From the NCBI GenBank assembly GCA_016928575.1, contig JAFGKK010000064.1, positions 1-60,040 on the forward strand: a stretch of 60,040 bases of DNA, read 5' to 3'. The notes beneath the pieces are model-generated. The model made no database searches. It saw only the letters and a list, made by a program, of their open reading frames with translations, and was not told the DNA's origin. Below, piece after piece: positions 1 to 60,040 of the stretch. The stretch comes from Anaerolineales bacterium (lineage in GTDB: Bacteria; Chloroflexota; Anaerolineae; Anaerolineales; RBG-16-64-43). The position numbers and the translations under genes are program-made. Each line of letters begins with the position of its first letter. Positions within the stretch are counted from its first letter, which is position 1.

Positions 1-83
1 ACAATCTCGTCGCTGATGATGGAGGGTTGGTATGGGGCGGCCGGATTACACCGGAATCGGTGGCCGAATTGACCGGAATTTGC
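1..83 (+). mobile_element. Left terminal repeat copy (83 bp), probable mobile-element end
   Basis: These 83 bases are the exact reverse complement of 59957-60039; identity stops at base 84. An open frame crosses the repeat (from base 3, reading ...WGGRITPESVAELTGI) and stops at 93-95, just outside it. The same frame on the other strand at the right end also points inwards. Two contig ends stopping in one repeat, with the repeat/unique border at the same base, fit a collapsed insertion-sequence copy or another dispersed repeat. No transposase domain is visible in so short a stretch, so the type of element is not known. Confidence 0.55.
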
Positions 84-84
84 T

Positions 85-114
85 TTTTCGCGTAAATGCA
101 ATTTCAGATATAAT
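85..114 (+). promoter_or_regulatory. Candidate promoter, weak -35 and perfect TATAAT
   Basis: TATAAT lies at 109-114 in a short AT-rich stretch just inside the left terminal repeat. The best -35 at a plausible distance (TTTTCG, 85-90) is poor. It could drive the membrane-protein genes starting at 328, leaving a leader of about 200 bases in which I see no gene. Confidence 0.25.
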
Positions 115-327
115 ATTAGCGCTTCGAAGCATTCCACTGGGTGTTCTAAAAGGCCAGGGATCTCATTCCAAAAAGTGATGCAACGAACCAATCTCCCTCT
201 TCTTCCGACCGATGAGATTGCTTCGTTCCCTCCAGTTGCTCGCGCAGACACCGATTGGGAGTTTTTCATCCTACTGCTGGAAAAGGGCTTTTTGGCGTAG
301 CACCCGGCAATCCCGGGGGAGGATCCG

Positions 328-825
328 ATGAAAATCCGGAAGGTCCTGCTCACCTGTTCGTCCATCCTCATCACGGCGCTTCTTACGTTCATCCTGACCG
401 ACAATCTATCGTCCTTACAGCTCAAATTTTCCAGAGTCGCCGGTCAATCCAATTCCGATGGGCTGGCGTATATCCTGATCGATCTGGCGCTTTCCATTAC
501 GCTGTGCGCGACGGTTTGGTTGATGCTTGTCTGGGACGCTGGGGATAAACTCCCCCCGACCTTGATGCTGATCGTCGGGATCCTCGGGTGGATTCTCCAC
601 TATCTGAACACGTTCACCGACCTTCGGTGGCAGAGCGGATTGTTTTACGATTTTTTCAACGGCATCCACTGGCTTTCGGCAATCTGGCAAAGCTTGGCCT
701 TGAAACTGCCCAAGACCGATATGTTCTGGGTGTCTCTGTTCAGCAGCCCGTTCACCTTTACGCTGAGCGCGCTCTTTATCGTCTTCGGCATAGTCGGCCT
801 TTCCTTGAAAAGCCATTCGAAATAA
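328..825 (+). CDS. Small four-helix membrane protein, family not recognised
   Basis: A 165-residue protein with about four hydrophobic segments (near residues 7-27, 47-70, 76-96 and 135-160) and a basic C-terminus, so an inner-membrane protein. The start is set by a GGGAGGA ribosome-binding site at 317-323. It is paralogous to the next gene: both carry the block VW-MLVWDAGDKLPP-ML-GILG at the second and third helices. The conserved WDAGDKLPP loop between these helices is the only distinctive motif. No enzyme or transporter signature was seen. The two genes probably arose by tandem duplication and may be co-transcribed. Confidence 0.75.
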   Translation: MKIRKVLLTCSSILITALLTFILTDNLSSLQLKFSRVAGQSNSDGLAYILIDLALSITLCATVWLMLVWDAGDKLPPTLMLIVGILGWILHYLNTFTDLRWQSGLFYDFFNGIHWLSAIWQSLALKLPKTDMFWVSLFSSPFTFTLSALFIVFGIVGLSLKSHSK

Positions 826-971
826 TTCCGGGGTAAGAATCCGGGATCCGGTTTTCCTAGGGCCAAGAGGCCGTGAACGCACGGGGCAAGGAAAAATCTC
901 CACCTGCACCGGATGGCGTTCTCCGCTTTCCTTTGCCCGGGGAAAACAGTTTTCGGCAGCGGGAGGACTTC

Positions 972-1427
972 ATGAAGACCAAGAAAACTATTTCCGTCAT
1001 CGGGATGATCATTCTCACGACGATCGTCATCGACATCGCCGGGTATCTATTCTCCCAGGAACGGGGGCTGTTCACCACTTCCGTTGCCGAAAGGGCTTTT
1101 TTATATGGCTTGATTCAGGCGGCGCTGATCGCGGTGCCGCTGGGCGCGACCGTCTGGATGATGCTGGTCTGGGATGCGGGCGACAAGCTCCCGCCCGCCT
1201 TTATGCTAATCCTGGGAATCCTCGGCGCCTGTCCGGTTCTGGTTTATGCCGCCAATCCGGTATCAGTTTTTACTCTGTGCCGGACGATCCCTTTACTTCC
1301 TCGCGGATCGACTTACGGCGCTTCGCAGTCCCTATCCTATTTCATGTCGCATTTCTCAACCGGCCTACTCCCGTTCCTATATATCGGTTTCGGCATCACC
1401 GGGTTGGCCGCCAAGCGGAAGGCGTAA
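972..1427 (+). CDS. Small membrane protein, paralogue of the preceding gene
   Basis: A 151-residue integral membrane protein with about four hydrophobic segments. The frame is open further upstream (to 873), but the ATG at 972 has a strong GGGAGG site at 961-966 and the protein then begins MKTKK followed at once by a hydrophobic helix, so this start is preferred. It shares WMMLVWDAGDKLPP with the product of 328-825; the N- and C-terminal helices have diverged. The function is unknown. Confidence 0.72.
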   Translation: MKTKKTISVIGMIILTTIVIDIAGYLFSQERGLFTTSVAERAFLYGLIQAALIAVPLGATVWMMLVWDAGDKLPPAFMLILGILGACPVLVYAANPVSVFTLCRTIPLLPRGSTYGASQSLSYFMSHFSTGLLPFLYIGFGITGLAAKRKA

Positions 1428-1566
1428 ACCGATAATCAAAACCCACAGGGACATCGGGGAAAAACTGCGGGCCCGCACCTTGTGGAACATCCCCAAGGCG
1501 GAAATGCGCCATGACGGGATGGCATAAGCCGCAGAAAAACCGGCAATCCGACAAGGAGCCTCAATA

Positions 1567-3051
1567 ATGACTAAGCAGTTATTAGGCCATAAGCCATCCC
1601 GCCCGAATGCCCTCGTGAATCCCCCTCCTCCGATACCGGCGGATTTGCCGGCTCAAGACCGCAACCGTCTGCCGCGGTACGCGCAGGCATGCATCTTGGC
1701 ATCGGCAGCGTTGGTTGCCGGCCTGGGCTGCGCGACGATCCGGGGAATCCTCGGTTCCGGAGAGGAGCACCCCGCGGCGTCGGACGCCTCCGCCGCGGCC
1801 GGATCGACCGCCGCCCCGGAGGCGGCGCCGGCGACTGCGGATTTGCACACCGCGACTCCCGCGCCGGTAACAATCCAATGGTGGAGCTATGAAACCGCCG
1901 AAGACCGGAAAGCCTTGATGCTCGGTCAAGCCAGGGAATTCGAACAAAGCCATCCGAACGTGATCGTCGTATTGACCGCGCTCGACCGATCCGCCTACAG
2001 TCATCAGATCGGAACCGTCCTGGCCTCGGATAAACCGCCGCACCTGTTTCAGAGCGAGGGCAATTGGTCGTTCGCGGAATTCGCCGCCGCCGGCCTGCTG
2101 ATGGACCTCTCCGCCGAGGCGGAGGCGGGCTGGGGCGCGGAATTCCTTCCGGCTGCGCTGGACCGTTTCGTCTGGGACGGCAGGCAATACGGCGTCCCGA
2201 AGGACGCATCCGTTGTCGGCTTGTGGTACAACAAAGCGCTGTTCCGGCAAGCCGGGATAACCGCACCGCCGTCGACGTGGGCGGACTTCCTCTCCGCGAT
2301 CGCCAAATTTAAAGCCGCCGGGATCACGCCGATCGCCGTGGGCGAAGGCGACAAGTGGTCAGGCGCGTTCTGGTGGGAATACCTGGCGCTCCGCCTGGGC
2401 GGGCGCGCGGCGATCGACGCGGCGCTTTCCCGCCGGGGCGCTTTCACCGATCCTCCCTTCGTGCAAGCAGGTGAGGAATTGGTCTCCCTGATCGAACGGA
2501 AGCCTTTCGAACCGGATCATCTTGCCCTAAACACTTATCCGGACGCGTCGGCGATCTTCGGCGACGGGAAAGCGGCCATGCACTTGATGGGACAATGGGA
2601 GAGGGAAAATCAGAAAATCTTCAGCACCGACGGCCAAGGTCTCGGCGGGGACTTGGAATGGTTTCCGTTTCCCGCCTTGGCGGGCGGCGACGGACATCCC
2701 GCGGACCTTCTGGGCGGGATCAACGGCTGGCTGATCGCGAAAGATGCGCCGCCCGAAGCCCTGGAATTTCTTCACTTCCTAATCAGCCCGGAGCAGCAAT
2801 GCCGTGAAGCTGGGTTGGGAAATCTGCCAGCGGCCAAGTCCGCGGGGGTCTGCATTCAGGACCCGTATCTGGAGCCTGTCTGGCAAGCGCTGACCCGCTC
2901 CGATTTCCTTCAGGTGTATTACGATGTGTTCCTTACGCCCGCGGCGGGGCAGATGGTGGACGAAGCCGTGTACGGATTGTTCGCCGGAACCCTCACGCCC
3001 GCCGAGGCCGCGCGAGCCATCGAAAACGCATATACCGCGGAAAATCCGTGA
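1567..3051 (+). CDS. Extracellular sugar-binding protein of an ABC importer (orphan)
   Basis: A 494-residue family 1 solute-binding protein. After a hydrophilic Pro-rich start of about 40 residues comes a hydrophobic segment ending in GLGC, a weak lipobox, then an Ala/Pro/Thr linker and the binding fold from about residue 100 (TIQWWSYE). It is clearly paralogous to the binding protein at 22635-23978, sharing GI-PIA-GE-D-W-G, GAFTD-PFVQAG and the DAPPEA block. AAGGAG precedes the ATG. The long hydrophilic leader before the membrane segment is unusual. No permease or ATPase gene is adjacent, so it may use the paralogous importer or act as a sensor. Confidence 0.85.
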   Translation: MTKQLLGHKPSRPNALVNPPPPIPADLPAQDRNRLPRYAQACILASAALVAGLGCATIRGILGSGEEHPAASDASAAAGSTAAPEAAPATADLHTATPAPVTIQWWSYETAEDRKALMLGQAREFEQSHPNVIVVLTALDRSAYSHQIGTVLASDKPPHLFQSEGNWSFAEFAAAGLLMDLSAEAEAGWGAEFLPAALDRFVWDGRQYGVPKDASVVGLWYNKALFRQAGITAPPSTWADFLSAIAKFKAAGITPIAVGEGDKWSGAFWWEYLALRLGGRAAIDAALSRRGAFTDPPFVQAGEELVSLIERKPFEPDHLALNTYPDASAIFGDGKAAMHLMGQWERENQKIFSTDGQGLGGDLEWFPFPALAGGDGHPADLLGGINGWLIAKDAPPEALEFLHFLISPEQQCREAGLGNLPAAKSAGVCIQDPYLEPVWQALTRSDFLQVYYDVFLTPAAGQMVDEAVYGLFAGTLTPAEAARAIENAYTAENP

Positions 3052-3124
3052 GCCGGATTGTAAAGGCGCCGCGCGCCCGCTCCGCCCCCGTCCGCCCATT
3101 CCACAACGGATCGTTTGGATCGCC

Positions 3125-3616
3125 ATGCTGATCGCCGTCCTCTCCGACACGCACGACAACCGCGGCACCATCCGCAAGGCGCTGGTTGTCGCCCGGGCGC
3201 GCGGCGCCGCGGAGATTCTGCATTGCGGCGACCTGACCTCGGCCTCCGTCCTCTCCGAGTTCCGCGGCTGGACGGTCCACTACGCCTTCGGCAACATGGA
3301 CCGCGACGCCGCGGAAATCCGCGCGGCGGCGGATCGGCTCGACCCGGGATCCGCGTGCGGAGCGGAACTTCATCTGGAGCGGGAAGGCGTGCGCATCGCG
3401 CTGATGCATGGCAACCATGCCGGGATGCTGACGCAGGCGGTGCGGTCGGGGGCGTATGACTTCGTCTTTCACGGACACACCCACCGGCGGCGCGACGAGC
3501 GCATCGGCCGGACCCGGGCGGTTAATCCCGGCGCGCTGGGCGGCGCCGCGTCGGAGGGTTATTCCTTCTGCCTGTTGGATACCGCCGGCGGGGATGTGGA
3601 GTTCATCGGGCTGTAG
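3125..3616 (+). CDS. YfcE/MJ0936-family metallophosphoesterase
   Basis: A 163-residue calcineurin-like phosphoesterase. The metal-binding motifs are in order: SDTHDN near residue 8, CGD, GNMD, MHGNH and GHTHRR, ending in NPGALGG, the usual signature of this short family. Members hydrolyse phosphodiesters with two metal ions; the physiological substrate is usually not known. The frame is open upstream, but homology begins at MLIAVLSDTHDN, so the ATG at 3125 was chosen. The gene lies 73 bases after the sugar-binding protein gene, on the same strand. Confidence 0.9.
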   Translation: MLIAVLSDTHDNRGTIRKALVVARARGAAEILHCGDLTSASVLSEFRGWTVHYAFGNMDRDAAEIRAAADRLDPGSACGAELHLEREGVRIALMHGNHAGMLTQAVRSGAYDFVFHGHTHRRRDERIGRTRAVNPGALGGAASEGYSFCLLDTAGGDVEFIGL

Positions 3617-3935
3617 ACGAGAATCGACGATCGACCACGGACCATCGGCCATCGCCCTTCTTGCCATCGTGGATTGGAGAGGCAATCAATCCCGCCGGAA
3701 AATGCGTCATGCCGGCGCGGAGATTCCCAAGAAGAGAAGCGAGGCCCGAACTATACGGCCATTGCCCGCAAGCAAGGATGGGATTCTTTTCTCCGCCGGT
3801 TGTGCTTGGCCGGTTTCTCCCAAATCGGCGGGGGAATACCCCGCCGGCGGCGCCTTCCGGACGGGTCATACTTCTATGCCCATGGAACCCTCCGCCCGGA
3901 ACCGGGCCAAGGGCGATTTCCCAACAGGAGCCATT
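3617..3935. other. Gene-free interval
   Basis: No supported gene. The stretch starts with a GATCGACCACGGACC-like run. Frames that are open here lack ribosome-binding sites and recognisable protein sequence. CAGGAG at 3925-3930 belongs to the following methyltransferase gene. Confidence 0.5.
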
Positions 3936-4646
3936 ATGAAAACCCCAATATCCAAGAAAGCGTACGACAAAATCGCCGACGCCTATGCGGCCATCACCGA
4001 TAAAAAACCCCACAACGCATACTACGACCGGCCGGCGGTGAAGTCGCTCATCGGGGATGTCGCCGGCAGGAAGATCGCCGATGTCGGCTGCGGCACGGGC
4101 GCGTACGCGCAATGGCTGGCGGACAGGGGAGCAAGGGTGACGGCCATCGACGCCAACGAGAAAATGCTGGCGCACGCCAGAAAGCGGGTCGGCGGCCGAG
4201 CGTCGTTTCATCTCGCCAACATGGAGGAACCGTTCCCATTCCTGAAGGATGGAAGCCTGGACGGCGTCTTGAGCGCCTTGGCGATCACCTACGTGCGGGA
4301 CCACAAAGCGCTTTTTTCGGAATTTCATCGGATACTGCGCAAAAAGGGGTGGCTGGTTTTTTCAACCGAGCATCCATTTTTCTCATACGGTTTTTTTAAA
4401 ATCCGGAATTATTTTAAAACCCGGCGAGTGAGTTGTTCTTGGAAAGGATTCGGAAAACGCGTCCGAATGAACAGCTATTATCACAGCCTGGGCTCGATCT
4501 GCGAGGCGCTTTATGAAAACGGCTTTCTGATCGAGCGGATTGTCGAACCCAAACCCATTCGCAAATTCAAAGAGGTCAGTCCCAAAGATTACAGGGAATT
4601 AATGAATTTTCCTTTGTTCATATGCATGAAGGCCTGGAAAACCTGA
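3936..4646 (+). CDS. Class I SAM-dependent methyltransferase
   Basis: A 236-residue methyltransferase of the UbiE/Methyltransf_11 type. It has the SAM-binding motif I IADVGCGTGAYAQWLADRG near residues 48-66, an acidic motif II (VTAIDANEKML), and FPFLKDGSLDGVLSALAI with the motif IV acidic residue. The post-motif region FSEFHRILRKKGWLVFSTEHPF is also typical. CAGGAG at 3925-3930 sets the ATG at 3936, although the frame is open upstream. The substrate cannot be inferred. It is the last + gene before a convergent 13-gene block on the other strand. Confidence 0.88.
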   Translation: MKTPISKKAYDKIADAYAAITDKKPHNAYYDRPAVKSLIGDVAGRKIADVGCGTGAYAQWLADRGARVTAIDANEKMLAHARKRVGGRASFHLANMEEPFPFLKDGSLDGVLSALAITYVRDHKALFSEFHRILRKKGWLVFSTEHPFFSYGFFKIRNYFKTRRVSCSWKGFGKRVRMNSYYHSLGSICEALYENGFLIERIVEPKPIRKFKEVSPKDYRELMNFPLFICMKAWKT

Positions 4647-4814
4647 TGATCTCCCCGTCCGTCGATCCGCGGTTGGTATCGGCCCCGGCACCGAGCGCCT
4701 CCCCTTTGTATGCCCAGTCGGTCGGGCTTCGATCGCCCATGCAAACCGGCGCAACCCGGATTCGCCGGGCGACAGGCCGCTCCGATGGTGGAAATACGAG
4801 TTGCCGGATACCAA

Positions 4815-5627
4815 TCAACCTCGGATCGCATAAAGCCCGGCGACGCCCGGAAACGAAGCCGAGCCCGTGTCGCGGAAGACCCGGTACCCCGCATTCTTTA
4901 GAATCCCACTGACTTCGTCCGCAAGTCCGGCGGAGTGCGTTTCGAACGCCATCTCCCGGATCCGCCGGTAGTCCCTGCGGGCGATCCCCTGCAGAACGGC
5001 GAGTTCATCCCCCTCGACGTCGATCTTTAGGAAATCGACGGTGCGGATCTTTTCCTCGCGGAGGATCTCCGACAGGGTTCGGACGGGGGCGAACCGCTCC
5101 TCCGAACGAAACAGGTAGGACGCCAAGTCCGGCCCAAGCTGGCTGTGGATGAAATCCACCTGGGCTTTTTTCAGCTCCGGCGCCGAGGTGGAATTGCCGG
5201 CCATGTTCGGATAAAAGGCGAACGTCCGCCGCGGTTCCGCCCGCGATCCGACGGCGCAGTTCAACAGCCGCACCCTTTCCAGCCGGTGCAGCTCGACGTT
5301 GCGCCGGAGCACCTCGAAGGTGTCGGGAATGGGCTCGACGGCGCAGACAAACGCCTTCGGATTCCGCAGCTTGGCGAACAACGCAAACATCCCGATGTTG
5401 GCCCCGACATCGAAAATGCAGGAGGCGCCCTCCAAGCTCAGGCCGTGGCGCAGGTATTCCTGTTTGATGAAAACCTCGTTGTAAATGAATTCGGTTTCCT
5501 GGATGCTGGTGTGCGTGAAGCAACGGAAGCCGTCCGGGAAGGTCACCAGCTTGAGCGGCGGCGGTTGCTCCTCGACCCGGATGACGTGGATGAAATCCGG
5601 CGAGAGAATCGGGTTTTGGGCCGTCAT
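4815..5627 (-). CDS. FkbM-family methyltransferase
   Basis: A 270-residue SAM methyltransferase with FDVGANIGMFALFAKL (motif I), CAVEPIPDTFEVLRRNV (motif II) and the FkbM hallmark FLKIDVEGDELAVLQGI. FkbM-type enzymes usually O-methylate sugars or polyketide-type hydroxyls. The ATG at 5627 overlaps the stop codon of the upstream glycosyltransferase gene in an ATGA, which indicates translational coupling; the frame is open further 5' but inside that gene. It is the last gene of the 19.2-4.8 kb run. Coupling to two glycosyltransferases suggests that it finishes the same glycosylated product (inference). Confidence 0.87.
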   Translation of the reverse strand: MTAQNPILSPDFIHVIRVEEQPPPLKLVTFPDGFRCFTHTSIQETEFIYNEVFIKQEYLRHGLSLEGASCIFDVGANIGMFALFAKLRNPKAFVCAVEPIPDTFEVLRRNVELHRLERVRLLNCAVGSRAEPRRTFAFYPNMAGNSTSAPELKKAQVDFIHSQLGPDLASYLFRSEERFAPVRTLSEILREEKIRTVDFLKIDVEGDELAVLQGIARRDYRRIREMAFETHSAGLADEVSGILKNAGYRVFRDTGSASFPGVAGLYAIRG

Positions 5628-7105
5628 GGGCGGTATTCCTCCTCGTCCACTACCCGGTCCGGTTTCTCCCCATCCCGGCCCAAAAGGGACGGGGAGGGAG
5701 CGCCGAATTCCGGATTCAGCGGGGGTTTGTGGGCGGCGCTGGCCCTCCGCAAATCCAGCGGCTTTTCGATCGGCGTCGGCACGGGATGGACGGGGGCGAC
5801 TTCCGCGGCTTCCCACAGCCGGCGCTCGATTTCATCCGCCGCCTGGCGCTGGCCTCCCTCCTTCCGCGCCAGGGCGCCCAGGGAATATGCCCGCTCGCGC
5901 ATCCGCGGATCCTCCAGCCGACGCAGCGCTTCGGCCATCCGCGGCACGGTCATCTCGTCCCGGCCGAAGGTCAGGCCGATGCTTCTATCCGCGACCAGCC
6001 GCCCCCAGGCCGCCTGCATTCCGAAGGAGGGCACGATGATCGACGGAATCCCGGCGGTGATCGCCGCGCCCGTCGTGCCGGCTCCGCCGTGATGCACCGC
6101 CGCCTTCGTGCGGGGGAGCAGCCAATCGTGCGGGAACTCGTCGGCGACCAGCACCTCCGGGGGATACTCCGCGCGGCCGTCGACCGTGTTGCGGAGCAGA
6201 ACGCCGCGGTTCCCCGTTAGCCGCAAGGTTTCGAGCACGATATCCGTGACCGCCGTCTTTTCGTGCACTCCCCAGCTTCCGAATCCGACGTAGACCGGCG
6301 GCGGTCCGGCGCGGAGAAAATCGCGGAGCCGCGGGTCGATCGGCCCCTTGTGGGGCAGAATCCACCATCCCGTCTGCACCACCCGCGCCGGCCAGTCCTC
6401 CGGCCGGGGGAGGAAATAAGCGCTCCAGGCCGCGAACGCCGGAAAGCGGGAAAGGTGCTGAGCCCAGTTGCGCGTGGCGAGCGGATCCAGCCGCAATCCG
6501 TGCGCCCTCCGCCAGGCGTTGATTTTATCGGAGAGGAACAACCCGAAGGACAGGAGCATGAAGGAGGATAAGCCGCGGTTGAAGAGCGCACCTTTATCCT
6601 GGATCCGGCCGTCGACGAAGCAATAGGCCGAGGTCGGGATGAATCCCGGATCGAAGTGCACGTTGAACAGCGGCAGGCCGCGCCCCTCGGCGACGTGGAT
6701 CGCTTCCGGCGTGGTGATAACCTTGGCCAGGATCACATCCGCCCCGCGGCTGGCTTCCCAAAACGCTTCCAACTGGGAGGGCGCGATCCGCCGCGAATAG
6801 GCCGTGCTGGTGGTGAGCATCTTCGGGAGGGATTGGCACGCGGCGAGCGTGCGCATCAGGCTTTCGGTTCCGTCTTCCCGCATCGTGTGGAATTCGATCC
6901 CGCGCTCCTCAACCAGCGCCCGGTACGGTTCCCGCGCGGCGAGCACGACCTGATGCCCGCGCCGGACCAGCTCCTCGCCCAGGGCGGCGAACGGTTGGAT
7001 GTCACCGCGCGTACCCCAGTTCAGCACGGCGAACCGGTACGAGCTTTTTCTTTTAAATGCGCGGCGGTGTCCGAACGGCCAGGGCGATGACGATTTGGGG
7101 TTCAC
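5624..7105 (-). CDS. UGT-type glycosyltransferase (sterol glucosyltransferase/MGT-like), copy 2
   Basis: A 493-residue GT-B glycosyltransferase. The N-terminal domain begins FAVLNWGTRGDIQPFAALG, the motif of sterol 3-beta-glucosyltransferases and macrolide-type GTs. The nucleotide-sugar site is VHHGGAGTTGAAITAGIPSI near residues 338-357. A polar Pro-rich tail follows the fold. It is close to the protein encoded at 7357-8820 over its whole length, so the two are tandem paralogues. UGT enzymes transfer glucose or deoxysugars from NDP-sugars to lipids or aglycones; the acceptor is unknown. Its stop codon overlaps the FkbM start codon. Confidence 0.88.
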   Translation of the reverse strand: MNPKSSSPWPFGHRRAFKRKSSYRFAVLNWGTRGDIQPFAALGEELVRRGHQVVLAAREPYRALVEERGIEFHTMREDGTESLMRTLAACQSLPKMLTTSTAYSRRIAPSQLEAFWEASRGADVILAKVITTPEAIHVAEGRGLPLFNVHFDPGFIPTSAYCFVDGRIQDKGALFNRGLSSFMLLSFGLFLSDKINAWRRAHGLRLDPLATRNWAQHLSRFPAFAAWSAYFLPRPEDWPARVVQTGWWILPHKGPIDPRLRDFLRAGPPPVYVGFGSWGVHEKTAVTDIVLETLRLTGNRGVLLRNTVDGRAEYPPEVLVADEFPHDWLLPRTKAAVHHGGAGTTGAAITAGIPSIIVPSFGMQAAWGRLVADRSIGLTFGRDEMTVPRMAEALRRLEDPRMRERAYSLGALARKEGGQRQAADEIERRLWEAAEVAPVHPVPTPIEKPLDLRRASAAHKPPLNPEFGAPSPSLLGRDGEKPDRVVDEEEYRP

Positions 7106-7356
7106 GAGTTCCTCCGCAACGGCATGGGATCACAAGCGTCGTACGACTGGGCTTAGCCGAGGATCGTTGCATCCTGCCGGAAAACTATCCGGCCCGGCCC
7201 GAAAGATTCGATCCGAAGCGGCTGCTTGCCGACGGGTTCGGACGATCGAAGGGCGCGTTCCAGCAGACTATTGAAAAAAAAAGAAACGGTTAAGCCCGCC
7301 CCGGCAAGCCCGGCGGGCAGCCCAACCACCATCAATTCCATTTTAATCACGCCCAG

Positions 7357-8820
7357 CTAGCCGTCTTCGGCGCCCTTCTTAGGTTCGGCTTCTTCGTCCA
7401 ACAAGGCCGGTTTTTCCAGCACTTCCGGGGATGGGCGGATCCCGGCGCCTCGGCCGCCGGAGGAACCGGAAGGCAGCGCCCGCTCGGGCGGCCGAACCAG
7501 ATGGATCTTGGCCTCTTCGACGGCTTCCGCAATCCGGCATTCGACTTCGTCCGCCGCCTGCTTCTCTCCCCCGTCGTTCCGCGCCAGGGCTCCCACCACC
7601 CGCGCCCGCTCCCGGATTTCCGGCCGATCGATCTCGCGCAACGCGCGCGCCAGCGTCTCCACCGATATCTCACGCCGGTTCAGGGTCGTCCCGATCTGCT
7701 TCTCCTTGACCACATGCCCCCAGCAAGCCTGACCGGTGAATGCCGGAATGATGATCGACGGTATCCCCGCCTGGATCACCGCGCCCACGGTGCCGGATCC
7801 TCCGTGGTGGACGGCCGCCTTAAGCTGCGGCAGAAGCCAATCGTGCGGCAATTCCTCCTCTACGTAAATCGAAGTTGGAAATTCCTTCCGCCCGTCCACC
7901 GTATTCCGCAGCAAGACACCGCGGTTTCCGGTTATCCGCAGGCTTTCCAGGATCACTTCCGTGACGGCCGATTTATCGTGCACTCCCCAGCTTCCGAAGC
8001 CGATGTACACCGGCGGCGGACCGGCCTTGATAAATTCGCGCAACCGCTTTCCGATGGATTCTTTCCAGGGCATCCGCAGGTATCCGGTCTGGACAAACCA
8101 TTCCGGCCAATCCGGCGGCCTCTCCAACAGGTGCGGGCTCCAGGTGATGAAGGTTGGGAACCGCCGGAAATAGCCGGGATCGCTCCACTTGGAGAAAACA
8201 TCCAGCGGCATGCGCTGCCGCAGGCGCCACCGGTTCACCTGATCCCAGATGGAATACCCCATCGGGATCAGCATAAACCGCCCCATGAACCGGTTGAATC
8301 TTTTGCCTTTATCCTCCAGCTTGTCGCCGACCAGGCAATAGCTTTCCGTGGGCAGGAAGCCCGGATCGTTGTGCCACAGGAACAGCGGCACCCCCCGGCG
8401 TTCGGCGATATGCAGGGCGGGCATGGTGGAGACCGATTTGGTCAGGACCGCGTCCGCGCCCTCGGTCGCCTCCCAGAACTTCCGGAATTGGACGGCGCTG
8501 AGGCCGCGCGAATAGGATGTGCAGAGCGCGAGCGCCGAAAGCATGGCGGTGCTGTCCGCCAGCGCCTGCATCAGCCGCTCGGTGCCGTCGTCGGGCATCG
8601 TCCAGAATTCCATCCCCTGTTCCTCGATCAGGGCGCGGTACGGCTCGCGCGCCGCGATCACCATCCGGTGGCCGCGGCGGACGAGTTCCGCGCCGAGCGC
8701 GGCGAACGGTTTGACGTCGCCGCGCGTCCCCCAGGTGAGCGCGGCGAACCGGTAGGAGCGTTTTCGCCGGAGGTTGCGCCGGTATTCGCGGGGCCAGGGC
8801 GAGGACGGGTTCGGGCTCAT
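7357..8820 (-). CDS. UGT-type glycosyltransferase, copy 1
   Basis: A 487-residue GT-B enzyme paralogous to the next gene. It has FAALTWGTRGDVKPFAALG at the acceptor-domain start and VHHGGSGTVGAVIQAGIPSI at the donor site, with the shared block PVYIGFGSWGVH before it. A charged tail of about 70 residues (Pro/Glu/Lys-rich) follows. The gene begins 40 bases after the acyltransferase-like gene, on the same strand. A 251-base gap separates it from the second copy; I see no convincing gene there. Two diverged copies suggest successive or alternative sugar transfers (inference). Confidence 0.88.
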   Translation of the reverse strand: MSPNPSSPWPREYRRNLRRKRSYRFAALTWGTRGDVKPFAALGAELVRRGHRMVIAAREPYRALIEEQGMEFWTMPDDGTERLMQALADSTAMLSALALCTSYSRGLSAVQFRKFWEATEGADAVLTKSVSTMPALHIAERRGVPLFLWHNDPGFLPTESYCLVGDKLEDKGKRFNRFMGRFMLIPMGYSIWDQVNRWRLRQRMPLDVFSKWSDPGYFRRFPTFITWSPHLLERPPDWPEWFVQTGYLRMPWKESIGKRLREFIKAGPPPVYIGFGSWGVHDKSAVTEVILESLRITGNRGVLLRNTVDGRKEFPTSIYVEEELPHDWLLPQLKAAVHHGGSGTVGAVIQAGIPSIIIPAFTGQACWGHVVKEKQIGTTLNRREISVETLARALREIDRPEIRERARVVGALARNDGGEKQAADEVECRIAEAVEEAKIHLVRPPERALPSGSSGGRGAGIRPSPEVLEKPALLDEEAEPKKGAEDG

Positions 8821-8860
8821 GCTGCCCCTCCAGGGAACGGATGCGGCGGCGGGACCGGCT

Positions 8861-10675
8861 TCACGATACGGGCGTTCCGTCCGGATGTTTGACGGCCGAG
8901 GGCTGCGGCCCTTTTTCGATCCGGATCAGCGGAGCGCCCTCGATTTCCGGAAGCAGCCGGCCGATGCGGACGATCTTGCGCAACGCTTCCTCCAACGCCG
9001 CCCAGGCCTTCTGCGCCGGAACGGGACGGGATTGCGCCGGCATGAAGGCCACGGAGACCGACTCGGGGCTGGTTTCGTAATGCAGCGAGAAGAGCCGGGT
9101 CAGCAGGCGGATTCCGATCCGCCCCACGACGGCGACATCCTCGCTCGGATGGGGAAAGGAGACAATCACGTCGATCGACGACATGTATTTCATCAGCAGG
9201 ATCATGCTCGCCGGCATCCGCCAGGGAGCGGCGAGCGCCAAATGCAGGGACATCAGATCGCTCAGGTTGAACCGCTCCCGGCCGGCGCGAATCGCCTGAT
9301 GATGGGCTTCCAGCGCCTCGCGCAGGGTTTCGACCGCCGCCCGGCCGAGGTCCGCATCGCAGGCGGGATCCACCAACCTGCTGACCGCCGGGGACCATGG
9401 GGTGGCGTCGCCCAAACCCCGGTAACGGTACTTGGCCATCGTCAGGAGCTCGACGTGCACGGGGGGCCTGCCCAGCAACTGCTCCTCGGCCATCATCATC
9501 GCGATGTTGAACACCGAATCCAGTCGCAGCCCGCGGCGGATGAGCTCCCGCCCGCCCCAGTCGCGGATCCGGAAGAGGACTCGCTCGTCGGTGAGCATAT
9601 AGCGGCAGGAGGAATCCGCCCAGCGCGCCAATCCGGCCGGGACCGAAAACGGCAGGCGCTGCACGTCCGGCCGCGGGCTTTTTTTGCGCCTGGAGGCCGA
9701 TTCCTTCAACAGCAGCGACGACCGGCGGACCTCCGAACTGAAGCGGGTCATGACGTTGCCGTCGATTCCGCAGATGTAGGAAAACACGATCGAGGCTTTG
9801 CCGTTCCCGAACACCACGATTTGCGTGCTCGCCAAATACCACCGGTTTTCCCGGTTCCGGCATTGCGCCAACCGGCAGGCTTGCTCCTCGTCGGCGGGAC
9901 GGTCGTCGAGGTCGAGGCACAAGACGAGGAAGGCATTGGCCAGGGCCTCGAGGGATTCGCGGTTGCGCGGATCCAACCGCAGCAGGGTGAACCCCGCCGC
10001 CCGCTGGGCCGGCGCGGCCGCGCTGAACGGTCCGGGCGACACGGTTTGCGGCCGGCCGCGGGCATCCGCGGCGAGCGCCTCCAGGGCAGCCCGCAGCGAC
10101 GGCACATCCGCGGGCGTTCCGATCGGAGGAAGCGCGAGCTTGTAGAAATTCCCCCCCGCGGCCACAACCGCGTAGGAATCCTCCACGGATTTGTAAATCC
10201 CCATGCAAGCCCCGCTCGGGTAATTGCAGGTGGAGAACAGGTTTCGGTATTGGCCCATCTCCATCGGCTCGCCGTGGAACGTATCCAGGGGGAATTTTGC
10301 GCCGATCAGATCCGCATAGAACGACCGGGAAGCCGCCAGCAGGCGCGCCGCCCGGTCGATCGGGTCCGGCGCCGGCTGCTCGTCGGCGAGGACCGCGGTT
10401 GCGCTGAACATGATGGCGTTCGACACCATCATCCTCGCCGGAACGTCGCGCAGGACTCTTTCGTAGTACGCGGCATCCTGCCGCAACCGATGGAGGGTCC
10501 GGGTGAACCCGGAGACGCCGAACAGGAACCGTGCGGCGGCCTGCGGCACATGCGCCATCTCGGAATATTCGCGAACGTAATTCTCCAGGGTGTCCAAGGG
10601 CGGGAGGCTGGCGGGTTTCGGGTACCCATCCAGTTGCTCGAACGACATTTGTTCGGTCCGGGAGGATCTGGGCAT
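8861..10675 (-). CDS. Choline/carnitine acyltransferase-fold protein without the catalytic His
   Basis: A 604-residue protein whose landmarks match carnitine acyltransferases in order: PLDTLENYV near residue 26, GEPMEMGQYRNLFSTCNYP (about 135-153), the SYAVVAAGGNFYKL strand, VLCLDLD, NRWY (277-280), AKYRYRG (414-420), AVETLREALEAHHQAI (447-462), and a C-terminal strand-helix pair. Where the family has its catalytic E-H, this protein reads FSYICGIDG (298-306), with Tyr300 opposite the His; the STS motif reads MSS. AAAGGAG at 10684-10690 fixes the ATG at 10675. The assignment was made by eye from known family sequences. Its role may be non-catalytic or altered. Confidence 0.62.
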   Translation of the reverse strand: MPRSSRTEQMSFEQLDGYPKPASLPPLDTLENYVREYSEMAHVPQAAARFLFGVSGFTRTLHRLRQDAAYYERVLRDVPARMMVSNAIMFSATAVLADEQPAPDPIDRAARLLAASRSFYADLIGAKFPLDTFHGEPMEMGQYRNLFSTCNYPSGACMGIYKSVEDSYAVVAAGGNFYKLALPPIGTPADVPSLRAALEALAADARGRPQTVSPGPFSAAAPAQRAAGFTLLRLDPRNRESLEALANAFLVLCLDLDDRPADEEQACRLAQCRNRENRWYLASTQIVVFGNGKASIVFSYICGIDGNVMTRFSSEVRRSSLLLKESASRRKKSPRPDVQRLPFSVPAGLARWADSSCRYMLTDERVLFRIRDWGGRELIRRGLRLDSVFNIAMMMAEEQLLGRPPVHVELLTMAKYRYRGLGDATPWSPAVSRLVDPACDADLGRAAVETLREALEAHHQAIRAGRERFNLSDLMSLHLALAAPWRMPASMILLMKYMSSIDVIVSFPHPSEDVAVVGRIGIRLLTRLFSLHYETSPESVSVAFMPAQSRPVPAQKAWAALEEALRKIVRIGRLLPEIEGAPLIRIEKGPQPSAVKHPDGTPVS

Positions 10676-10737
10676 GTGGCGGGCTCCTTTCCAGGCGATG
10701 CGGATTGGGGGGCTTTCCCCCGGCATCCCCTGGCTTC

Positions 10738-13700
10738 TTAGCCGAGGGCTTTTTCGCAAACCAGGCGGATGACCTGGAGCAGGTCGTTCAACTCGAAGGG
10801 CTTCTCCAGGATGGTCAGATTGTTCTCCTCGATGAACCGGCGGGTGACCAGGTTGGCCGTATCGCCCGTGATGAAGATAATTCGCGGGGCCAGATGCGGC
10901 ATCTCCGCCTGGATCCGGCGGTAGAAATCCATTCCGGAAAAATTGGGCATCCGGAAATCGCACAGGATCACGTCGAATGCGGATTGCGCCAGGCAGTTCA
11001 GCCCTTCCTCGCCGTTCATCGCCGTCTCCACCATATATCCGCGTCCGGACAGGGTTTTGGCCAGCACATCCTGGACGTTCGGCTCGTCGTCGATGATCAG
11101 CACCCGGGATTGTCCGGCGGCGGATTCCGCCGGCGGCCGCTCTTCCTTGGCGGACCGCTTTTCCTCGGCCGCGGAGGCGACCGGCAATTCGACGATGAAA
11201 GCCGTCCCCTTTCCCACGGTGCTCTCAGCCCAGATGTGGCCGTCGTGTTCGCCGACGATCCCGTGGCAGATGGAAAGCCCCAATCCGGTTCCGGTGCCTT
11301 CGGCCTTGGTGGTGAAGAACGGATCGAATATCCGCGTCAGGTTCTCCTCCGGGATCCCGGGGCCGGTATCTTTAAAGGAAACCCGCACCATGGGCTTCGG
11401 TTCGGCGCCGGGCAGGTAATAAATGGAAGGGCCGCACTCGGTGGTGACAGTGAGGGCCCGCCGCCCCGGAACTTGCCGCATGGCTTGGATCGCGTTTTGG
11501 ATCAAATTGATGAACACTTGGGTCAGTTGGTACAGGTCGGCGGTGATCGTCGGCAGGCCGGAGGCGAGTTTCCGTTCCACCCGGATTCCGTCGGCCTCGA
11601 GCTCGTAGGAGATCAGGTCGAGGCTGTTGCGCAGCGCCTCGTTCACCTGAACCGGCCCGCGGTGGATCGGCCGCTGGCGGGCGAAATCCAGCAGGCCGCG
11701 GACGATCTTCCCGGCGCGCAGGGCTTCGGCCACCACCTTATCCAGGTTCCCCTGGACCGACCGATCGAGCTTTTCCTGCTGAACCAACTGGGAGTAGAGC
11801 ACCACCGAGGTGAGCGGGTTGTTCAGTTCGTGGGCGATTCCCGCCGCCAGCTGGCCGATGGCAGCCAGCTTCTCCGTCTGCACCAGCCGGGCCTGCGCCT
11901 GGCGCAGGGCGTTTAATTGGATCTGCAGGTCCTCGTGCAGGGATTGGCGCTGGATGGCGGTGGCGGTCATCTCCCCGATCGCGGTCAGCAGGCGGATGTC
12001 GTGATCGCCGATCGGGCTCGAACGGCCGATCCAAACCGTTCCGATGACCTTGCCGTTGGCGATCAGCGGCGCGTGGGCGACGGCCGACAATCCGTGCGTC
12101 AATTTCAAGCCGAGCGCGTCGGATTCGGGATCGCCGTTCTTCCTCCACACCGGGTTGGCCGTCGGACCGGTATGGCCCTGTTCCTCCTCCACCGATAGCC
12201 GCAGCCCGGTGAGCTCCTCCCACTTTTGGATTCCCAACTCCACCACGCTTCCGCCGTTTTCGAAATCGCGCAGCGCGACCGCCGCGCCCTCCGCCTGCAT
12301 CAGAACCGCCAACTGGTTGACCAGGACCGAATAGATTTCCGAACGGCTTTGCGCGGCGCGCATCGCGGTGGAGATCTTCGCCAGGATCTCCAACTCCTCG
12401 TTCCGCCGCAGGGTTTCCTCCTCGGCGCGTTTGTGCTCGGTGACGTCGTTCAGCAGAAGCAGGCGCTTGCCGTGAATCCTGGTCCCCAGGAGGTCGACGA
12501 TGATCTCGCGCCCATCCCTGCTCGTCATCCGCAGGTCGTTGAAGGCCGCGTCGGCATGGTCCCGCTCCGCCAGCTCCTCGGCCGCCTGCCAGATTTCCAG
12601 CGCCCCCCGGCGCCGGCGCTCGTCGGGGAGCAGGCGGGCCCAGAAGGCGCCGCTGTCCGGAAGATCCTCCAGGCCGTACCCGAAAACCGATTGGAACCGC
12701 TCGTTAAAGAATTCCGTCCGGCCGCGCTCGTGAAAAACCGCCACCGGAACGGGAAACTGCTTGGTTAGCTGGCGGAACAACTCTTCGGATTGAGTCAGGG
12801 CTTCCACCGCCCGGCGCTGTTTCAGAATCCGGTGCAGGCCGTAGGCCACCAACTGGATGTGGGCCATATCCTGCGCGTTGTATGGGCTTTCCTTGTTGCC
12901 GACCCCCAGCACGCACACCACGTCCCGCCCGTCCAGCACCGGAACGCTGAGCAGGCGCCGGATGGGGGCGATGCTGTCGGGCATCCCCTGCAGGCATTGC
13001 CACGCCGGGCTGTTGCGGGTGATCACCGGCCGCTTCAGCCGGATGCAATCCGTCCAATTTCCCGCCCGGTCGATCGGGATCGGAAGATCCTCTTCCCCCG
13101 TCAGGTCGACCGCCAACTCCCCGACCCACGATTTCAGCACCACCGCTGTACGGTCCTCGGTAAGCAGATAAAAGAATCCGACCAGGCTGTCGGTGAACCG
13201 CACCGCTTGCCTCAGCACGTGGTCGAACAGCTCCCGCTCCGATAGCCGCGAGGAGGCTTCGTACTGGTCGAGCAGGAGGCTCCCCCATTCCACCTCCGTC
13301 AACAAACGGGCTTCGGCCTTTTTCAACCCGCTGATGTCCACCGGGGCGACGATCAGCCGCGACCAATCGAATTCGGCGCCGCGGGCGAGGAAGACCCGCC
13401 GCCGGATGGCGATCCCCTCCCCGTCGAAGGTCCTTATTTCCAATTCGGATTCGTGCTTCCGGCGGCCCTCGGCCAGGGCAATCAATTCTTCCCGAAGCAC
13501 ATTGCGCCAATTCTTTTCCAGCGGGAGGGGGGGATTCTTCAGGAAGGCTTCCTTCTTTTCGTACTGGAAGAGTTCCAAGGCCGCCGGATTCGCATCTCGA
13601 ACCCGGACCAGGGAAAGGCAGGCATGAACCTCCTCCGGGTGGCTTTCCAAATAGGCCCGCCAGTCGGCGGCGGCGCCGGAGGCGCGCAGGGAGGCCAGGC

Positions 13701-13809
13701 GCTTCCTCACCAGGGAGCAATCCTCCACCCACAGCGGGATGGGGATGTCCGGAAGCTTCTCCCGGGGCCGATTCTTCTTCACCTGTCCGCGCCGTACGCT
13801 TTTTGGCAC
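10738..13809 (-). CDS. Hybrid sensor histidine kinase (PAS-GAF-PAS-GAF-HisKA-HATPase-REC)
   Basis: A 1023-residue cytoplasmic hybrid kinase without membrane segments. Approximate order: PAS-like (60-160), GAF (185-330), PAS (345-460), GAF (480-625), HisKA with GIAHELNNPLTSV and phosphoacceptor His660, HATPase with N-box Asn772, DTGPGIP (814-820), FDPFF and GTGLGL (840-845), then a Pro/Glu-rich linker and a receiver domain (902-1020) with Asp951 and Lys1003. All catalytic residues are present. The architecture implies soluble ligand or redox sensing through PAS/GAF and phosphotransfer to its own or the neighbouring receivers. It sits between the receiver-DHp gene (13 bases away) and the acyltransferase-like gene. 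Confidence 0.93.
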   Translation of the reverse strand: MPKSVRRGQVKKNRPREKLPDIPIPLWVEDCSLVRKRLASLRASGAAADWRAYLESHPEEVHACLSLVRVRDANPAALELFQYEKKEAFLKNPPLPLEKNWRNVLREELIALAEGRRKHESELEIRTFDGEGIAIRRRVFLARGAEFDWSRLIVAPVDISGLKKAEARLLTEVEWGSLLLDQYEASSRLSERELFDHVLRQAVRFTDSLVGFFYLLTEDRTAVVLKSWVGELAVDLTGEEDLPIPIDRAGNWTDCIRLKRPVITRNSPAWQCLQGMPDSIAPIRRLLSVPVLDGRDVVCVLGVGNKESPYNAQDMAHIQLVAYGLHRILKQRRAVEALTQSEELFRQLTKQFPVPVAVFHERGRTEFFNERFQSVFGYGLEDLPDSGAFWARLLPDERRRRGALEIWQAAEELAERDHADAAFNDLRMTSRDGREIIVDLLGTRIHGKRLLLLNDVTEHKRAEEETLRRNEELEILAKISTAMRAAQSRSEIYSVLVNQLAVLMQAEGAAVALRDFENGGSVVELGIQKWEELTGLRLSVEEEQGHTGPTANPVWRKNGDPESDALGLKLTHGLSAVAHAPLIANGKVIGTVWIGRSSPIGDHDIRLLTAIGEMTATAIQRQSLHEDLQIQLNALRQAQARLVQTEKLAAIGQLAAGIAHELNNPLTSVVLYSQLVQQEKLDRSVQGNLDKVVAEALRAGKIVRGLLDFARQRPIHRGPVQVNEALRNSLDLISYELEADGIRVERKLASGLPTITADLYQLTQVFINLIQNAIQAMRQVPGRRALTVTTECGPSIYYLPGAEPKPMVRVSFKDTGPGIPEENLTRIFDPFFTTKAEGTGTGLGLSICHGIVGEHDGHIWAESTVGKGTAFIVELPVASAAEEKRSAKEERPPAESAAGQSRVLIIDDEPNVQDVLAKTLSGRGYMVETAMNGEEGLNCLAQSAFDVILCDFRMPNFSGMDFYRRIQAEMPHLAPRIIFITGDTANLVTRRFIEENNLTILEKPFELNDLLQVIRLVCEKALG

Positions 13810-13822
13810 CGCGGCCTTCCTT

Positions 13823-14578
13823 TCAGGTGTGCGGCTGAAGCGCGTTCCATCCCTCCGGTTCGGCGAATTCCCCCTGGCGGCTCAGCTCCTCGCGCAAGGC
13901 CGATTCGATGTCCATCATCTTTGTCGTATCGGTGTAGTCGCACAGTCGGACGCCGGTCGAATCCAACAGCACTTTCATCACCGACTGGATGCTCAGGGCG
14001 CTTTTGCGGCTGGAGCGCAGGATTTCCATCAGGTAGGGATCCGGTGCCTTTTCGGCCAGCGATTCCGAGAGCAGGGTCAGGCCGCCCTTGAGCGTGGTCA
14101 GGTGGTTGTTAAGATAATGGGAAAGCGTGACCACCGTGATGCGGACGATCTCGGCGGTCATCAGGTTCCGGTTGAGCTCCTCCTGAGCCCGGGCCAGGCG
14201 CAATTCGTTCAGCGCCCGGTCGATCGAGGCCAGGATCTCGTCGTGGGTGAAGGGCTTGACGAGGTAATCCCGCACGCCCAGGCGGAACGCTTCGATGGCG
14301 ACGTGTTCGGAGCCGTAGGCGGTCATCAGGATCGCCGGGGCGGTGGACCGGCGCCGGCGCAGTTCGGCGAGCATCTCCAGCCCCGACATGCGCGGCATGT
14401 TCATATCGAGCAGGATCAGGTCCGGCCGGAAGCGTTCGGCCATTTCCAAACCCGCCTGCCCGTCCCCGGCCGAGGCGACTCGAAAGCCCATCGCCGGAAG
14501 GATGTCCTCTTCCAGCAGGATCCGGATGTCGCGGCTGTCGTCGACGATCAGGATCGATTCACCGGCCACGGCCGTCAT
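13823..14578 (-). CDS. Receiver protein with a C-terminal DHp-like helical domain
   Basis: A 251-residue protein. The receiver domain (residues 8-122) has the DD pair, Asp58 and Lys108. The rest is helical and contains VVTLSHYLNNHLTTLKGGL around His154, which resembles the dimerisation/phosphoacceptor helix of histidine kinases (H-x-L/V-N-N). No ATPase domain follows. It may act as a phosphotransfer or dimerisation partner of the hybrid kinase encoded 13 bases downstream. Whether His154 is phosphorylated cannot be told from sequence. A hairpin repeat lies directly upstream of its start. Confidence 0.85.
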   Translation of the reverse strand: MTAVAGESILIVDDSRDIRILLEEDILPAMGFRVASAGDGQAGLEMAERFRPDLILLDMNMPRMSGLEMLAELRRRRSTAPAILMTAYGSEHVAIEAFRLGVRDYLVKPFTHDEILASIDRALNELRLARAQEELNRNLMTAEIVRITVVTLSHYLNNHLTTLKGGLTLLSESLAEKAPDPYLMEILRSSRKSALSIQSVMKVLLDSTGVRLCDYTDTTKMMDIESALREELSRQGEFAEPEGWNALQPHT

Positions 14579-14591
14579 CCTCGCTCATCTC

Positions 14592-14635
14592 GCCCCTCCC
14601 CCTTCTCCTGACGGTTGTCATGAGCAGGGGGAGGG
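14592..14635. repeat. Pyrimidine/purine hairpin repeat inside the signalling gene run
   Basis: Inverted repeat with outer arms CCCCTCCCCCT and AGGGGGAGGGG and an inner stem CTCCTGAC/GTCATGAG (one mismatch) around GGTT. It occupies the 126-base gap between the genes at 14705-15175 and 13823-14578. It is one member of the family also seen at 33508, 43683, 47202, 48615, 50010, 50124, 51005 and 58826. Confidence 0.8.
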
Positions 14636-14704
14636 GTCGGGGCAGGGATTAAGGGCGGCGGTGAAGCCCTTTGCGATCGGATGGAGGAGGGCATCCCCGG
14701 CGCT

Positions 14705-15175
14705 CTACAGTAAATCGAAGGTCACGGTTTCGTTGCCGGCGGCCGGATCGACTTCCACCGACCAGCGGGCCTTCTGCCCCATGCGCGCCAATACGGCCAC
14801 GCCGGCGGACATGAACGGATGCGAAAACAGCTTCTGCACTCCCTTCTTCTGCAGGAGTGCAAACTCCGGCACGCTCACCGCCTTCGAAAACGAAGCGCGG
14901 ATCTGCTTGTCGGCCGCCTCGACCTTGAAATCGGCCGCGTAGCCGATGTCTTCGACGAACAGCTTTCCCAGCTGGCGGACGGCTTCGTCGGGCTTGCCGG
15001 CGTCGATCTTCCTGTCAAGGACCGTTTCGATCATTTCCAAAATCTGCGATCCGACCTGCGGCGCGAGCGAGGTTGCGGATTCCTCCACCATGCCCCAGAT
15101 GCCCAATGTCATCCCGGTGACGGTCATGCCCCACAGTCGGGCGCGGTTCTCCATTTTCTGCGGATCGGTGGCCAT
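14705..15175 (-). CDS. Unrecognised protein of the Roadblock/GTPase gene run
   Basis: A 156-residue soluble alpha/beta protein I do not recognise. It opens MATDPQKMENRARLWGM, has a helical middle (VGSQILEMIETVLDRKID) and a region KLFVEDIGYAADFKVEAAD that could carry a ligand-binding fold. It lies 30 bases after a Roadblock gene, with AAGGAG upstream, so it is very likely co-expressed with it. It has no Roadblock-type strand pattern that I can see. A structure prediction is needed before a family can be named. Confidence 0.75.
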   Translation of the reverse strand: MATDPQKMENRARLWGMTVTGMTLGIWGMVEESATSLAPQVGSQILEMIETVLDRKIDAGKPDEAVRQLGKLFVEDIGYAADFKVEAADKQIRASFSKAVSVPEFALLQKKGVQKLFSHPFMSAGVAVLARMGQKARWSVEVDPAAGNETVTFDLL

Positions 15176-15205
15176 GTTTTTCTCCTTTGGATGGATTCGG
15201 CGGGA

Positions 15206-15577
15206 TCAGCGCGGAATCGCTTCCCACAACTGGGGCGCGTATTCGTTCATCATCAGCCGCACGCTCCCGAGAATGGCGTTGCGGGTGACCGCCACGTTGA
15301 AGAAGTACGACCCGTCCCCCAGGAAACGGGTAAGCATGTAGCTTCGGTCCGTGGTCACCAGGTTGTCGTCGACCACCCCCATGCCCACTTTGGTGGTGAC
15401 GTTGCCCGCCAGTTTCATCACCATCGCGACGCGCGCGCTGGCTTCGGAGGAATTAAACGCCGGATCCATCGATCCCCCGGCGATCGAAAGCCCGTCCATG
15501 CCGACCACGTCGGCGGAGATGAAATCGGCTCCCAGTTCGCCGCGGAATTGCTGCAATAATTGGTCTAATTTAGCCAT
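15206..15577 (-). CDS. Roadblock/LC7-domain protein
   Basis: A 123-residue single-domain Roadblock/LC7 protein: LDQLLQQFRGELGADFISADVVGMDGLSIAG (helix 1 and the first strands), a long helix with MVMKLAGNV, then the strands LVTTDRSYMLTRFLGDGSYFFNVAV and a C-terminal helix. Roadblock proteins dimerise and regulate Ras-like MglA GTPases. AAAGGAG before the ATG at 15577 fixes the start, although the frame is open upstream. It is close to the C-terminal domain of the protein encoded 25 bases upstream. Confidence 0.88.
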   Translation of the reverse strand: MAKLDQLLQQFRGELGADFISADVVGMDGLSIAGGSMDPAFNSSEASARVAMVMKLAGNVTTKVGMGVVDDNLVTTDRSYMLTRFLGDGSYFFNVAVTRNAILGSVRLMMNEYAPQLWEAIPR

Positions 15578-15602
15578 GGGGATTCTCCTTTGCTCCGCCG
15601 GC

Positions 15603-16640
15603 TTATCCGCTCGGGAAGAGCGTCGCAATCCGGTTGGCGTACATCTTGGTGATCAGACGCATATTGCCGAGGTTTCCGGCGCGGCGGTCCACCGTCAGAC
15701 CGAGATAGTATTTGCGGCCGGGGAGAAAGCGCATCAGGACGTAGGCGAAATCCGTCGTCGTCAGGTTGTCTTCGATCTCCCCAAGGTTGATCTTGCTGGA
15801 AGTCGTTTCCACCAATTTGAGCAGCATGGTCATTTGGGCCGAGATGACTTCCGCCATCTCCATTGGAGATTTGGCGCCGGCCATGCTCGGCGGCAGTTTC
15901 CCCGGCCCGCCGGGACCCATGCCCGGAGGCGGTCCGCCCGGTCCACCGGGACCCATTCCGGGTGGCGGTCCGCCCGGTCCGCCGGGTCCCATACCCGGAG
16001 GAAATGTGCCGGGTTTCATGCCGGGTGGCGGTCCACCCGGTCCGCCCGGCCCGCCAGGGCCCATGCCGGGTGGCGGTCCGCCCGGCCCCATAGAACGCAC
16101 ATCGAATTTGGGCATCGGCGGATGCGCGGCGATCGGGATGCCGTCGGTGCCGATTAAGGCGCTTCCGAGATATCCCGTGACTTCGGCGCCCATTTCACCC
16201 AGGATTTGCTCGAAATTGACCATCGGTTTTACCTCCGTAGGAACCAGTGGGTCGGATGGAGCGGCGGACGTCGCCGGCATGGAAGAGCCCGCCGGGAATG
16301 ACCGGTCGTCCGGTTTTAATTGCGGTTTCTGACCGGATTCATCCAGCCGCCGCGCACCTTCGAGAAGCAGACTCGACCATTCGCGTTGAATGGATGTGGC
16401 TGGCGGCTCAATGCCGTTCTCCAGATTAAACACACCCTCTTCCCATTGCAGCAGCCGGTAGACCACCTCCTCGCCGGTTTCGCTTCCGGATTGCGCGTGG
16501 ACCAGTTTTCCGCCCTTGAAAAACAGCGATGCCTTGTGGCCCGCGCGCTGGATCGACAGTTCCGCGGTTTTGCGGTCCTGGCAAGTATGCTGGATCAGAT
16601 CGGCCAGCGCCATGTCCCGAAGGTTGCCCTGGATGCCCAT
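15603..16640 (-). CDS. DUF4388-Roadblock protein with a Pro/Gly/Met-rich insert
   Basis: A 345-residue protein. Residues 1-80 match the DUF4388 pattern (GNLRDMALADLIQ, LFFKGGKLVHAQSG, GEEVVYRLLQWEEGVF). Residues 81-140 are a linker. A Roadblock domain starts at about 141 (VNFEQILGEMGAEVTGYLG) but is interrupted after its second strand by repeats of GPGGPPPGM (184-254); it resumes at PMEMAEVISAQMTMLLKLV and ends with helix LITKMYANRIATLF. GGAAAGG six bases before the ATG at 16640 sets the start; an ATG at 16646 would overlap the preceding stop. DUF4388 proteins commonly accompany MglA/Roadblock and two-component genes. Confidence 0.87.
   Translation of the reverse strand: MGIQGNLRDMALADLIQHTCQDRKTAELSIQRAGHKASLFFKGGKLVHAQSGSETGEEVVYRLLQWEEGVFNLENGIEPPATSIQREWSSLLLEGARRLDESGQKPQLKPDDRSFPAGSSMPATSAAPSDPLVPTEVKPMVNFEQILGEMGAEVTGYLGSALIGTDGIPIAAHPPMPKFDVRSMGPGGPPPGMGPGGPGGPGGPPPGMKPGTFPPGMGPGGPGGPPPGMGPGGPGGPPPGMGPGGPGKLPPSMAGAKSPMEMAEVISAQMTMLLKLVETTSSKINLGEIEDNLTTTDFAYVLMRFLPGRKYYLGLTVDRRAGNLGNMRLITKMYANRIATLFPSG
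15879..16091 (-). repeat. DNA repeats encoding the GPGGPPPGM insert
   Basis: Tandem, slightly varied units coding for Gly/Pro/Met-rich repeats inside the DUF4388-Roadblock gene. The repeats stay in frame and differ at third positions, which fits a selected coding repeat. They are not a CRISPR array: there are no unique spacers. Confidence 0.85.
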
Positions 16641-16642
16641 AA

Positions 16643-17038
16643 TCATCCTTTCCAAGAGGTCGACCAAATTCGGCGGACTTCCTGCATCGCGAGATTGGTC
16701 GCCCGGCGGTAGGCGCGGTCGCGGCCGGGAACCAGCACCGCAAGGATCAGCCGATATTCGTCCATGTCGAACGGCCGGCAGACCAGCCGCAGGCCGGCTG
16801 AATCGTAGAAGCTGATTTCGTCCGGCTCGGTCATCCCGAGCTGCCGACCGACCAGAGCCGCGGCTTTTTGCATATAGGCGACCGCCGCCGATTGACGCTC
16901 CGGATCGCGGTCCGCCTCGGCGGCGAACGCGATCGTCAATCCTTGCGAATCGGAAAGCACCGAAATCGGAAATCCCCCCTCCTGGTTCATGCGTTGGAGC
17001 AGGCCGTTCATCTGTTCCGAACCGGAAAGCTGCGCCAT
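16643..17038 (-). CDS. Roadblock/LC7-domain protein
   Basis: A 131-residue Roadblock-type protein: N-terminal helix MNGLLQRMNQEGGF, strands PISVLSDSQGLTIAFAAEA, helix AVAYMQKAAALVGRQLG, strands EISFYDSAGLRLVCRPF and RLILAVLVPG, and a C-terminal helix. GGAGG lies before the ATG at 17038. It follows the GTPase gene by 17 bases, and its stop codon abuts the next start. This placement suggests that it is a partner or regulator of that GTPase. Confidence 0.82.
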   Translation of the reverse strand: MAQLSGSEQMNGLLQRMNQEGGFPISVLSDSQGLTIAFAAEADRDPERQSAAVAYMQKAAALVGRQLGMTEPDEISFYDSAGLRLVCRPFDMDEYRLILAVLVPGRDRAYRRATNLAMQEVRRIWSTSWKG

Positions 17039-17055
17039 CTCCCTCCTCTCCTCCC

Positions 17056-17652
17056 TCAAACGCAGGCCGGCTGGGCCTGCTGCATGCGGGTGAGCACGCC
17101 GCGGGTGATCAGTTTGAGCGTGTCGAGCACGCCGTCGCCGCGGATCGCGGCGGCCGGAACGGTGGGGACGTTGTAGAGGTTCAGCAGGTTTTTCATCGTC
17201 TCGGGGTCGACGGCGTAGCGCAGGTCCTGTTTGTTGCACTGCAGGACGACCGGAAGCCGCTCGAGGGCCAAGCCGTGCGATGCCAGGTGGGTGTTCATGT
17301 CGCCCCAGGAAAGCTTGTTGGCGTGCATGGATTCCGGCGACGAATCGGCGACGAACACCACCCCGTCCGCTCCGCGCAACACCAGCTTGCGGCTGGCCTC
17401 GTAATAACTTTGGCCCGGGACCGTGTAGAGGTGGATCTTCGGAGTGAGGTTGTTGATCCGCCCCAATTCGAGCTCGAGGAAATCGAAGAACAGCGTGCGG
17501 TCCTCGTGCGTTTTCAGGGAGATGAGGTCGCTGCGGTGGGTCGGATCGACCCGGGCGTGGATCTGCTCGAGGTTGGTGGTCTTCCCGCTCAGCGCCGGCC
17601 CGTAGTAGACGATCTTCAGGTTCAATTCGCGAAGCTGCCAGTTGATCTGCAT
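17056..17652 (-). CDS. MglA-like small Ras-family GTPase
   Basis: A 198-residue GTPase of the MglA type. It has the P-loop GPALSGKTT (residues 18-26), switch region RSDLISLKTHEDRTLFFDFL, G3 TVPGQ (77-81) in place of the DxxG of Ras, and G4 NKQD (140-143). The Thr for Asp at G3 is usual for MglA proteins. MglA GTPases work with Roadblock (MglB-like) proteins as a switch in polarity, motility and related signalling. The ATG at 17652 was chosen because homology begins there. It sits between two Roadblock genes, two bases after the first. Confidence 0.93.
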   Translation of the reverse strand: MQINWQLRELNLKIVYYGPALSGKTTNLEQIHARVDPTHRSDLISLKTHEDRTLFFDFLELELGRINNLTPKIHLYTVPGQSYYEASRKLVLRGADGVVFVADSSPESMHANKLSWGDMNTHLASHGLALERLPVVLQCNKQDLRYAVDPETMKNLLNLYNVPTVPAAAIRGDGVLDTLKLITRGVLTRMQQAQPACV

Positions 17653-17654
17653 GG

Positions 17655-18176
17655 CTATCCACTCCAGATCGAATCCAGCCGGTCCCCGATCTGCGCCGGA
17701 AGGCGGTCTTCGTGCAATCCGAGTTCCAGGCTGCCCAGTTCGTCCGGCCGGGCGGAGGCGATGTCGGCCAGCTGGCGGCAGGTCTCCAGGATCAGGATCC
17801 GCGCCCAGCCCAGAGGAACCTGGTGATCGACGCGGACGAACAGGATCATGTAGGGCCCGGCCTCGGAGAGGAAAATGGTCGACTGCCGCCCCTCGCGGAG
17901 AATCATTTGGTACGATTGGTATTGGCCCGTCTGGCGGGCGATCTCCTGGCTGGCCGCCAGGTCGCCGGCCAGCAGGGCTCCCAGGGCCGAGAGATTGGTC
18001 TCGCCCTTTTCCCCCTCGCAGGCGATCGGCTGGCCGCTGATCCCGGACAGCAGGATGAATTGCGCCGGGCATTTCTGCGCCAGTTCTTCAAGGACCTGGC
18101 GGATTGCCTGGTCATGCCCCGGATACAGGATGACGTCGACCGGGAAATCCGCCGAATTCCGTGCTTGTGCGTTCAT
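17655..18176 (-). CDS. Roadblock/LC7-domain protein
   Basis: A 173-residue protein. The core is Roadblock-like: helix AIRQVLEELAQKCPAQ, strands FILLSGISGQPIACEG, helix LSALGALLAGDLAASQEIARQTG, strands YQMILREGRQSTIFLSEAGPYMILFVRV, and a C-terminal helix with ILILETCRQLADI. GGAAGG precedes the ATG at 18176. It is followed two bases later by the MglA-like GTPase gene, the usual position for an MglB-type partner. Its C-terminal 30 residues are acidic and of no recognised type. Confidence 0.82.
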   Translation of the reverse strand: MNAQARNSADFPVDVILYPGHDQAIRQVLEELAQKCPAQFILLSGISGQPIACEGEKGETNLSALGALLAGDLAASQEIARQTGQYQSYQMILREGRQSTIFLSEAGPYMILFVRVDHQVPLGWARILILETCRQLADIASARPDELGSLELGLHEDRLPAQIGDRLDSIWSG

Positions 18177-18205
18177 AATGCGCCTTCCGTTTCCCGCCGC
18201 CCGGA

Positions 18206-19198
18206 TCACGCGTCGGGAATGATGCCATCCCGGACCGCTTCTTCGTACGTCAGCAGCGCCGGATGGTCGGGCTTGCCGCCCGAAGGCCGGGTCTTATCCG
18301 CCGTGGAAGCCCGGCCGGCCGGCCCGGCCTCCACGAAAATCTTCTGCAATTCGCCGTACAGCGCCTGCTCCATATCCTGCCCGATGGTTTTTTCCGTCGT
18401 GCGCATGTCCGCCGTGCGGAACTTCTCGCGCAGGTCCACGACCGCCTTCTGGGCGCTGTACCAGACCGATCCCAGACGGGTGCTGAAGGGGCCGCGGTCG
18501 ATGACGATCACCAGCAGAAAAGAGCCGACGTTGACGGCGTACAGATCCTGCTGTTTGCCTTCGCGGAAGGCGAGGTTGACTCCGCCGTCGCTCGGATCCA
18601 CCGCCTTGCCGGCTTCGCCGAGGGTGGTCATGCTTCCGCCCAACAGCGAGGCGAGCTGAGTCAGGTCGAAGTTTTCCACGTTGCCGGCCCGGGCCAAGCA
18701 GCGCCCTTCGCTGTCGGCCAGCAGGATGCAGCGCGCGGCGACGTCGCCCTGCAGTTGGCAGAGGACGCGGTCGACCTCGCGGTAATCCTTCTCCGAAAGG
18801 ACGAGGATCCCGGAAGATTCAGGCAGCGCGTCGCCCGCCGCCTCGCGGACGATCTGGCGGAAGGCATCGATCTCCAGCGGCTTGGGCAGGTAGCGGTAAG
18901 CCTGCAGGCGCGAAGCCTCGGATTCCACCGCGGCACTGCCGTAGGCCGTCATCAGGATCACCCGGGTTTTCGGATGGACCGCATGGATCTTCTCCAACAA
19001 CTCCAAGCCGTTCATCCCGGCCATTTTGTAATCCGTCACGACCAAGTCGTACTTGCGCTGGATGAGCATGTCCATCGCCTCCTCGCCGCCGGAGGCGGTG
19101 GAGACTCGGAACTGGTCGCCCAGCTTGCGCAGGCTGTTCTTCAGGACGGACAGAACGCCGTCTTCGTCGTCGACAATGAGGACCCAAAAATCGGCCAT
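18206..19198 (-). CDS. Receiver-Roadblock fusion protein
   Basis: A 330-residue protein. Residues 1-122 are a receiver domain with the acidic pocket DDED, Asp56 and Lys106. Residues 140-260 have the Roadblock pattern (VDRVLCQLQGDVAARCILLADSEGRCLA, LASLLGGSMTTLGEAG, YAVNVGSFLLVIVID). The C-terminal tail is polar. Such a fusion would link phosphorylation directly to a GTPase-regulating fold (inference). It is the first gene of the 13-gene run, with CGGAG five bases before the ATG. Confidence 0.88.
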   Translation of the reverse strand: MADFWVLIVDDEDGVLSVLKNSLRKLGDQFRVSTASGGEEAMDMLIQRKYDLVVTDYKMAGMNGLELLEKIHAVHPKTRVILMTAYGSAAVESEASRLQAYRYLPKPLEIDAFRQIVREAAGDALPESSGILVLSEKDYREVDRVLCQLQGDVAARCILLADSEGRCLARAGNVENFDLTQLASLLGGSMTTLGEAGKAVDPSDGGVNLAFREGKQQDLYAVNVGSFLLVIVIDRGPFSTRLGSVWYSAQKAVVDLREKFRTADMRTTEKTIGQDMEQALYGELQKIFVEAGPAGRASTADKTRPSGGKPDHPALLTYEEAVRDGIIPDA

Positions 19199-19552
19199 AC
19201 TGGCTCCGCTCGGTGACCATACTATAGGGCTTGGCGCGGGGCCGTGCGGTTATGAATGGTTTGGATAAGTTGGGGGAAAAACGGCCGCCCGCCCCGGTTA
19301 GGTCGTTCCCAGAGGCGTCCCAGACGGCGGCAGGCGGGAGAGGCTGTTTTTTCGGTATCGGTAGAATTATTCTTCCAAGGCGACCGAGCCCGGTCCGGGG
19401 CGGAGGATCCGGCGCCGATTTGTTTCCCCGGCCTCATCACGGGAAAGCCCCCGCTGTGCGCCCGTCCCGGCGCGGTTGCCAAGCCGGAGACGGGCGATGC
19501 GGGCGATTCCGCGGCGCGCCCGACTTTTTCCGCGCCCGGCTGGAGACGGGAT
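19199..19552. other. Intergenic region upstream of the signalling run
   Basis: About 350 bases between the end of the AraC gene and the first gene of the signalling run. On the minus strand TATAGT occurs at 19221-19226, close to the start at 19198, but no good -35 precedes it. No gene was recognised. Confidence 0.4.
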
Positions 19553-20596
19553 TCAAGAGGTTCGAGATCCGTCCCCGCCGCCGTCGTCCTCGGGGGTCTG
19601 GGAATGCGTTTGCCTGCGCGGCATACCACAGCTCTTCCTGCGGTACTGGCTCGGCGTGCAACCGTTGTAGCGGCGGAACGTCCGCCCGAAATGGGTGTTG
19701 TCGCGGAAGCCGATGCGCCGCATGACCTCGCCCAGATTGAGTTCGGTATCCCGGAGGATCGACGCCGCCACGTCCATCCGCAACCTCCGGAGGTAGCCGA
19801 TCACCGACTGCCCCGTGGCCTTGTGGAATTGGTCGGCCAGCGTCGTGCGGTTGGTGTGGAAGTGGCGGCTGAGTCCGGCCAGCGTGATTTTGCGGTGGTA
19901 GTTGGCGTGCAGGTACATGATGACTGCTTCCGTCACCGCCGCGGGTTCCGCCAGCGAATCCGAATCCCGCAAATCGGGATTTTCAAACGCCCGGGCGATA
20001 AGGATCAGCAGTTCGATGAAAAAGGAGCGGCTCCGGCAAGGCCAGCCGGGATCGTCCCGGGCGCGGAGAATTCCGCCGACGGCGGTCATCAGGTCCGCCA
20101 TCCGGCGGGCGGTCGCCGGTCCGACGGAGATCGGCCGGAAGCGCCCCGGATTCCGGGAAAGGAAGGGGAAAAACCACACCCGGTCTTGAATTTCGGTTAC
20201 GGAAAGCCCGTTTCTCCCCTCGCGGATGTTGTTGAACGTAAACGCGGCATTGACCGCCGACGGATGAAAGTACATGGATTGCCCCCTCAACCCGCGCCGC
20301 TCGGCGGCCTCCAGCGGCTCCAACTCGTTCACGCACAGGACCGCGGGAGCGGTGACGGCTCCCCGCCAACCGCCGACGCGCAGGACGCCGGATCCCTCCT
20401 CGACCAGGACGATCCGGAAGCGATCCCCCAAACCGCGCTGTGGGTAAAAATCCTCGACCGGGTTGTGCCAAAGCGCCAGCCGGTAGCCGGGGTAGCGGTC
20501 TGGATCTTCGATGATCAGCGATTCGGTCACCGGCTGCATGAAACACCCGACAGCGGCCTTGCCGCCGGGGCGGATTATGCCAAGGTTTTCCACCAT
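19553..20596 (-). CDS. AraC-family transcriptional regulator
   Basis: A 347-residue regulator. The N-terminal cupin-like ligand domain is followed by a C-terminal double HTH: ITLAGLSRHFHTNRTTLADQF (first HTH) and GEVMRRIGFRDNTHFGRTFRR with CTPSQYRR (second HTH and signature). GGAGG lies upstream of the ATG at 20596; an open frame extends to 20647. It follows the sugar permease gene on the same strand, so it probably controls that importer in response to a sugar. The hydrophilic tail after SQYRRK is not part of the fold. Confidence 0.88.
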   Translation of the reverse strand: MVENLGIIRPGGKAAVGCFMQPVTESLIIEDPDRYPGYRLALWHNPVEDFYPQRGLGDRFRIVLVEEGSGVLRVGGWRGAVTAPAVLCVNELEPLEAAERRGLRGQSMYFHPSAVNAAFTFNNIREGRNGLSVTEIQDRVWFFPFLSRNPGRFRPISVGPATARRMADLMTAVGGILRARDDPGWPCRSRSFFIELLILIARAFENPDLRDSDSLAEPAAVTEAVIMYLHANYHRKITLAGLSRHFHTNRTTLADQFHKATGQSVIGYLRRLRMDVAASILRDTELNLGEVMRRIGFRDNTHFGRTFRRYNGCTPSQYRRKSCGMPRRQTHSQTPEDDGGGDGSRTS

Positions 20597-20716
20597 ACCC
20601 GCCTCCACGTGCGGAACCGGGTTCACAGCCCGGTTCCGCACGCGCAAAGAAGGAGTGAGACGATGCCCAGGGTGGATCCCGTGCGTCGAACCTCGGATAC
20701 CGTCTCCGGAACCGGG

Positions 20717-21574
20717 TTACCCCTTCACGGCTCCCGAAGCCATGCCGGCGACGATCTGCCTTTCAGCCAGTAGATAAAACAGGATCGTCGGCAGGATCGT
20801 CAATGCGGTGAACGCCGAGATTTTGGCAAAATCCATCCCGTACTGCCCCTGGAATTGCATCGTCCCGAGGGGCAGCGTCCACAGCGTTTCCTCGTCGATC
20901 ATCACCAGCGGAACCAGCAAGTCGTTCCAGCTGATGATCATCGTCAGCGCCGCCACCGCCGAGAGCGCCGGACGCGCGATCGGCAACAGGATGCGCCAAT
21001 AAAAATCGAACGTGGTGCAGCCGTCGATCGCCGACGCGTCCTGCAGTTCGAAGGGGACGGTGGCAAAGAAGCTGCGCAGGATCATGATGTTCCCGGAAAT
21101 GTTGAAGGCGATCTGCACCAGGATCACCGCCGCGAGGTGGTTGGTGAGGTCCAACTGCCGGATCAGCAGGTAGACCGGCAGGATGGCGATGTTGATCGGG
21201 AACATCAGCCCGAGCATCAGCAGGTTGAAGGCGATCGGCTTGCGCCTGAACGTCATCCGCGCGAATACGAACGCCGCCAGGCTGCTGACCACAAGCACGC
21301 CGAAGGTGGCCGCCGCCATCACCACGGTGCTGTTGCGCAGCATCGTCCAAAACGCGCTCCCGCCGAGGATTTCGACGACGTTGGTCCAATCCGGAGGGAT
21401 GGGCGGGGCGTAGGGGTGCATGAAGGCCTCGCCGCGCGATTTGAGCCCGCTGAACGCCAGCATCACCACCGGGACGACGACCAGGAACGCCAATCCGGTC
21501 AGGACGGCATATTGGACGCTCCGCGTCAGGACCTTCCGCCACGGCCGGCTTGCGGAGCGATGGGTCTCCATCAT
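20717..21574 (-). CDS. Sugar ABC importer permease, MalG type
   Basis: A 285-residue inner-membrane permease with about six helices. The EAA loop reads ELQDASAIDGCTTFDFYWRILLPIARPAL, the signature contact site for the ATPase. AGAAAGGA precedes the ATG-ATG at 21574. An alternative start at 21601 would overlap the stop of the preceding permease gene by eight bases. It forms the channel with the MalF-type partner. No ATPase gene is present, so a shared MsmK-like ATPase encoded elsewhere is likely. Confidence 0.92.
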   Translation of the reverse strand: MMETHRSASRPWRKVLTRSVQYAVLTGLAFLVVVPVVMLAFSGLKSRGEAFMHPYAPPIPPDWTNVVEILGGSAFWTMLRNSTVVMAAATFGVLVVSSLAAFVFARMTFRRKPIAFNLLMLGLMFPINIAILPVYLLIRQLDLTNHLAAVILVQIAFNISGNIMILRSFFATVPFELQDASAIDGCTTFDFYWRILLPIARPALSAVAALTMIISWNDLLVPLVMIDEETLWTLPLGTMQFQGQYGMDFAKISAFTALTILPTILFYLLAERQIVAGMASGAVKG

Positions 21575-21593
21575 GGGGGGAATCCTTTCTAGG

Positions 21594-22541
21594 CTATTCA
21601 TTGGTCAGATATTCCGGAGTCCGCACAAAGTGGTTGTACGCGATGGAGAACGTCAGCGCGATCACCAGCATCACCAGCGCCACCGCGGAGCCGTACCCCA
21701 GCCAAAACCGCTTGAAACTGAACCGGTACAGATACGTCGCCAACATCTCGCTCGCCGACGACGGCCCGCCCTGGGTCATGACCCACACCAGGATGAATTG
21801 CTGAATCGACCCCAACACCGAAAGATACGCCGTCGTCTGGATGGCGTTGCGGAGCATCGGAATGGTGATGTTCCAGATCAACTGTCCCGTGTTCGCCCCG
21901 TCGATCCGCGCCGCCTCCTCCACTTCCACCGGAATCCCCTGCAGCCCCGCCAGGAGCAGCAGCATGTGCAAGCCGAACCACTTCCACGTCAGCACCACAA
22001 ACAGGCACGGAAACACCAGCCGCGTATCGCCCAGCCAGGCTTGGGCTTGCGCTCCGGGGATCAGCGTCAGCACCGCATTGATCAGCCCTTTCGACGGATC
22101 CGCGTTGAACAGGTTCAGCCACATAATCCCGGTGATCACTTCGGAGACCACGTAGGGCATGAAGAAGATCGTCCGGTAAACCGCCCGCCCGGGAAGGTCG
22201 CGCCCGACCATGATCGCCAGGGCGAGCGCCAACGGCAGTTGAATCGCCAGCGAAAGGAAAATCAGCAACAGTGCGTTGCCGAGCGCCTTGTGGAACACTT
22301 CGTCGGCCAGGATCTGCTGGTAATTGTTCAAACCGATGAACTTGGTCGCCGGACCGAAACCGGTCCAGTTGAACAGGCTGTAATAGACGGATTCGAGAAT
22401 CGGATACACCTGAAACACGAAGAAAAAGATGAACGCCGGCAGCAGGAACAACAGGATCGTCAGGTTGTTCTGCAGCTTTTGGGTGAGTAACGAGGAGAAG
22501 CCGTTTTTCAGGGGACTCTCCCGGGTAACCGCGCCGTCCAT
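21594..22541 (-). CDS. Sugar ABC importer permease, MalF/UgpA type
   Basis: A 315-residue membrane protein with about six helices; the first (LTILLFLLPAFIFFFVFQVYP) and YYSLFNWTGF are typical of this family. The EAA loop reads PVEVEEAARIDGANTGQLIW. It is the middle gene of the importer operon, 93 bases after the binding protein gene and just before the MalG-type gene. It transports an unidentified sugar or sugar derivative together with them. Confidence 0.93.
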   Translation of the reverse strand: MDGAVTRESPLKNGFSSLLTQKLQNNLTILLFLLPAFIFFFVFQVYPILESVYYSLFNWTGFGPATKFIGLNNYQQILADEVFHKALGNALLLIFLSLAIQLPLALALAIMVGRDLPGRAVYRTIFFMPYVVSEVITGIMWLNLFNADPSKGLINAVLTLIPGAQAQAWLGDTRLVFPCLFVVLTWKWFGLHMLLLLAGLQGIPVEVEEAARIDGANTGQLIWNITIPMLRNAIQTTAYLSVLGSIQQFILVWVMTQGGPSSASEMLATYLYRFSFKRFWLGYGSAVALVMLVIALTFSIAYNHFVRTPEYLTNE

Positions 22542-22634
22542 GCTGGAACTCCTTTCCCGCTTTGCGGGGTGCGGGGATCTCGACCGATCCCCGCACCCCG
22601 CTTTTCCGCTAACTCCGAACCGACTTTCCGGACA

Positions 22635-23978
22635 CTACAGTTCCGTCTGCGCGATATCTTCGATGGCTTGCGCCAGTTCTTCCGGCGTCTTGACTCCGGT
22701 GAAGATATCCTGGACGCCGGCGTTGATCACGTCGCCCATCGCCGGGGTCAGCGCCTGGTCGAGGTACTGCGCGAAGTATTTTGCGTTGGCGAACATCGCC
22801 TGCACCGCAACCATGTTGGGATCGGTCAACCCGGCCTCGCCGCCCTTGACCGTCGGGATCAGCAGACCCAAACCGGCGAGCTCGGCCTGCTTCTCCGCCG
22901 TGGTCAGGAACTTGACAAAGTCGACCGCTTCCGGCGGCGCGTCCTTGCCGATCGCGAACCCGTTTCCGCCGCCCATGACATCGGTGACGTCACCGGCTCC
23001 GCCTTCCACGGCCGGGAAGGCGAAGATGCCGAGATTGGGGACGCCCTTCTTATCGGCGCTTTGCGCGGCCTGAACGGTCGGCGCCCACTGCCCGGAGATC
23101 TCCATCGCGCATTCGCCGTTGCCGAAATGACCCTGCATCGCATCGTGGTTGTCGCCCAGGTAACCCGGCTGGAACGGATCGGTCGCGATCAGCTCCTGCA
23201 GCTTGTACCCGGCTTGCACAAACGGAGCGTCGGTGAAGGCGCCCGTGCGGGAGATCGCCGCTTCCAGACCGGCCTGGCCCGCCAGGCGGATTGCCAGATA
23301 GGCCCAGATGTGCATTCCCGTCCAGCTGTCCTTTTCGCCCAGGGCGATCGGAACGATCCCGGCCGCTTTCAGCTTCGCTGCGTCTTCCAGGAAGGCGGTC
23401 CAGGTCGTCGGCGCTTCGCTGATCCCCGCCTGCGCGAAAAGATCCTTGTTGTACCAAACGCCGACCATGCCCATGTCCCACGGCACGCCGTAGTTCTTCC
23501 CGTCCTTGCTGTAGACCGCCAGCGCTCCCGGCGCGAACGTGTTGCGCCACGCGCCGCCGTCCGCGTCCAGGTCCGGCGTGATGTCCAGAGTCATGCCGGC
23601 TTCGGTGTAGGCTTTCATCGTTCCGCCGCCCCAGCTCTGGAAGATGTCGGGCGGATTCCCGGACTGCATCACGGTGGTGAGCTTGTCTTTGAAGGCCTGG
23701 TTCTCCAGCACCGTGATGTTGATGGTGACGTTCGGGTGCAATCCCATGTAGGCATCGGCGTATTCCTGCCACTTGGTCAAGCCGGGATCGACGGTTTGGA
23801 TATGCCACCATTCGATCGTCACCGGCTCGCTGGGCAATACCGTCGGCTCCGGATTGGCGCCCGGTTTCTCGGTCGGCTTCGCCACTTCGGTGGCGGGCGC
23901 CGCCGGCGTCGCACAGGCGGTCAGCATCGAAGCGACGACCAGCGCGAGGCTGAGGAAAACGAACAATTTACGGGGCAT
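22635..23978 (-). CDS. Sugar-binding lipoprotein of the ABC importer
   Basis: A 447-residue family 1 solute-binding protein. The signal peptide is lipoprotein type (MPRKLFVFLSLALVV...LTAC, Cys22), then a Pro/Thr/Glu linker and the binding fold beginning VTIEWWHIQ. AGGAGAG precedes the ATG at 23978; the frame is open further upstream. It is the first gene of the importer operon and is paralogous to the orphan binding protein at 1567-3051. The transcript probably starts near 24245, which would give a leader of about 265 bases. Confidence 0.93.
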   Translation of the reverse strand: MPRKLFVFLSLALVVASMLTACATPAAPATEVAKPTEKPGANPEPTVLPSEPVTIEWWHIQTVDPGLTKWQEYADAYMGLHPNVTINITVLENQAFKDKLTTVMQSGNPPDIFQSWGGGTMKAYTEAGMTLDITPDLDADGGAWRNTFAPGALAVYSKDGKNYGVPWDMGMVGVWYNKDLFAQAGISEAPTTWTAFLEDAAKLKAAGIVPIALGEKDSWTGMHIWAYLAIRLAGQAGLEAAISRTGAFTDAPFVQAGYKLQELIATDPFQPGYLGDNHDAMQGHFGNGECAMEISGQWAPTVQAAQSADKKGVPNLGIFAFPAVEGGAGDVTDVMGGGNGFAIGKDAPPEAVDFVKFLTTAEKQAELAGLGLLIPTVKGGEAGLTDPNMVAVQAMFANAKYFAQYLDQALTPAMGDVINAGVQDIFTGVKTPEELAQAIEDIAQTEL

Positions 23979-24251
23979 TGCATTCTCTCCTGTTTTTGTT
24001 GGGTACGGATAACGTTCCGACGCTTCGATCAATTTTTTTCTACGGTCGCACCTCCTTTCCATATCCGCGATCTCCCGACGGAGCCCGAAAACCGAATCGC
24101 GGCGCACATCCGACCCGTCCTCCTTCCGAACCGGCGGCCGGAAGGGCGACAATCCGACTCGGCGTTCACGCGCCGATCCGCAAGGGTTCCGGTCGCCGGA
24201 TCGCCGGCGGACGGGTCAAAGAAGTTCTAACCACCGTTTTTATTTTTATAG

Positions 24252-24281
24252 GTTATATCGTTAATTTCCCTAACTTGTCAA
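24252..24281 (-). promoter_or_regulatory. Promoter of the sugar ABC importer operon
   Basis: On the minus strand a perfect TTGACA (24276-24281) is followed after 18 bases by TATAAC (24252-24257). This is the best sigma-70-like promoter in the window. It points at the binding protein gene and lies in the divergent gap shared with the CGNR-type regulator gene. Confidence 0.6.
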
Positions 24282-24334
24282 TCAGCTCTTATTGGTTACA
24301 ATTGTGCATATCGATGTCATCCGGTTTTTGGATG

Positions 24335-24352
24335 TATAATTGGGATATATCC
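24335..24352 (+). promoter_or_regulatory. -10 element and palindrome before the CGNR regulator
   Basis: TATAAT (24335-24340) is followed by the perfect 10-bp palindrome GGATATATCC (24343-24352), which ends one base before the ATG at 24354. There is no ribosome-binding site. The transcript would therefore be leaderless or nearly so, with the palindrome at the transcription start, a natural place for autoregulation (inference). Confidence 0.4.
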
Positions 24353-24353
24353 T

Positions 24354-24947
24354 ATGAAATTCGGCCAAAATTTTTTCAAAGGCGGGGTTTATTGCCTTGA
24401 TTTCTGCAATACGTACGACCATCGGAACCAACCGGCGCAGTTCGATTTCTTTGCCGACCGCAATTCCGTGGTGGAATGGGGAAAAGCCAAAGGCACCCTC
24501 CCGAAAAAAAACAATGAGGAAGCGAGGAACGCCTTTTTTCCCCTGGAAAAACTCCATTCGGCGCGGGAATTGATGTTCCGGATCTTTAATGCTTTCGCAT
24601 ACTCCAAGCTTCCCGCTCTTTCTGATTTGGCCGCCCTGGACGATTTCCTTCGGGAGACGGCCGCCGAATTCTCGATCGTCCGCGCCGGCCGCGGATACCG
24701 GCTCGCCTGCACCGCCGAAGACCCAGTCCTGCGGGTTCACTGTGAAGCCCTGCGGTCCGCGGCGGATTTGCTCGTTTCGGGCAAACTCGACCGGATCCGC
24801 AAATGCGCCGGCTGTGGATGGCTGTTCTACGACCGGACCCGCAACGGGTCGCGGAAATGGTGCACAATGAAAATTTGCGGCAACCGTGCGAAAGCGCACC
24901 GGCATTATCAAAAAACCAGAATGAAACGGGCTCCGGCCAGGCATTGA
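24354..24947 (+). CDS. CGNR zinc-finger (ABATE-domain) putative regulator
   Basis: A 197-residue protein. The N-terminal about 140 residues match the stress-response ABATE region in pattern (GGVYCLDFCNTY near the start). The C-terminal zinc finger has CAGCGWLFYDRTRNGSRKWC followed by CGNRAKAHRHYQK, giving C-x2-C...C...C and the CGNR motif with its basic helix. Members are thought to be DNA-binding regulators. It is divergent from the sugar importer operon and could regulate it; the sequence does not prove this. No SD motif precedes the ATG. Confidence 0.88.
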   Translation: MKFGQNFFKGGVYCLDFCNTYDHRNQPAQFDFFADRNSVVEWGKAKGTLPKKNNEEARNAFFPLEKLHSARELMFRIFNAFAYSKLPALSDLAALDDFLRETAAEFSIVRAGRGYRLACTAEDPVLRVHCEALRSAADLLVSGKLDRIRKCAGCGWLFYDRTRNGSRKWCTMKICGNRAKAHRHYQKTRMKRAPARH

Positions 24948-25682
24948 TCTGCGGAGGGGACCAGAGAGAACCTTTTTTTCCATCAGAAGAACCTTCGAGA
25001 AACGATTGACGGCCAGCGGCTTCATGGGTCTCATCATAGCCAACGGGGTCTTCGTTGTAAGCTGAAAACTGAAAATTTTTTTAGGAAAATTTACAGGATT
25101 TTGCATCGAGCCACCTTGCCCGCATTCGTGCGGCCGCGTGCCGTCATTCCAATAGCCGCATGGTCCATCCCGGAAGCGATCTGCGGATAGTATGCTAGCC
25201 AACGGGTGGTATTGTCGTCACCCCCGGGTGGTATTAATGGTGGTATTTTTTCTAATTCTGCCGAGTGAATTTCTCCAGCCACCGGAACCGCCGTTAGGCA
25301 GAACGCGCTGGTAATCCGGTCCGCGGACGATTCCACATCTCCTGCTTTGGGAACGGTTCCATCCGCATCTGCGCCGCGAAGCGCCCCATTTTTTCCGGCG
25401 GCCGGTCCACCGCCGCCGGCGACGGCCGGGCCGATAAAGCCTGCAGGATGTCGTCGATTCCGAGGATCGGGACTTCATCCCGGAGCCGCAAGCCGAATCC
25501 GCCGACGCCTTGGGTACAAAACCCCGTAGCTTTTCCGCTGGAAGTTATCTCTATTCGGCAAACAGCGCATCTTCCATCCGCTTCGGGGATTTCCCAGCCA
25601 TCCCGCCCGCGAATGGATTTATGCCATCCTGCACGTTTGTCCAGGTTTGACAGGCCGTATCTCCCAAAATATGATGGGCACC
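24948..25682. other. Long intergenic region upstream of the MalT-like gene
   Basis: About 735 bases with no supported large gene. It is AT-rich near 25060-25090, then carries the cassette of direct repeats and promoter elements at 25189-25247, read on the minus strand. A 25-codon frame (25168-25091, minus) follows that promoter, but I do not recognise its product. Confidence 0.5.
25189..25247 (-). promoter_or_regulatory. Direct-repeat promoter cassette A (minus strand)
   Basis: On the minus strand: AATACCACC at 25247-25239 and again at 25235-25227, then GGGTGACGACAAT (25223-25211), which overlaps a third AATACCACC (25213-25205). A -35-like ACGACA (25218-25213) is spaced 18 bases from CATACT (25194-25189). 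The arrangement matches cassette B at 28519-28578 in repeats, core, spacing and -10. It is probably the binding site of the MalT-like regulator encoded next to it (inference). Confidence 0.55.
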
Positions 25683-28418
25683 ATGCCGACCCCCTTGATA
25701 TCGACCAAGCTGCACATTCCCCCGGCGCCGTCCAATCTGGTTTCGCGTCCGCATCTGATTGCGGCGCTGGACGCCGCGCGGGAAAGCCCCCAACGGTTGA
25801 TTCTCGTTTCCGCCCCGGCCGGATTCGGCAAGACGACCTTGGTCGCCGAATGGCTTCGCCACGTCGGGCAAGGGGCGGCCTGGCTTTCCCTGGACCGCGA
25901 CGACAACGATCCGCTCCGATTCTGGCGCTACCTGGTCACGGCGCTGCAGACGGCGGATCCGGGGATCGGCCGCAGCCTGCATTGGGCCTTCGAAACGCAG
26001 ACGCTCCCGCCGCTCGAATTGGGAGTCCCCGCACTGGTTAACGATTTGGCCGGCTCCGCCCGGCCGATCCTCCTGGTCCTGGACGACTACCACCTGATCG
26101 AAACCGAATCGATCCACTACGGCCTGAACTACCTGATCGACCGCCTGCCCGCCGATGTGCGGATCGTCATTACGACTCGCGCCGACCCTCCTTTGCGGCT
26201 CGCCCGCCTGCGAAGTAACGGCCAGCTGACCGAGGCGCGTACGGCGGACCTGCGGTTCACCTGCGAGGAAACCGCCGACTTCCTCAACCGGGTCCACCAA
26301 TTGGATCTTCCCGAGGAAGACATCTCCCGCCTCGCGCACCTCACCGAGGGCTGGATCGTCGGACTGCAGCTAGCCGCGCTCACGCTGCACCGGCATCCGG
26401 ACCGGCATGCCTTCGTCGCCGCGTTCGCCGGTGACGACCGCCACATCGTCGATTACTTGCTCCAAGAAGTGTTGGATCAGCAACCGCCCCCGGTGCGCAC
26501 GTTCCTGCTGCAAACGTCCATCCTGGACCGATTGTGCAGCCCATTGTGCGAGGCCGTCACCGGTCTGCCGGATGGGGAGGGAATGATCCGCCGGCTGGAA
26601 GAATCCAACCTCTTCCTCCTGCCGCTCGACAACCGCCGCTATTGGTACCGGTACCATACGTTGTTCGCCGATTTGCTTCGCCGCCGGTTGAATCAGGAGG
26701 TATCATCCGCGGAACGGATCGGCCTATACCGCCGCGCCGCGTTGTGGTTCGAGCGGGAGGGATTGCTCTTTGAAGCCATCACCCATTCCCTGGCAGCGCC
26801 CGACCACCCGCTAGCCGCCGACCTCCTGGAACGGCATGCGTTAACCTTTTTCTTCCGCAGCGAATCGAGCCTACTCCGGATCTGGTTGAAGGATTTACCG
26901 GCCGACTTCCTTCGTTCGCGGCCCCTGTTGAGCGCCGTGTATGCGCATACGATCGCCCATTCGGGCATCCACCGCCCCTTCGTCGTTCGCTCCGCGGAAA
27001 TTTGGCTGGACCAGGCGAAGCAGGCCTTTCAAAACCTGATCGCCCCGTCGGCCGCCGCACCCGCGGATCCGGAATATCTGACGTTGACCCGCAATTTCAT
27101 CGCCCTTTCGGAAGCTTTTCTGGCCACCTGGCACAACGAAGATCCGCGGAAGGTGATCGAGTTGGCCCAACAGGCGCTGGCCGGTTTGCCTCCCGCGGAT
27201 CGCTCTCCCCTCGATTCGAATTATCACCGGATCCGCAGCGGATTAAATTATTTGTCGGGGCTGCACTACATTGCGGTCGGCGATTCCGCCGCCGCCGAGC
27301 GGGCGTTCCTCGAAGCCCGGATCATCGGCGAGGCCAGCGGTGATTTATTAAACGCGTTCGCATCGGCCAGCGGCCAATTCCGCATTCTCCACCTTCAGGG
27401 CCGGTTGCCGGAAGCGGCGGCCCTTTGCCGGGAGGCGTTGAATTCGATCGGGCAGCCCGGAGAACCGCCGATTCCCTACGCCGGCCTCCTGTATGTCGAC
27501 CTAGGCAAGATTCAATTGGAATGGAACGAAGTGGCTGCGGCCGAGGAATCGATTCAAAAAGGCCTGGGGTTGCTGCGAATGGCGCCCGCCACGTACGTGC
27601 AGGCCGAAGGAATGGCGGCGCTGGCCGATATCCTGCAAATCCGCGGGGATACCTCTGCGGCATCCGCGCTTTTGCAGGCGGATAAAAACACCCCGCAACT
27701 TATGGAGTATTCGATTCTCCATCGCGTCCGGACGTGGATCCGGCAGGGCGAAACGGACGCGGCGTTGGGGTGGGCGCTCGGGAAAGGCCTGGAAGACGGC
27801 TCCAGGCTGGAATCGCTTGCCCTGTGCCGGATAATCCTCGCCTGCACCCCCTCCCGTTCGGGGCGGAGGAAAATTCTGGGCTTGCCGGATCTGGCCTCCC
27901 TCGGGGAATACCTGGAACGCCGGTTGCAAGCCGCAGAAGCCGCCGGTTGGACCGACTGGATGATCGAACTGCTTCTTCTTCAGGCCCTGGCCTGGCAAGC
28001 GGACGGGGATTCTCAAAAGGCCATCGCGTCACTCCGGCAATCGCTTTCCCTTGCCCGGGAGGGCGGTTATGTTCGCCGCTTCATTAATGAAGGTCCGCCG
28101 GTATACAAGCTGCTGAAGGATATGGAAGGAAAGAGCGGGGCGCTGGATCCGTACATCGAGCGCCTATTGGCCGCCGGCGCCAAGGAAGAAAACCGAGCCG
28201 CCGACGGCCCCCAGCCGCTGGCCGAACCGCTTTCCAGGCGCGAACTGGAAGTGCTGCGGCTGATGGCCTCAGACAATTCCAACGCGGAAATCGCGACGAA
28301 GTTGGTCATCACGCCGAACACAACAAAAAAACACATTACCCATATTTTCAGAAAATTAGGTGTGACCAACCGCTCCGGGGCGATCCTCCGCGCCCGGGAA
28401 CTGGGGCTGGTGGCATAG
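25683..28418 (+). CDS. MalT-like LuxR-family transcriptional regulator (STAND ATPase)
   Basis: A 911-residue regulator. Near residue 40 is the NTPase P-loop SAPAGFGKTTLVAE, with LLVLDDYHLI (Walker B) and IVITTRADPPLRLARLR (sensor region) typical of MalT/STAND proteins. A winged-helix part and a long TPR-like helical region (about 400-800) follow, and the C-terminus is a LuxR HTH, LSRRELEVLRLMASDNSNAE...VTNRSGAILRARELGLV. Such proteins are activated by ATP and an inducer and bind direct repeats. The start at MPTPLIST was chosen by homology; no clear SD motif is visible. Confidence 0.92.
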   Translation: MPTPLISTKLHIPPAPSNLVSRPHLIAALDAARESPQRLILVSAPAGFGKTTLVAEWLRHVGQGAAWLSLDRDDNDPLRFWRYLVTALQTADPGIGRSLHWAFETQTLPPLELGVPALVNDLAGSARPILLVLDDYHLIETESIHYGLNYLIDRLPADVRIVITTRADPPLRLARLRSNGQLTEARTADLRFTCEETADFLNRVHQLDLPEEDISRLAHLTEGWIVGLQLAALTLHRHPDRHAFVAAFAGDDRHIVDYLLQEVLDQQPPPVRTFLLQTSILDRLCSPLCEAVTGLPDGEGMIRRLEESNLFLLPLDNRRYWYRYHTLFADLLRRRLNQEVSSAERIGLYRRAALWFEREGLLFEAITHSLAAPDHPLAADLLERHALTFFFRSESSLLRIWLKDLPADFLRSRPLLSAVYAHTIAHSGIHRPFVVRSAEIWLDQAKQAFQNLIAPSAAAPADPEYLTLTRNFIALSEAFLATWHNEDPRKVIELAQQALAGLPPADRSPLDSNYHRIRSGLNYLSGLHYIAVGDSAAAERAFLEARIIGEASGDLLNAFASASGQFRILHLQGRLPEAAALCREALNSIGQPGEPPIPYAGLLYVDLGKIQLEWNEVAAAEESIQKGLGLLRMAPATYVQAEGMAALADILQIRGDTSAASALLQADKNTPQLMEYSILHRVRTWIRQGETDAALGWALGKGLEDGSRLESLALCRIILACTPSRSGRRKILGLPDLASLGEYLERRLQAAEAAGWTDWMIELLLLQALAWQADGDSQKAIASLRQSLSLAREGGYVRRFINEGPPVYKLLKDMEGKSGALDPYIERLLAAGAKEENRAADGPQPLAEPLSRRELEVLRLMASDNSNAEIATKLVITPNTTKKHITHIFRKLGVTNRSGAILRARELGLVA

Positions 28419-28518
28419 CATCCCGGTCCGGAAAACCGCATGCGCGCCGTGGGATTTTCCGGCGGTATGGGTCCGACGGCGAAGGTGCCGAGTCCGATTC
28501 TCCCGGAATATTCCAAGA

Positions 28519-28578
28519 AATACTACCGGCAATACTACTTCACGGGTGATGACAATTCAATCCGGGGAATGGCATACT
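28519..28578 (+). promoter_or_regulatory. Direct-repeat promoter cassette B (plus strand)
   Basis: AATACTACC (28519-28527) and AATACTACT (28531-28539) are 12 bases apart, followed by GGGTGATGACAAT (28544-28556). Its ATGACA (28549-28554) serves as -35, and CATACT (28573-28578) lies 18 bases further on. The same features in the same order form cassette A. The next gene starts at 28629. Direct repeats just upstream of the -35 fit activation by a MalT-type protein (inference). Confidence 0.58.
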
Positions 28579-28628
28579 GCCTTCACCAGACGTCGAATGG
28601 GAATCTGCATTCATGGAAAGGACGTCCG

Positions 28629-28940
28629 ATGCGGCATAAGGTCCACCTTTCCCAGCCAGCGGTGTACACGATCAAGGTGCAAGGACGGTTGGAATCCGGT
28701 TGGTCGGACTGGTTCGACCACTTGGAGATCGTGATCTCCAAAAGTCCTTCCGGCCCATCGATTACCACGCTGACCGGACGAATCATCGACCAAGCGGCGC
28801 TGCACGGCTTGCTGGTGCACATCCGCGATCTGGGCCTGCCGCTCTTATTGGTTCAACACGCCGGGCTCGATTTGGCCGGAAAAACGACCCGCGGATTCCG
28901 AACCCATCCCCCGCTTGCGCAAGGAGACGAAAACAAATGA
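28629..28940 (+). CDS. Small conserved-type protein next to the MalT-like regulator
   Basis: A 103-residue soluble protein. Its core (YTIKVQGRLESGWSDWFDHL, then TTLTGRIIDQAALHGLLVHI and RDLGLPLLLVQ) follows a pattern I associate with small proteins beside LuxR/MalT-like genes in Chloroflexota; the function is unknown. GAAAGGA precedes the ATG at 28629. An open frame runs back to 28440 but crosses the promoter cassette. It probably responds to the upstream regulator. Confidence 0.75.
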   Translation: MRHKVHLSQPAVYTIKVQGRLESGWSDWFDHLEIVISKSPSGPSITTLTGRIIDQAALHGLLVHIRDLGLPLLLVQHAGLDLAGKTTRGFRTHPPLAQGDENK

Positions 28941-28996
28941 AAAAACGTACCCACTCAGCTCTCCGTCTCCGCTCTTTCCTCGCCACGATCCTCTGA
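28937..28996 (+). CDS. Very short coupled ORF (19 residues)
   Basis: ATG at 28937 overlaps the previous stop in an ATGA, and AAGGAG lies at 28921-28926, so initiation signals are good. The product is only 19 residues (MKKRTHSALRLRSFLATIL), like the beginning of a signal peptide. It may be a truncated remnant of a secreted protein gene or a real peptide; I cannot decide. Confidence 0.35.
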   Translation: MKKRTHSALRLRSFLATIL

Positions 28997-29463
28997 CCCC
29001 CGGTCCACACGGCGGAGCCGGGCCGGGCTTTCGCTCCTTCTGACGCCAGCCCTTGTGAATCGGGGGTATGTCAGGATAGGGGGGGAAGCCTGTCCTCGAA
29101 CGGCACGTCCCGAGCGCCTATCCCGAGCGTTTGTTCCGAGGGAAAGCGAGGGGAACGTTTGGGGGATGGGAGGGAGGAAAGAGGAAGGACGGGGGGCTGA
29201 GGAGATCCAATTTTTCGGCTATCCCCGGCAATGACTGTAAATATAGGAGCGATTTCATTTCGTGTCCGTTGGCATCGGAGTTCCCGATCGGAGGGTTGAC
29301 GAAACCAGCGGAATCCCGCCAAAAAAAACGCGCAGGGATGACGACCGCTGTTGTCTCGTTGTTCCCTTTATGCCAGCCATGCGGGAATGCGCGGGTTTGG
29401 GCGGATCTTTGACCCTGAACGATACAGCAGCGGGGTCCGGTTTTTTCCAAGCCGGGATTTTCA
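28997..29463. other. Gene-free interval
   Basis: No supported gene in about 470 bases. G-rich runs near 29076-29090 and 29160-29210 resemble remnants of the hairpin repeats but do not form a clear stem. Confidence 0.45.
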
Positions 29464-29976
29464 TTATTTTAACCGTAACAGTTTGGGGAAAAACATCCCG
29501 GATTTTTGCCGGTAACGAAAGTATTCCCCCCCGAAGGTGTTTTCCAATATTTTCTCTTCAATCCTGGATTCGCGCACCAAGATGAACACCACGATTAAAA
29601 AACCCAAAAACAGGACGAGGGATTGGAACAACAGGGCCAACCCCAAGGATATCATCATCAGCGATGCGTAGAACGGGTGGCGGACCGACGCATAAACCCC
29701 GTCCTGCATAAGGAATTTAACCGCGCCGTCCGCAGACGCGGCTTTGTGGAACACCTCATGCGAAAGATACCCAACAACGCTTCCGGCAAACAATGCCGCA
29801 ATGCCGGCGGCAACAGCCATCCACGACAGCCATTCCATCCCGATCGGAGTGGGGATTTTCAACACGCTTAATCCGAAGACCGAACCGGCAACGACATCGA
29901 TGAGGATACAGCCGGCGATGATAATCCCGGATAGTTTGCCGCCATTAAGCGCCTTTTTTATTTGAGCTTCAGCCAT
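29464..29976 (-). CDS. Isoprenylcysteine methyltransferase-like membrane protein
   Basis: A 170-residue integral membrane protein with about four hydrophobic segments. The C-terminal part has GVYASVRHPFYASLMMISLG and EEKILENTFGGEYFRYRQK, the RHP and E-E motifs of the ICMT/PEMT-like phospholipid and protein methyltransferase superfamily, which binds SAM. Its start overlaps the end of the upstream gene by 19 bases, so they are translated together. The substrate is unknown; in bacteria these proteins are rarely characterised. Confidence 0.83.
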   Translation of the reverse strand: MAEAQIKKALNGGKLSGIIIAGCILIDVVAGSVFGLSVLKIPTPIGMEWLSWMAVAAGIAALFAGSVVGYLSHEVFHKAASADGAVKFLMQDGVYASVRHPFYASLMMISLGLALLFQSLVLFLGFLIVVFILVRESRIEEKILENTFGGEYFRYRQKSGMFFPKLLRLK

Positions 29977-30329
29977 TTGAGGGCATCCTCAAGGCTTTGC
30001 GTCACCTTGACCCTGATGCCGCGGTTTTTAAAAATGCTCTCGATCAGCCGGCCCAGGTCGACCTGTCCGGGATGGGACAGGATCGCCAGAGTGACGTTCT
30101 TCGGCATGAACAATGCGATCAGCTCCCCCGCGTTGAAACGGTTTTCACCGATGGGATTCCACCGCGACAATCCGATCACCTGCGTCAGATCGCAAACCGC
30201 CTTGTAGATTTTGTATTTTTTAACCTGGTTCATCCATTCGCGGAAGATTTGCTGTGTGGAGGCGATGGAATACCGGCCGATGACCTTTATATAGATGTAG
30301 TAATCCCTGGCTTCGTACGAAGCGTCCAT
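29958..30329 (-). CDS. Small STAS-like protein, family uncertain
   Basis: A 123-residue soluble protein (MDASYEARDYYIYIKVIGRYSI...). The pattern of a short strand, helix FREWMNQVKKY, strand YKAVCDLTQVIG, then LAILSHPGQVDLGRLIESIF suggests a STAS-type alpha/beta fold, but no phosphorylatable Ser site is certain. It overlaps the ICMT-like gene by 19 bases. The product could be a regulator or partner of that gene's product. Confidence 0.7.
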   Translation of the reverse strand: MDASYEARDYYIYIKVIGRYSIASTQQIFREWMNQVKKYKIYKAVCDLTQVIGLSRWNPIGENRFNAGELIALFMPKNVTLAILSHPGQVDLGRLIESIFKNRGIRVKVTQSLEDALKWLKLK

Positions 30330-30493
30330 CCTTCCTCCAAACGACCGGCGGCTATCCTTTTTTTAGAATCTGGACTCCTTCCCATAATAACACCTTTCCG
30401 GATCTGCCGACTCGAAGGTCCAACGGCGGGGATCTCAAAACAGAGGAGCTGCCAAGGTTTTTCAACAATCGACGGCCTTTCGTCTATTTCCAC

Positions 30494-30928
30494 CTAGATG
30501 CGCAGCGCAAGAATAAAAACGCCTGCTCCAACCATAAGGATTCCAACCCATTCCCTGATGGACGGCCGCTCCCCAAGAAAAATCACCGCAAATACCGCGA
30601 CCAATAAAAGGCTCAGTTTATCCACGGGTGCGACTTTGGAGGCATCGCCGATCTTCAATGCCCTGAAGTAGCATACCCACGACGCCCCTGTCGCCAAACT
30701 GGATAAAACCAAGAACAGCCACGTTCTGGATGATAGTTTAAAGGGATTGCTCCATTTTCCAGCAAAATACACAAAGGCCGCAAGAACTGCCATGATGATC
30801 ACCGTCCGGATCAGTGTGGCGAGATCAGAATCCACTCCTTCCAGCCCGATTTTCGCAAAAATGGCCGTTAATGCCGCGAAAACGGCTGACAGTAGTGCCC
30901 AGATAAGCCAATTTTCCGTGACATTCAT
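30494..30928 (-). CDS. EamA-family four-helix transporter (half-size)
   Basis: A 144-residue membrane protein with four to five helices and one EamA domain: LIWALLSAVFAALTAIFAKIGL at the start, WVCYFRALKIGDASKVAPVD in the middle, and GERPSIREWVGILMVGAGVFIL at the end. Half-size EamA proteins are thought to work as dimers and export small metabolites. AAGGAAA precedes the ATG at 30928, and the frame is open seven codons further upstream. No clear operon partner is present. Confidence 0.88.
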   Translation of the reverse strand: MNVTENWLIWALLSAVFAALTAIFAKIGLEGVDSDLATLIRTVIIMAVLAAFVYFAGKWSNPFKLSSRTWLFLVLSSLATGASWVCYFRALKIGDASKVAPVDKLSLLLVAVFAVIFLGERPSIREWVGILMVGAGVFILALRI

Positions 30929-31277
30929 TTTAAATTTCCTTATTTCCAATTGTGTATCGGATGCGACGTCATCCCAGTGGTGAATGCTCTACGGTTTTTT
31001 CTCTTTGGGGCCAAAGCCATTCGCAAGGTGCCGAAAAAGGCCTTTGAGAGTGTCATTGCGAGCCTGTCCTCGCGCCCGCCCTCGGCATGCTCTTTGCCGG
31101 GGGAAGCGGGGGAAGCGCGGGTGCTCCAAGCCGGGATCCAGTATCATTCGATGATTCCATGGATGCCGGCACAATTCACTTCCGGCGGAAACACGCCGAG
31201 AGCGGGCGCCGGTATAGCCAATCTCGCACCTTAGCGGGGGAGCTCACGCTTCCCGGGGAAGAAGATGGGTCTCTACC
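30929..31277. other. Intergenic region with a dispersed repeat
   Basis: About 350 bases without a gene. It holds the 48-base dispersed repeat (31056-31103) and a further GCCGGGATCCAGT-like stretch near 31132, the kind of text found in dispersed bacterial intergenic repeats. Confidence 0.5.
31056..31103 (+). repeat. Dispersed 48-bp repeat, copy 1
   Basis: The reverse complement of these bases recurs at 44441-44488 with one mismatch. The core CCCTCGGCATGCTCTTTGCC carries a short inner palindrome (GGCATGC). Both copies lie in intergenic DNA. Confidence 0.8.
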
Positions 31278-32063
31278 TTATCCATCCCCCCAAAAGTAGC
31301 CTTTGTAGCGGACCGTTTTAATATATTTCGGGCTGCGGGTATCATCGCCCAGCTTGCGCCTCAGCTGGTGGACGTGGTACTTCACTGTCTGGCGGGCTTC
31401 CATTTCCTGAGGGTCGTAATGCAGCGCGCGCCGAGCCAGTTCGCGGGGCGCGATCGTCTCGGGAGAAGCTTCCACCAGCGCCTCCAGCAGGTCGAACTCG
31501 GCGGTGGTAAGGTCAAGCACCGAGGAGTCAAGCATCGCCGAGCGGTGGTATTTGTCGATCACCAGCTTCCCCGAGCGCAGGAACCGGTCCGGGGCGACGG
31601 CCTGCCGCTCCGGTCCGGCATCCGCGTCCAGGTCGATCAGGCTTTGGCGCAGTGATTCCACCTGCCCGAGCAGCCTGGAGCGGCGGGTCACCTGGCGGCT
31701 GTAGTGAACCGCCTCGCGCACCCGTTTGCGGATCACTTCCGGCGCGGCGGGCTTGAACAGGTAATCGAACGCGCCCAGCCGCAACGCCTCGACCGCGGTT
31801 TCGATCGTGCTGTGGGCGGTGAGGATGATCACCGCCGCGTCGGATCCCTTGGCGCGCAGGGCGTTGATCACCTGCAAGCCGTCGACCGGCATCATCTTCA
31901 GGTCCACCAGCAGCACGTCGTACTCCGCGGCGTCGAGTTTGCGGATCGCTTCGCATCCATCGGCGGCCTGTTCCAGGTTGTACTCTTCGGTGGCGAGCGT
32001 TTTCTGGAGAACCGCGCGCACGCCGGGCTCGTCGTCGACGATCAGGACTCGGGGATTCTCCAT
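31278..32063 (-). CDS. OmpR/PhoB-family response regulator
   Basis: A 261-residue protein. The receiver (residues 5-120) has DDE, Asp54 and FKP near residue 104. After a helical linker the C-terminus (about 165-260) is a winged helix: LTTAEFDLLEALVEASPETI, RQTVKYHVHQLRRKLGDD, YIKTVRYKGYFW. The start at 32063 is an ATG eight bases after the preceding gene. Its likely partner is the degenerate kinase-like protein encoded just upstream. Confidence 0.92.
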   Translation of the reverse strand: MENPRVLIVDDEPGVRAVLQKTLATEEYNLEQAADGCEAIRKLDAAEYDVLLVDLKMMPVDGLQVINALRAKGSDAAVIILTAHSTIETAVEALRLGAFDYLFKPAAPEVIRKRVREAVHYSRQVTRRSRLLGQVESLRQSLIDLDADAGPERQAVAPDRFLRSGKLVIDKYHRSAMLDSSVLDLTTAEFDLLEALVEASPETIAPRELARRALHYDPQEMEARQTVKYHVHQLRRKLGDDTRSPKYIKTVRYKGYFWGDG

Positions 32064-32071
32064 AACGTTCC

Positions 32072-33079
32072 CTACGAGCCTCCTCCCGCCGGGAAACTTA
32101 CCTGAAGGCTGAACCCGCCGTCCCGGGCGGCCGCTTGGATCTGCCCGCGTTCGGAACGGATCAATTCGCGCGCCGGCTCCAAGCCCGGCGGAAGAGGGAC
32201 GGCGGATCCCGGAGCGCCCGCGCCGGCCGCGGTATCCATCCTCAATCGGACATTTCCGCCCCCGCGTTCGACCTGCACCCGCAGTTCCCCGCCGCCCCGC
32301 GCGCCCATTTCCGCGCCGAGGTGGAAGAGGATCAGCAGCAAGGCAAGGATGATCTTGTCGGGCGAGACGTGGAGGACGGGCAGCGAAGCTTCGACTAGTT
32401 CTTTGACCGCGACGTTGTTGCGCAACAGATCGTCGGCCGCCATCTTCAGAGCTTCGCGAACCGCCGCCTCCAATTGGATCGGTTCGGGCGGCGAGGCCTT
32501 CGGGCGGTAGATCTGGCGCAGGCGGTCGATCTTCTTGCCGATGAGCTCGGTCTCGCGGCGGCAAATGGCCAGGTATTCGGCCACTTCCGCGGGGAGGTCC
32601 GGCTCCTCGCGCGCCAGGTCGACCGCGCCGCGGATGGTTTGCATCGAGTTGTTGACCGCGTGGCAAAAGTAGGAGGTCAGACGCCCGACGGCGGCCTGGC
32701 GATCGCGTTCAAGCGCTTCCTCGGGCGCCCGAGCCAGCCGCCTCAGCCGGGCGGTCCATTCTTCGGGCAGGATCGGACGCAGGAGGTAATCGTCGAATCC
32801 GGCGCGAAAAACGTCTTCGCGCCGATCGGGCGAATCCAGCAGAGCGATCAGGGGAATTCCGGCCCGGGTGAACGGTTCGAGCCGGCCGGCGGGAATCGGT
32901 TCTCCGGAGCAATCGACAAGGATGACCGTGCCCGCATACTTGCCCTCGGCGGAGGTTTCGTGCGGTCGGAGGAGTCCGCCGAGCGCGGCCGCCTCCTCCA
33001 GCACGGCTCCCTTGGGCAACCCGGCCCTGACGGCTTCTTGGGTTTTTCGATCTCCGCTGACCAGGATGATTTTCCTCAT
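32072..33079 (-). CDS. Degenerate receiver/histidine-kinase-like protein
   Basis: A 335-residue protein. The N-terminal receiver-like part (1-115) keeps an Asp at 56, but the conserved Lys is Arg101. A DHp helix follows: LTSYFCHAVNNSMQTIRG, with His140. The region where an ATPase domain should be (about 225-335) keeps a DKIILALLLILFHL helix but lacks the N-box Asn and recognisable G1/G2 boxes. It may therefore be a phosphotransfer or scaffold protein. The gene lies eight bases before an OmpR-type regulator gene. Confidence 0.78.
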   Translation of the reverse strand: MRKIILVSGDRKTQEAVRAGLPKGAVLEEAAALGGLLRPHETSAEGKYAGTVILVDCSGEPIPAGRLEPFTRAGIPLIALLDSPDRREDVFRAGFDDYLLRPILPEEWTARLRRLARAPEEALERDRQAAVGRLTSYFCHAVNNSMQTIRGAVDLAREEPDLPAEVAEYLAICRRETELIGKKIDRLRQIYRPKASPPEPIQLEAAVREALKMAADDLLRNNVAVKELVEASLPVLHVSPDKIILALLLILFHLGAEMGARGGGELRVQVERGGGNVRLRMDTAAGAGAPGSAVPLPPGLEPARELIRSERGQIQAAARDGGFSLQVSFPAGGGS

Positions 33080-33674
33080 CGAACGACCCTTCCCGTCTTA
33101 CGGTATTATACAGGATACACAGACAAGAAATCGCCTCGTGATTCGATCCGGGCGCGTTTACTCCGCGTGCCGCTGATGATTCGGAATCAAGCGCCGCGCC
33201 GCAACCGGCGCACTGTGGAATGTTTCCCCTTCCCGAGGTTGGGGAACCGGAATGATCATGAAGCGGGGAGCACCCGGCAGGGATCCAGGGATTGTCCGAC
33301 CGGATGCCCGATTGAACACCCGGGCATGACCGTTTTTTCCATTTTCTTCCACCGGACGCCCGATGGGAACGCTCCGGAACGACAGTCATTTCCCTTGGCA
33401 GAGAAGACACCACTACAAAAACACTTTTTCTGCGTCGTCCACGGGATTCGACAATATCTTCACCGTCCTATCCCAGACGAAAAACCTGAAAAACGCCGGT
33501 TTTTTATCTTTCCCCTCCCAGCGCCCGCCCTCGCGAAGCGGTGGTAAGCTGGGAGAGGGGGAAGAGTGTGAGGGAGAGGATAAGAAGACTCCCTTGTTGC
33601 AACGGAATCAGAGAAACCTTCGGGATTGCTCGGCGCGCTATAATGGAAAGATCGATCGCCGGGGAGGCTTCGGC
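33080..33674. other. Divergent intergenic region
   Basis: About 595 bases between the kinase-like gene (-) and the PCMT gene (+). It holds a hairpin repeat (33508-33563) and a perfect TATAAT at 33639-33644, 30 bases before the PCMT start, without a good -35. No gene was recognised. Confidence 0.5.
33508..33563. repeat. Pyrimidine/purine hairpin repeat, imperfect
   Basis: TCCCCTCCCAGC pairs with GCTGGGAGAGGGGGA across a loop of about 25 bases, with a small bulge. It has the same composition as the other hairpins of the window. Confidence 0.6.
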
Positions 33675-34505
33675 ATGACCGCGAAATCCTCAACCCGGCG
33701 CGGCCCCCCCTTCTCCGCGCTTCTACCGCTCCTCATGTTGCTTCCGGCGTCAAGCTGTGCGCCGGGGACGCCATCCGCCGATCCGAAACCCTCGGCCGGT
33801 TCCTCCGCCCTCGCCTCCGGCTCTCCGCAGGCGTCGGAAGCAACCGATCCGTATCTGAACGCGCGCCTGGCCATGATCCGCGACGACATCGAGTCGCGCG
33901 GGATCTCCGATCCGGACGTGCTGGAAGCGATGCGGACGGTTCCGAGGCACAAGTTCGTTCCGCCGGAGTTCGCCGGCCAGGCCTACGCCGATCATCCGCT
34001 GCCGATCGGATACGGGCAGACGATCTCGCAACCCTGCGTCGTCGCCTGGATGACCGAACTGCTCGGCTTGAAGCCGGGCGAAAGGGTGCTCGAGATCGGA
34101 ACGGGGTCCGGCTACCAGGCGGCGGTGCTGGCTGAGCTGGGGTACGCCGAGGTGTTCACGATCGAGATCGTGCCCGAACTGGAAACCCTCGCCGAAGACC
34201 GGCTGAAGGACCTGGGCTACGGCCGGGTCCGGATCAAACAAGGGGATGGCTACTACGGCTGGGAGGAATTCGCGCCGTTCGACGCAATCATCGTCACCGC
34301 CGCGCCCGACCATCTGCCCGCGCCTCTGGCGGCGCAGCTCGCCGTAGGCGGAAGGCTGGTCATCCCGATCGGCCCGCAGGGCGGTTATCAGACCCTATGG
34401 AAATTCGTGGACGAAGGGGACGGGTTGAAGGCCTACAACATCGGCTCCGTGATCTTTGTGCCCCTCACCGGCGCGGGCGCGGAAGGCGAAGCGCCGCGGA
34501 TGTAG
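33675..34505 (+). CDS. pcm: Protein-L-isoaspartate O-methyltransferase, probably a lipoprotein
   Basis: A 276-residue protein. The N-terminus has an Arg-rich start and the hydrophobic stretch FSALLPLLMLLPASSC, a plausible lipoprotein signal, then a low-complexity linker. From about residue 60 it is PCMT: MIRDDIESRGISD, VPRHKFVPPEF, PIGYGQTISQPCVVAWMTELL and the SAM site VLEIGTGSGYQAAVLAEL. PCMT repairs isoaspartyl residues in ageing proteins; an exported form is unusual because SAM is cytoplasmic. GGGAGG lies before the ATG at 33675. Its 3' end overlaps the convergent gene by 41 bases. Confidence 0.88.
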   Translation: MTAKSSTRRGPPFSALLPLLMLLPASSCAPGTPSADPKPSAGSSALASGSPQASEATDPYLNARLAMIRDDIESRGISDPDVLEAMRTVPRHKFVPPEFAGQAYADHPLPIGYGQTISQPCVVAWMTELLGLKPGERVLEIGTGSGYQAAVLAELGYAEVFTIEIVPELETLAEDRLKDLGYGRVRIKQGDGYYGWEEFAPFDAIIVTAAPDHLPAPLAAQLAVGGRLVIPIGPQGGYQTLWKFVDEGDGLKAYNIGSVIFVPLTGAGAEGEAPRM

Positions 34506-36984
34506 ACCCGGCGGCCAGCCCGGCTCCCGCATAGCACAAGGCTCCCAATAAAAACACGCGCATGAATCCCAGCGACAGAGTCAACAACGCCGCCGCCACC
34601 GTCGCCACGACCGACGCCGACCCGTTCACCGTCCAGATCCGCGGAATCCGCTCCGGCCGCGGGTCCCGCGCCAGCGCCCAGCGGATTCCGCCCGGAAAGG
34701 CGACGCCCATCAGGAACCCGGCCGGCGCCAACGAGAGTACGGTCAGCGCGAAACGCGCCGCCAGCGGCAGGCCGAGCGCGGCGGAGAACAACATTGGAAG
34801 CAGAACCGGCGCCGAAAGCAGGATCCCCGCCAGGGCGAGAAGCGCGCGGCCGAGGGGCAATCGGGCGCCGACCGCGATGCCCGCACCGGAAAAGGCCAAC
34901 AGCGAAAACAACACCGCCGTCATCGCGTAGGCCGGGCGATCCAGAAAGAGGATGAACCGCTGGATGAGCGGGATCTCCACCAGCAGAAAGCCGAATCCGA
35001 TCATCCCGAAGTAGAAGATTTCGCGGGCGGTCGCCGAAGCAGACTCCGCGCCATCCGCTCCGGTTGTGCGCCGAAGGATCGGCGGCACGGCCAAGAGCGC
35101 CGCCGCAAGCAACACGGCCAGGATCAACAGCCCCAGGACGACGATATATCCGGCCCCGCCGAATGGCTGCCAGACCTTTCCGAATTCCGCCAGCACCGCG
35201 CCGGCCTGCGATCCTTTGAAGAAGTGGCCGAAGAAGGGATGGTCGTCGGTCGGCGGAGAGACGTCGTACGGGTAGGCCGCATAAAAATCCGCGCGCGGAT
35301 CGGCATCCAGGAGGTCATGGAAGGCCCGGAAGTAAACCGATTCGGTGAGGATATTGAAGCGGTTCATTTCCTCCTCGCGGATGTCCGGCAGGTAGATCAG
35401 GTCGAAGGCCAGGGCGCCGGTGGATTCGCGGAGCGCTGTGAGCTCTTCGGGGATGAACGGGCTATCCTTCACAAGGATCGTCGCGGTGTTGTAGCCGCGC
35501 CAGGCGGCGATTCGCGGCCGCGGCTCCCTTCCCAGCTCCTCCATGGCGGCCACGGCCAGGGCGAAGGCCCGCAGCTCCTCGCTCGGCGGGTATTGCAGCC
35601 AACGGGTGACGACAAGCATCCCCCCGCACTTCAGCCGCCGGAGCGCGTCCGCGAACGACTCGACCGTAAAGCGGTAATCCTCCGCCAAGCTGTAAGCCCC
35701 GGAACGCAACGGATGGTAGGAGGCGGTGAGCGAGAACATGATTAGGTCGAACCGCCGCAGGGTGCGCCGCAGGTAACTGCGGCCCGATCCGACAACCGTT
35801 TCCACGTGCGGATCGCCGTAAATCCTTTCCGCGGCCCGGACGGCAAGCGAATTCTCCTCAACCGCCGTCACCGAGACGGCTTGGAAATGCAAAGCGGTCA
35901 ACACGTCCAAGCCTCCGCGCGGGTCCAGAATCAGCACCTCGGCCTGCGGGCGAATCCGATGGGCGGGCGCGGCTGGCAGAAAGGCGGCGAAGGCCGGATC
36001 CGCCGACGGATCGACGATCGGGCTCAGGTCGTCGCCGTCCGTCAAAAGCCCGTCCTGGCGCGGAAGCGGCCCCAGCCAGCGATAGCTCAACCCCGGCACC
36101 GAGTGGATCGCGGGGCTGCGGACGACGTCGATCCGCGAGAACGCGTTCCATTCGCGGGAAAGGATCTCCGCCCCCGGTTGCTGCATCACGTAGGATAGAC
36201 CCTTGTAGGGCGAAAGCCGGATTTCCAGAAACGCGAAGCCGCCCATTCCCGCGAGGCGCGCGGCCGTATCGGCGGACGCAAATATCAGCAGGAGAAATGC
36301 CGCACCGGAAAGCAGGATCCTCCGGTCGGCGGAACCGCGGCTTCGGCGCGTTTCCTGCGGCGGCCGCGCGGCGGTTTTCCCGGGAATCCAACCCGGCGGC
36401 GCCGTGGCGAAGGCGGCCAGCGCCGAAACTCCCGCGCTCAGGACCACCACTCCCTCACCGCCGAGCAGGGTCGGCGCCGCCAGCGCGGCCAGGCATCCAG
36501 CCGCCGAGCCCGCCAGATTGACGGCGTACACCGCCCCGGCGCTGTGCGGGAACATCGCGAGCAGCATCCCCACGGCCAGGCCGCTGAAAAAAAACGGCTC
36601 CGTCAGGGCGAGGTAGTCGAGGACAAGGACGGCGACTTGGCGGGAATCCCACGCGATGCTGAACGAATCGAACGGCAGTCCGTTGATCAGCAGGAACGAT
36701 CCGAGCATGCCCGCCCCCGCGGCCAAGACAAGCCGGCCGAGCGTGCGCGCGGGGGCGCGCTTCCCGGCCGCGGGGAAAACCTTCCGCGCCGTCCCGCTCG
36801 CCCCGCACCCGAGCAGGGCGATGCTGACGATCATGAACGCGAAATGATAGAACTGGGCGACGGAAAACAGGCGGGGCAGATTGATCTCGAAAAGCAGGGT
36901 GGCGGCGGAAAGCAAAAAGAGTCCGGCGGCGGGGCCGCGGATCGGCGCGGAACCGCGAAAGCGGGATCCCGGCGATGCGACCAT
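34465..36984 (-). CDS. Membrane-embedded spermidine-synthase-fold protein
   Basis: An 839-residue integral membrane protein. Five to six N-terminal helices are followed by a soluble Rossmann part with spermine/spermidine-synthase features: VLILDPRGGLDVLTALHFQ (SAM/dcSAM site pattern), VTAVEENSLAVRAAE, FDLIMFSLT and YSLAEDYRFTVESFADALR. Then come more helices. The canonical GGG-D catalytic motif is altered to PRGG. The frame is open to a TTG at 37002; the ATG at 36984 is preferred. It is convergent with the pcm gene. The reaction is unknown, as for other membrane-linked members. Confidence 0.83.
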   Translation of the reverse strand: MVASPGSRFRGSAPIRGPAAGLFLLSAATLLFEINLPRLFSVAQFYHFAFMIVSIALLGCGASGTARKVFPAAGKRAPARTLGRLVLAAGAGMLGSFLLINGLPFDSFSIAWDSRQVAVLVLDYLALTEPFFFSGLAVGMLLAMFPHSAGAVYAVNLAGSAAGCLAALAAPTLLGGEGVVVLSAGVSALAAFATAPPGWIPGKTAARPPQETRRSRGSADRRILLSGAAFLLLIFASADTAARLAGMGGFAFLEIRLSPYKGLSYVMQQPGAEILSREWNAFSRIDVVRSPAIHSVPGLSYRWLGPLPRQDGLLTDGDDLSPIVDPSADPAFAAFLPAAPAHRIRPQAEVLILDPRGGLDVLTALHFQAVSVTAVEENSLAVRAAERIYGDPHVETVVGSGRSYLRRTLRRFDLIMFSLTASYHPLRSGAYSLAEDYRFTVESFADALRRLKCGGMLVVTRWLQYPPSEELRAFALAVAAMEELGREPRPRIAAWRGYNTATILVKDSPFIPEELTALRESTGALAFDLIYLPDIREEEMNRFNILTESVYFRAFHDLLDADPRADFYAAYPYDVSPPTDDHPFFGHFFKGSQAGAVLAEFGKVWQPFGGAGYIVVLGLLILAVLLAAALLAVPPILRRTTGADGAESASATAREIFYFGMIGFGFLLVEIPLIQRFILFLDRPAYAMTAVLFSLLAFSGAGIAVGARLPLGRALLALAGILLSAPVLLPMLFSAALGLPLAARFALTVLSLAPAGFLMGVAFPGGIRWALARDPRPERIPRIWTVNGSASVVATVAAALLTLSLGFMRVFLLGALCYAGAGLAAGSTSAALRLPRPRR

Positions 36985-37246
36985 CAGGGCATGGGTCTCC
37001 AACCAGCGGCCGGCGAGGCCTTCTCAGTCTGCCACAACCGCCTGCGCAATGCCAATCCTGCCGTCCGGGGCGGTTCCTCCGTTTTTTTCTTCCGGGCGGC
37101 CCATCCTCCAGCCGTCGGTCATCCGTAATAGGTATGAAAAAAAAACTAATGCGAGATCAAGAAACAGAGAGAGAGGGGATCGGGAGGAGGGAAGGAGGTG
37201 ACAGAGGACCGGACGGCGAGCGATTGCGCAGACGTCTTCATCATCA

Positions 37247-37276
37247 TTGCCTTCTTCGCCGCGATCCATGTAGAAT
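37247..37276 (+). promoter_or_regulatory. Promoter of the caspase-like gene
   Basis: TTGCCT (37247-37252), an 18-base spacer and TAGAAT (37271-37276) precede the ATG at 37306 by 30 bases, with GGGAGG in between. A sigma-70-like promoter is likely. Confidence 0.45.
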
Positions 37277-37305
37277 TCACAGAACGCCGGAGAGGGAGGT
37301 TTTTC

Positions 37306-38121
37306 ATGGCCAAATACGCCCTGTGCATCGGCATCAACAATTACCCTGGCACCGAAAGCGACCTGGCCGGGTGCGTCAACGACGCCCGCGATTGGGAAGC
37401 CGCCTTCAGCGAACGCGGCTTTTCCGTGCGGCGCCTGACCGACCGCCGGGCGACCGGCAAAGCGATGCGCGCGGCCATCCGCGGGATCGTCTCGGGCGCC
37501 GAGTCCGGCGATCTGATCGTCGTGCATTATTCCGGGCACGGATCGTTCGTGCCCGACGAGGACGGGGACGAACCGGACGGAACCGACGAATGCCTGTGCC
37601 CGTACGACGTCCGCGCCAAGGGCGTCATCACCGACGACGAACTGTTCGAAATGTACGGCGCGCGGAAGCCGGGCGTGAGGCTGGTGATGATCTCGGATTC
37701 CTGCAATTCCGGAACGGTGGCGCGGTTCGTGCGGATCAGCACCCCGCCCGCCACCGGGGGGAAAACGCCTCCCCGGCGGCGGGTGCGCTTTCTGCCGCCC
37801 GGCGCCTTCCTCTCCAAGCGCCAGACCCAAAAATTCGGCATCCGGCGCGCCATCCGCCGATCCAGCCCGCCCGGGCGGAACGGCGGGCTGCTCCTCGCCG
37901 GCTGCCAGGATGCGGAATACAGCTACGACGCCTGGTTCCGCGGCCGGCCGAACGGCGTGTTCACCTTCGTGGCATTGCAGGCGCTGGCCGCCCTTCCCCA
38001 AGGGGCGACCTACCAGGATTGGTACGCCGCGATCCGCGAGGTGCTTCCTTCGCAGCAATATCCGCAGACGCCGAACCTTTACGGAACCAAGAGCATGAAG
38101 CGCTGGCAGGCGCTCGTCTGA
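37306..38121 (+). CDS. Caspase-like (peptidase C14, metacaspase-type) protein
   Basis: A 271-residue stand-alone caspase-fold protein: KYALCIGINNYPG near the N-terminus, the catalytic His in VVHYSGHGS (His78) and catalytic Cys in ISDSCNSGT (Cys133). A loop rich in Asp/Glu (EDGDEPDGTDECLCPYD) lies between them. Bacterial orthocaspases cleave after Arg or Lys. There is no fused domain, and no signal peptide. GGGAGG precedes the ATG at 37306; the frame is open further upstream. It has its own promoter and the next + gene, a transporter, is about 190 bases away. Confidence 0.9.
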   Translation: MAKYALCIGINNYPGTESDLAGCVNDARDWEAAFSERGFSVRRLTDRRATGKAMRAAIRGIVSGAESGDLIVVHYSGHGSFVPDEDGDEPDGTDECLCPYDVRAKGVITDDELFEMYGARKPGVRLVMISDSCNSGTVARFVRISTPPATGGKTPPRRRVRFLPPGAFLSKRQTQKFGIRRAIRRSSPPGRNGGLLLAGCQDAEYSYDAWFRGRPNGVFTFVALQALAALPQGATYQDWYAAIREVLPSQQYPQTPNLYGTKSMKRWQALV

Positions 38122-38310
38122 CCCGCCTCGGGAAGCAATCCTCCGCCGCCGATTGATCCAAACCGCGGGCAGAGTCCGCTCCCCCGCTCTCCTTTTCCCC
38201 CGTCATCGCCCTCCGCGAATGGGGTATACTGCTTCCCGGCGCCGCATGCCGGCGCCGTCTTTTAATCCGGCCGCAACCCCCCCGGCCAATCCGCGTTTGT
38301 GGAGCAAACC

Positions 38311-39531
38311 GTGAGAAACCACCCGAAATACCGTTGGGGAATATTGGTGTTCATCGCTTTCACCCTCGCGCTTGTGATCACCGGGCCGGGATCCAGCCTG
38401 GCGGTTCTGTTCGACGAGATCGGCCGGGATCTGAACCTCAGCCTGGTCCAAATCGGGATGATTTGGGGAAGCGGTTCTCTGCTGGCGATCTTTTCCGGAT
38501 CCCTCGCCGGCGCGCTGATCGACCGCTTCGGCCCCAAACGGGTGCTGATCGCCGGGATTCTTTTGCTCGGGACGGCCAATGCGGTGCGCGCCCTGGCTCA
38601 GGATTTTCCCGCGCTGTTGTTCATCGTCCTCATGGCCGGCGGCGTGGTTCCGATGGTTTCGACCAGCGGTTTCAAGATCAGCGGAATCTGGTTTCACAAA
38701 CAGTTGGGGACGGCCAACAGCGTGGTCTCGATGGGAATGGCGGGCGGCATGGTGCTCGGATCACTGCTGGGCGCCTCGGTTCTATCCCCGGCGTTGGGCG
38801 GCTGGCGCAACACGATGCTCTTCTTCGGCGGGCTGGCGGCGCTGATCACCGTGCCATGGATTTTGATTAATCCCTTGCCGGAACAAAGCGCGGCCGGCGG
38901 CAAGCCGGCGGCGGTCCCCATGCGCCAAGCGCTCGCCCACATTTTCCGGCAGAAGAGCCTTTGGCTGCTGGGGCTGGCCTATCTCGGAGTCGGCGCCTGC
39001 CAGCAGGGGATCTCCGGATACCTGGCGCTCTATCTGCGAAGCATCGGCTGGCCGGGCGCGCGGGCGGATGCGGCCGTCTCGCTGATTTACGTCGCCAGCC
39101 TGCTGCTCATCCTGCCGATCGGCTTCCTCTCCGACCGCCTGCCCTCCCGCAAGACGATCCTGCTCGCCACGCTGGCGCTGATGGCCGCGGGCAGCGGCTG
39201 GCTTCCGGCGGCCCAGGGCTGGGCGGTTTGGGCGGCGGTCGTGCTGGCGGGGATGACGCGCGATGGAACGATGTCGGTCCTGCTGACCGTCACGATCGAC
39301 GACGAGAACGTCGGGCCGACCTACGCCGGCACGGCGACCGGGTTCGCGATGACCTTCTTCTTTATCGGCGGCCTCATCTCCCCGCCGCTGGGCAATATGC
39401 TGGCCGGCATCGCCCCCGGCGCGCCGTTCGTGTTCTGGTCGGCGGCCGCCGGATTGGGATTCGTCAGCCTGCTCTTGGCGAGATCCAGCCGGATTTCAGC
39501 CGCGGGCGCAGCCGTTCCAGCCAGACGGTAG
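38311..39531 (+). CDS. Major facilitator superfamily transporter
   Basis: A 406-residue MFS protein with about 12 helices: GALIDRFGPKRVLIAG (motif A) between helices 2 and 3 and SDRLPSRKTILLA in the second half. The start is GTG at 38311; GGAG of GTGGAG lies eight bases upstream. A GTG at 38299 is an alternative. Substrate not predictable. TATACT at 38225-38230 may be its -10 element. Confidence 0.9.
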   Translation: MRNHPKYRWGILVFIAFTLALVITGPGSSLAVLFDEIGRDLNLSLVQIGMIWGSGSLLAIFSGSLAGALIDRFGPKRVLIAGILLLGTANAVRALAQDFPALLFIVLMAGGVVPMVSTSGFKISGIWFHKQLGTANSVVSMGMAGGMVLGSLLGASVLSPALGGWRNTMLFFGGLAALITVPWILINPLPEQSAAGGKPAAVPMRQALAHIFRQKSLWLLGLAYLGVGACQQGISGYLALYLRSIGWPGARADAAVSLIYVASLLLILPIGFLSDRLPSRKTILLATLALMAAGSGWLPAAQGWAVWAAVVLAGMTRDGTMSVLLTVTIDDENVGPTYAGTATGFAMTFFFIGGLISPPLGNMLAGIAPGAPFVFWSAAAGLGFVSLLLARSSRISAAGAAVPARR

Positions 39532-40085
39532 ACGGAAAATCCGAAACACGCCGGGTTAATCGAAACCGCCGCGAAATCACGCGGCCTCACCCGCCTTGGC
39601 CGGGTTGCGGATCATCCTCGCGGTACGCGGACTGCCCGTGCTGGACGCCGCCGCCGGGATATTCGCCGTATCCGTTCACCTGATGATGATGCGCGACGGA
39701 TCGTAATCCCCGGCGCCGGAAACGGCAGTCGAATCCGAAAGTGTAAGGCCGGTATTCTCCGGCACCCCGGGCGGATTTGTCGTCGCTTTCCTCCATAAAG
39801 GATCCCAGGCCAACCCACCCCTCGGCAACGCGCCGGCGCGAGACGCACCCGGCGGGTTGCCGAGCCTTTTTGGGCCGCGGGTGCAGCGATGGGAATCGCC
39901 AGCCCGGCGTTCATCCGGCCGCTCCTTCGCGCCGAATCCCTTCCTCTGCCTCCCGCCTACGCCTTGCGGCTTCCTCCCGCGCTTGCCACACCTCCGCCGC
40001 GGATCCCGGCTTGGGATTCGCTGATACAATCCTCAGCCAAGCATTCGCGCCCCGGATTCCATAACTCGACTGTCGGGAGGCCGGC
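39532..40085. other. Gene-free interval
   Basis: About 550 bases. Frames open here have no initiation signals or recognisable sequence. An extended -10 (TGATACAAT, 40022-40030) lies 55 bases before the next start. Confidence 0.5.
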
Positions 40086-40685
40086 ATGAAGAACTTGCGG
40101 TGGGTTTTCATCCTCGGCGGCGTCATCGCCGTGGTCAGCTTCACCGTCAGCATCCTCGGCGTCGCCCAGGAGGCGGATTGGTCTGCGGTGCGCGAGATGA
40201 ACATTCCCCGGATGCTGGAAACGGAAGAGTTGTTCCCCATTCCGGTCATGCTCATCGGCTTGGGAATCACGCTGTGGATGCTGCACCACTTCTACCGTCT
40301 GATCGTCCCGCCGACGATCAAGAACGGGGTGACCGCCGATGCGCGGGTGCTCAAGGTGTGGGATACCGGCACGACGATCAACGACAACCCGCAGATCGGG
40401 ATGCTGCTCGAGGTGAAATCCCCGTCCGGCGAGGTGTTCCAGGCCGAAGCCAAGACCCTGGTTTCGCGGTTGAACGCCGCGCTTGTCCGGCCCGGGATCA
40501 CCGCCCAGGTGGTGTACGATCCGGAGAAACCGAAGCGCATCCAATTGAAGGAAGTGCATGTGCAGAACCCCGCGGAGGAAAATTCGGTGGCGCGGATGGA
40601 GGAATTGGAAACCCTGCGAACCAAGCGCTTGATCACCGAGGAGGAATACCAGGAGAAGCGCAAGCAGATCCTCGCCAACTTGTGA
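40086..40685 (+). CDS. Membrane protein with a C-terminal SHOCT-like domain
   Basis: A 199-residue protein. The N-terminus has two hydrophobic segments (residues 6-26 and 53-75). The middle is a beta-rich domain (GVTADARVLKVWDTGTTIND, LEVKSPSGEVFQAEA, VVYDPEKPKRIQL), like DUF3592-type repeats. The last 30 residues (MEELETLRTKRLITEEEYQEKRKQIL) follow the SHOCT pattern, a short oligomerisation domain. GGGAGG precedes the ATG. The next gene starts 34 bases later. The function is unknown. Confidence 0.8.
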   Translation: MKNLRWVFILGGVIAVVSFTVSILGVAQEADWSAVREMNIPRMLETEELFPIPVMLIGLGITLWMLHHFYRLIVPPTIKNGVTADARVLKVWDTGTTINDNPQIGMLLEVKSPSGEVFQAEAKTLVSRLNAALVRPGITAQVVYDPEKPKRIQLKEVHVQNPAEENSVARMEELETLRTKRLITEEEYQEKRKQILANL

Positions 40686-40719
40686 GCATCCGCAACGCCC
40701 AACGGTTTCGGTCGTCGCG

Positions 40720-41631
40720 ATGAGAAAAAACCCTGTACCCCGCCGGTCGGCCGTCTACGCGCGCAACCTGATCCGCTTTGCGGCGGGAACGCTCGCGGCC
40801 GGGTTGCTCGTCGCCTTCTACGGCATCCTTCCTTTCCAATACGCCGAAGGCCGCGCCCATCCCCCGCGGTTGCCCGTGTGTTGCGCCACTCCGGCGGATT
40901 GGGAAATCCCGTTCGCAGAAATCGAAATACCCTCCGAAGCGGGGATCCTCCTGCGCGGCTGGTACATCCGCTCGCGCAACGGCGCGGCGGTGATCGTCGC
41001 CCACGGGCTCGGCGGGAACCGGATTTCGGTCTTGCCGCAGGGAATCGCGCTGGCCGAGGAGGGATTCGGGGTCCTGCTGCTGGATGCGCGGGCGCACGGC
41101 GAGAGCGGCGGCGAGACCGTCACCTTCGGCGGCGGGGATATCCTTTCCGCCGCGGCGTTCCTGCGGGAGCAGGAGGACGTGAGCGGGAAGATCGGCATCC
41201 TGGGGATCTCGCTCGGCGGATTGCAAGCGATCCAGGCCGCGGCCGCGGAGGAGGACATCGCCGGTGTGCTCGCCGACGGCGCCGGTCCGAATGCGTTCGC
41301 CGACGTGCCGGTCTGGATCTCTCCGATGCGCCTGCTCGAGCTTCCCTTCCAATGGGTCGGCTTCCAGGTGTGGAAGCTGCAGGGTGTGCCGGGTCCGCTG
41401 CCGGTGACCGAAGCGCTCGGCCTCATCGCGCCGCGGCCGGTGCTGCTGATCTCGGGAGCGCGGGGCGATTACGAACGCGAGATGCAGCGTAAATTCCTCC
41501 GCGCCGCGGGGGAGAGCTGCACCCTGTGGGAAGTGCCGGAGGCCGGCCATACCGAAAGCTGGGACAAAAGAACCGGCGAATACCGGCAGCGAATGATTGC
41601 TTTCTTCCGGGATGCGCTTCTATCCATTTGA
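40720..41631 (+). CDS. Membrane-anchored alpha/beta hydrolase
   Basis: A 303-residue protein with one N-terminal membrane segment (FAAGTLAAGLLVAFYGILPF) and an alpha/beta-hydrolase domain. Features include the oxyanion HGLGGNR, nucleophile elbow GILGISLGG, and C-terminal His in PEAGHTES; DARAHGES is also typical. The catalytic triad is complete by eye, with the acid likely in ISGARGDYE. The substrate (ester or peptide) is unknown. It lies 34 bases after the SHOCT-domain gene. Confidence 0.87.
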   Translation: MRKNPVPRRSAVYARNLIRFAAGTLAAGLLVAFYGILPFQYAEGRAHPPRLPVCCATPADWEIPFAEIEIPSEAGILLRGWYIRSRNGAAVIVAHGLGGNRISVLPQGIALAEEGFGVLLLDARAHGESGGETVTFGGGDILSAAAFLREQEDVSGKIGILGISLGGLQAIQAAAAEEDIAGVLADGAGPNAFADVPVWISPMRLLELPFQWVGFQVWKLQGVPGPLPVTEALGLIAPRPVLLISGARGDYEREMQRKFLRAAGESCTLWEVPEAGHTESWDKRTGEYRQRMIAFFRDALLSI

Positions 41632-41664
41632 TCGTATATCGTGGAAGCAAAGGATGGAAAACCC

Positions 41665-42528
41665 ATGAATGCAGATTCCGCAACCAACCCGCAGTTCCCG
41701 GTCAAGCTCCGTCTCGCCCCCGTTCTGGCCTGCTCATGGGCGATCGTGATCGGCATGGCCGTGATGTCCGCTGCCGGCCTGCTGTTCCCTTCCGCGGTGT
41801 ATCCGAGCGACGAATTCCGGAAAGCGTTCCTCCCCAACGACGCGGCGAACCTGATCATCGGCCTGCCGATCCTGCTCGGGTCGATGGCCTTCGCGGCGCG
41901 CGGGAAACTCGCCGGGCTGCTCCTGTGGCTGGGCGCGCTGCTGTATATCTTCTACAACTACCTGATCTATTTCTTCAGCATGCCGCTCGATTCAGCCATC
42001 CCGGCCTACCTCCTGCTGGTGCTGTTATGCGGATACGCGCTGCTCCGGCTGCGGCACGGCATCGACGGGGAAGCGGTGCGGAACCGGCTGGCCGGAGCCG
42101 TCCCCGAACGACTCGCCGGCGGGGTGCTGGCCGTCCTGGGAGCCCTGTATTTATTCCTGGCCGCGGGCAAGATCGTCGCCTCGATCGTCCGCGGGCCGCT
42201 CCTGACGGATACCGAGCTGGCGCTCAACCTCACCGACCTCGCCGTTTCTCCGCTGTGGATCCTCGGCGGGGTGATGCTCTGGCGCCGCAAGGCGGCCGGA
42301 TACGCCTTTGGGTTGGGGCTGCTCTTTTCGCTTAGCATGCTGTTCGTCGGATTAATCTTCGTGTTCCTTCTGGAACCGTCGCTCACCGGCTCCGCGTTCC
42401 GCGCGGCGGATACGCTGGTGATCCTGGCCATGAGTCTGATCGTGTTCGTGCCGTTCTTCCTCTTCCTGCGCGGAGTCGTGCGGAGTGATCGGTCGAGTCC
42501 GAAAAATCCTGTCCGCGAGTCATCCTAA
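41665..42528 (+). CDS. Multi-pass membrane protein of unknown family
   Basis: A 287-residue protein with about eight hydrophobic segments. The ATG at 41665 is preferred because AAAGGATGG precedes it; a GTG at 41641 is in frame. No transporter or enzyme motif was recognised. The gene starts 33 bases after the hydrolase gene and may be co-transcribed with it. Confidence 0.75.
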   Translation: MNADSATNPQFPVKLRLAPVLACSWAIVIGMAVMSAAGLLFPSAVYPSDEFRKAFLPNDAANLIIGLPILLGSMAFAARGKLAGLLLWLGALLYIFYNYLIYFFSMPLDSAIPAYLLLVLLCGYALLRLRHGIDGEAVRNRLAGAVPERLAGGVLAVLGALYLFLAAGKIVASIVRGPLLTDTELALNLTDLAVSPLWILGGVMLWRRKAAGYAFGLGLLFSLSMLFVGLIFVFLLEPSLTGSAFRAADTLVILAMSLIVFVPFFLFLRGVVRSDRSSPKNPVRESS

Positions 42529-42664
42529 GGCGTGGCGGAGATCCTTCGGACGTAAATACCGCGTCCTCAGGTTGACATGGTATGAATGAGACTTTGGCCC
42601 TGCATTCCCGGGCCTCAGAAACCTCCATCCAAGGAGACCGCAACAGCCGATTGGGAGGTGCCGC

Positions 42665-43252
42665 ATGAAGATTCTGGGAATCTCCGGAAGCCCAAACCCG
42701 GGCGGCAACACCGCCTTCGCCGTCCGGCATGCGCTGGACATCCTCAAATCCGAAGGCGCGCATTGCACCTTTCTTTCCCTGGCCGGGAAGGAGATCCATC
42801 CCTGCACCGGATGCTGGGCTTGTCAGAAGGCGCGCGAATGCCGCTACGACGACGATATGGCCGAAATCCTTGCGGCGCTGCGAGGGTGCGACGGGCTGAT
42901 CCTCGGCTCTCCGGTATACTTCGGCATGGTCTCCGGCATCCTGAAAAACATGATGGACCGCACGGTTCCGCTGCGGCCGGCGTACGACCAGGACCTGGAG
43001 CTTTCCGGGAAGGTCGGCGGCGGGATCGCCTGCGGCGGCTTCCGCAACGGCGGCCAGGAGACCACCCTGCAGAACATCCACACCTTCCTGCTGCAGCAGA
43101 ACATGCGGGTGGTGAGCGACGGGCGGGGGTTCAGCCACGCCGGCGGAACGATCATGGGCGAGGCGAAGACCGACACGCTCGGCCTGCGCACCGTGGAGAA
43201 CCTGGCGCGGAACATGTACCGGATGCTCAAGCACACCGCGGCGGCGAAGTGA
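42665..43252 (+). CDS. NAD(P)H-dependent FMN reductase / iron-sulfur flavoprotein-like
   Basis: A 195-residue flavodoxin-fold protein: FMN-binding ILGISGSPNPGGNTAFAVRH, SPVYFGMVSGILKNMMDR, and GGGIACGGFRNGGQETTL. The PCTGCWACQKARECRYDDDM stretch has four Cys, spaced compactly as in iron-sulfur flavoproteins of archaea and anaerobes. It is probably an electron carrier or reductase in the cytoplasm. GGGAGG precedes the ATG at 42665. Confidence 0.9.
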   Translation: MKILGISGSPNPGGNTAFAVRHALDILKSEGAHCTFLSLAGKEIHPCTGCWACQKARECRYDDDMAEILAALRGCDGLILGSPVYFGMVSGILKNMMDRTVPLRPAYDQDLELSGKVGGGIACGGFRNGGQETTLQNIHTFLLQQNMRVVSDGRGFSHAGGTIMGEAKTDTLGLRTVENLARNMYRMLKHTAAAK

Positions 43253-43348
43253 ATCCGCAAAGGGAGCCTTGAAAGACGCGAATAAAATAAACCAAGCGCC
43301 CTCAGCGCTCTTCGTGCCCATCGAGGATACCAAAGGAGAAACGGAATC

Positions 43349-43663
43349 ATGAATGCAGCCGGGAAATTGAATCTCGGCATCGACCTTGCCAAACCGATGA
43401 CCCGCGACGAGTATCATGAGTATTGGAGCCGGATTGCGCGGGTCGAGATCAAGATGATACAAAAACGCGGGGAGTGCAAACACTACCTGGGCGACGTTTT
43501 CTATTATGAGAATCCCTACCTGTGGCCCGCGGGCGTGTGCCCGGCGCTGCTGCACGTGATCGACCTGTACGTCTGGCGGGCGGCGCTGGGATTCCCCTCC
43601 TGGAACGAGGAGGATCCGCGCGTTCACCGGATTCACTGCCCGGACCACACCGGCACGATTTAG
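43349..43663 (+). CDS. TIGR04076-like small protein
   Basis: A 104-residue protein with a compact fold and the pattern GECKHYLGDVFYYENPY...AGVCPALLHVIDLYVWRAALGF, which I associate with the TIGR04076 family (function unknown; the assignment is from memory). Three Cys lie near conserved aromatic residues. AAAGGAG precedes the ATG at 43349. It is followed by a hairpin and a VOC-domain gene on the same strand. Confidence 0.7.
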   Translation: MNAAGKLNLGIDLAKPMTRDEYHEYWSRIARVEIKMIQKRGECKHYLGDVFYYENPYLWPAGVCPALLHVIDLYVWRAALGFPSWNEEDPRVHRIHCPDHTGTI

Positions 43664-43682
43664 GCGGTGCGAAGGGCGCCGC

Positions 43683-43766
43683 CTCACCCCCATCCCCCGG
43701 CTCCTCCCCCCTCTTCCGGATTGACTCCGGGAGAGAGGGAAGCGGTGCAGGGGTAGGAGGCGAGGG
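43683..43766. repeat. Pyrimidine/purine hairpin repeat overlapping a ribosome-binding site
   Basis: CCTCACCCCCATCCCC... folds on to ...GGGGTAGGAGGCGAGG with an inner stem CCCTCTTCCGGA/TCCGGGAGAGAGGG. The 3' purine arm ends immediately before the ATG at 43767 and contains the only GGAGG there, so the repeat supplies the SD sequence. Confidence 0.75.
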
Positions 43767-44210
43767 ATGAAATACAAACACACCAACATCATTTCCAAGG
43801 ACTGGCGTGCGCTGGTGCACTTCTATGAGGAAGTGTTCGAATGCGTCCGCGTGCCGCCGGAGCGGCACATGGCGGGCGAGTGGCTGGAACGGGGGACGGG
43901 CGTGCCCGGCGCGGCGATCGACGGGGTCCACCTGCGCCTGCCCGGATGGGGCGAAGCGGGACCGACGCTCGAGATTTTCCAGTACGCCCGCAACGAGCCC
44001 AAGCCCGCGCCGGCGGCCAACCGCGAGGGCTTTTCCCACCTCGCCTTCGAAGTGGAAAACGTCGAAGCCTGCCTGCGGGCCGTGATCGCCCGCGGCGGCC
44101 GCGCGATCGGCTCCGCCGTCTCGCGCACGGTGGAGGGCGTGGGCCGGCTGACGTTCGTCTACGCCGCGGATCCGGAAGGCAACATCCTGGAGCTGCAATC
44201 CCGGGGGTAA
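43767..44210 (+). CDS. VOC-family (glyoxalase/bleomycin-resistance fold) protein
   Basis: A 147-residue protein of the vicinal oxygen chelate fold: KYKHTNIISKDWRALVHFYEEVF (His at the first metal ligand), LEIFQYAR (Glu), GFSHLAFEVENVEACLRA (His) and FVYAADPEGNILELQ (Glu). The four ligands are present by position, so a divalent-metal enzyme such as an isomerase or dioxygenase is plausible. Its SD is within a hairpin repeat. A hairpin 31 bases after the stop may be its terminator. Confidence 0.85.
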   Translation: MKYKHTNIISKDWRALVHFYEEVFECVRVPPERHMAGEWLERGTGVPGAAIDGVHLRLPGWGEAGPTLEIFQYARNEPKPAPAANREGFSHLAFEVENVEACLRAVIARGGRAIGSAVSRTVEGVGRLTFVYAADPEGNILELQSRG

Positions 44211-44241
44211 GGCGGGCAGTCCGCGCCTGACCGGTATCGTC

Positions 44242-44272
44242 CACCTGACAGGTGTCGGACACCTGTCAGGTG
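44242..44272. repeat. Tandem palindromes forming a hairpin
   Basis: The arms CACCTGACAGGTGT (44242-44255) and ACACCTGTCAGGTG (44259-44272) are perfectly complementary around CGG. Each arm is itself an odd palindrome, CACCTG-N-CAGGTG. It lies 31 bases after the VOC gene. No T-run follows, so it may be an operator or dispersed palindrome rather than a terminator. Confidence 0.65.
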
Positions 44273-44440
44273 CAGGCCGCCGGTTTGCCTCGGCCGTCGG
44301 CACCGGATCAGAATCCTCGACATCCGGTAACGCCCAAAGTCTCCGGCGCCCACTTTTCCAATATGGCGCCGAAAAAGAAATTCGCGATTGTCATTGCGCA
44401 CAGCCAAGAAGGGCAACGCCCCCTACGTTCGCCCCCACTC

Positions 44441-44488
44441 CCCCCGGCAAAGAGCATGCCGAGGGCGGGCGCGAGGACATGCTCGCAA
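44441..44488 (-). repeat. Dispersed 48-bp repeat, copy 2
   Basis: Reverse complement of 31056-31103 with one mismatch, between the VOC gene and the HTH-membrane regulator gene. Confidence 0.8.
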
Positions 44489-44531
44489 AACCGTTATCCA
44501 TAGCCCTTTCCGCTTCCCGCCGCCGGATTGC

Positions 44532-45122
44532 TCATTTCACGAACGGGATGCTCAGCGGGTAGTGGACGGGCTTATCCGCCAGGGACCGCATGGCGTTGAC
44601 CACGCCCTGGAAGGCGCAGAAGACTCCGATGAAAATCGCGGGCATCGGCAGGCACAGGGTGGCCGCCAGGAACAGGCGCGAGCTTTCCATTTCCCGCACG
44701 AGCCCCTCTCCCGCGAAGATCAGCAAGGCGGGGTAGAGCATGAGCAGGAAACCGGAGGCGGCCAGCAGCAGGATCATGGTGATCTGGAAGTTCAGCACCA
44801 ACCGCCCCTGTTGGTCGATCCGGCAGGAGCGGTTCTTCATCCACGACCACAACAGCAGCGGAACGAGGAAGACGCAGGCGATGCTGCTCAGATGGAGGAC
44901 CGTCAGCCACAGGTTTTCATTGGCCGCATTCTCCCCGCCGAAATCAAACTCGAGAGCCGCACCCAGGCAATGCAGGGTGTAGGCCCGCGGATCGACCTCG
45001 CCGCTTTCGATGCGCTGGATGGTGCGCGGGCTGACTTCGCAACGCTCCGCCAACTGCTCCTGCGTGAGGCCCTTTTGCTGGCGCAATTCCGCGACCCTCA
45101 ATCCAAGTTCGGTCTGGTTCAT
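44532..45122 (-). CDS. XRE-family HTH regulator with a membrane domain
   Basis: A 196-residue protein. Residues 1-60 are a Cro/XRE HTH (GLRVAELRQQKGLTQEQLAE and SPRTIQRIESG). Residues 75-185 have three or four hydrophobic segments, with a DUF4870-like layout. It would be a membrane-attached DNA-binding protein. AAAGG lies upstream of the ATG at 45122. Tandem direct repeats lie just beyond its -35 (45184-45205), likely an operator for this protein. Confidence 0.85.
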   Translation of the reverse strand: MNQTELGLRVAELRQQKGLTQEQLAERCEVSPRTIQRIESGEVDPRAYTLHCLGAALEFDFGGENAANENLWLTVLHLSSIACVFLVPLLLWSWMKNRSCRIDQQGRLVLNFQITMILLLAASGFLLMLYPALLIFAGEGLVREMESSRLFLAATLCLPMPAIFIGVFCAFQGVVNAMRSLADKPVHYPLSIPFVK

Positions 45123-45147
45123 GTTTTTTCCCTTTCGTTTTGCCCCT

Positions 45148-45205
45148 ATTCTAGAAACCGCCTCCGGAATCGCAACGCCGTGGATACGACATTTATACGA
45201 CATTT
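45148..45205 (-). promoter_or_regulatory. Promoter and direct-repeat operator of the HTH-membrane regulator
   Basis: On the minus strand TTGCGA (45175-45170) and TAGAAT (45153-45148) are 16 bases apart, 26 bases before the start codon. Upstream are two perfect tandem copies of an 11-bp unit, ATACGACATTT on the plus strand (45184-45194 and 45195-45205). Eleven bases is about one helical turn, so two monomers could bind one DNA face (inference). Confidence 0.5.
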
Positions 45206-45332
45206 GCCTTCCGCCCGCGATCTCCCCGACTGGCAGCACGCCGCCTGTCTGCCGCCGGAGAGGCGGATCCGGAGCAGGGAGGGGCGTTCCGGTCTGCGGA
45301 GGGCGCGGCCGCCCACATCGGTAAAAATCTGT

Positions 45333-45361
45333 TTGGCCGTCCGCCTGGGATTCGGTAAAAT
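45333..45361 (+). promoter_or_regulatory. Candidate promoter of the dap cluster
   Basis: TTGGCC (45333-45338), a 17-base spacer and TAAAAT (45356-45361), about 140 bases before dapB. No lysine-riboswitch (L-box) pattern was recognised in the leader. Confidence 0.4.
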
Positions 45362-45499
45362 ATGCGCTGTCAAATCCCATGCAAAATGTCATTGAGTGCC
45401 TGCAATGAGGCCCGGACCCGGCGCAGCCTGCATCCGGGTTGGGCAGGAATGCATCATGGGGCCGGGCGTGCGCCGCCGGCATGCTGGAGAGGATAGACC

Positions 45500-46285
45500 A
45501 TGGCCAAAATCGCGCTGATCGGATACGGCCGGATGGGCCGGACGGTGCGGCAGTTCGCGGAAGCCCGGGGCCACACGATCACCGCCGTCGTCGATCCCTT
45601 GGGCGGCGGGGAGTGCCGCAAGGAAATCACCGCCGAGGCGCTCGCCGACGCGGAGGTGTGCATCGACTTCACCACCCCGCAAACGGCGGTGGAGAACATC
45701 CGCTGCGTCGCGATGCTGGGCAAGAACATGGTGATCGGCACCACCGGCTGGTATAATCGCATCGAGGACGTGAAACGGACCGTCGCCGAGCACAAGGTCG
45801 GGCTGATCTGGTCGGGCAATTTCTCGCTCGGGGTCAACGCGCTGTTCCGCATCATCGGCTGCGCCGCGCGGATGTTCGACCGCCTGCCGGAGTACGACGT
45901 GCTCGGCCACGAATTCCACCATAAAGGCAAAGCCGATTCCCCCTCCGGCACGGCCGCGATGCTGGGGAACATCCTGCTCCAAAACATCGCCCGCAAGCGG
46001 CGGCTGGTAACGGACAAACTGGACCGCAAAATCGAACCCGACGAAATCCAATTTTCAAGCACCCGCGGCGGCGCGATTCCCGGCACGCATCTGGTGCTGT
46101 TCGACAGCCCGGTCGACACGATCGAAATCCGGCACACCGCCCGCGGCCGCGAGGGATTCGCCGCCGGCGCGGTGACGGCCGCCGAGTTCATCCGCGGTAA
46201 AAAAGGGGTCTACTCGATCGACGACCTGATGAACGAGGTCCTGGGCCCCGCCGATCCCCCCGCCCCATCCGCGAAGAAAAAATAA
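45500..46285 (+). CDS. dapB: 4-hydroxy-tetrahydrodipicolinate reductase
   Basis: A 261-residue enzyme. The N-terminal NAD(P) motif is IALIGYGRMGRTV. The catalytic block is EFHHKGKADSPSGTA with the HH pair and Lys. It reduces 4-hydroxytetrahydrodipicolinate to tetrahydrodipicolinate in lysine/diaminopimelate synthesis in the cytoplasm. GGAGAGG precedes the ATG at 45500. It is the first gene of dapB-dapA-lysA-dapL, with 13 bases to dapA. The C-terminus is Lys-rich. Confidence 0.95.
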   Translation: MAKIALIGYGRMGRTVRQFAEARGHTITAVVDPLGGGECRKEITAEALADAEVCIDFTTPQTAVENIRCVAMLGKNMVIGTTGWYNRIEDVKRTVAEHKVGLIWSGNFSLGVNALFRIIGCAARMFDRLPEYDVLGHEFHHKGKADSPSGTAAMLGNILLQNIARKRRLVTDKLDRKIEPDEIQFSSTRGGAIPGTHLVLFDSPVDTIEIRHTARGREGFAAGAVTAAEFIRGKKGVYSIDDLMNEVLGPADPPAPSAKKK

Positions 46286-46298
46286 AAGGAGCGATCCG

Positions 46299-47180
46299 AT
46301 GAATCTCCGAGGCACCTACACCGCCATCGTCACCCCCTTCACCGAATATGAGAACGTCGACGAAGGGGCGCTCAAGAAGCTGATCGACTTCAACCTGGCC
46401 GGCGGCGTCACCGGGATCGTCCCCTGCGGTACCACCGGCGAAAGCCCGACCCTCACCCACGACGAGCACGACCGGGTGATCGAGCTGACCGTCGAGCACG
46501 TCAACGGGCGCGCGCTGGTCCTGGCCGGCACCGGCTCCAACTCCACCCGCGAGGCCGTCCGCCTCAGCAAGCACGCCCGCAAGGCCGGCGCCGACGCGCT
46601 GCTCCTGGTCACGCCCTACTACAACAAGCCCACCCAGGAAGGCATGTACCGCCACTTCCGCGAGATCGCCGAAAGCGTCTCGATCCCCTCGATCATCTAC
46701 AACATCAAGGGCCGCACGGGCGTGAACCTCGAAACCGACACGCTGGTGCGGCTGATGACCGACTGCGCCAACGTCGTCGGGGTGAAGGAAGCCTCGGGCG
46801 ACTTGAACCAGATGAAGGACGTGATCGCGCGCAAGACCAAGGAATTCTGCGTGCTTTCCGGCGACGACAACATGACCATGCCGCTGATCAAAGCCGGCGG
46901 CGACGGGGTGATCTCGGTCGCCAGCAACATCGTCCCGGAGAAGATGTCGAAGATGGTGGCCCTCGCCCTGGAAGGCAAGACGGCCGAGGCCGAGGCGCTG
47001 GAGAAGGAGCTCGCCCCGCTGTTCGCCGTCGAGTTCGTCGAGACCAACCCGATCCCGATAAAGTACATGCTCTCGCTCAAGGGCATGTGCCAGGAGCGCT
47101 ACCGATTGCCGATCTGCGAGCTGCGCCCGCCGAATAAGGAAAAGGTCCAGGCGGTGATGAAGCAGATGGGTCTGCTGTAG
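46299..47180 (+). CDS. dapA: 4-hydroxy-tetrahydrodipicolinate synthase
   Basis: A 293-residue DHDPS/NAL TIM-barrel enzyme. The catalytic Tyr-containing motif is LLLVTPYYNKPTQEGMYRHF, the Schiff-base Lys is in VVGVKEASGDLNQM, and the PCGTTGESPTL loop binds pyruvate. It condenses pyruvate with aspartate semialdehyde, the first committed step of diaminopimelate synthesis. AAAGGAG precedes the ATG. It is linked to dapB by 13 bases, so they should be co-transcribed. Confidence 0.96.
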   Translation: MNLRGTYTAIVTPFTEYENVDEGALKKLIDFNLAGGVTGIVPCGTTGESPTLTHDEHDRVIELTVEHVNGRALVLAGTGSNSTREAVRLSKHARKAGADALLLVTPYYNKPTQEGMYRHFREIAESVSIPSIIYNIKGRTGVNLETDTLVRLMTDCANVVGVKEASGDLNQMKDVIARKTKEFCVLSGDDNMTMPLIKAGGDGVISVASNIVPEKMSKMVALALEGKTAEAEALEKELAPLFAVEFVETNPIPIKYMLSLKGMCQERYRLPICELRPPNKEKVQAVMKQMGLL

Positions 47181-47201
47181 GACTCTCCACATTCCACCCT
47201 C

Positions 47202-47282
47202 CTCATCCTTCTCCCCCCACCCCTCCTCCTTCTCCTGGCATAAGTCAGGAGAAGGAGGAGGGGTGGGGGTGGAGGATGAGGA
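47202..47282. repeat. Pyrimidine/purine hairpin repeat between dapA and lysA
   Basis: CCTCATCC...CCCCTCCTCCTTCTCCTG pairs with CAGGAGAAGGAGGAGGGG...GGATGAGG around ATAA; arms of about 36 bases, with few mismatches. It fills most of the 120-base gap. The purine arm overlaps the region where the lysA ribosome-binding site should be (GAGGAAGGAA, 47279-47288). Confidence 0.85.
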
Positions 47283-47300
47283 AGGAATTGCGACGCGACG

Positions 47301-48560
47301 ATGAACAGGCCCCTGCCCTTCACGCTGGACCGGATCCGCGAAATTGCCCGCACCCACCCGACCCCGTTCCACCTCTACGACGAAAAGGGGATCCGCGGGG
47401 CCGCGCGGCTGCTCAAGGCCTCGTTCTCCGGAATCCCCGGCTTCAAGGAATTCTTCGCCGTCAAGGCCCTGCCCAACCCGTTCATCCTTAAGATGTTAAA
47501 GGAAGAAGGCTTCGGCGCGGACTGCAGTTCGCTGGCGGAACTGCTGTTGGCTGAGAAGGTCGGGATCACCGGCGGGGACATCATGTTCTCGTCGAACGAC
47601 ACGCCCGCCCGCGAGTACGTCAAGGCGCACGAACTGGGCGCGATCATCAACCTCGACGACATCAGCCACATCGACTTTCTGGAACAGCACGCCGGCCTGC
47701 CGGAGTTGGTCTGCTTCCGCTACAACCCCGGGAGCGCGCGCCAGGGTAATTTCATCATCGGCAAGCCGGAGGAAGCCAAATACGGCTTCACCCGCGCGCA
47801 GTTATTCGAGGGATACCGCCGGCTCCAGGCCAAGGGCGTGAAGCGTTTCGGCCTGCACACGATGCTCGCCTCCAACGAGCTGGATTACCGCTACTTCGTG
47901 GAAACCGTGGAGATGCTCGCCGACCTGGCGGCGGAGATTTCGCGCGATCTGGGGATCGAATTCGAATTCATCAACATGGGCGGCGGGATCGGCATCCCCT
48001 ACCGGCCGGAACAATGCGCCGTGCCGTTCCATCAGATCGCGGAGGAAGTCCACGACCTGTACGAAACACGGTTCGTCCGCGGCCTGCGTGCGCCGCGGCT
48101 CTACATGGAATGCGGCCGGGCGGTCACCGGGCCGCACGGGTATCTGGTTTCGACCGTCCTGCACCTCAAGCACACTTACAAGGACTACGTCGGGCTCGAC
48201 GCCAGCATGGCCAACCTGATGCGCCCAGCGCTCTACGGCGCCTACCACCATATCACGGTGCTGGGGAAGGAAACGGCGCGAGCCGATCGCGTCTACGACG
48301 TCACCGGCTCGCTGTGCGAGAACAACGACAAGTTCGCGATCGACCGCAAGCTGCCGGAGATCGAGCCCGGCGACGTCGTCGTAATCCACGACACCGGCGC
48401 CCACGGCCATGCAATGGGCTTCAACTACAACGGCAAACTGCGATCGGCCGAGCTGCTGTTGCGCGAAGACGGCGCGGTCGTGCAAATCCGCCGGGCGGAA
48501 ACGCCGGAGGATTATTTCGCCACGCTGGATTTTAAAGAGCTGGAGAAATTCAGACCGTAA
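47301..48560 (+). CDS. lysA: Diaminopimelate decarboxylase
   Basis: A 419-residue fold-III PLP enzyme. The PLP Lys is in FFAVKALPNP; the glycine-rich phosphate site is FINMGGGIGIPY; the CENNDKFA motif carries the catalytic Cys of the partner subunit, with MECGRAVTGPHG nearby. It decarboxylates meso-diaminopimelate to lysine. The enzyme acts as a dimer. It follows dapA after a hairpin repeat; the ATG at 47301 is favoured by homology. The alternative PLP decarboxylases of the family (such as carboxynorspermidine decarboxylase) are less likely given the dap context. Confidence 0.9.
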   Translation: MNRPLPFTLDRIREIARTHPTPFHLYDEKGIRGAARLLKASFSGIPGFKEFFAVKALPNPFILKMLKEEGFGADCSSLAELLLAEKVGITGGDIMFSSNDTPAREYVKAHELGAIINLDDISHIDFLEQHAGLPELVCFRYNPGSARQGNFIIGKPEEAKYGFTRAQLFEGYRRLQAKGVKRFGLHTMLASNELDYRYFVETVEMLADLAAEISRDLGIEFEFINMGGGIGIPYRPEQCAVPFHQIAEEVHDLYETRFVRGLRAPRLYMECGRAVTGPHGYLVSTVLHLKHTYKDYVGLDASMANLMRPALYGAYHHITVLGKETARADRVYDVTGSLCENNDKFAIDRKLPEIEPGDVVVIHDTGAHGHAMGFNYNGKLRSAELLLREDGAVVQIRRAETPEDYFATLDFKELEKFRP

Positions 48561-48614
48561 ATCTTCCCTCGCCATCCCATCCTACCTTCCCCTGTCCCTC
48601 GCTCCGCTCAGGAC

Positions 48615-48661
48615 TTTCCCCCTCCTCCCTTCCCGTAAAACGGGAAGGGAGGAGGGGGAAA
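48615..48661. repeat. Perfect pyrimidine/purine hairpin between lysA and dapL
   Basis: Perfect 21-bp arms, TTTCCCCCTCCTCCCTTCCC(G) and its complement, around TAAAA. It is followed by further purine sequence leading into the dapL start region. Confidence 0.9.
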
Positions 48662-48703
48662 GAGAGGGAGGCAGGATGGGAAATGGTAAATCCGAGGTTC
48701 CGC

Positions 48704-49927
48704 ATGGTCAAACGCAACCCGAACATCGCCAAACTTCCGGCCGGATATCTCTTTCCCGAGATCGGCCGGCGGCGGCGCGCCCTGCTCGAAAAGCATCCCG
48801 ACGCCAAGGTCATCAGCTTGGGGATCGGCAACACCACCGAGCCGCTCACGCCGCACATCGCCGCCGGCCTGCGCGACGCGGCGGTCCGGCTCGGCACGCC
48901 CGAAGGGTACTCCGGCTACGACGACGACCCCAGGGGCCAGGCGCTGCTCCAGAATCTGAAGGCCAAGATTTCCGAAAAGTGGTACCGCGGCCGGATCGCG
49001 CCGGAGGAGATCTATATTTCCGATGGGGCCAAATGCGACTGCAGCCGGCTGCAGATTCTGTTCGGCGCGGGAGTCTCGATCGCCGTCCAGGACCCGGCCT
49101 ACCCGGTGTATGTCGACGGCAGCGTCATGATCGGCGCGACCGGCGCGCACGATCCGGACCGCGGCCAGTTCGAGGGCCTCGCCTACCTGCCCTGCACGCC
49201 GGACAATGGATTCTTCCCCGATCTCTCCGCCGCCCCGCGGACCGATCTGATCTACTTCTGCTCGCCCAACAACCCCACCGGCGCGGTCTCGACCCGCGAA
49301 CAGCTTAAGCGGCTGGTGGATTTCGCCAAGCGCAACGGGTCGATCGTCATCTTCGACGCCGCTTACGCCGCCTACATCCGGGACGACCGTCTGCCACGCT
49401 CCGTCTTCGAGATCGAAGCCGCGCGCGAAGTCGCGCTCGAAGTCAACTCGTTCTCCAAGTCGATCGGATTCACCGGCGTGCGGCTGGGGTGGACGGCCAT
49501 CCCGAAGGAGCTCGCCTTCATCGACGGGACGCCGGTGGGAAAGGACTGGGGCCGGGTGACGAGCACCGTCTTCAACGGCGCTTCGAACATCGCCCAATAT
49601 GGAGGGCTGGCGGCGCTCGACGACGAAGGGCTCGCGGAAATGCGCGGGACGGTCGGCTACTACATGGAAAATGCGCGGATTATTAAAGCCGGATTGACCG
49701 GGTTGGGGTGGAAAAGCTACGGCGGGGTCGATTCACCTTACGTGTGGGCGGAATTCCCCGGGCGGAAATCCTGGGACGTATTCACCGAGATCCTCGAAAA
49801 GGCGCATGTGGTCACCACGCCCGGCTCCGGCTTCGGCCCCGCCGGGGAAGGGTTTCTCCGCTTCAGCGCCTTCGGCCACCGCGCCGACGTGGAGGAGGCG
49901 GTGGCAAGGTTAAAGGAGCGGCTGTAG
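48704..49927 (+). CDS. dapL: LL-diaminopimelate aminotransferase
   Basis: A 407-residue class I/II PLP aminotransferase. It has SLGIGNTTEPLTPHIAAGL near the start, GYSGYDDDPRG, ISDGAKCDCSRLQ, CSPNNPTGAV and the PLP Lys in NSFSKSIGFTGVRLGW. DapL converts tetrahydrodipicolinate directly to LL-diaminopimelate, bypassing the acylase route. GAGG before the ATG at 48704 and homology (RNPNIAKLPAGYLF) support this start; an ATG at 48683 is in frame. It closes the dap cluster; dapF is not in the window. Confidence 0.93.
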   Translation: MVKRNPNIAKLPAGYLFPEIGRRRRALLEKHPDAKVISLGIGNTTEPLTPHIAAGLRDAAVRLGTPEGYSGYDDDPRGQALLQNLKAKISEKWYRGRIAPEEIYISDGAKCDCSRLQILFGAGVSIAVQDPAYPVYVDGSVMIGATGAHDPDRGQFEGLAYLPCTPDNGFFPDLSAAPRTDLIYFCSPNNPTGAVSTREQLKRLVDFAKRNGSIVIFDAAYAAYIRDDRLPRSVFEIEAAREVALEVNSFSKSIGFTGVRLGWTAIPKELAFIDGTPVGKDWGRVTSTVFNGASNIAQYGGLAALDDEGLAEMRGTVGYYMENARIIKAGLTGLGWKSYGGVDSPYVWAEFPGRKSWDVFTEILEKAHVVTTPGSGFGPAGEGFLRFSAFGHRADVEEAVARLKERL

Positions 49928-50009
49928 AAAAATCTGCCTTGCCGCGCAGCGCCCCCCCTGCAACCTCCAAATCATTTTCTTCCACAACCGACCCAGCCCC
50001 CATCCCTTA

Positions 50010-50030
50010 CCCTTCCCATACTGGGAAGGG
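50010..50030. repeat. Pyrimidine/purine hairpin downstream of dapL, copy 1
   Basis: CCCTTCCCA and TGGGAAGGG around TAC. It shares flanking sequence (CAGCCCCCATCCC) with the hairpin at 50124-50158. Both lie between dapL and a convergent ATPase gene, where they may end transcription. Confidence 0.8.
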
Positions 50031-50123
50031 GGTTATATATCCGATCCCAAATAACAAATCCCTGAGGTGGGAGGAGGGGTCAAGGTCGGCGATACGTTAC
50101 TCCGCCCCAGCCCCCATCCCATA

Positions 50124-50158
50124 CCCTTCCCCCTTCCCATACTGGGAAGGGGGAAGGG
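50124..50158. repeat. Pyrimidine/purine hairpin downstream of dapL, copy 2
   Basis: Perfect 16-bp arms CCCTTCCCCCTTCCCA / TGGGAAGGGGGAAGGG around TAC, an extended version of the hairpin 94 bases upstream. Confidence 0.85.
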
Positions 50159-50257
50159 ATTTATGCATCGGAACTCTTTCAGTTAATCCTTGGGGGTAGG
50201 AGAATGGGTCGGATCCGCTGCGCGCCCAAATGCAGAACGATCCGGGGAGGAGCATTT

Positions 50258-50932
50258 TTACTGCACCACTTCCCCGTCGCGCAGGCGGATAACCCGCTTG
50301 CCGTAGCTGGTCGCGTCCTCGGAGTGCGTCACCATCAGGATGGTGATCCCCTTTTCGCGATTGATCGCGCGCAGGAGCGAAAGGATCCCGTCGCCGGCGC
50401 GGCTGTCGAGGTTGCCAATCGGCTCGTCGGCGAAGAGGATGCCCGGCTCGTTGATCAGCGCGCGGGCGATCGCGGTGCGCTGCTGCTCGCCGCCGGAGAG
50501 TTCGCGCGGCGTGTGGCCGCGGCGTTTGAGAATCCCCGCCGCCGCCATCAGTTCCTCGGCCCGCGGGAGGACGTCCTTCTTCTTCTTCCCCTCCAGCAGC
50601 GCGGGCAATAGGATGTTCTCTTCGAGCGTCAGGTTGTCGATCAGGTTGTAGGCCTGGAAGACGAAGCCGATGTCGCGCCGGCGCATCCGGCTCTCCCGCT
50701 CGTCGTCGAGCGTCCGCATCTCCACGCCGTTGAGCCGGATCGAGCCTTGAGTCGCCCTTTCCAGCCCGCCCATCAAGTAGAGCAGCGTGCTCTTGCCCGA
50801 GCCCGAAGGCCCCATGATGGAGATGAAATCTCCCCGTTCGACTTCCAGGTTGACGTTCCTCAGCACCTCAACCGAATCTTCCGCCAGTCGGTAGGATTTG
50901 TAGACGTTCTTCACTTCGATCGCGATGGTCAT
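50258..50932 (-). CDS. ABC exporter ATPase, LolD/MacB type
   Basis: A 224-residue ATPase. Walker A GPSGSGKST, Q-loop FQAYNLIDNLT, signature LSGGEQQR, Walker B ILFADEPIGNLD and His switch VTHSED are all present. It powers the permease encoded upstream, in a MacB/LolD-type export or lipoprotein-release system. AAGGAAAAC precedes the ATG at 50932, and the frame is open upstream. A hairpin repeat separates the two genes. Confidence 0.94.
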   Translation of the reverse strand: MTIAIEVKNVYKSYRLAEDSVEVLRNVNLEVERGDFISIMGPSGSGKSTLLYLMGGLERATQGSIRLNGVEMRTLDDERESRMRRRDIGFVFQAYNLIDNLTLEENILLPALLEGKKKKDVLPRAEELMAAAGILKRRGHTPRELSGGEQQRTAIARALINEPGILFADEPIGNLDSRAGDGILSLLRAINREKGITILMVTHSEDATSYGKRVIRLRDGEVVQ

Positions 50933-51004
50933 GATGTTTTCCTTCGATCTGTTCTTTTGAAATCGAAACATCTGAAATTGCAGCCACTCACCCTTCCTGT
51001 CCAT

Positions 51005-51087
51005 CCTCACCCCCATCCCCCGGCCCCTTCCCCCTCTCCTGGCATAAGCCAGGAGAGGGGGAAGGGGAGAAGGGGATGGGGGTGAGG
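51005..51087. repeat. Pyrimidine/purine hairpin repeat between ABC permease and ATPase genes
   Basis: CCTCACCCCCATCCCC...TTCCCCCTCTCCTGGC folds on to GCCAGGAGAGGGGGAA...GGGGATGGGGGTGAGG around ATAA. Its text closely matches the repeats at 43683 and 47202, so it belongs to the same family. A further purine-rich half-copy lies at about 51120-51165. Confidence 0.88.
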
Positions 51088-51183
51088 AATGTAAAAAGTC
51101 AGGAGAGGGAAAAGCCCATCCTCAAGCGGAGCGAGGGGAGGGATGAAGGATAGGGGTGAGGATTGAATTCGCCCATCGTCGGG

Positions 51184-53664
51184 TCACTCGTACTTGAGGG
51201 TTTGGACCAGGCTGAGCCGGTCGATGCTCATCACCGGGACCGCCGAGATCGCCAGCATGGCGAGGATGCCCGCCGCGCCCATCGCCGCCATCTCCTTCGC
51301 GGCGAGCATCACCTCGACCTTGCCCCACATCACGCTCACCACCGCCGGGATCCCGGCCGACATGACCAGCGCGCAGGCCAGCCCGAAGGCGGTCCCCAGC
51401 ACGCCCATCGCCGCGGCCTCGGCTACCAGCATCCGGTTGAGGCTGCGCTTGCTCATCCCGACGCAGCGCAGCATGGCGAAGGAGCGCTTGCGCTCGAGGA
51501 AGCTCGCCGCCAGGTTGTTGACGATCCCGAGGATGCCGGTCAGCAGGGCCAGCTGGGCGTAGGTGTTGATCGCGGTGAAGATCCCCACGACCTTGTCGGC
51601 GTTGGCCTGCATCAGCTCCCGCTTGGTGTCGATCCGCATTACTTCCTTGCCCAGCGCGCGCAGGATGTTGTTCTTGACGGAATCGGCCGAACCCGCCGCC
51701 TTGATGTAGATGTAGTCGTAATCCGAGACGCCGGCGTCCGCGCGGAAATTGGCGGCGGAAATGTAACCGACGTGCCCGATGCCGTCGTTGGTCTCGACGA
51801 AGCCGGTGACGGTGTACGGAACCGTCCGCTCGCTGAATTGGATGCTGAGTGCGTCACCCGCCTTGAGGCCGAGTTTGTCCTTGAGCACGTTGGTGAGGAT
51901 GATGTTGCGGCCGGCGGAAAGATCCGCCAGCGCCGGCCCGACGGCCTCCAGCCCGCCGACCCGGTTGAACTCGAAGAAATCGGCGTTCTCGATCCCGTAG
52001 AGCACGTTCAGGTAGACGCCGCGATCCGGCAGGGCGAAATAATACTGGTGGCTCCCGGCCGTCGCTTCGACCCCCTCGACCCCGGCCAACGCCGCCAGTG
52101 TCTCCGGATCGGAATGCCTCAGGGTCAGGGAGATGTCGTAGCGGCAATCCCGCTCGTAGGATTTTACGAGGTCCGCACCCATCGTCCCGAACAGCGAGGC
52201 CATGAAGGCGACGATCGCAATCGAGGCGGAAAAGAGCTGGATGTTGTTCATCAGGCTGCGGTTGTCGTGGATATTGCGGATGCCGAGGACGATCTCTTGG
52301 CCGAGGCCGGGTATGCGCGCGGCCAGGCGGGCGGCGTGGCGGGTGAGGAACGGGATGAGAAGGACCAGCCCCGCCAGCGCGCCGGCGACGAGGGCCGCCG
52401 CGGCGATCATCCCGGCGAACGAGCCCGGGAGGAGCGGTGTGACGAGGGGGCAGGCGGCGAGGAGCGCCGCGCCGGCCGCCCACAAGCGGGAGGGCCGGCT
52501 GCGGCCCTTGCCGGGCTCGTTGAGGATGATGTTGCGGATGGGGATCTTCGTCATCCGCAGGATGGGGACGACGGCGCCGGCGGCGGTGATCGCCGTCGCG
52601 GCGGCGACCGCCGTCAGCGCCTCGCGCGCGCCGATCACGGCGGCGGTGTTCAGTACGATGTCGTCGCCCGCGGCGTAGCGGGATTTGATGAACTCCAGCA
52701 CGCCGACTCCCAGGACGCATCCGGCAAGCCCGCCGAGCGCGCCGAGCGCGGCGGCTTCGCCGATCAGCACGGCGTTGATCCGCCGGCGCGTGGCGCCGAC
52801 GCTGCGCAGCGTGCCGATCAGGGGGATCAGCTCGAGCGTGATCAGGTGGAAGGCGGCGAAGATGATGAACATGCACATGAACACGACCGCCGCCGAGGAG
52901 ATCCAGAACGGCATCACGTAGGTCTGCGTTTCGGAGGCGATCATCGATTCGTTGACGCCGTACTCAACCCGGTAGCCGGGCAGGTCCGCCGTCAGTTGCT
53001 CCTTCACAGCCTCCACCTGCGAGCCGTCCCTAAGCTTGAGGAAGAGGATGTTGCATTCGCCGCCGAAAATCCGGGCCAGCGTCTCGCGCGGGGCGAGGAG
53101 AAAGCCGCCGTCGGCGAGTTCGCGCAGGAACAAGCCCCTGGGCGCGGCGACCCCGGCGATGCGGAAATCGTACTCCGCGTTGTTGAGCTCCAGGCGCATC
53201 ACGTCGCCGGTCCTCAGGCCGTAGAGGTCGGCGTAGGTCTGCCCGATGATGACGGTGTTCCCGCTCCACTCCGCAAACGCGCCTTCATGGAGCGTGAGCG
53301 GGTTGCGGCGGTCGAACTCGGCGACGTCCACGCCGAGGATCGTGAACCAGTGCATCTCCGGCCCGCCGGGCGCGTAGAGCGCCTTCTGGCGGACGGCGGG
53401 CTGGGCGTACTGGAACCCGCCAGCGTAGGCCGCGAGCCGGGCCGGGTCGATCCACTCCTCGGCGCCGACCGCGTTTTGAGTCTCGACGATCAGGTCCGAA
53501 TCGCCGCTCCAGCGGACGCCGGATTCGTAGAACCCGCGCTCGACGGTGCGGGCGAAGCACTCGTTGGCGAACACCAGCGCCGCGGAAATCGAAATCGAGA
53601 ACAGCACCAGGAGGGTGCGGGCCTTCTTCTCGAGCAGGGATATCAGGAACGGTTTGACGATCAC
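51184..53664 (-). CDS. ABC exporter permease (FtsX/MacB-type, two FtsX domains)
   Basis: An 826-residue membrane protein. The first helix (LLVLFSISISAALVFA) is followed by a periplasmic/extracytoplasmic MacB-PCD domain, then a FtsX domain (residues about 265-380), a second extracellular part and a second FtsX domain near the C-terminus (LALLTGILGIVNNLAASFLERKR). The start is a GTG at 53664 with GGAGG six bases upstream; the frame is open further 5'. With the ATPase it would export a lipid, peptide or antibiotic-like substrate. Confidence 0.9.
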   Translation of the reverse strand: MIVKPFLISLLEKKARTLLVLFSISISAALVFANECFARTVERGFYESGVRWSGDSDLIVETQNAVGAEEWIDPARLAAYAGGFQYAQPAVRQKALYAPGGPEMHWFTILGVDVAEFDRRNPLTLHEGAFAEWSGNTVIIGQTYADLYGLRTGDVMRLELNNAEYDFRIAGVAAPRGLFLRELADGGFLLAPRETLARIFGGECNILFLKLRDGSQVEAVKEQLTADLPGYRVEYGVNESMIASETQTYVMPFWISSAAVVFMCMFIIFAAFHLITLELIPLIGTLRSVGATRRRINAVLIGEAAALGALGGLAGCVLGVGVLEFIKSRYAAGDDIVLNTAAVIGAREALTAVAAATAITAAGAVVPILRMTKIPIRNIILNEPGKGRSRPSRLWAAGAALLAACPLVTPLLPGSFAGMIAAAALVAGALAGLVLLIPFLTRHAARLAARIPGLGQEIVLGIRNIHDNRSLMNNIQLFSASIAIVAFMASLFGTMGADLVKSYERDCRYDISLTLRHSDPETLAALAGVEGVEATAGSHQYYFALPDRGVYLNVLYGIENADFFEFNRVGGLEAVGPALADLSAGRNIILTNVLKDKLGLKAGDALSIQFSERTVPYTVTGFVETNDGIGHVGYISAANFRADAGVSDYDYIYIKAAGSADSVKNNILRALGKEVMRIDTKRELMQANADKVVGIFTAINTYAQLALLTGILGIVNNLAASFLERKRSFAMLRCVGMSKRSLNRMLVAEAAAMGVLGTAFGLACALVMSAGIPAVVSVMWGKVEVMLAAKEMAAMGAAGILAMLAISAVPVMSIDRLSLVQTLKYE

Positions 53665-54956
53665 GGGTTTCCTCCGCGTTAGGTTTCCGGCCCGCGGGCC
53701 GGGCGGCGGTTTCGGTGCCGGCAATCGATGCTGAGTTGTAGAAGGCGGTCGAGCAGTCCCGCAGGCGTTCCTCTTGCGGGACGGATCCCCGGCCCGACCC
53801 AACCGGGGCGGGCGAAACTACAAACACACGTTTCGTGCTGACCCATAATTCCGGTATCAGTGGATTCTTATTCTTCAAACAGGCAGGATCGGCGGCTCCG
53901 CCACGTATTTTTGGCATGGGACCGGCTGATTGAATAAGAAATACGGTAATATTTACCGCGGATGTGGGCTTTCCCCGGCCTCAGGCAGATCCTGATCGCC
54001 GATTCGGGCCACCCAGCCAAAACTCACCCGCCCTCTTCCATTTTCCTTCTATATCGTTTCCGCTATATCCATAAGACAGGGCCTTGGTCAATTTGTTTCG
54101 GCCGATCTTATTCCGGCCGGACGTTCCTCGGGATCCCCGAAAGTAATTCGCGGCGCCGCATCGGATAGATCTAGGGAATTACCACCCATCACGCATCCGG
54201 TTCTGCCCCCGGTCAATGGTTCTCCTATTCAGAGGGGGACCTCCGGCATCGCACAAAAGGATACTCTCTATACCATCTTGTGAAATCAAGACCGGCCCGC
54301 AGGATGTCAGTGGGACCGGTCTACTTCAGGGTTGGCATGGTTTGTTTTTTTTTCGGGGTGTCGAATTTGGCCGGTCAGGCAAACCGATTTCTTCCAGGCA
54401 GATCGATACCATCCTCACCCCCACCACCCCCACCGACCGGCTATGCGGCGGCCGGCCCGGCACACCGCCCAGAATCGTATGAATCGGCGGCGACACGCCG
54501 GAGTTGCAGGCGATGTACCGGGACGCGTCTTACTCCGCGAGCGGTTCCGGGAAGTCCGGTTCGCAATGCTGGGCGGGACGATCGGCTTGAGCCCGCCGCC
54601 CCACCGGGCTTCGGCCGGGTTGTTCTTGCAGCAGCGGACGGCGTTCGGCCAATGATGAACCGCTGCACGGCAAGCCGCGCGGCAACTATGACGGGAAATG
54701 CGAAGAACCGGATCCGAGCTGTGGGAAATAACCATCCCGCGAAATCGGGAAAAATTGGGCGGGGCCGCGGTGTGACCGCTCCGGTCGCGGAAACATGGGA
54801 AGGGCGGTTGATCAGCCTCGAGGATTTTCCGGGGCGTATCCCCGGCCAGACCGGCGGGCTTGACGAGGTGGGCTCGACCGTTTTTTTCAGCACCCGGACA
54901 GCGTGAATTCTGCCGGAACCGGGTAAGGATCGGTGCAATGTTCCGCGGGCATCTTC
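53665..54956. other. Long gene-free interval
   Basis: About 1.3 kb without a supported gene. Several frames are open for 60-200 codons on both strands, but none has initiation signals or recognisable sequence. It may hold decayed genes. The right end carries the promoter of the ArsR operon. Confidence 0.5.
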
Positions 54957-55003
54957 TTGACAAAGCGAAAACCCTATAGTAATATCTTTAAGTCTTTGCT
55001 TAA
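54957..55003 (+). promoter_or_regulatory. Promoter and inverted-repeat operator of the ArsR operon
   Basis: TTGACA (54957-54962), 17 bases, then TAATAT (54980-54985). At the expected transcription start is TTAAG-N6-CTTAA (54988-55003), an inverted repeat suited to an ArsR dimer. A similar AT-rich stretch with TTAAG lies at 55385-55400, after the arsR stop codon. Confidence 0.5.
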
Positions 55004-55015
55004 TAACTAAACCGC

Positions 55016-55369
55016 ATGAACAACTTCCTGGATCAGATTTCGGTCACTTTCAAAGCCCTTGGAGACCCCCAAAGGTTAAAGATCCTGCGGTTGGTGGCCA
55101 CCAAAAAACACGATTTTTATGTTTCCGAAATCGCCAAAAAGCTGGGCATCACCAATTCCGCGGTTTCGCAGCACTTGAAAGTGCTGAAAAACGCTAGAAT
55201 CGTGGAACCGGTGAGGGACGGATTTCACACGTATTACCGGATGCGGAAAGGTGCGGTCGCAGATTTCCGGAAGAACATCGACCGGTTGATTCGAGTCGGG
55301 TTTCTGGACTGTACGTTCGACGGTCCCTGTTCGGAGTGTCCGGATAAAAAGCGCTGCCTGGAAGAGTAA
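55016..55369 (+). CDS. ArsR-family winged-helix regulator
   Basis: A 117-residue regulator: FKALGDPQRLKILRLVATK (helices 1-3), ITNSAVSQHLKVLKNARIV (recognition helix) and HTYYRMRKGAV (wing). The C-terminal tail carries four Cys (99, 105, 108 and 114), which could bind a metal or sense redox state. The classic ArsR metal box (ELCVCDL) is absent. It is probably autoregulated through the inverted repeat in its promoter and followed by a membrane protein and a methyltransferase gene. Confidence 0.92.
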   Translation: MNNFLDQISVTFKALGDPQRLKILRLVATKKHDFYVSEIAKKLGITNSAVSQHLKVLKNARIVEPVRDGFHTYYRMRKGAVADFRKNIDRLIRVGFLDCTFDGPCSECPDKKRCLEE

Positions 55370-55502
55370 TTTTTTTGTCATGCTTATTAAGTATTTAATT
55401 AATCTCTATATGTGTTCGGCGGGGGCGTCCGCCGCACGGGTGCGGCCATCCGCAGGCTTCTGTGCCGGGGAGGGAAGGAAAAATTCCAACGGGAGGTGCG
55501 TG

Positions 55503-55979
55503 GTGAACAAAAGAAAGGGAATATCGTTTTGTCCATACGCGTTTTTTAAAAAGGTAGGGCGCCGGGCGGAATCATTTTTCACGACCCCTGCCAACAATCC
55601 GGTGATGCTGATCCTGTGGCTTTCGGTGAGCGTTGGGATCATCTTCATCGCTTTGGATATTCTGAAATTTCCATTTGTCACGTACGATCGCGCGGGGTAC
55701 CTCCTCTGCCTGGGGGATACGCGGCATACCGTAGGGGTGCTGGCCGCCTTGGTTTGCATCCCGCTTTGCGCGGCGAAACAGCGCCTGGGGTATTACGCCG
55801 CTTTAGCGTCCGGCGCGATCCTCTTCCTGCTTTGCTCGTCGCATGCCGTGTATATGCTTGCGGCGCAAACCCACCGTTTCGAGGATCAAATTCACGGCCC
55901 CATCCTTTGGGCTCTGGTGCAGATTCCGATTGTTGTGTACGCCTACAAATCTATACGGGAGGCCGGGAAAAATGGGTGA
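55503..55979 (+). CDS. Small membrane protein of the ArsR operon
   Basis: A 158-residue protein with four hydrophobic segments (near residues 35-55, 67-85, 95-115 and 128-145). The start is GTG at 55503 with GGGAGG upstream; the frame is open back to 55380 but crosses AT-rich control sequence. Its stop lies within the start of the methyltransferase gene (overlap ATGGGTGA). No motif was recognised. A role with the methyltransferase is suggested only by coupling. Confidence 0.72.
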   Translation: MNKRKGISFCPYAFFKKVGRRAESFFTTPANNPVMLILWLSVSVGIIFIALDILKFPFVTYDRAGYLLCLGDTRHTVGVLAALVCIPLCAAKQRLGYYAALASGAILFLLCSSHAVYMLAAQTHRFEDQIHGPILWALVQIPIVVYAYKSIREAGKNG

Positions 55980-56574
55980 AGTGATGAGCCGTCTGGAATT
56001 TTCTGTTATGGCGTTGGCGTTTTCGGTGCGGGACGCCGTCCGAAGACCGAAGAAGGTCCTCGCGCAAACCGGCATCCGGCCGGGCGATCAGGTTCTGGAT
56101 TTCGGCTGCGGAACCGGCAGTTTCTCGTTTGCGGCGGCCAAGATTGTCGGCGACCGGGGGTTGGTATACGCCGCGGACATCCTCCCCCTGGCGGTGGAAA
56201 GGATTGCCCTACGCCTGCGGAAGAAAGGGGTACGCAACATCCAGCCGCTGTGTACCGGCTGCGACACCGGCTTGAAGGAAGCCAGCATGGATGCCATTTT
56301 GGTTTTCGATACGTTTCATATGTGCGATGCGAAGGAACAAATCCTGCAGGAGTTGTTCCGGGTGCTGAAACCGGACGGCTGTTTATATTTCAGCGATCAC
56401 CATATGAAAGAGAAGAATATCCAGCTGGAACTCACCCGGTCCGGATTATTTCGCCGGACGAACAAGAATCCGTTTTTCCAGACGTTTCTCAAGACCGGAC
56501 CGTCCGGTACGCCCGGTCTTCCGGTTGCGCGGAAAACGATAATGGAAACGGCGCAACCGGCTCCGGCCGCCTGA
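55972..56574 (+). CDS. SAM-dependent methyltransferase of the ArsR operon
   Basis: A 200-residue class I methyltransferase: SAM motif VLDFGCGTGSFSFAAAKIV, LVYAADILPLAVERI (motif II), MDAILVFDTFHMCD (motif IV) and LFRVLKPDGCLYFSDHHM. It overlaps the membrane protein gene by eight bases; an ATG at 55984 is an alternative start. ArsR-MT pairs include arsenite methyltransferases, but the three Cys needed for that activity are not seen; the substrate is unknown. Confidence 0.85.
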   Translation: MGEVMSRLEFSVMALAFSVRDAVRRPKKVLAQTGIRPGDQVLDFGCGTGSFSFAAAKIVGDRGLVYAADILPLAVERIALRLRKKGVRNIQPLCTGCDTGLKEASMDAILVFDTFHMCDAKEQILQELFRVLKPDGCLYFSDHHMKEKNIQLELTRSGLFRRTNKNPFFQTFLKTGPSGTPGLPVARKTIMETAQPAPAA

Positions 56575-57264
56575 AACCGGTCCGTCTCCACGGGCGCCGG
56601 CCGAAGAGATTCTTACCGCCTCCATCGTCCGGCGCGGGCATCCGCTGCACCCTCTGCTTATCAAGAAGCGGAAAGCCGTTGCCCAACGACGAATCCCGGG
56701 CAACAGCTTTCCGCCGGATTGGCGAGATTCCCGCCGGGGACGGGTGCGGAAAGGGGAAAGTCACACGTCCATCAATAGCATGAACGACATCAAAATCGCA
56801 TCCATATCCACGAAACTAATCATACCTATTGGAATCCAAACCGCGAGCGGATGATGGTTTCTCCGCACCGGGCATTTGCGGTGCCTTGTTTTCATCGCAG
56901 GGCTACGGATACCGTCGCGCCGATACCCACCGTGCCGGGATAGGTTCCCAGCAAAACGACGCGCTGATTCCACAGGACGCCTTGGATTTCCGTCCTCCAG
57001 CCCTCCAAGGCGCCTTCTACGAGCCCCTTCGGCCGCCGCGCCGGCGTGGAGGATGCGGTGAGATAAATTCGGGATAAGTTATGGGGGTTGGGGACTCTTT
57101 TTTCTGCGAAGAGAATAATCCATCCACCATCCTTCATCCTCTCTGCCCATATCCGATCACGAGCCAAGCGATCCGAAAGGATGACAAACCGGACCGGCCA
57201 GTTCGATGCTTACAGGAATGAACCCTTTTCATCCCCATCCGTCCGGATTTGGATCCGCAGAGAG
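56575..57264. other. Gene-free interval
   Basis: About 690 bases. Several frames are open for 60-90 codons, none with recognisable sequence or initiation signals. I see no clear terminator after the methyltransferase gene. Confidence 0.5.
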
Positions 57265-57813
57265 TCATCCCGATCGGATCGCCTGCATGATAGTCAACTC
57301 GTAAATCCGGGCCATGGTATCGATCGGGGTGCGCATTTTTTGATCCAACCACCACTCAAACAGGCCGATCACGCCCACCGCCATTTGATGGACCATGATT
57401 TCCGTCGGTATCTCCGGGTGGAGCTGCCGCACGCCGTGCCGCCGCATTCCCCGGTTGATGTGCTCGATCAGCACCTTTCGGAGTTTCCGGGTGAAGGCAT
57501 GGTTTTGCAGAATGCTCCGGAAAACCGCCTCGTTTTGTTTTACCTGGGAGAACGCCAGCCTGCCTTCGTTCCGGAAATGGTCTTCGCCGGACCCGCCCGC
57601 CGGATCCTCCATGCTCTGGGTGACCCGGTCGAACAGCTCCAAGAGAAGATCATCCTTGCTGTCGTAATGGCGGAAGAAGGTCGCATACCCGACGTCGGCC
57701 TTTTCGGTGATCTCCCGGATGGAAATCGAATCGTACGGGCGGGTCGACGCCAGCTCGACGATCGCGGCCGCCAGCGCGCGCCGGGTTCTTTTTATCCGTC
57801 GATCGTCCGCCAC
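57265..57813 (-). CDS. TetR-family transcriptional regulator
   Basis: A 182-residue regulator. The HTH (RIKRTRRALAAAIVELASTR, SISIREITEKADVGYATFFRHYDSKDDLL) is typical TetR; the rest is a helical ligand domain. The start is GTG at 57813 with GGGAGG six bases upstream; the frame extends to 57873. It is divergent from the DUF6064 gene, and their promoters overlap, which suggests mutual control. Confidence 0.92.
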   Translation of the reverse strand: MADDRRIKRTRRALAAAIVELASTRPYDSISIREITEKADVGYATFFRHYDSKDDLLLELFDRVTQSMEDPAGGSGEDHFRNEGRLAFSQVKQNEAVFRSILQNHAFTRKLRKVLIEHINRGMRRHGVRQLHPEIPTEIMVHQMAVGVIGLFEWWLDQKMRTPIDTMARIYELTIMQAIRSG

Positions 57814-57880
57814 GGCACCTCCCGATATGATCCAGTTTCCGCTTTTTCGCTCATAGGATAGAAAACACACCAAATGATTC

Positions 57881-57940
57881 TTTACTTTTTAAGCCCGTTC
57901 AGAATAATATACACTATATCATAATATCTACTTAATTCAA
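57881..57940. promoter_or_regulatory. Overlapping divergent promoters, TetR and DUF6064 genes
   Basis: Minus strand: TTGAAT (57940-57935), 16 bases, TATAGT (57918-57913), towards the TetR gene. Plus strand: TTTACT (57881-57886), 18 bases, TAATAT (57905-57910), towards the DUF6064 gene. The two promoters abut within AT-rich DNA, so a TetR dimer here could control both genes (inference). Confidence 0.5.
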
Positions 57941-57982
57941 TAACACCTCGACTACATCACAATCCAAAGGAGACCTTTCCCG

Positions 57983-58870
57983 ATGATACCGACCGATGTG
58001 TTTTGGAGCCAAATCGCCGCGTTCAATTCCTCCACCTGGGTAGTTCAAGCCGTCTGGCTGGCCGCCGTGCTGGCGGCGGGGTGCCGGGTATTCACACGCC
58101 CGGATGCGCGCTGGAATGCCGCCCTGAAGTTGCTGCTGGCGGTCGCTTTTTTATGTGATGGTATCGTATTCTTTCTGGTCGCCGCCGACGGGGCTTTCTA
58201 TGATTATTTCGGCGCTCCGCTGTTCATACTCATCGGGGCTCTTTTCGCCGCCGACGTCTTCCGCAACAAGATTGAATTCAGGCTGCCCGGCGGCGGTTTT
58301 ACGCGGGGGATGTTGCTGTTCTGGATTTTAGCCTGGCTGGCTTATCCTTTTGCCGGCATGGCGTTCGGCCGTACTTTTCCACGGGTCTGCACCCCGATGG
58401 ATGCATGCCCCCTGACGCTCCTCTCCATCGCCCTGCTCGCGGCCGCCGCTCCGAAGATCAGCCGAGCCGTGTTCCTCCTGTTGCTGCCCTGGGCGCTCCT
58501 GGCGCTGCCCAAAGCGTTGGGGATGTACCAATGTTACGAAGACGGCATCCTCTTTCTTTCGGGCGTATATGGAGTGATCGTGCTGGCGGCGAATTGGAGG
58601 CCGCGCCGCGACGCGGCCCGGAATTTCTGCGGGGCGCCGTCCTCCAAGGCCGCGATCTCCGGCCGGGGGGAATTAGTCCGCATATCGGAAGCGCGAAATC
58701 CGGCCCGGCGCTCCCGGGCCAGGACATCCGACCTCGTGGTCAAGGGGCGAAAAACCGGTTCTTCCGCTTCGCATCGCCCTTCCGGTTTCCTTTATTCTTC
58801 TCGTTTCCCCCCCCCTAAAATTCACCTCCCCCCATCCCTATGGGATGGGGGGAGAGGAGCCTTTCCCTGA
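57983..58870 (+). CDS. DUF6064-like membrane protein with a run-on C-terminal tail
   Basis: A 295-residue open frame. Residues 1-205 form about seven hydrophobic segments: FWSQIAAFNSSTWVVQA at the start and MYQCYEDGILFLSGVYGVIV at the end, as I remember DUF6064 proteins. Beyond residue 210 the sequence turns Arg/Ser-rich and runs through the hairpin repeat at 58826-58854, so the natural stop has probably been lost or frame-shifted. Divergent from the TetR gene. Confidence 0.72.
   Translation: MIPTDVFWSQIAAFNSSTWVVQAVWLAAVLAAGCRVFTRPDARWNAALKLLLAVAFLCDGIVFFLVAADGAFYDYFGAPLFILIGALFAADVFRNKIEFRLPGGGFTRGMLLFWILAWLAYPFAGMAFGRTFPRVCTPMDACPLTLLSIALLAAAAPKISRAVFLLLLPWALLALPKALGMYQCYEDGILFLSGVYGVIVLAANWRPRRDAARNFCGAPSSKAAISGRGELVRISEARNPARRSRARTSDLVVKGRKTGSSASHRPSGFLYSSRFPPPKIHLPPSLWDGGRGAFP
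58826..58854. repeat. Pyrimidine/purine hairpin inside the run-on end of the DUF6064 gene
   Basis: CTCCCCCCATCCC and GGGATGGGGGGAG form perfect 13-bp arms around TAT. It is a member of the intergenic hairpin family, here within an open frame. Confidence 0.8.
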
Positions 58871-59338
58871 AATGACGGAACCCAGGGGGGAGGGTAATCG
58901 AACCATGTGCGTAAGGAAGCACCTATTTCCCCGGATCCTTCGAGGTGAACACCTTTTCATTTTTCGCTTGTTTTTTTCGATCAAGACCAATATTCCCACT
59001 CCCACGGTAAAACCGTTTGGGTGCTTACTGCCATCGGTAGTGGCTTTGGAAGCTAGCAAAAACATTTGGTCGCCGATCGGTTGGTGTTTGATAGTAAAAA
59101 TCCGGAATCTAGTGATGAGGAAAGCCCCCGCTAAGGGTTTGAAGAAGCGTTTCGGGTTTTTTCACGCCTGAAAAATCGGAAAGAATGGGGGCTGGCGGCG
59201 AAACGGCAGATACTGCTCAATGACGGGTTGCGGTGGGTGATATCTTCCGCGTGGATTTTAAAGCTTATCTAGGTGGAGAAACCGAATAGAAAACCCCGCC
59301 GCCGATCCCGGACTGACCCGACGGCCTGCGCCCCTTCC
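58871..59338. other. Gene-free interval, AT-richer
   Basis: About 470 bases with base composition lower in GC than its neighbours. A frame of 108 codons (58845-59171) is open on the plus strand but is unlike any protein I recognise. It could be the remains of a transferred element. Confidence 0.4.
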
Positions 59339-59431
59339 TCACATGCTCTGCAGCAGGGCAAACGCCGCCGCCAACGCCAGAATGATCAATCCGATGAACA
59401 CAGCCAGCCAAGTGGAATATTTTTGACGCAT
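59339..59431 (-). CDS. Small single-helix membrane peptide (30 residues)
   Basis: MRQKYSTW followed by a 20-residue hydrophobic helix and LLQSM. GAGGAAA lies just before the ATG at 59431, and it begins 11 bases after the reductase gene. It would be a one-helix membrane peptide translated with that gene, perhaps a small accessory subunit (inference). Confidence 0.55.
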   Translation of the reverse strand: MRQKYSTWLAVFIGLIILALAAAFALLQSM

Positions 59432-59442
59432 GCCGGTTTTCC

Positions 59443-59967
59443 TCACACCAGATCGAACTGTTCGGAATGATAATCCCCGGGCGGGAAGCCCTGGGCGGCG
59501 AGCGCCCGCTCGACGGCGTCCATCATCGGGCGGGGGCCGCAGACGAACACTTCGACCGCGTTGCGCCGTCGGGTTTTGGGCAGATGGCGTTCGAGGATCT
59601 CCCGGGTGATGAACCCCGTCTCGCCGTCCCACTCCGCGGGCGGCTTCTCCAGCACGTGCACCACCTTCAGCGCCAGCGTCTCCGGCATCCGGCCGATCTC
59701 CTCCCGGAAGGTGACGCTCTCCCAATCCCGGTTGGCGTAGAGCAGGGTCAGCGGCCGTTGTTCGCCGCGCTGCGCCAGGGTGCGCAGCATGCTGATGATC
59801 GGCGTGATCCCCACGCCCCCGGCGATGAAGACAAACTGCTCCGCGTCGGGGTGCCGGTCCACGCTGAAGTGCCCGAATGGCCCGTCCACATACACCTTCC
59901 GTCCGGGGGTCAGGCGTTTGATCTGCGCGGTGAAATCGCCGAGCTCCTTGATGGTTGCAAATTCCGG
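59443..59967 (-). pseudogene. Ferredoxin/ferric-reductase-like NAD(P)H oxidoreductase, 5' end lost
   Basis: The C-terminal part of an FNR-like oxidoreductase: TIKELGDFTAQIKRLTPGRKV, YVDGPFGHFSVD, then the NAD(P)-binding FIAGGVGITPIISMLRTLA, LLYANRDWESVTFREEI, VFVCGPRPMMDAV, ending SEQFDLV. The FAD-binding N-terminus is missing. Upstream the frame enters the 83-base terminal repeat and meets TGA at 59968-59970, so the gene is broken or cut by the repeat. It would have been a flavin electron-transfer protein. A 30-residue membrane peptide gene follows. Confidence 0.8.
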
Positions 59968-60039
59968 TCAATTCGGCCACCGATTCCGGTGTAATCCGGC
60001 CGCCCCATACCAACCCTCCATCATCAGCGACGAGATTGT
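59957..60039 (-). mobile_element. Right terminal repeat copy (83 bp), probable mobile-element end
   Basis: Exact reverse complement of 1-83. It abuts the reductase coding sequence, which loses its frame inside it. The border of the repeat is at the same base as at the left end, as expected for the end of an inserted element; an assembly artefact must be excluded. Confidence 0.55.
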
Positions 60040-60040
60040 A

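Follow-up and report, generated by a model that had tools for sequence, protein, structure and literature searches.

An MglA GTPase signalling cluster encoding a predicted Bet3/V4R-fold protein, with a probably inserted enzyme block downstream, in an Anaerolineales bacterium

Several described systems combine a small Ras-like GTPase with Roadblock-type regulators. The MglA/MglB/MglC/RomR-RomX module of Myxococcus xanthus comprises a Group-1 MglA, an MglB with a C-terminal helix, an MglC-like Roadblock protein and a receiver-containing regulator. According to PMC4316618, MglA proteins of Groups 1 and 5 are found in the Chloroflexi and elsewhere, with MglA and Roadblock genes lying near those for PATAN domains, and Group 1 is recognized by a P-loop of the form GxxxxGK[T/S], an Arg beside the G2 threonine, and the motifs TVPGQ and NKxD. 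The actinobacterial conservons (AGPS), which also encode a kinase, a Roadblock protein and an MglA-family GTPase together, use Group-2 GTPases (GTPGQ) along with CvnC (PMC13343842). The TRAPP Rab exchange factor and the GTPase/RB/TRAPPC3 proteins of Asgard archaea bring together a small GTPase, Roadblock/longin-type regulators and the Bet3/TRAPPC3 fold; in the Asgard strain MK-D1 the corresponding genes are reportedly not generally arranged in operons (PMC10933270). No earlier description of a bacterial cluster with a Ras-like GTPase, Roadblock proteins and a Bet3-fold protein was found in the literature.

The window analyzed here is a stretch of 60,040 nucleotides from an Anaerolineales bacterium (contig JAFGKK010000064.1), to which all coordinates refer. 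Between 4815 and 19198 it carries 13 consecutive minus-strand genes (g01 to g13) with sensible starts and, at most of these, Shine-Dalgarno-like sites. As the initial annotation reported, the genes are separated by 2-62 bases or overlap by four, except for gaps of 126 (14579-14704) and 251 bases (7106-7356), and domain and structure matches confirmed its inventory of one MglA-type GTPase, five Roadblock domains, two stand-alone receivers, a hybrid kinase and four enzyme-like proteins. Rfam and tRNA scans gave no matches. The run is two units joined end to end. The signalling unit (10738-19198) consists of nine genes encoding, in order, a receiver-Roadblock protein, MglB, a Group-1 MglA, a Roadblock protein, a DUF4388-Roadblock protein, a further Roadblock protein, a protein of 156 amino acids, a receiver-DHp protein and the hybrid kinase. 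The enzyme unit (4815-10675) encodes a carnitine-acyltransferase-like protein, two glycosyltransferases and an FkbM protein, and past these four lies a plus-strand methyltransferase gene.

The GTPase encoded by g03 (17056..17652) matches the MglA structure 5ymx (E 2e-56) and carries every Group 1 motif given in PMC4316618, namely GPALSGKT, DRT, TVPGQ and NKQD. Judged by these motifs it is a Group-1 MglA and a predicted GTPase, not a Group 2 protein; membership of the conservons was rejected on the TVPGQ motif, and no cluster protein has a Pfam match to a CvnC-type domain. Upstream, g02 (17655..18176, with another possible start at a GTG at 18209) encodes an MglB homologue whose profile (A5) aligns with MglB 6izw_B over positions 9-171 of 172 (E 9e-32), that is, over the full length, and whose helix-like C-terminal tail corresponds to the helix region of MglB and has a motif retained in relatives. 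The first gene, g01 (18206..19198), encodes a receiver (PF00072, 2e-25) followed by an MglB-like Roadblock half, which aligns with g02-type proteins, and a conserved C-terminal tail (LLTYEEAVRDGIIP) whose motif is also present in relatives. The g04 product (16643..17038), which adjoins MglA across the class, is of Roadblock type, its family profile matching 9jue_D (E 8e-5). That of g05 (15603..16640) joins DUF4388 (PF14332, 5e-23) to a Roadblock domain through a Gly/Pro-rich linker, while g06 (15206..15577) encodes a Roadblock protein sharing 53-68% identity with its relatives; profile A4, which comprises g06 and the C-terminal half of g05 jointly, matched MglC 7ct3 (E 5e-5). DUF4388 is the Pfam name of what we take to be the PATAN domain of the literature, where the domain is treated under that name and where no work on DUF4388 with Roadblock or MglA was found.

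The two-component proteins are encoded at the other end of the unit. The hybrid kinase g09 (10738..13809) has the arrangement GAF-PAS-GAF-HisKA-HATPase-receiver. Its neighbor g08 (13823..14578) couples a receiver (PF00072, 3.5e-30) to a DHp-like segment (PF00512, 0.087 at 151-202) that bears an H-box (LSHYLNNHLT), without an ATPase domain. In G001, a genome of the same genus, the H-box is kept, and firm orthology of g08 and g09 is limited to the genus.

The MglA/Roadblock/two-component part of the initial annotation is thereby upheld, and it is conserved: in 28 of 28 MglA neighborhoods from the same class, a Roadblock or DUF4388 gene lies downstream within about 1.5 kb, and 11 of these keep the full order g02-g03-g04-g05. 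G001 encodes g01, g02, g03, g08 and g09 at 73-91% identity (85% for g01, 82% for g08 and 73% for g09), whereas its g04-g07 block sits on another contig (C50) and is only 34-55% identical to that of the window. Thus, linkage of g01-g03 to g04-g07 is not obligatory even within the genus. Compared with the loci of PMC4316618, with which it shares MglA and Roadblock genes close to PATAN (DUF4388), the present cluster also contains a Bet3-fold gene, a receiver-Roadblock fusion and a REC-DHp protein, none of which is mentioned in the available part of that source. Relative to the M. xanthus module, it is a single cluster in which receiver and Roadblock are fused in one protein, and DUF4388, Bet3-fold and hybrid kinase components are added. 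The Group-1 MglA, MglB, MglC-like and receiver-Roadblock (RomR-like) components would suit a canonical polarity module that directs motility by type IV pili, in the manner of Myxococcus, but this reading is improbable: with six candidates scored per genome, PilT was not detected in the source genome, and was found in only 1 of 39 MglA-bearing genomes of the class and 19 of 298 overall, a co-occurrence not above chance.

The 156-amino acid protein encoded by g07 (14705..15175), whose fold the initial annotation overlooked, is predicted to adopt the Bet3/TRAPPC3-V4R-H-NOX fold. Its AlphaFold2 (AF2) model (pLDDT 85.5) and that of a relative (pLDDT 91.2) have the same fold, and TRAPPC3/Bet3 chains are the top structure matches of both (E 3e-5 to 5e-5, Z 10-12; for g07, 6aq3 with E 5e-5 and 7yh3 with Z 12.3). 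Structures of V4R, PoxR and MopR match as well (Z 8-9). The predicted fold is accordingly one common to Bet3, V4R and H-NOX, among which the models do not distinguish a branch. By sequence, g07 matches nothing in Pfam or the PDB, and none of 14 family members matches Pfam TRAPP or V4R; assignment to Bet3 or V4R at the sequence level was therefore dropped and only the fold is claimed. Members of the Bet3/TRAPPC3 family have glycine pairs, the first (GxxxG) in helix 2 and the second in helix 5 (PMC2253512). By eye, the first pair is present as G21/G25 in at least 90% of the g07 relatives and in g07 itself, and small residues (Ala) stand in place of the second around 123-131. Most relatives have C99, C119 and C149, lost from the window's g07 and the G001 copy.

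Among 17 strong g07 genes, 14 lie less than 4 kb from an MglA match and two more adjoin DUF4388-Roadblock genes, so that 16 of the 17 are beside one or the other, and 12 of 13 g07-bearing genomes have MglA (hypergeometric p 6e-11). These figures bear on a reading to which we give slightly less than an even chance, that g07 is a V4R-type small-molecule sensor present in a signalling cluster by chance, without a TRAPP-like role. The matches to V4R, PoxR and MopR structures agree with it, as do the three cysteines conserved in relatives, which recall the zinc sites of V4R and Thor-TRAPPC3 (PMC10933270); against it stand the Bet3/TRAPPC3 chains as best matches of both structure searches, the lack of a V4R Pfam match, and an adjacency to MglA/Roadblock genes far above chance.

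The enzyme unit begins with g10 (8861..10675, its start at 10675 placed by the ribosome site), a choline/carnitine acyltransferase-like protein by PF00755 (1e-33; 117 bits against a cut-off of 22.3). The catalytic His of the HxxxD motif is absent, FGNGKASIVFSYICGIDG containing no His, and FSYICGIDG aligns opposite CEHSPFDG. This acyltransferase family was found in 1 of 400 genomes of the phylum, G001 and every other one sampled being without it, and a search of genome contigs and plasmids found no further copy of g10. Published work that might link carnitine-acyltransferase-like enzymes of bacteria to secondary metabolism proved mostly to concern fungal polyketides. The GT1 glycosyltransferases encoded by g11 (7357..8820; UGT/EryCIII-like, PF06722 1.6e-11 and PF00201 1.1e-6) and g12 (5624..7105; PF06722 1.7e-16) are 54-55% identical to each other, and a search for other copies of the pair returned only relatives of 26-30% identity, in Herpetosiphonaceae and Saccharopolyspora. 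The last gene, g13 (4815..5627), encodes an FkbM methyltransferase (TIGR01444, 1.6e-29; 103 bits against a cut-off of 37.7). On the plus strand, the class I methyltransferase (3690..4646, start approximate; PF08241, 8.5e-23), not recognized by the initial annotation as a member of this block, probably belongs to it and has no DNA match at the G001 locus. Beyond lies the left flank, a plus-strand gene for a YfcE phosphodiesterase (3117..3616, start approximate; TIGR00040, 2e-20) with a 73% DNA match to G001. There, yfcE adjoins the kinase gene directly, and the roughly 7-kb enzyme block, methyltransferase included, is missing between them. An assembly chimera was rejected as the source of the block, as both flanks are neighbors in G001.

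The initial annotation proposed that phosphorylation and GTPase state may govern how a modified glycolipid or a polyketide-like product is made, and named separation of the enzyme and signalling genes in close relatives as the outcome that would count against this. That outcome was obtained: G001 has the signalling genes without the four enzymes, which are likewise found in 0 of 28 class MglA neighborhoods. A single regulated operon of this kind is very unlikely, although the genes share a strand, the acyltransferase gene follows that of the kinase after 62 bases with a good ribosome site in between, and GC3 is similar for most of the 13 genes. Two weak terminator-like sites, at 7302-7283 and 7203-7188, are present in the 251-base gap on the strand that is transcribed (29 such sites found in the region against 17.3 expected), and no PKS or NRPS gene occurs among the window genes scanned. 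Because the block is missing from G001, and its acyltransferase is so rare and has lost the catalytic histidine, a glycolipid pathway under signalling control is unsupported. The kinase gene may still be transcribed together with the first enzyme genes, but such an arrangement would be recent and confined to a single species. The block is probably a separate metabolite- or lipid-modifying unit that was gained horizontally and landed downstream.

Taken as a whole, we lean towards the reading that 10738-19198 is a class-conserved MglA GTPase signalling module, downstream of which 4815-10675 and the methyltransferase landed as a separate block. The module likely serves to bring a phosphorelay and a hydrophobic-ligand input to MglA. 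The hybrid kinase g09 would sense a cytoplasmic signal through its GAF and PAS domains, and phosphate would pass from it to the REC-DHp protein g08 and on to the receiver-Roadblock protein g01; the GTP/GDP state of MglA would then be set jointly by g01, MglB and the remaining Roadblock proteins. The predicted Bet3/V4R-fold protein g07 may be a scaffold or may feed in a second signal in the form of a hydrophobic ligand or acyl chain, and MglA-GTP would mark a cell site for an effector.

The finding corrects the earlier one in that the enzyme neighbors are probably a recent insertion and no part of the switch. What the class does encode, side by side, is a Ras-like GTPase, several Roadblock proteins and a predicted Bet3-fold protein, and as the genome itself names these partners, they can be purified and tested. 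Their grouping in one bacterial cluster recalls the set of folds from which the TRAPP exchange factor is built, as far as the models of g07 allow, although here a bacterial MglA stands in for Rab and Roadblock for longin, and, unlike what is reported for Asgard MK-D1, the genes are encoded together. It is a speculative and rather unlikely extension that g07 and Roadblock dimers form a TRAPP-like assembly, a platform that would act as exchange factor for the GTPase under the control of a membrane or a ligand. If true, bacteria would possess the partnership of GTPase, roadblock/longin and Bet3 proteins that eukaryotes use in vesicle traffic, here placed under additional control by a phosphorelay.

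The 13 genes of the run lie on the minus strand from 19198 to 4815, with gaps and starts that match the initial annotation, and its observation of the run is confirmed; a purine-rich ribosome site occurs at most of the starts. The source genome is a draft assembly (96.9% complete, 137 contigs), of which the window is one entire contig of 60,040 bases, with a gene content (MalT-like LuxR, DUF4388 and GAF-bearing kinases) that points to Chloroflexota and probably to Anaerolineae. Extracellular solute-binding proteins are encoded on both flanks of the region (1567-3051 (+) and 22635-24152 (-)), and two permeases and an AraC regulator come after the latter, close upstream of g01, the first signalling gene. 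Elsewhere, a caspase-domain (Peptidase_C14) gene (37198-38121 (+)) adjoins an 845-residue ORF (34465-37002 (-)) with no Pfam match at E 1e-5, and a 335-residue protein (32072-33079 (-)) has HisKA as its sole Pfam match at E 1e-5.

Among the signalling genes (g01-g09; 10738-19198 (-)), g03 is MglA, matching the MglA proteins of M. xanthus and T. thermophilus (phmmer E 2e-56 and 2e-55, respectively). It carries the arginine in DRT, TVPGQ and NKQD, which are marks of Group 1 by the criteria in PMC4316618. A profile of nine relatives of g02 matches MglB along its full length (E 9e-32), identifying g02 as MglB, and the match takes in the C-terminal helix region, which is described as acting on MglA (PMC6785124). 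Profile comparison also places g04 and g06 as Roadblock proteins; g06, like the C-terminal half of g05, matches MglC most closely. The N-terminus of g05 is formed by DUF4388, which we take to be the PATAN domain. PATAN is reported near some Group 1 and 5 MglA genes in PMC4316618. The g01 product is a receiver fused to an MglB-like Roadblock domain. Such receiver-Roadblock proteins end, after an unconserved linker, in a conserved short tail (approximately L[ST]YEEA[IV]xxG[IL]IP; window 18206-18260; relatives from L012, L013, L015, L016, L077-L079, L081, L082, L085 and L087), a possible docking motif. Lastly, g08 comprises a receiver and then a DHp-like segment in which the H-box is intact; it lacks an ATPase domain. 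The g09 product is a hybrid kinase. A kinase and a receiver together with a histidine-bearing segment and a further receiver suggest a phosphorelay.

The enzyme genes probably have a different history. The DNA match between the window and a same-genus genome, G001, ends at 3585 inside yfcE and restarts at 10766 inside the kinase, two genes about 220 bases apart in G001; thus, a block is present in the window and absent in G001. It consists of a plus-strand methyltransferase (approximately 3690-4646), FkbM, two GT1 glycosyltransferases and a carnitine-acyltransferase-like protein (PF00755; 8861-10675 (-)). Its gain seems likelier than its loss, because PF00755 occurs in one of 400 phylum genomes, the window's own, and the two GT1 proteins are 54-55% alike, with the next relative at 34% among 151 genomes. 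Two terminator-like sites lie between the glycosyltransferase genes (7106-7356, minus strand). Since the acyltransferase-like protein lacks a histidine at the position of the catalytic one in choline acetyltransferase, it is either inactive or of different chemistry. The natural guess is that the block glycosylates and methylates a lipid or a small hydrophobic aglycone.

Relatives of MglA were sought among 61 near relatives and among 298 class genomes, and 28 neighbourhoods were read. Each of the 28 has a g04-type Roadblock or g05-type DUF4388 gene no more than about 1.5 kb downstream of MglA, and the order MglB-MglA-Roadblock-DUF4388 is complete in 11. None of these 28 contains a window-related glycosyltransferase, FkbM or carnitine-acyltransferase-like gene. 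The earlier interpretation of the run is upheld in part; its distinctive element, control by the signalling genes of enzymes that would make a modified glycolipid or polyketide-like molecule, is not supported. Near MglA clusters, proteins of about 305 residues (L088:15418-16338 (-) and L089:4341-5249 (+)) combine a receiver (PF00072) with a Ras/Rab-type GTPase (PF00071), possibly a phosphorylation-controlled small GTPase in one chain. In G001, contig C114 carries g01-g02-g03-g08-g09 at 73-91% identity, then yfcE, and the g04-g07 block stands in the window's order on contig C50 (L107:6233-8267), away from the MglA locus and, at only 34-55% identity, far more diverged than g01-g03. The window and C50 copies are sisters in trees of g04 (97/91) and g07 (100/99), and weakly in that of g05. 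This location, identity and sisterhood suggest that the block was relocated in one lineage and is evolving rapidly, the g07 tree being uncertain because of its long branch.

By sequence, the 156-residue product of g07 matches nothing in Pfam or NCBIfam and nothing convincingly in the PDB. An AlphaFold2 model built with 13 relatives (pLDDT 85.5) returned only Bet3/TRAPPC3 or other TRAPP chains among the top 15 Foldseek matches (best E 5e-5; query TM 0.53-0.68), and VIA-align paired it with Thorarchaeota TRAPPC3 (Z 12.3, 141 residues, 3.2 A). A second model, of the L078 relative (pLDDT 91.2), matched Bet3 first (1wc8, E 3e-5) and then PoxR V4R; H-NOX also appeared among its VIA-align matches. 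PMC2253512 regards Bet3 and V4R as related. As Bet3/TRAPPC3, V4R and H-NOX have one fold in common, it is this fold, and not a subfamily, that is predicted for g07. The first glycine pair of PMC2253512 is kept in g07 and the second is not; three cysteines conserved in most relatives are lost in the window and G001 copies. A distant second family (FWDERGKGARF ... GCLH ... PFTC), seen in L123, L125, L126, L131, L132, L134 and L136, also has three conserved cysteines and is not linked to MglA.

Across the 298 class genomes, 17 strong g07 genes occur in 13 genomes, and 14 have an independently found MglA gene within 4 kb; two others, on short contigs, adjoin a DUF4388-Roadblock gene, and one stands alone. 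MglA is borne by 12 of the 13 g07 genomes vs 39 of 298 overall (p 6e-11, which overstates independence as the genomes are related). Members of a weaker sister family do not lie near MglA. In the 400-genome phylum sample, g07 appears in only two genomes, both of the window's class.

Most likely, the phosphorelay would be one input setting the nucleotide state of MglA and the putative ligand-binding Bet3/V4R-fold protein a further one, these inputs reaching MglA by way of several Roadblock platforms. Type IV pili are not an obvious output, since PilT, in a search that scored six candidates per genome, was not detected in the window's genome and occurs in only one of 39 MglA-bearing genomes. A bold reading, drawn from fold and neighbourhood, would make g07 and Roadblock dimers a TRAPP-like exchange factor, which we consider improbable. 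Among the open-access papers listed for V4R with MglB or Roadblock, the Asgard study (PMC10933270) is the only one to contain V4R. The GTPase, RB and TRAPPC3 genes of the Asgard archaeon MK-D1 are reported as not generally in operons (PMC10933270), whereas the bacterial genes are clustered, and the bacterial cluster is therefore useful. The interest of the region lies in g07, an overlooked gene.
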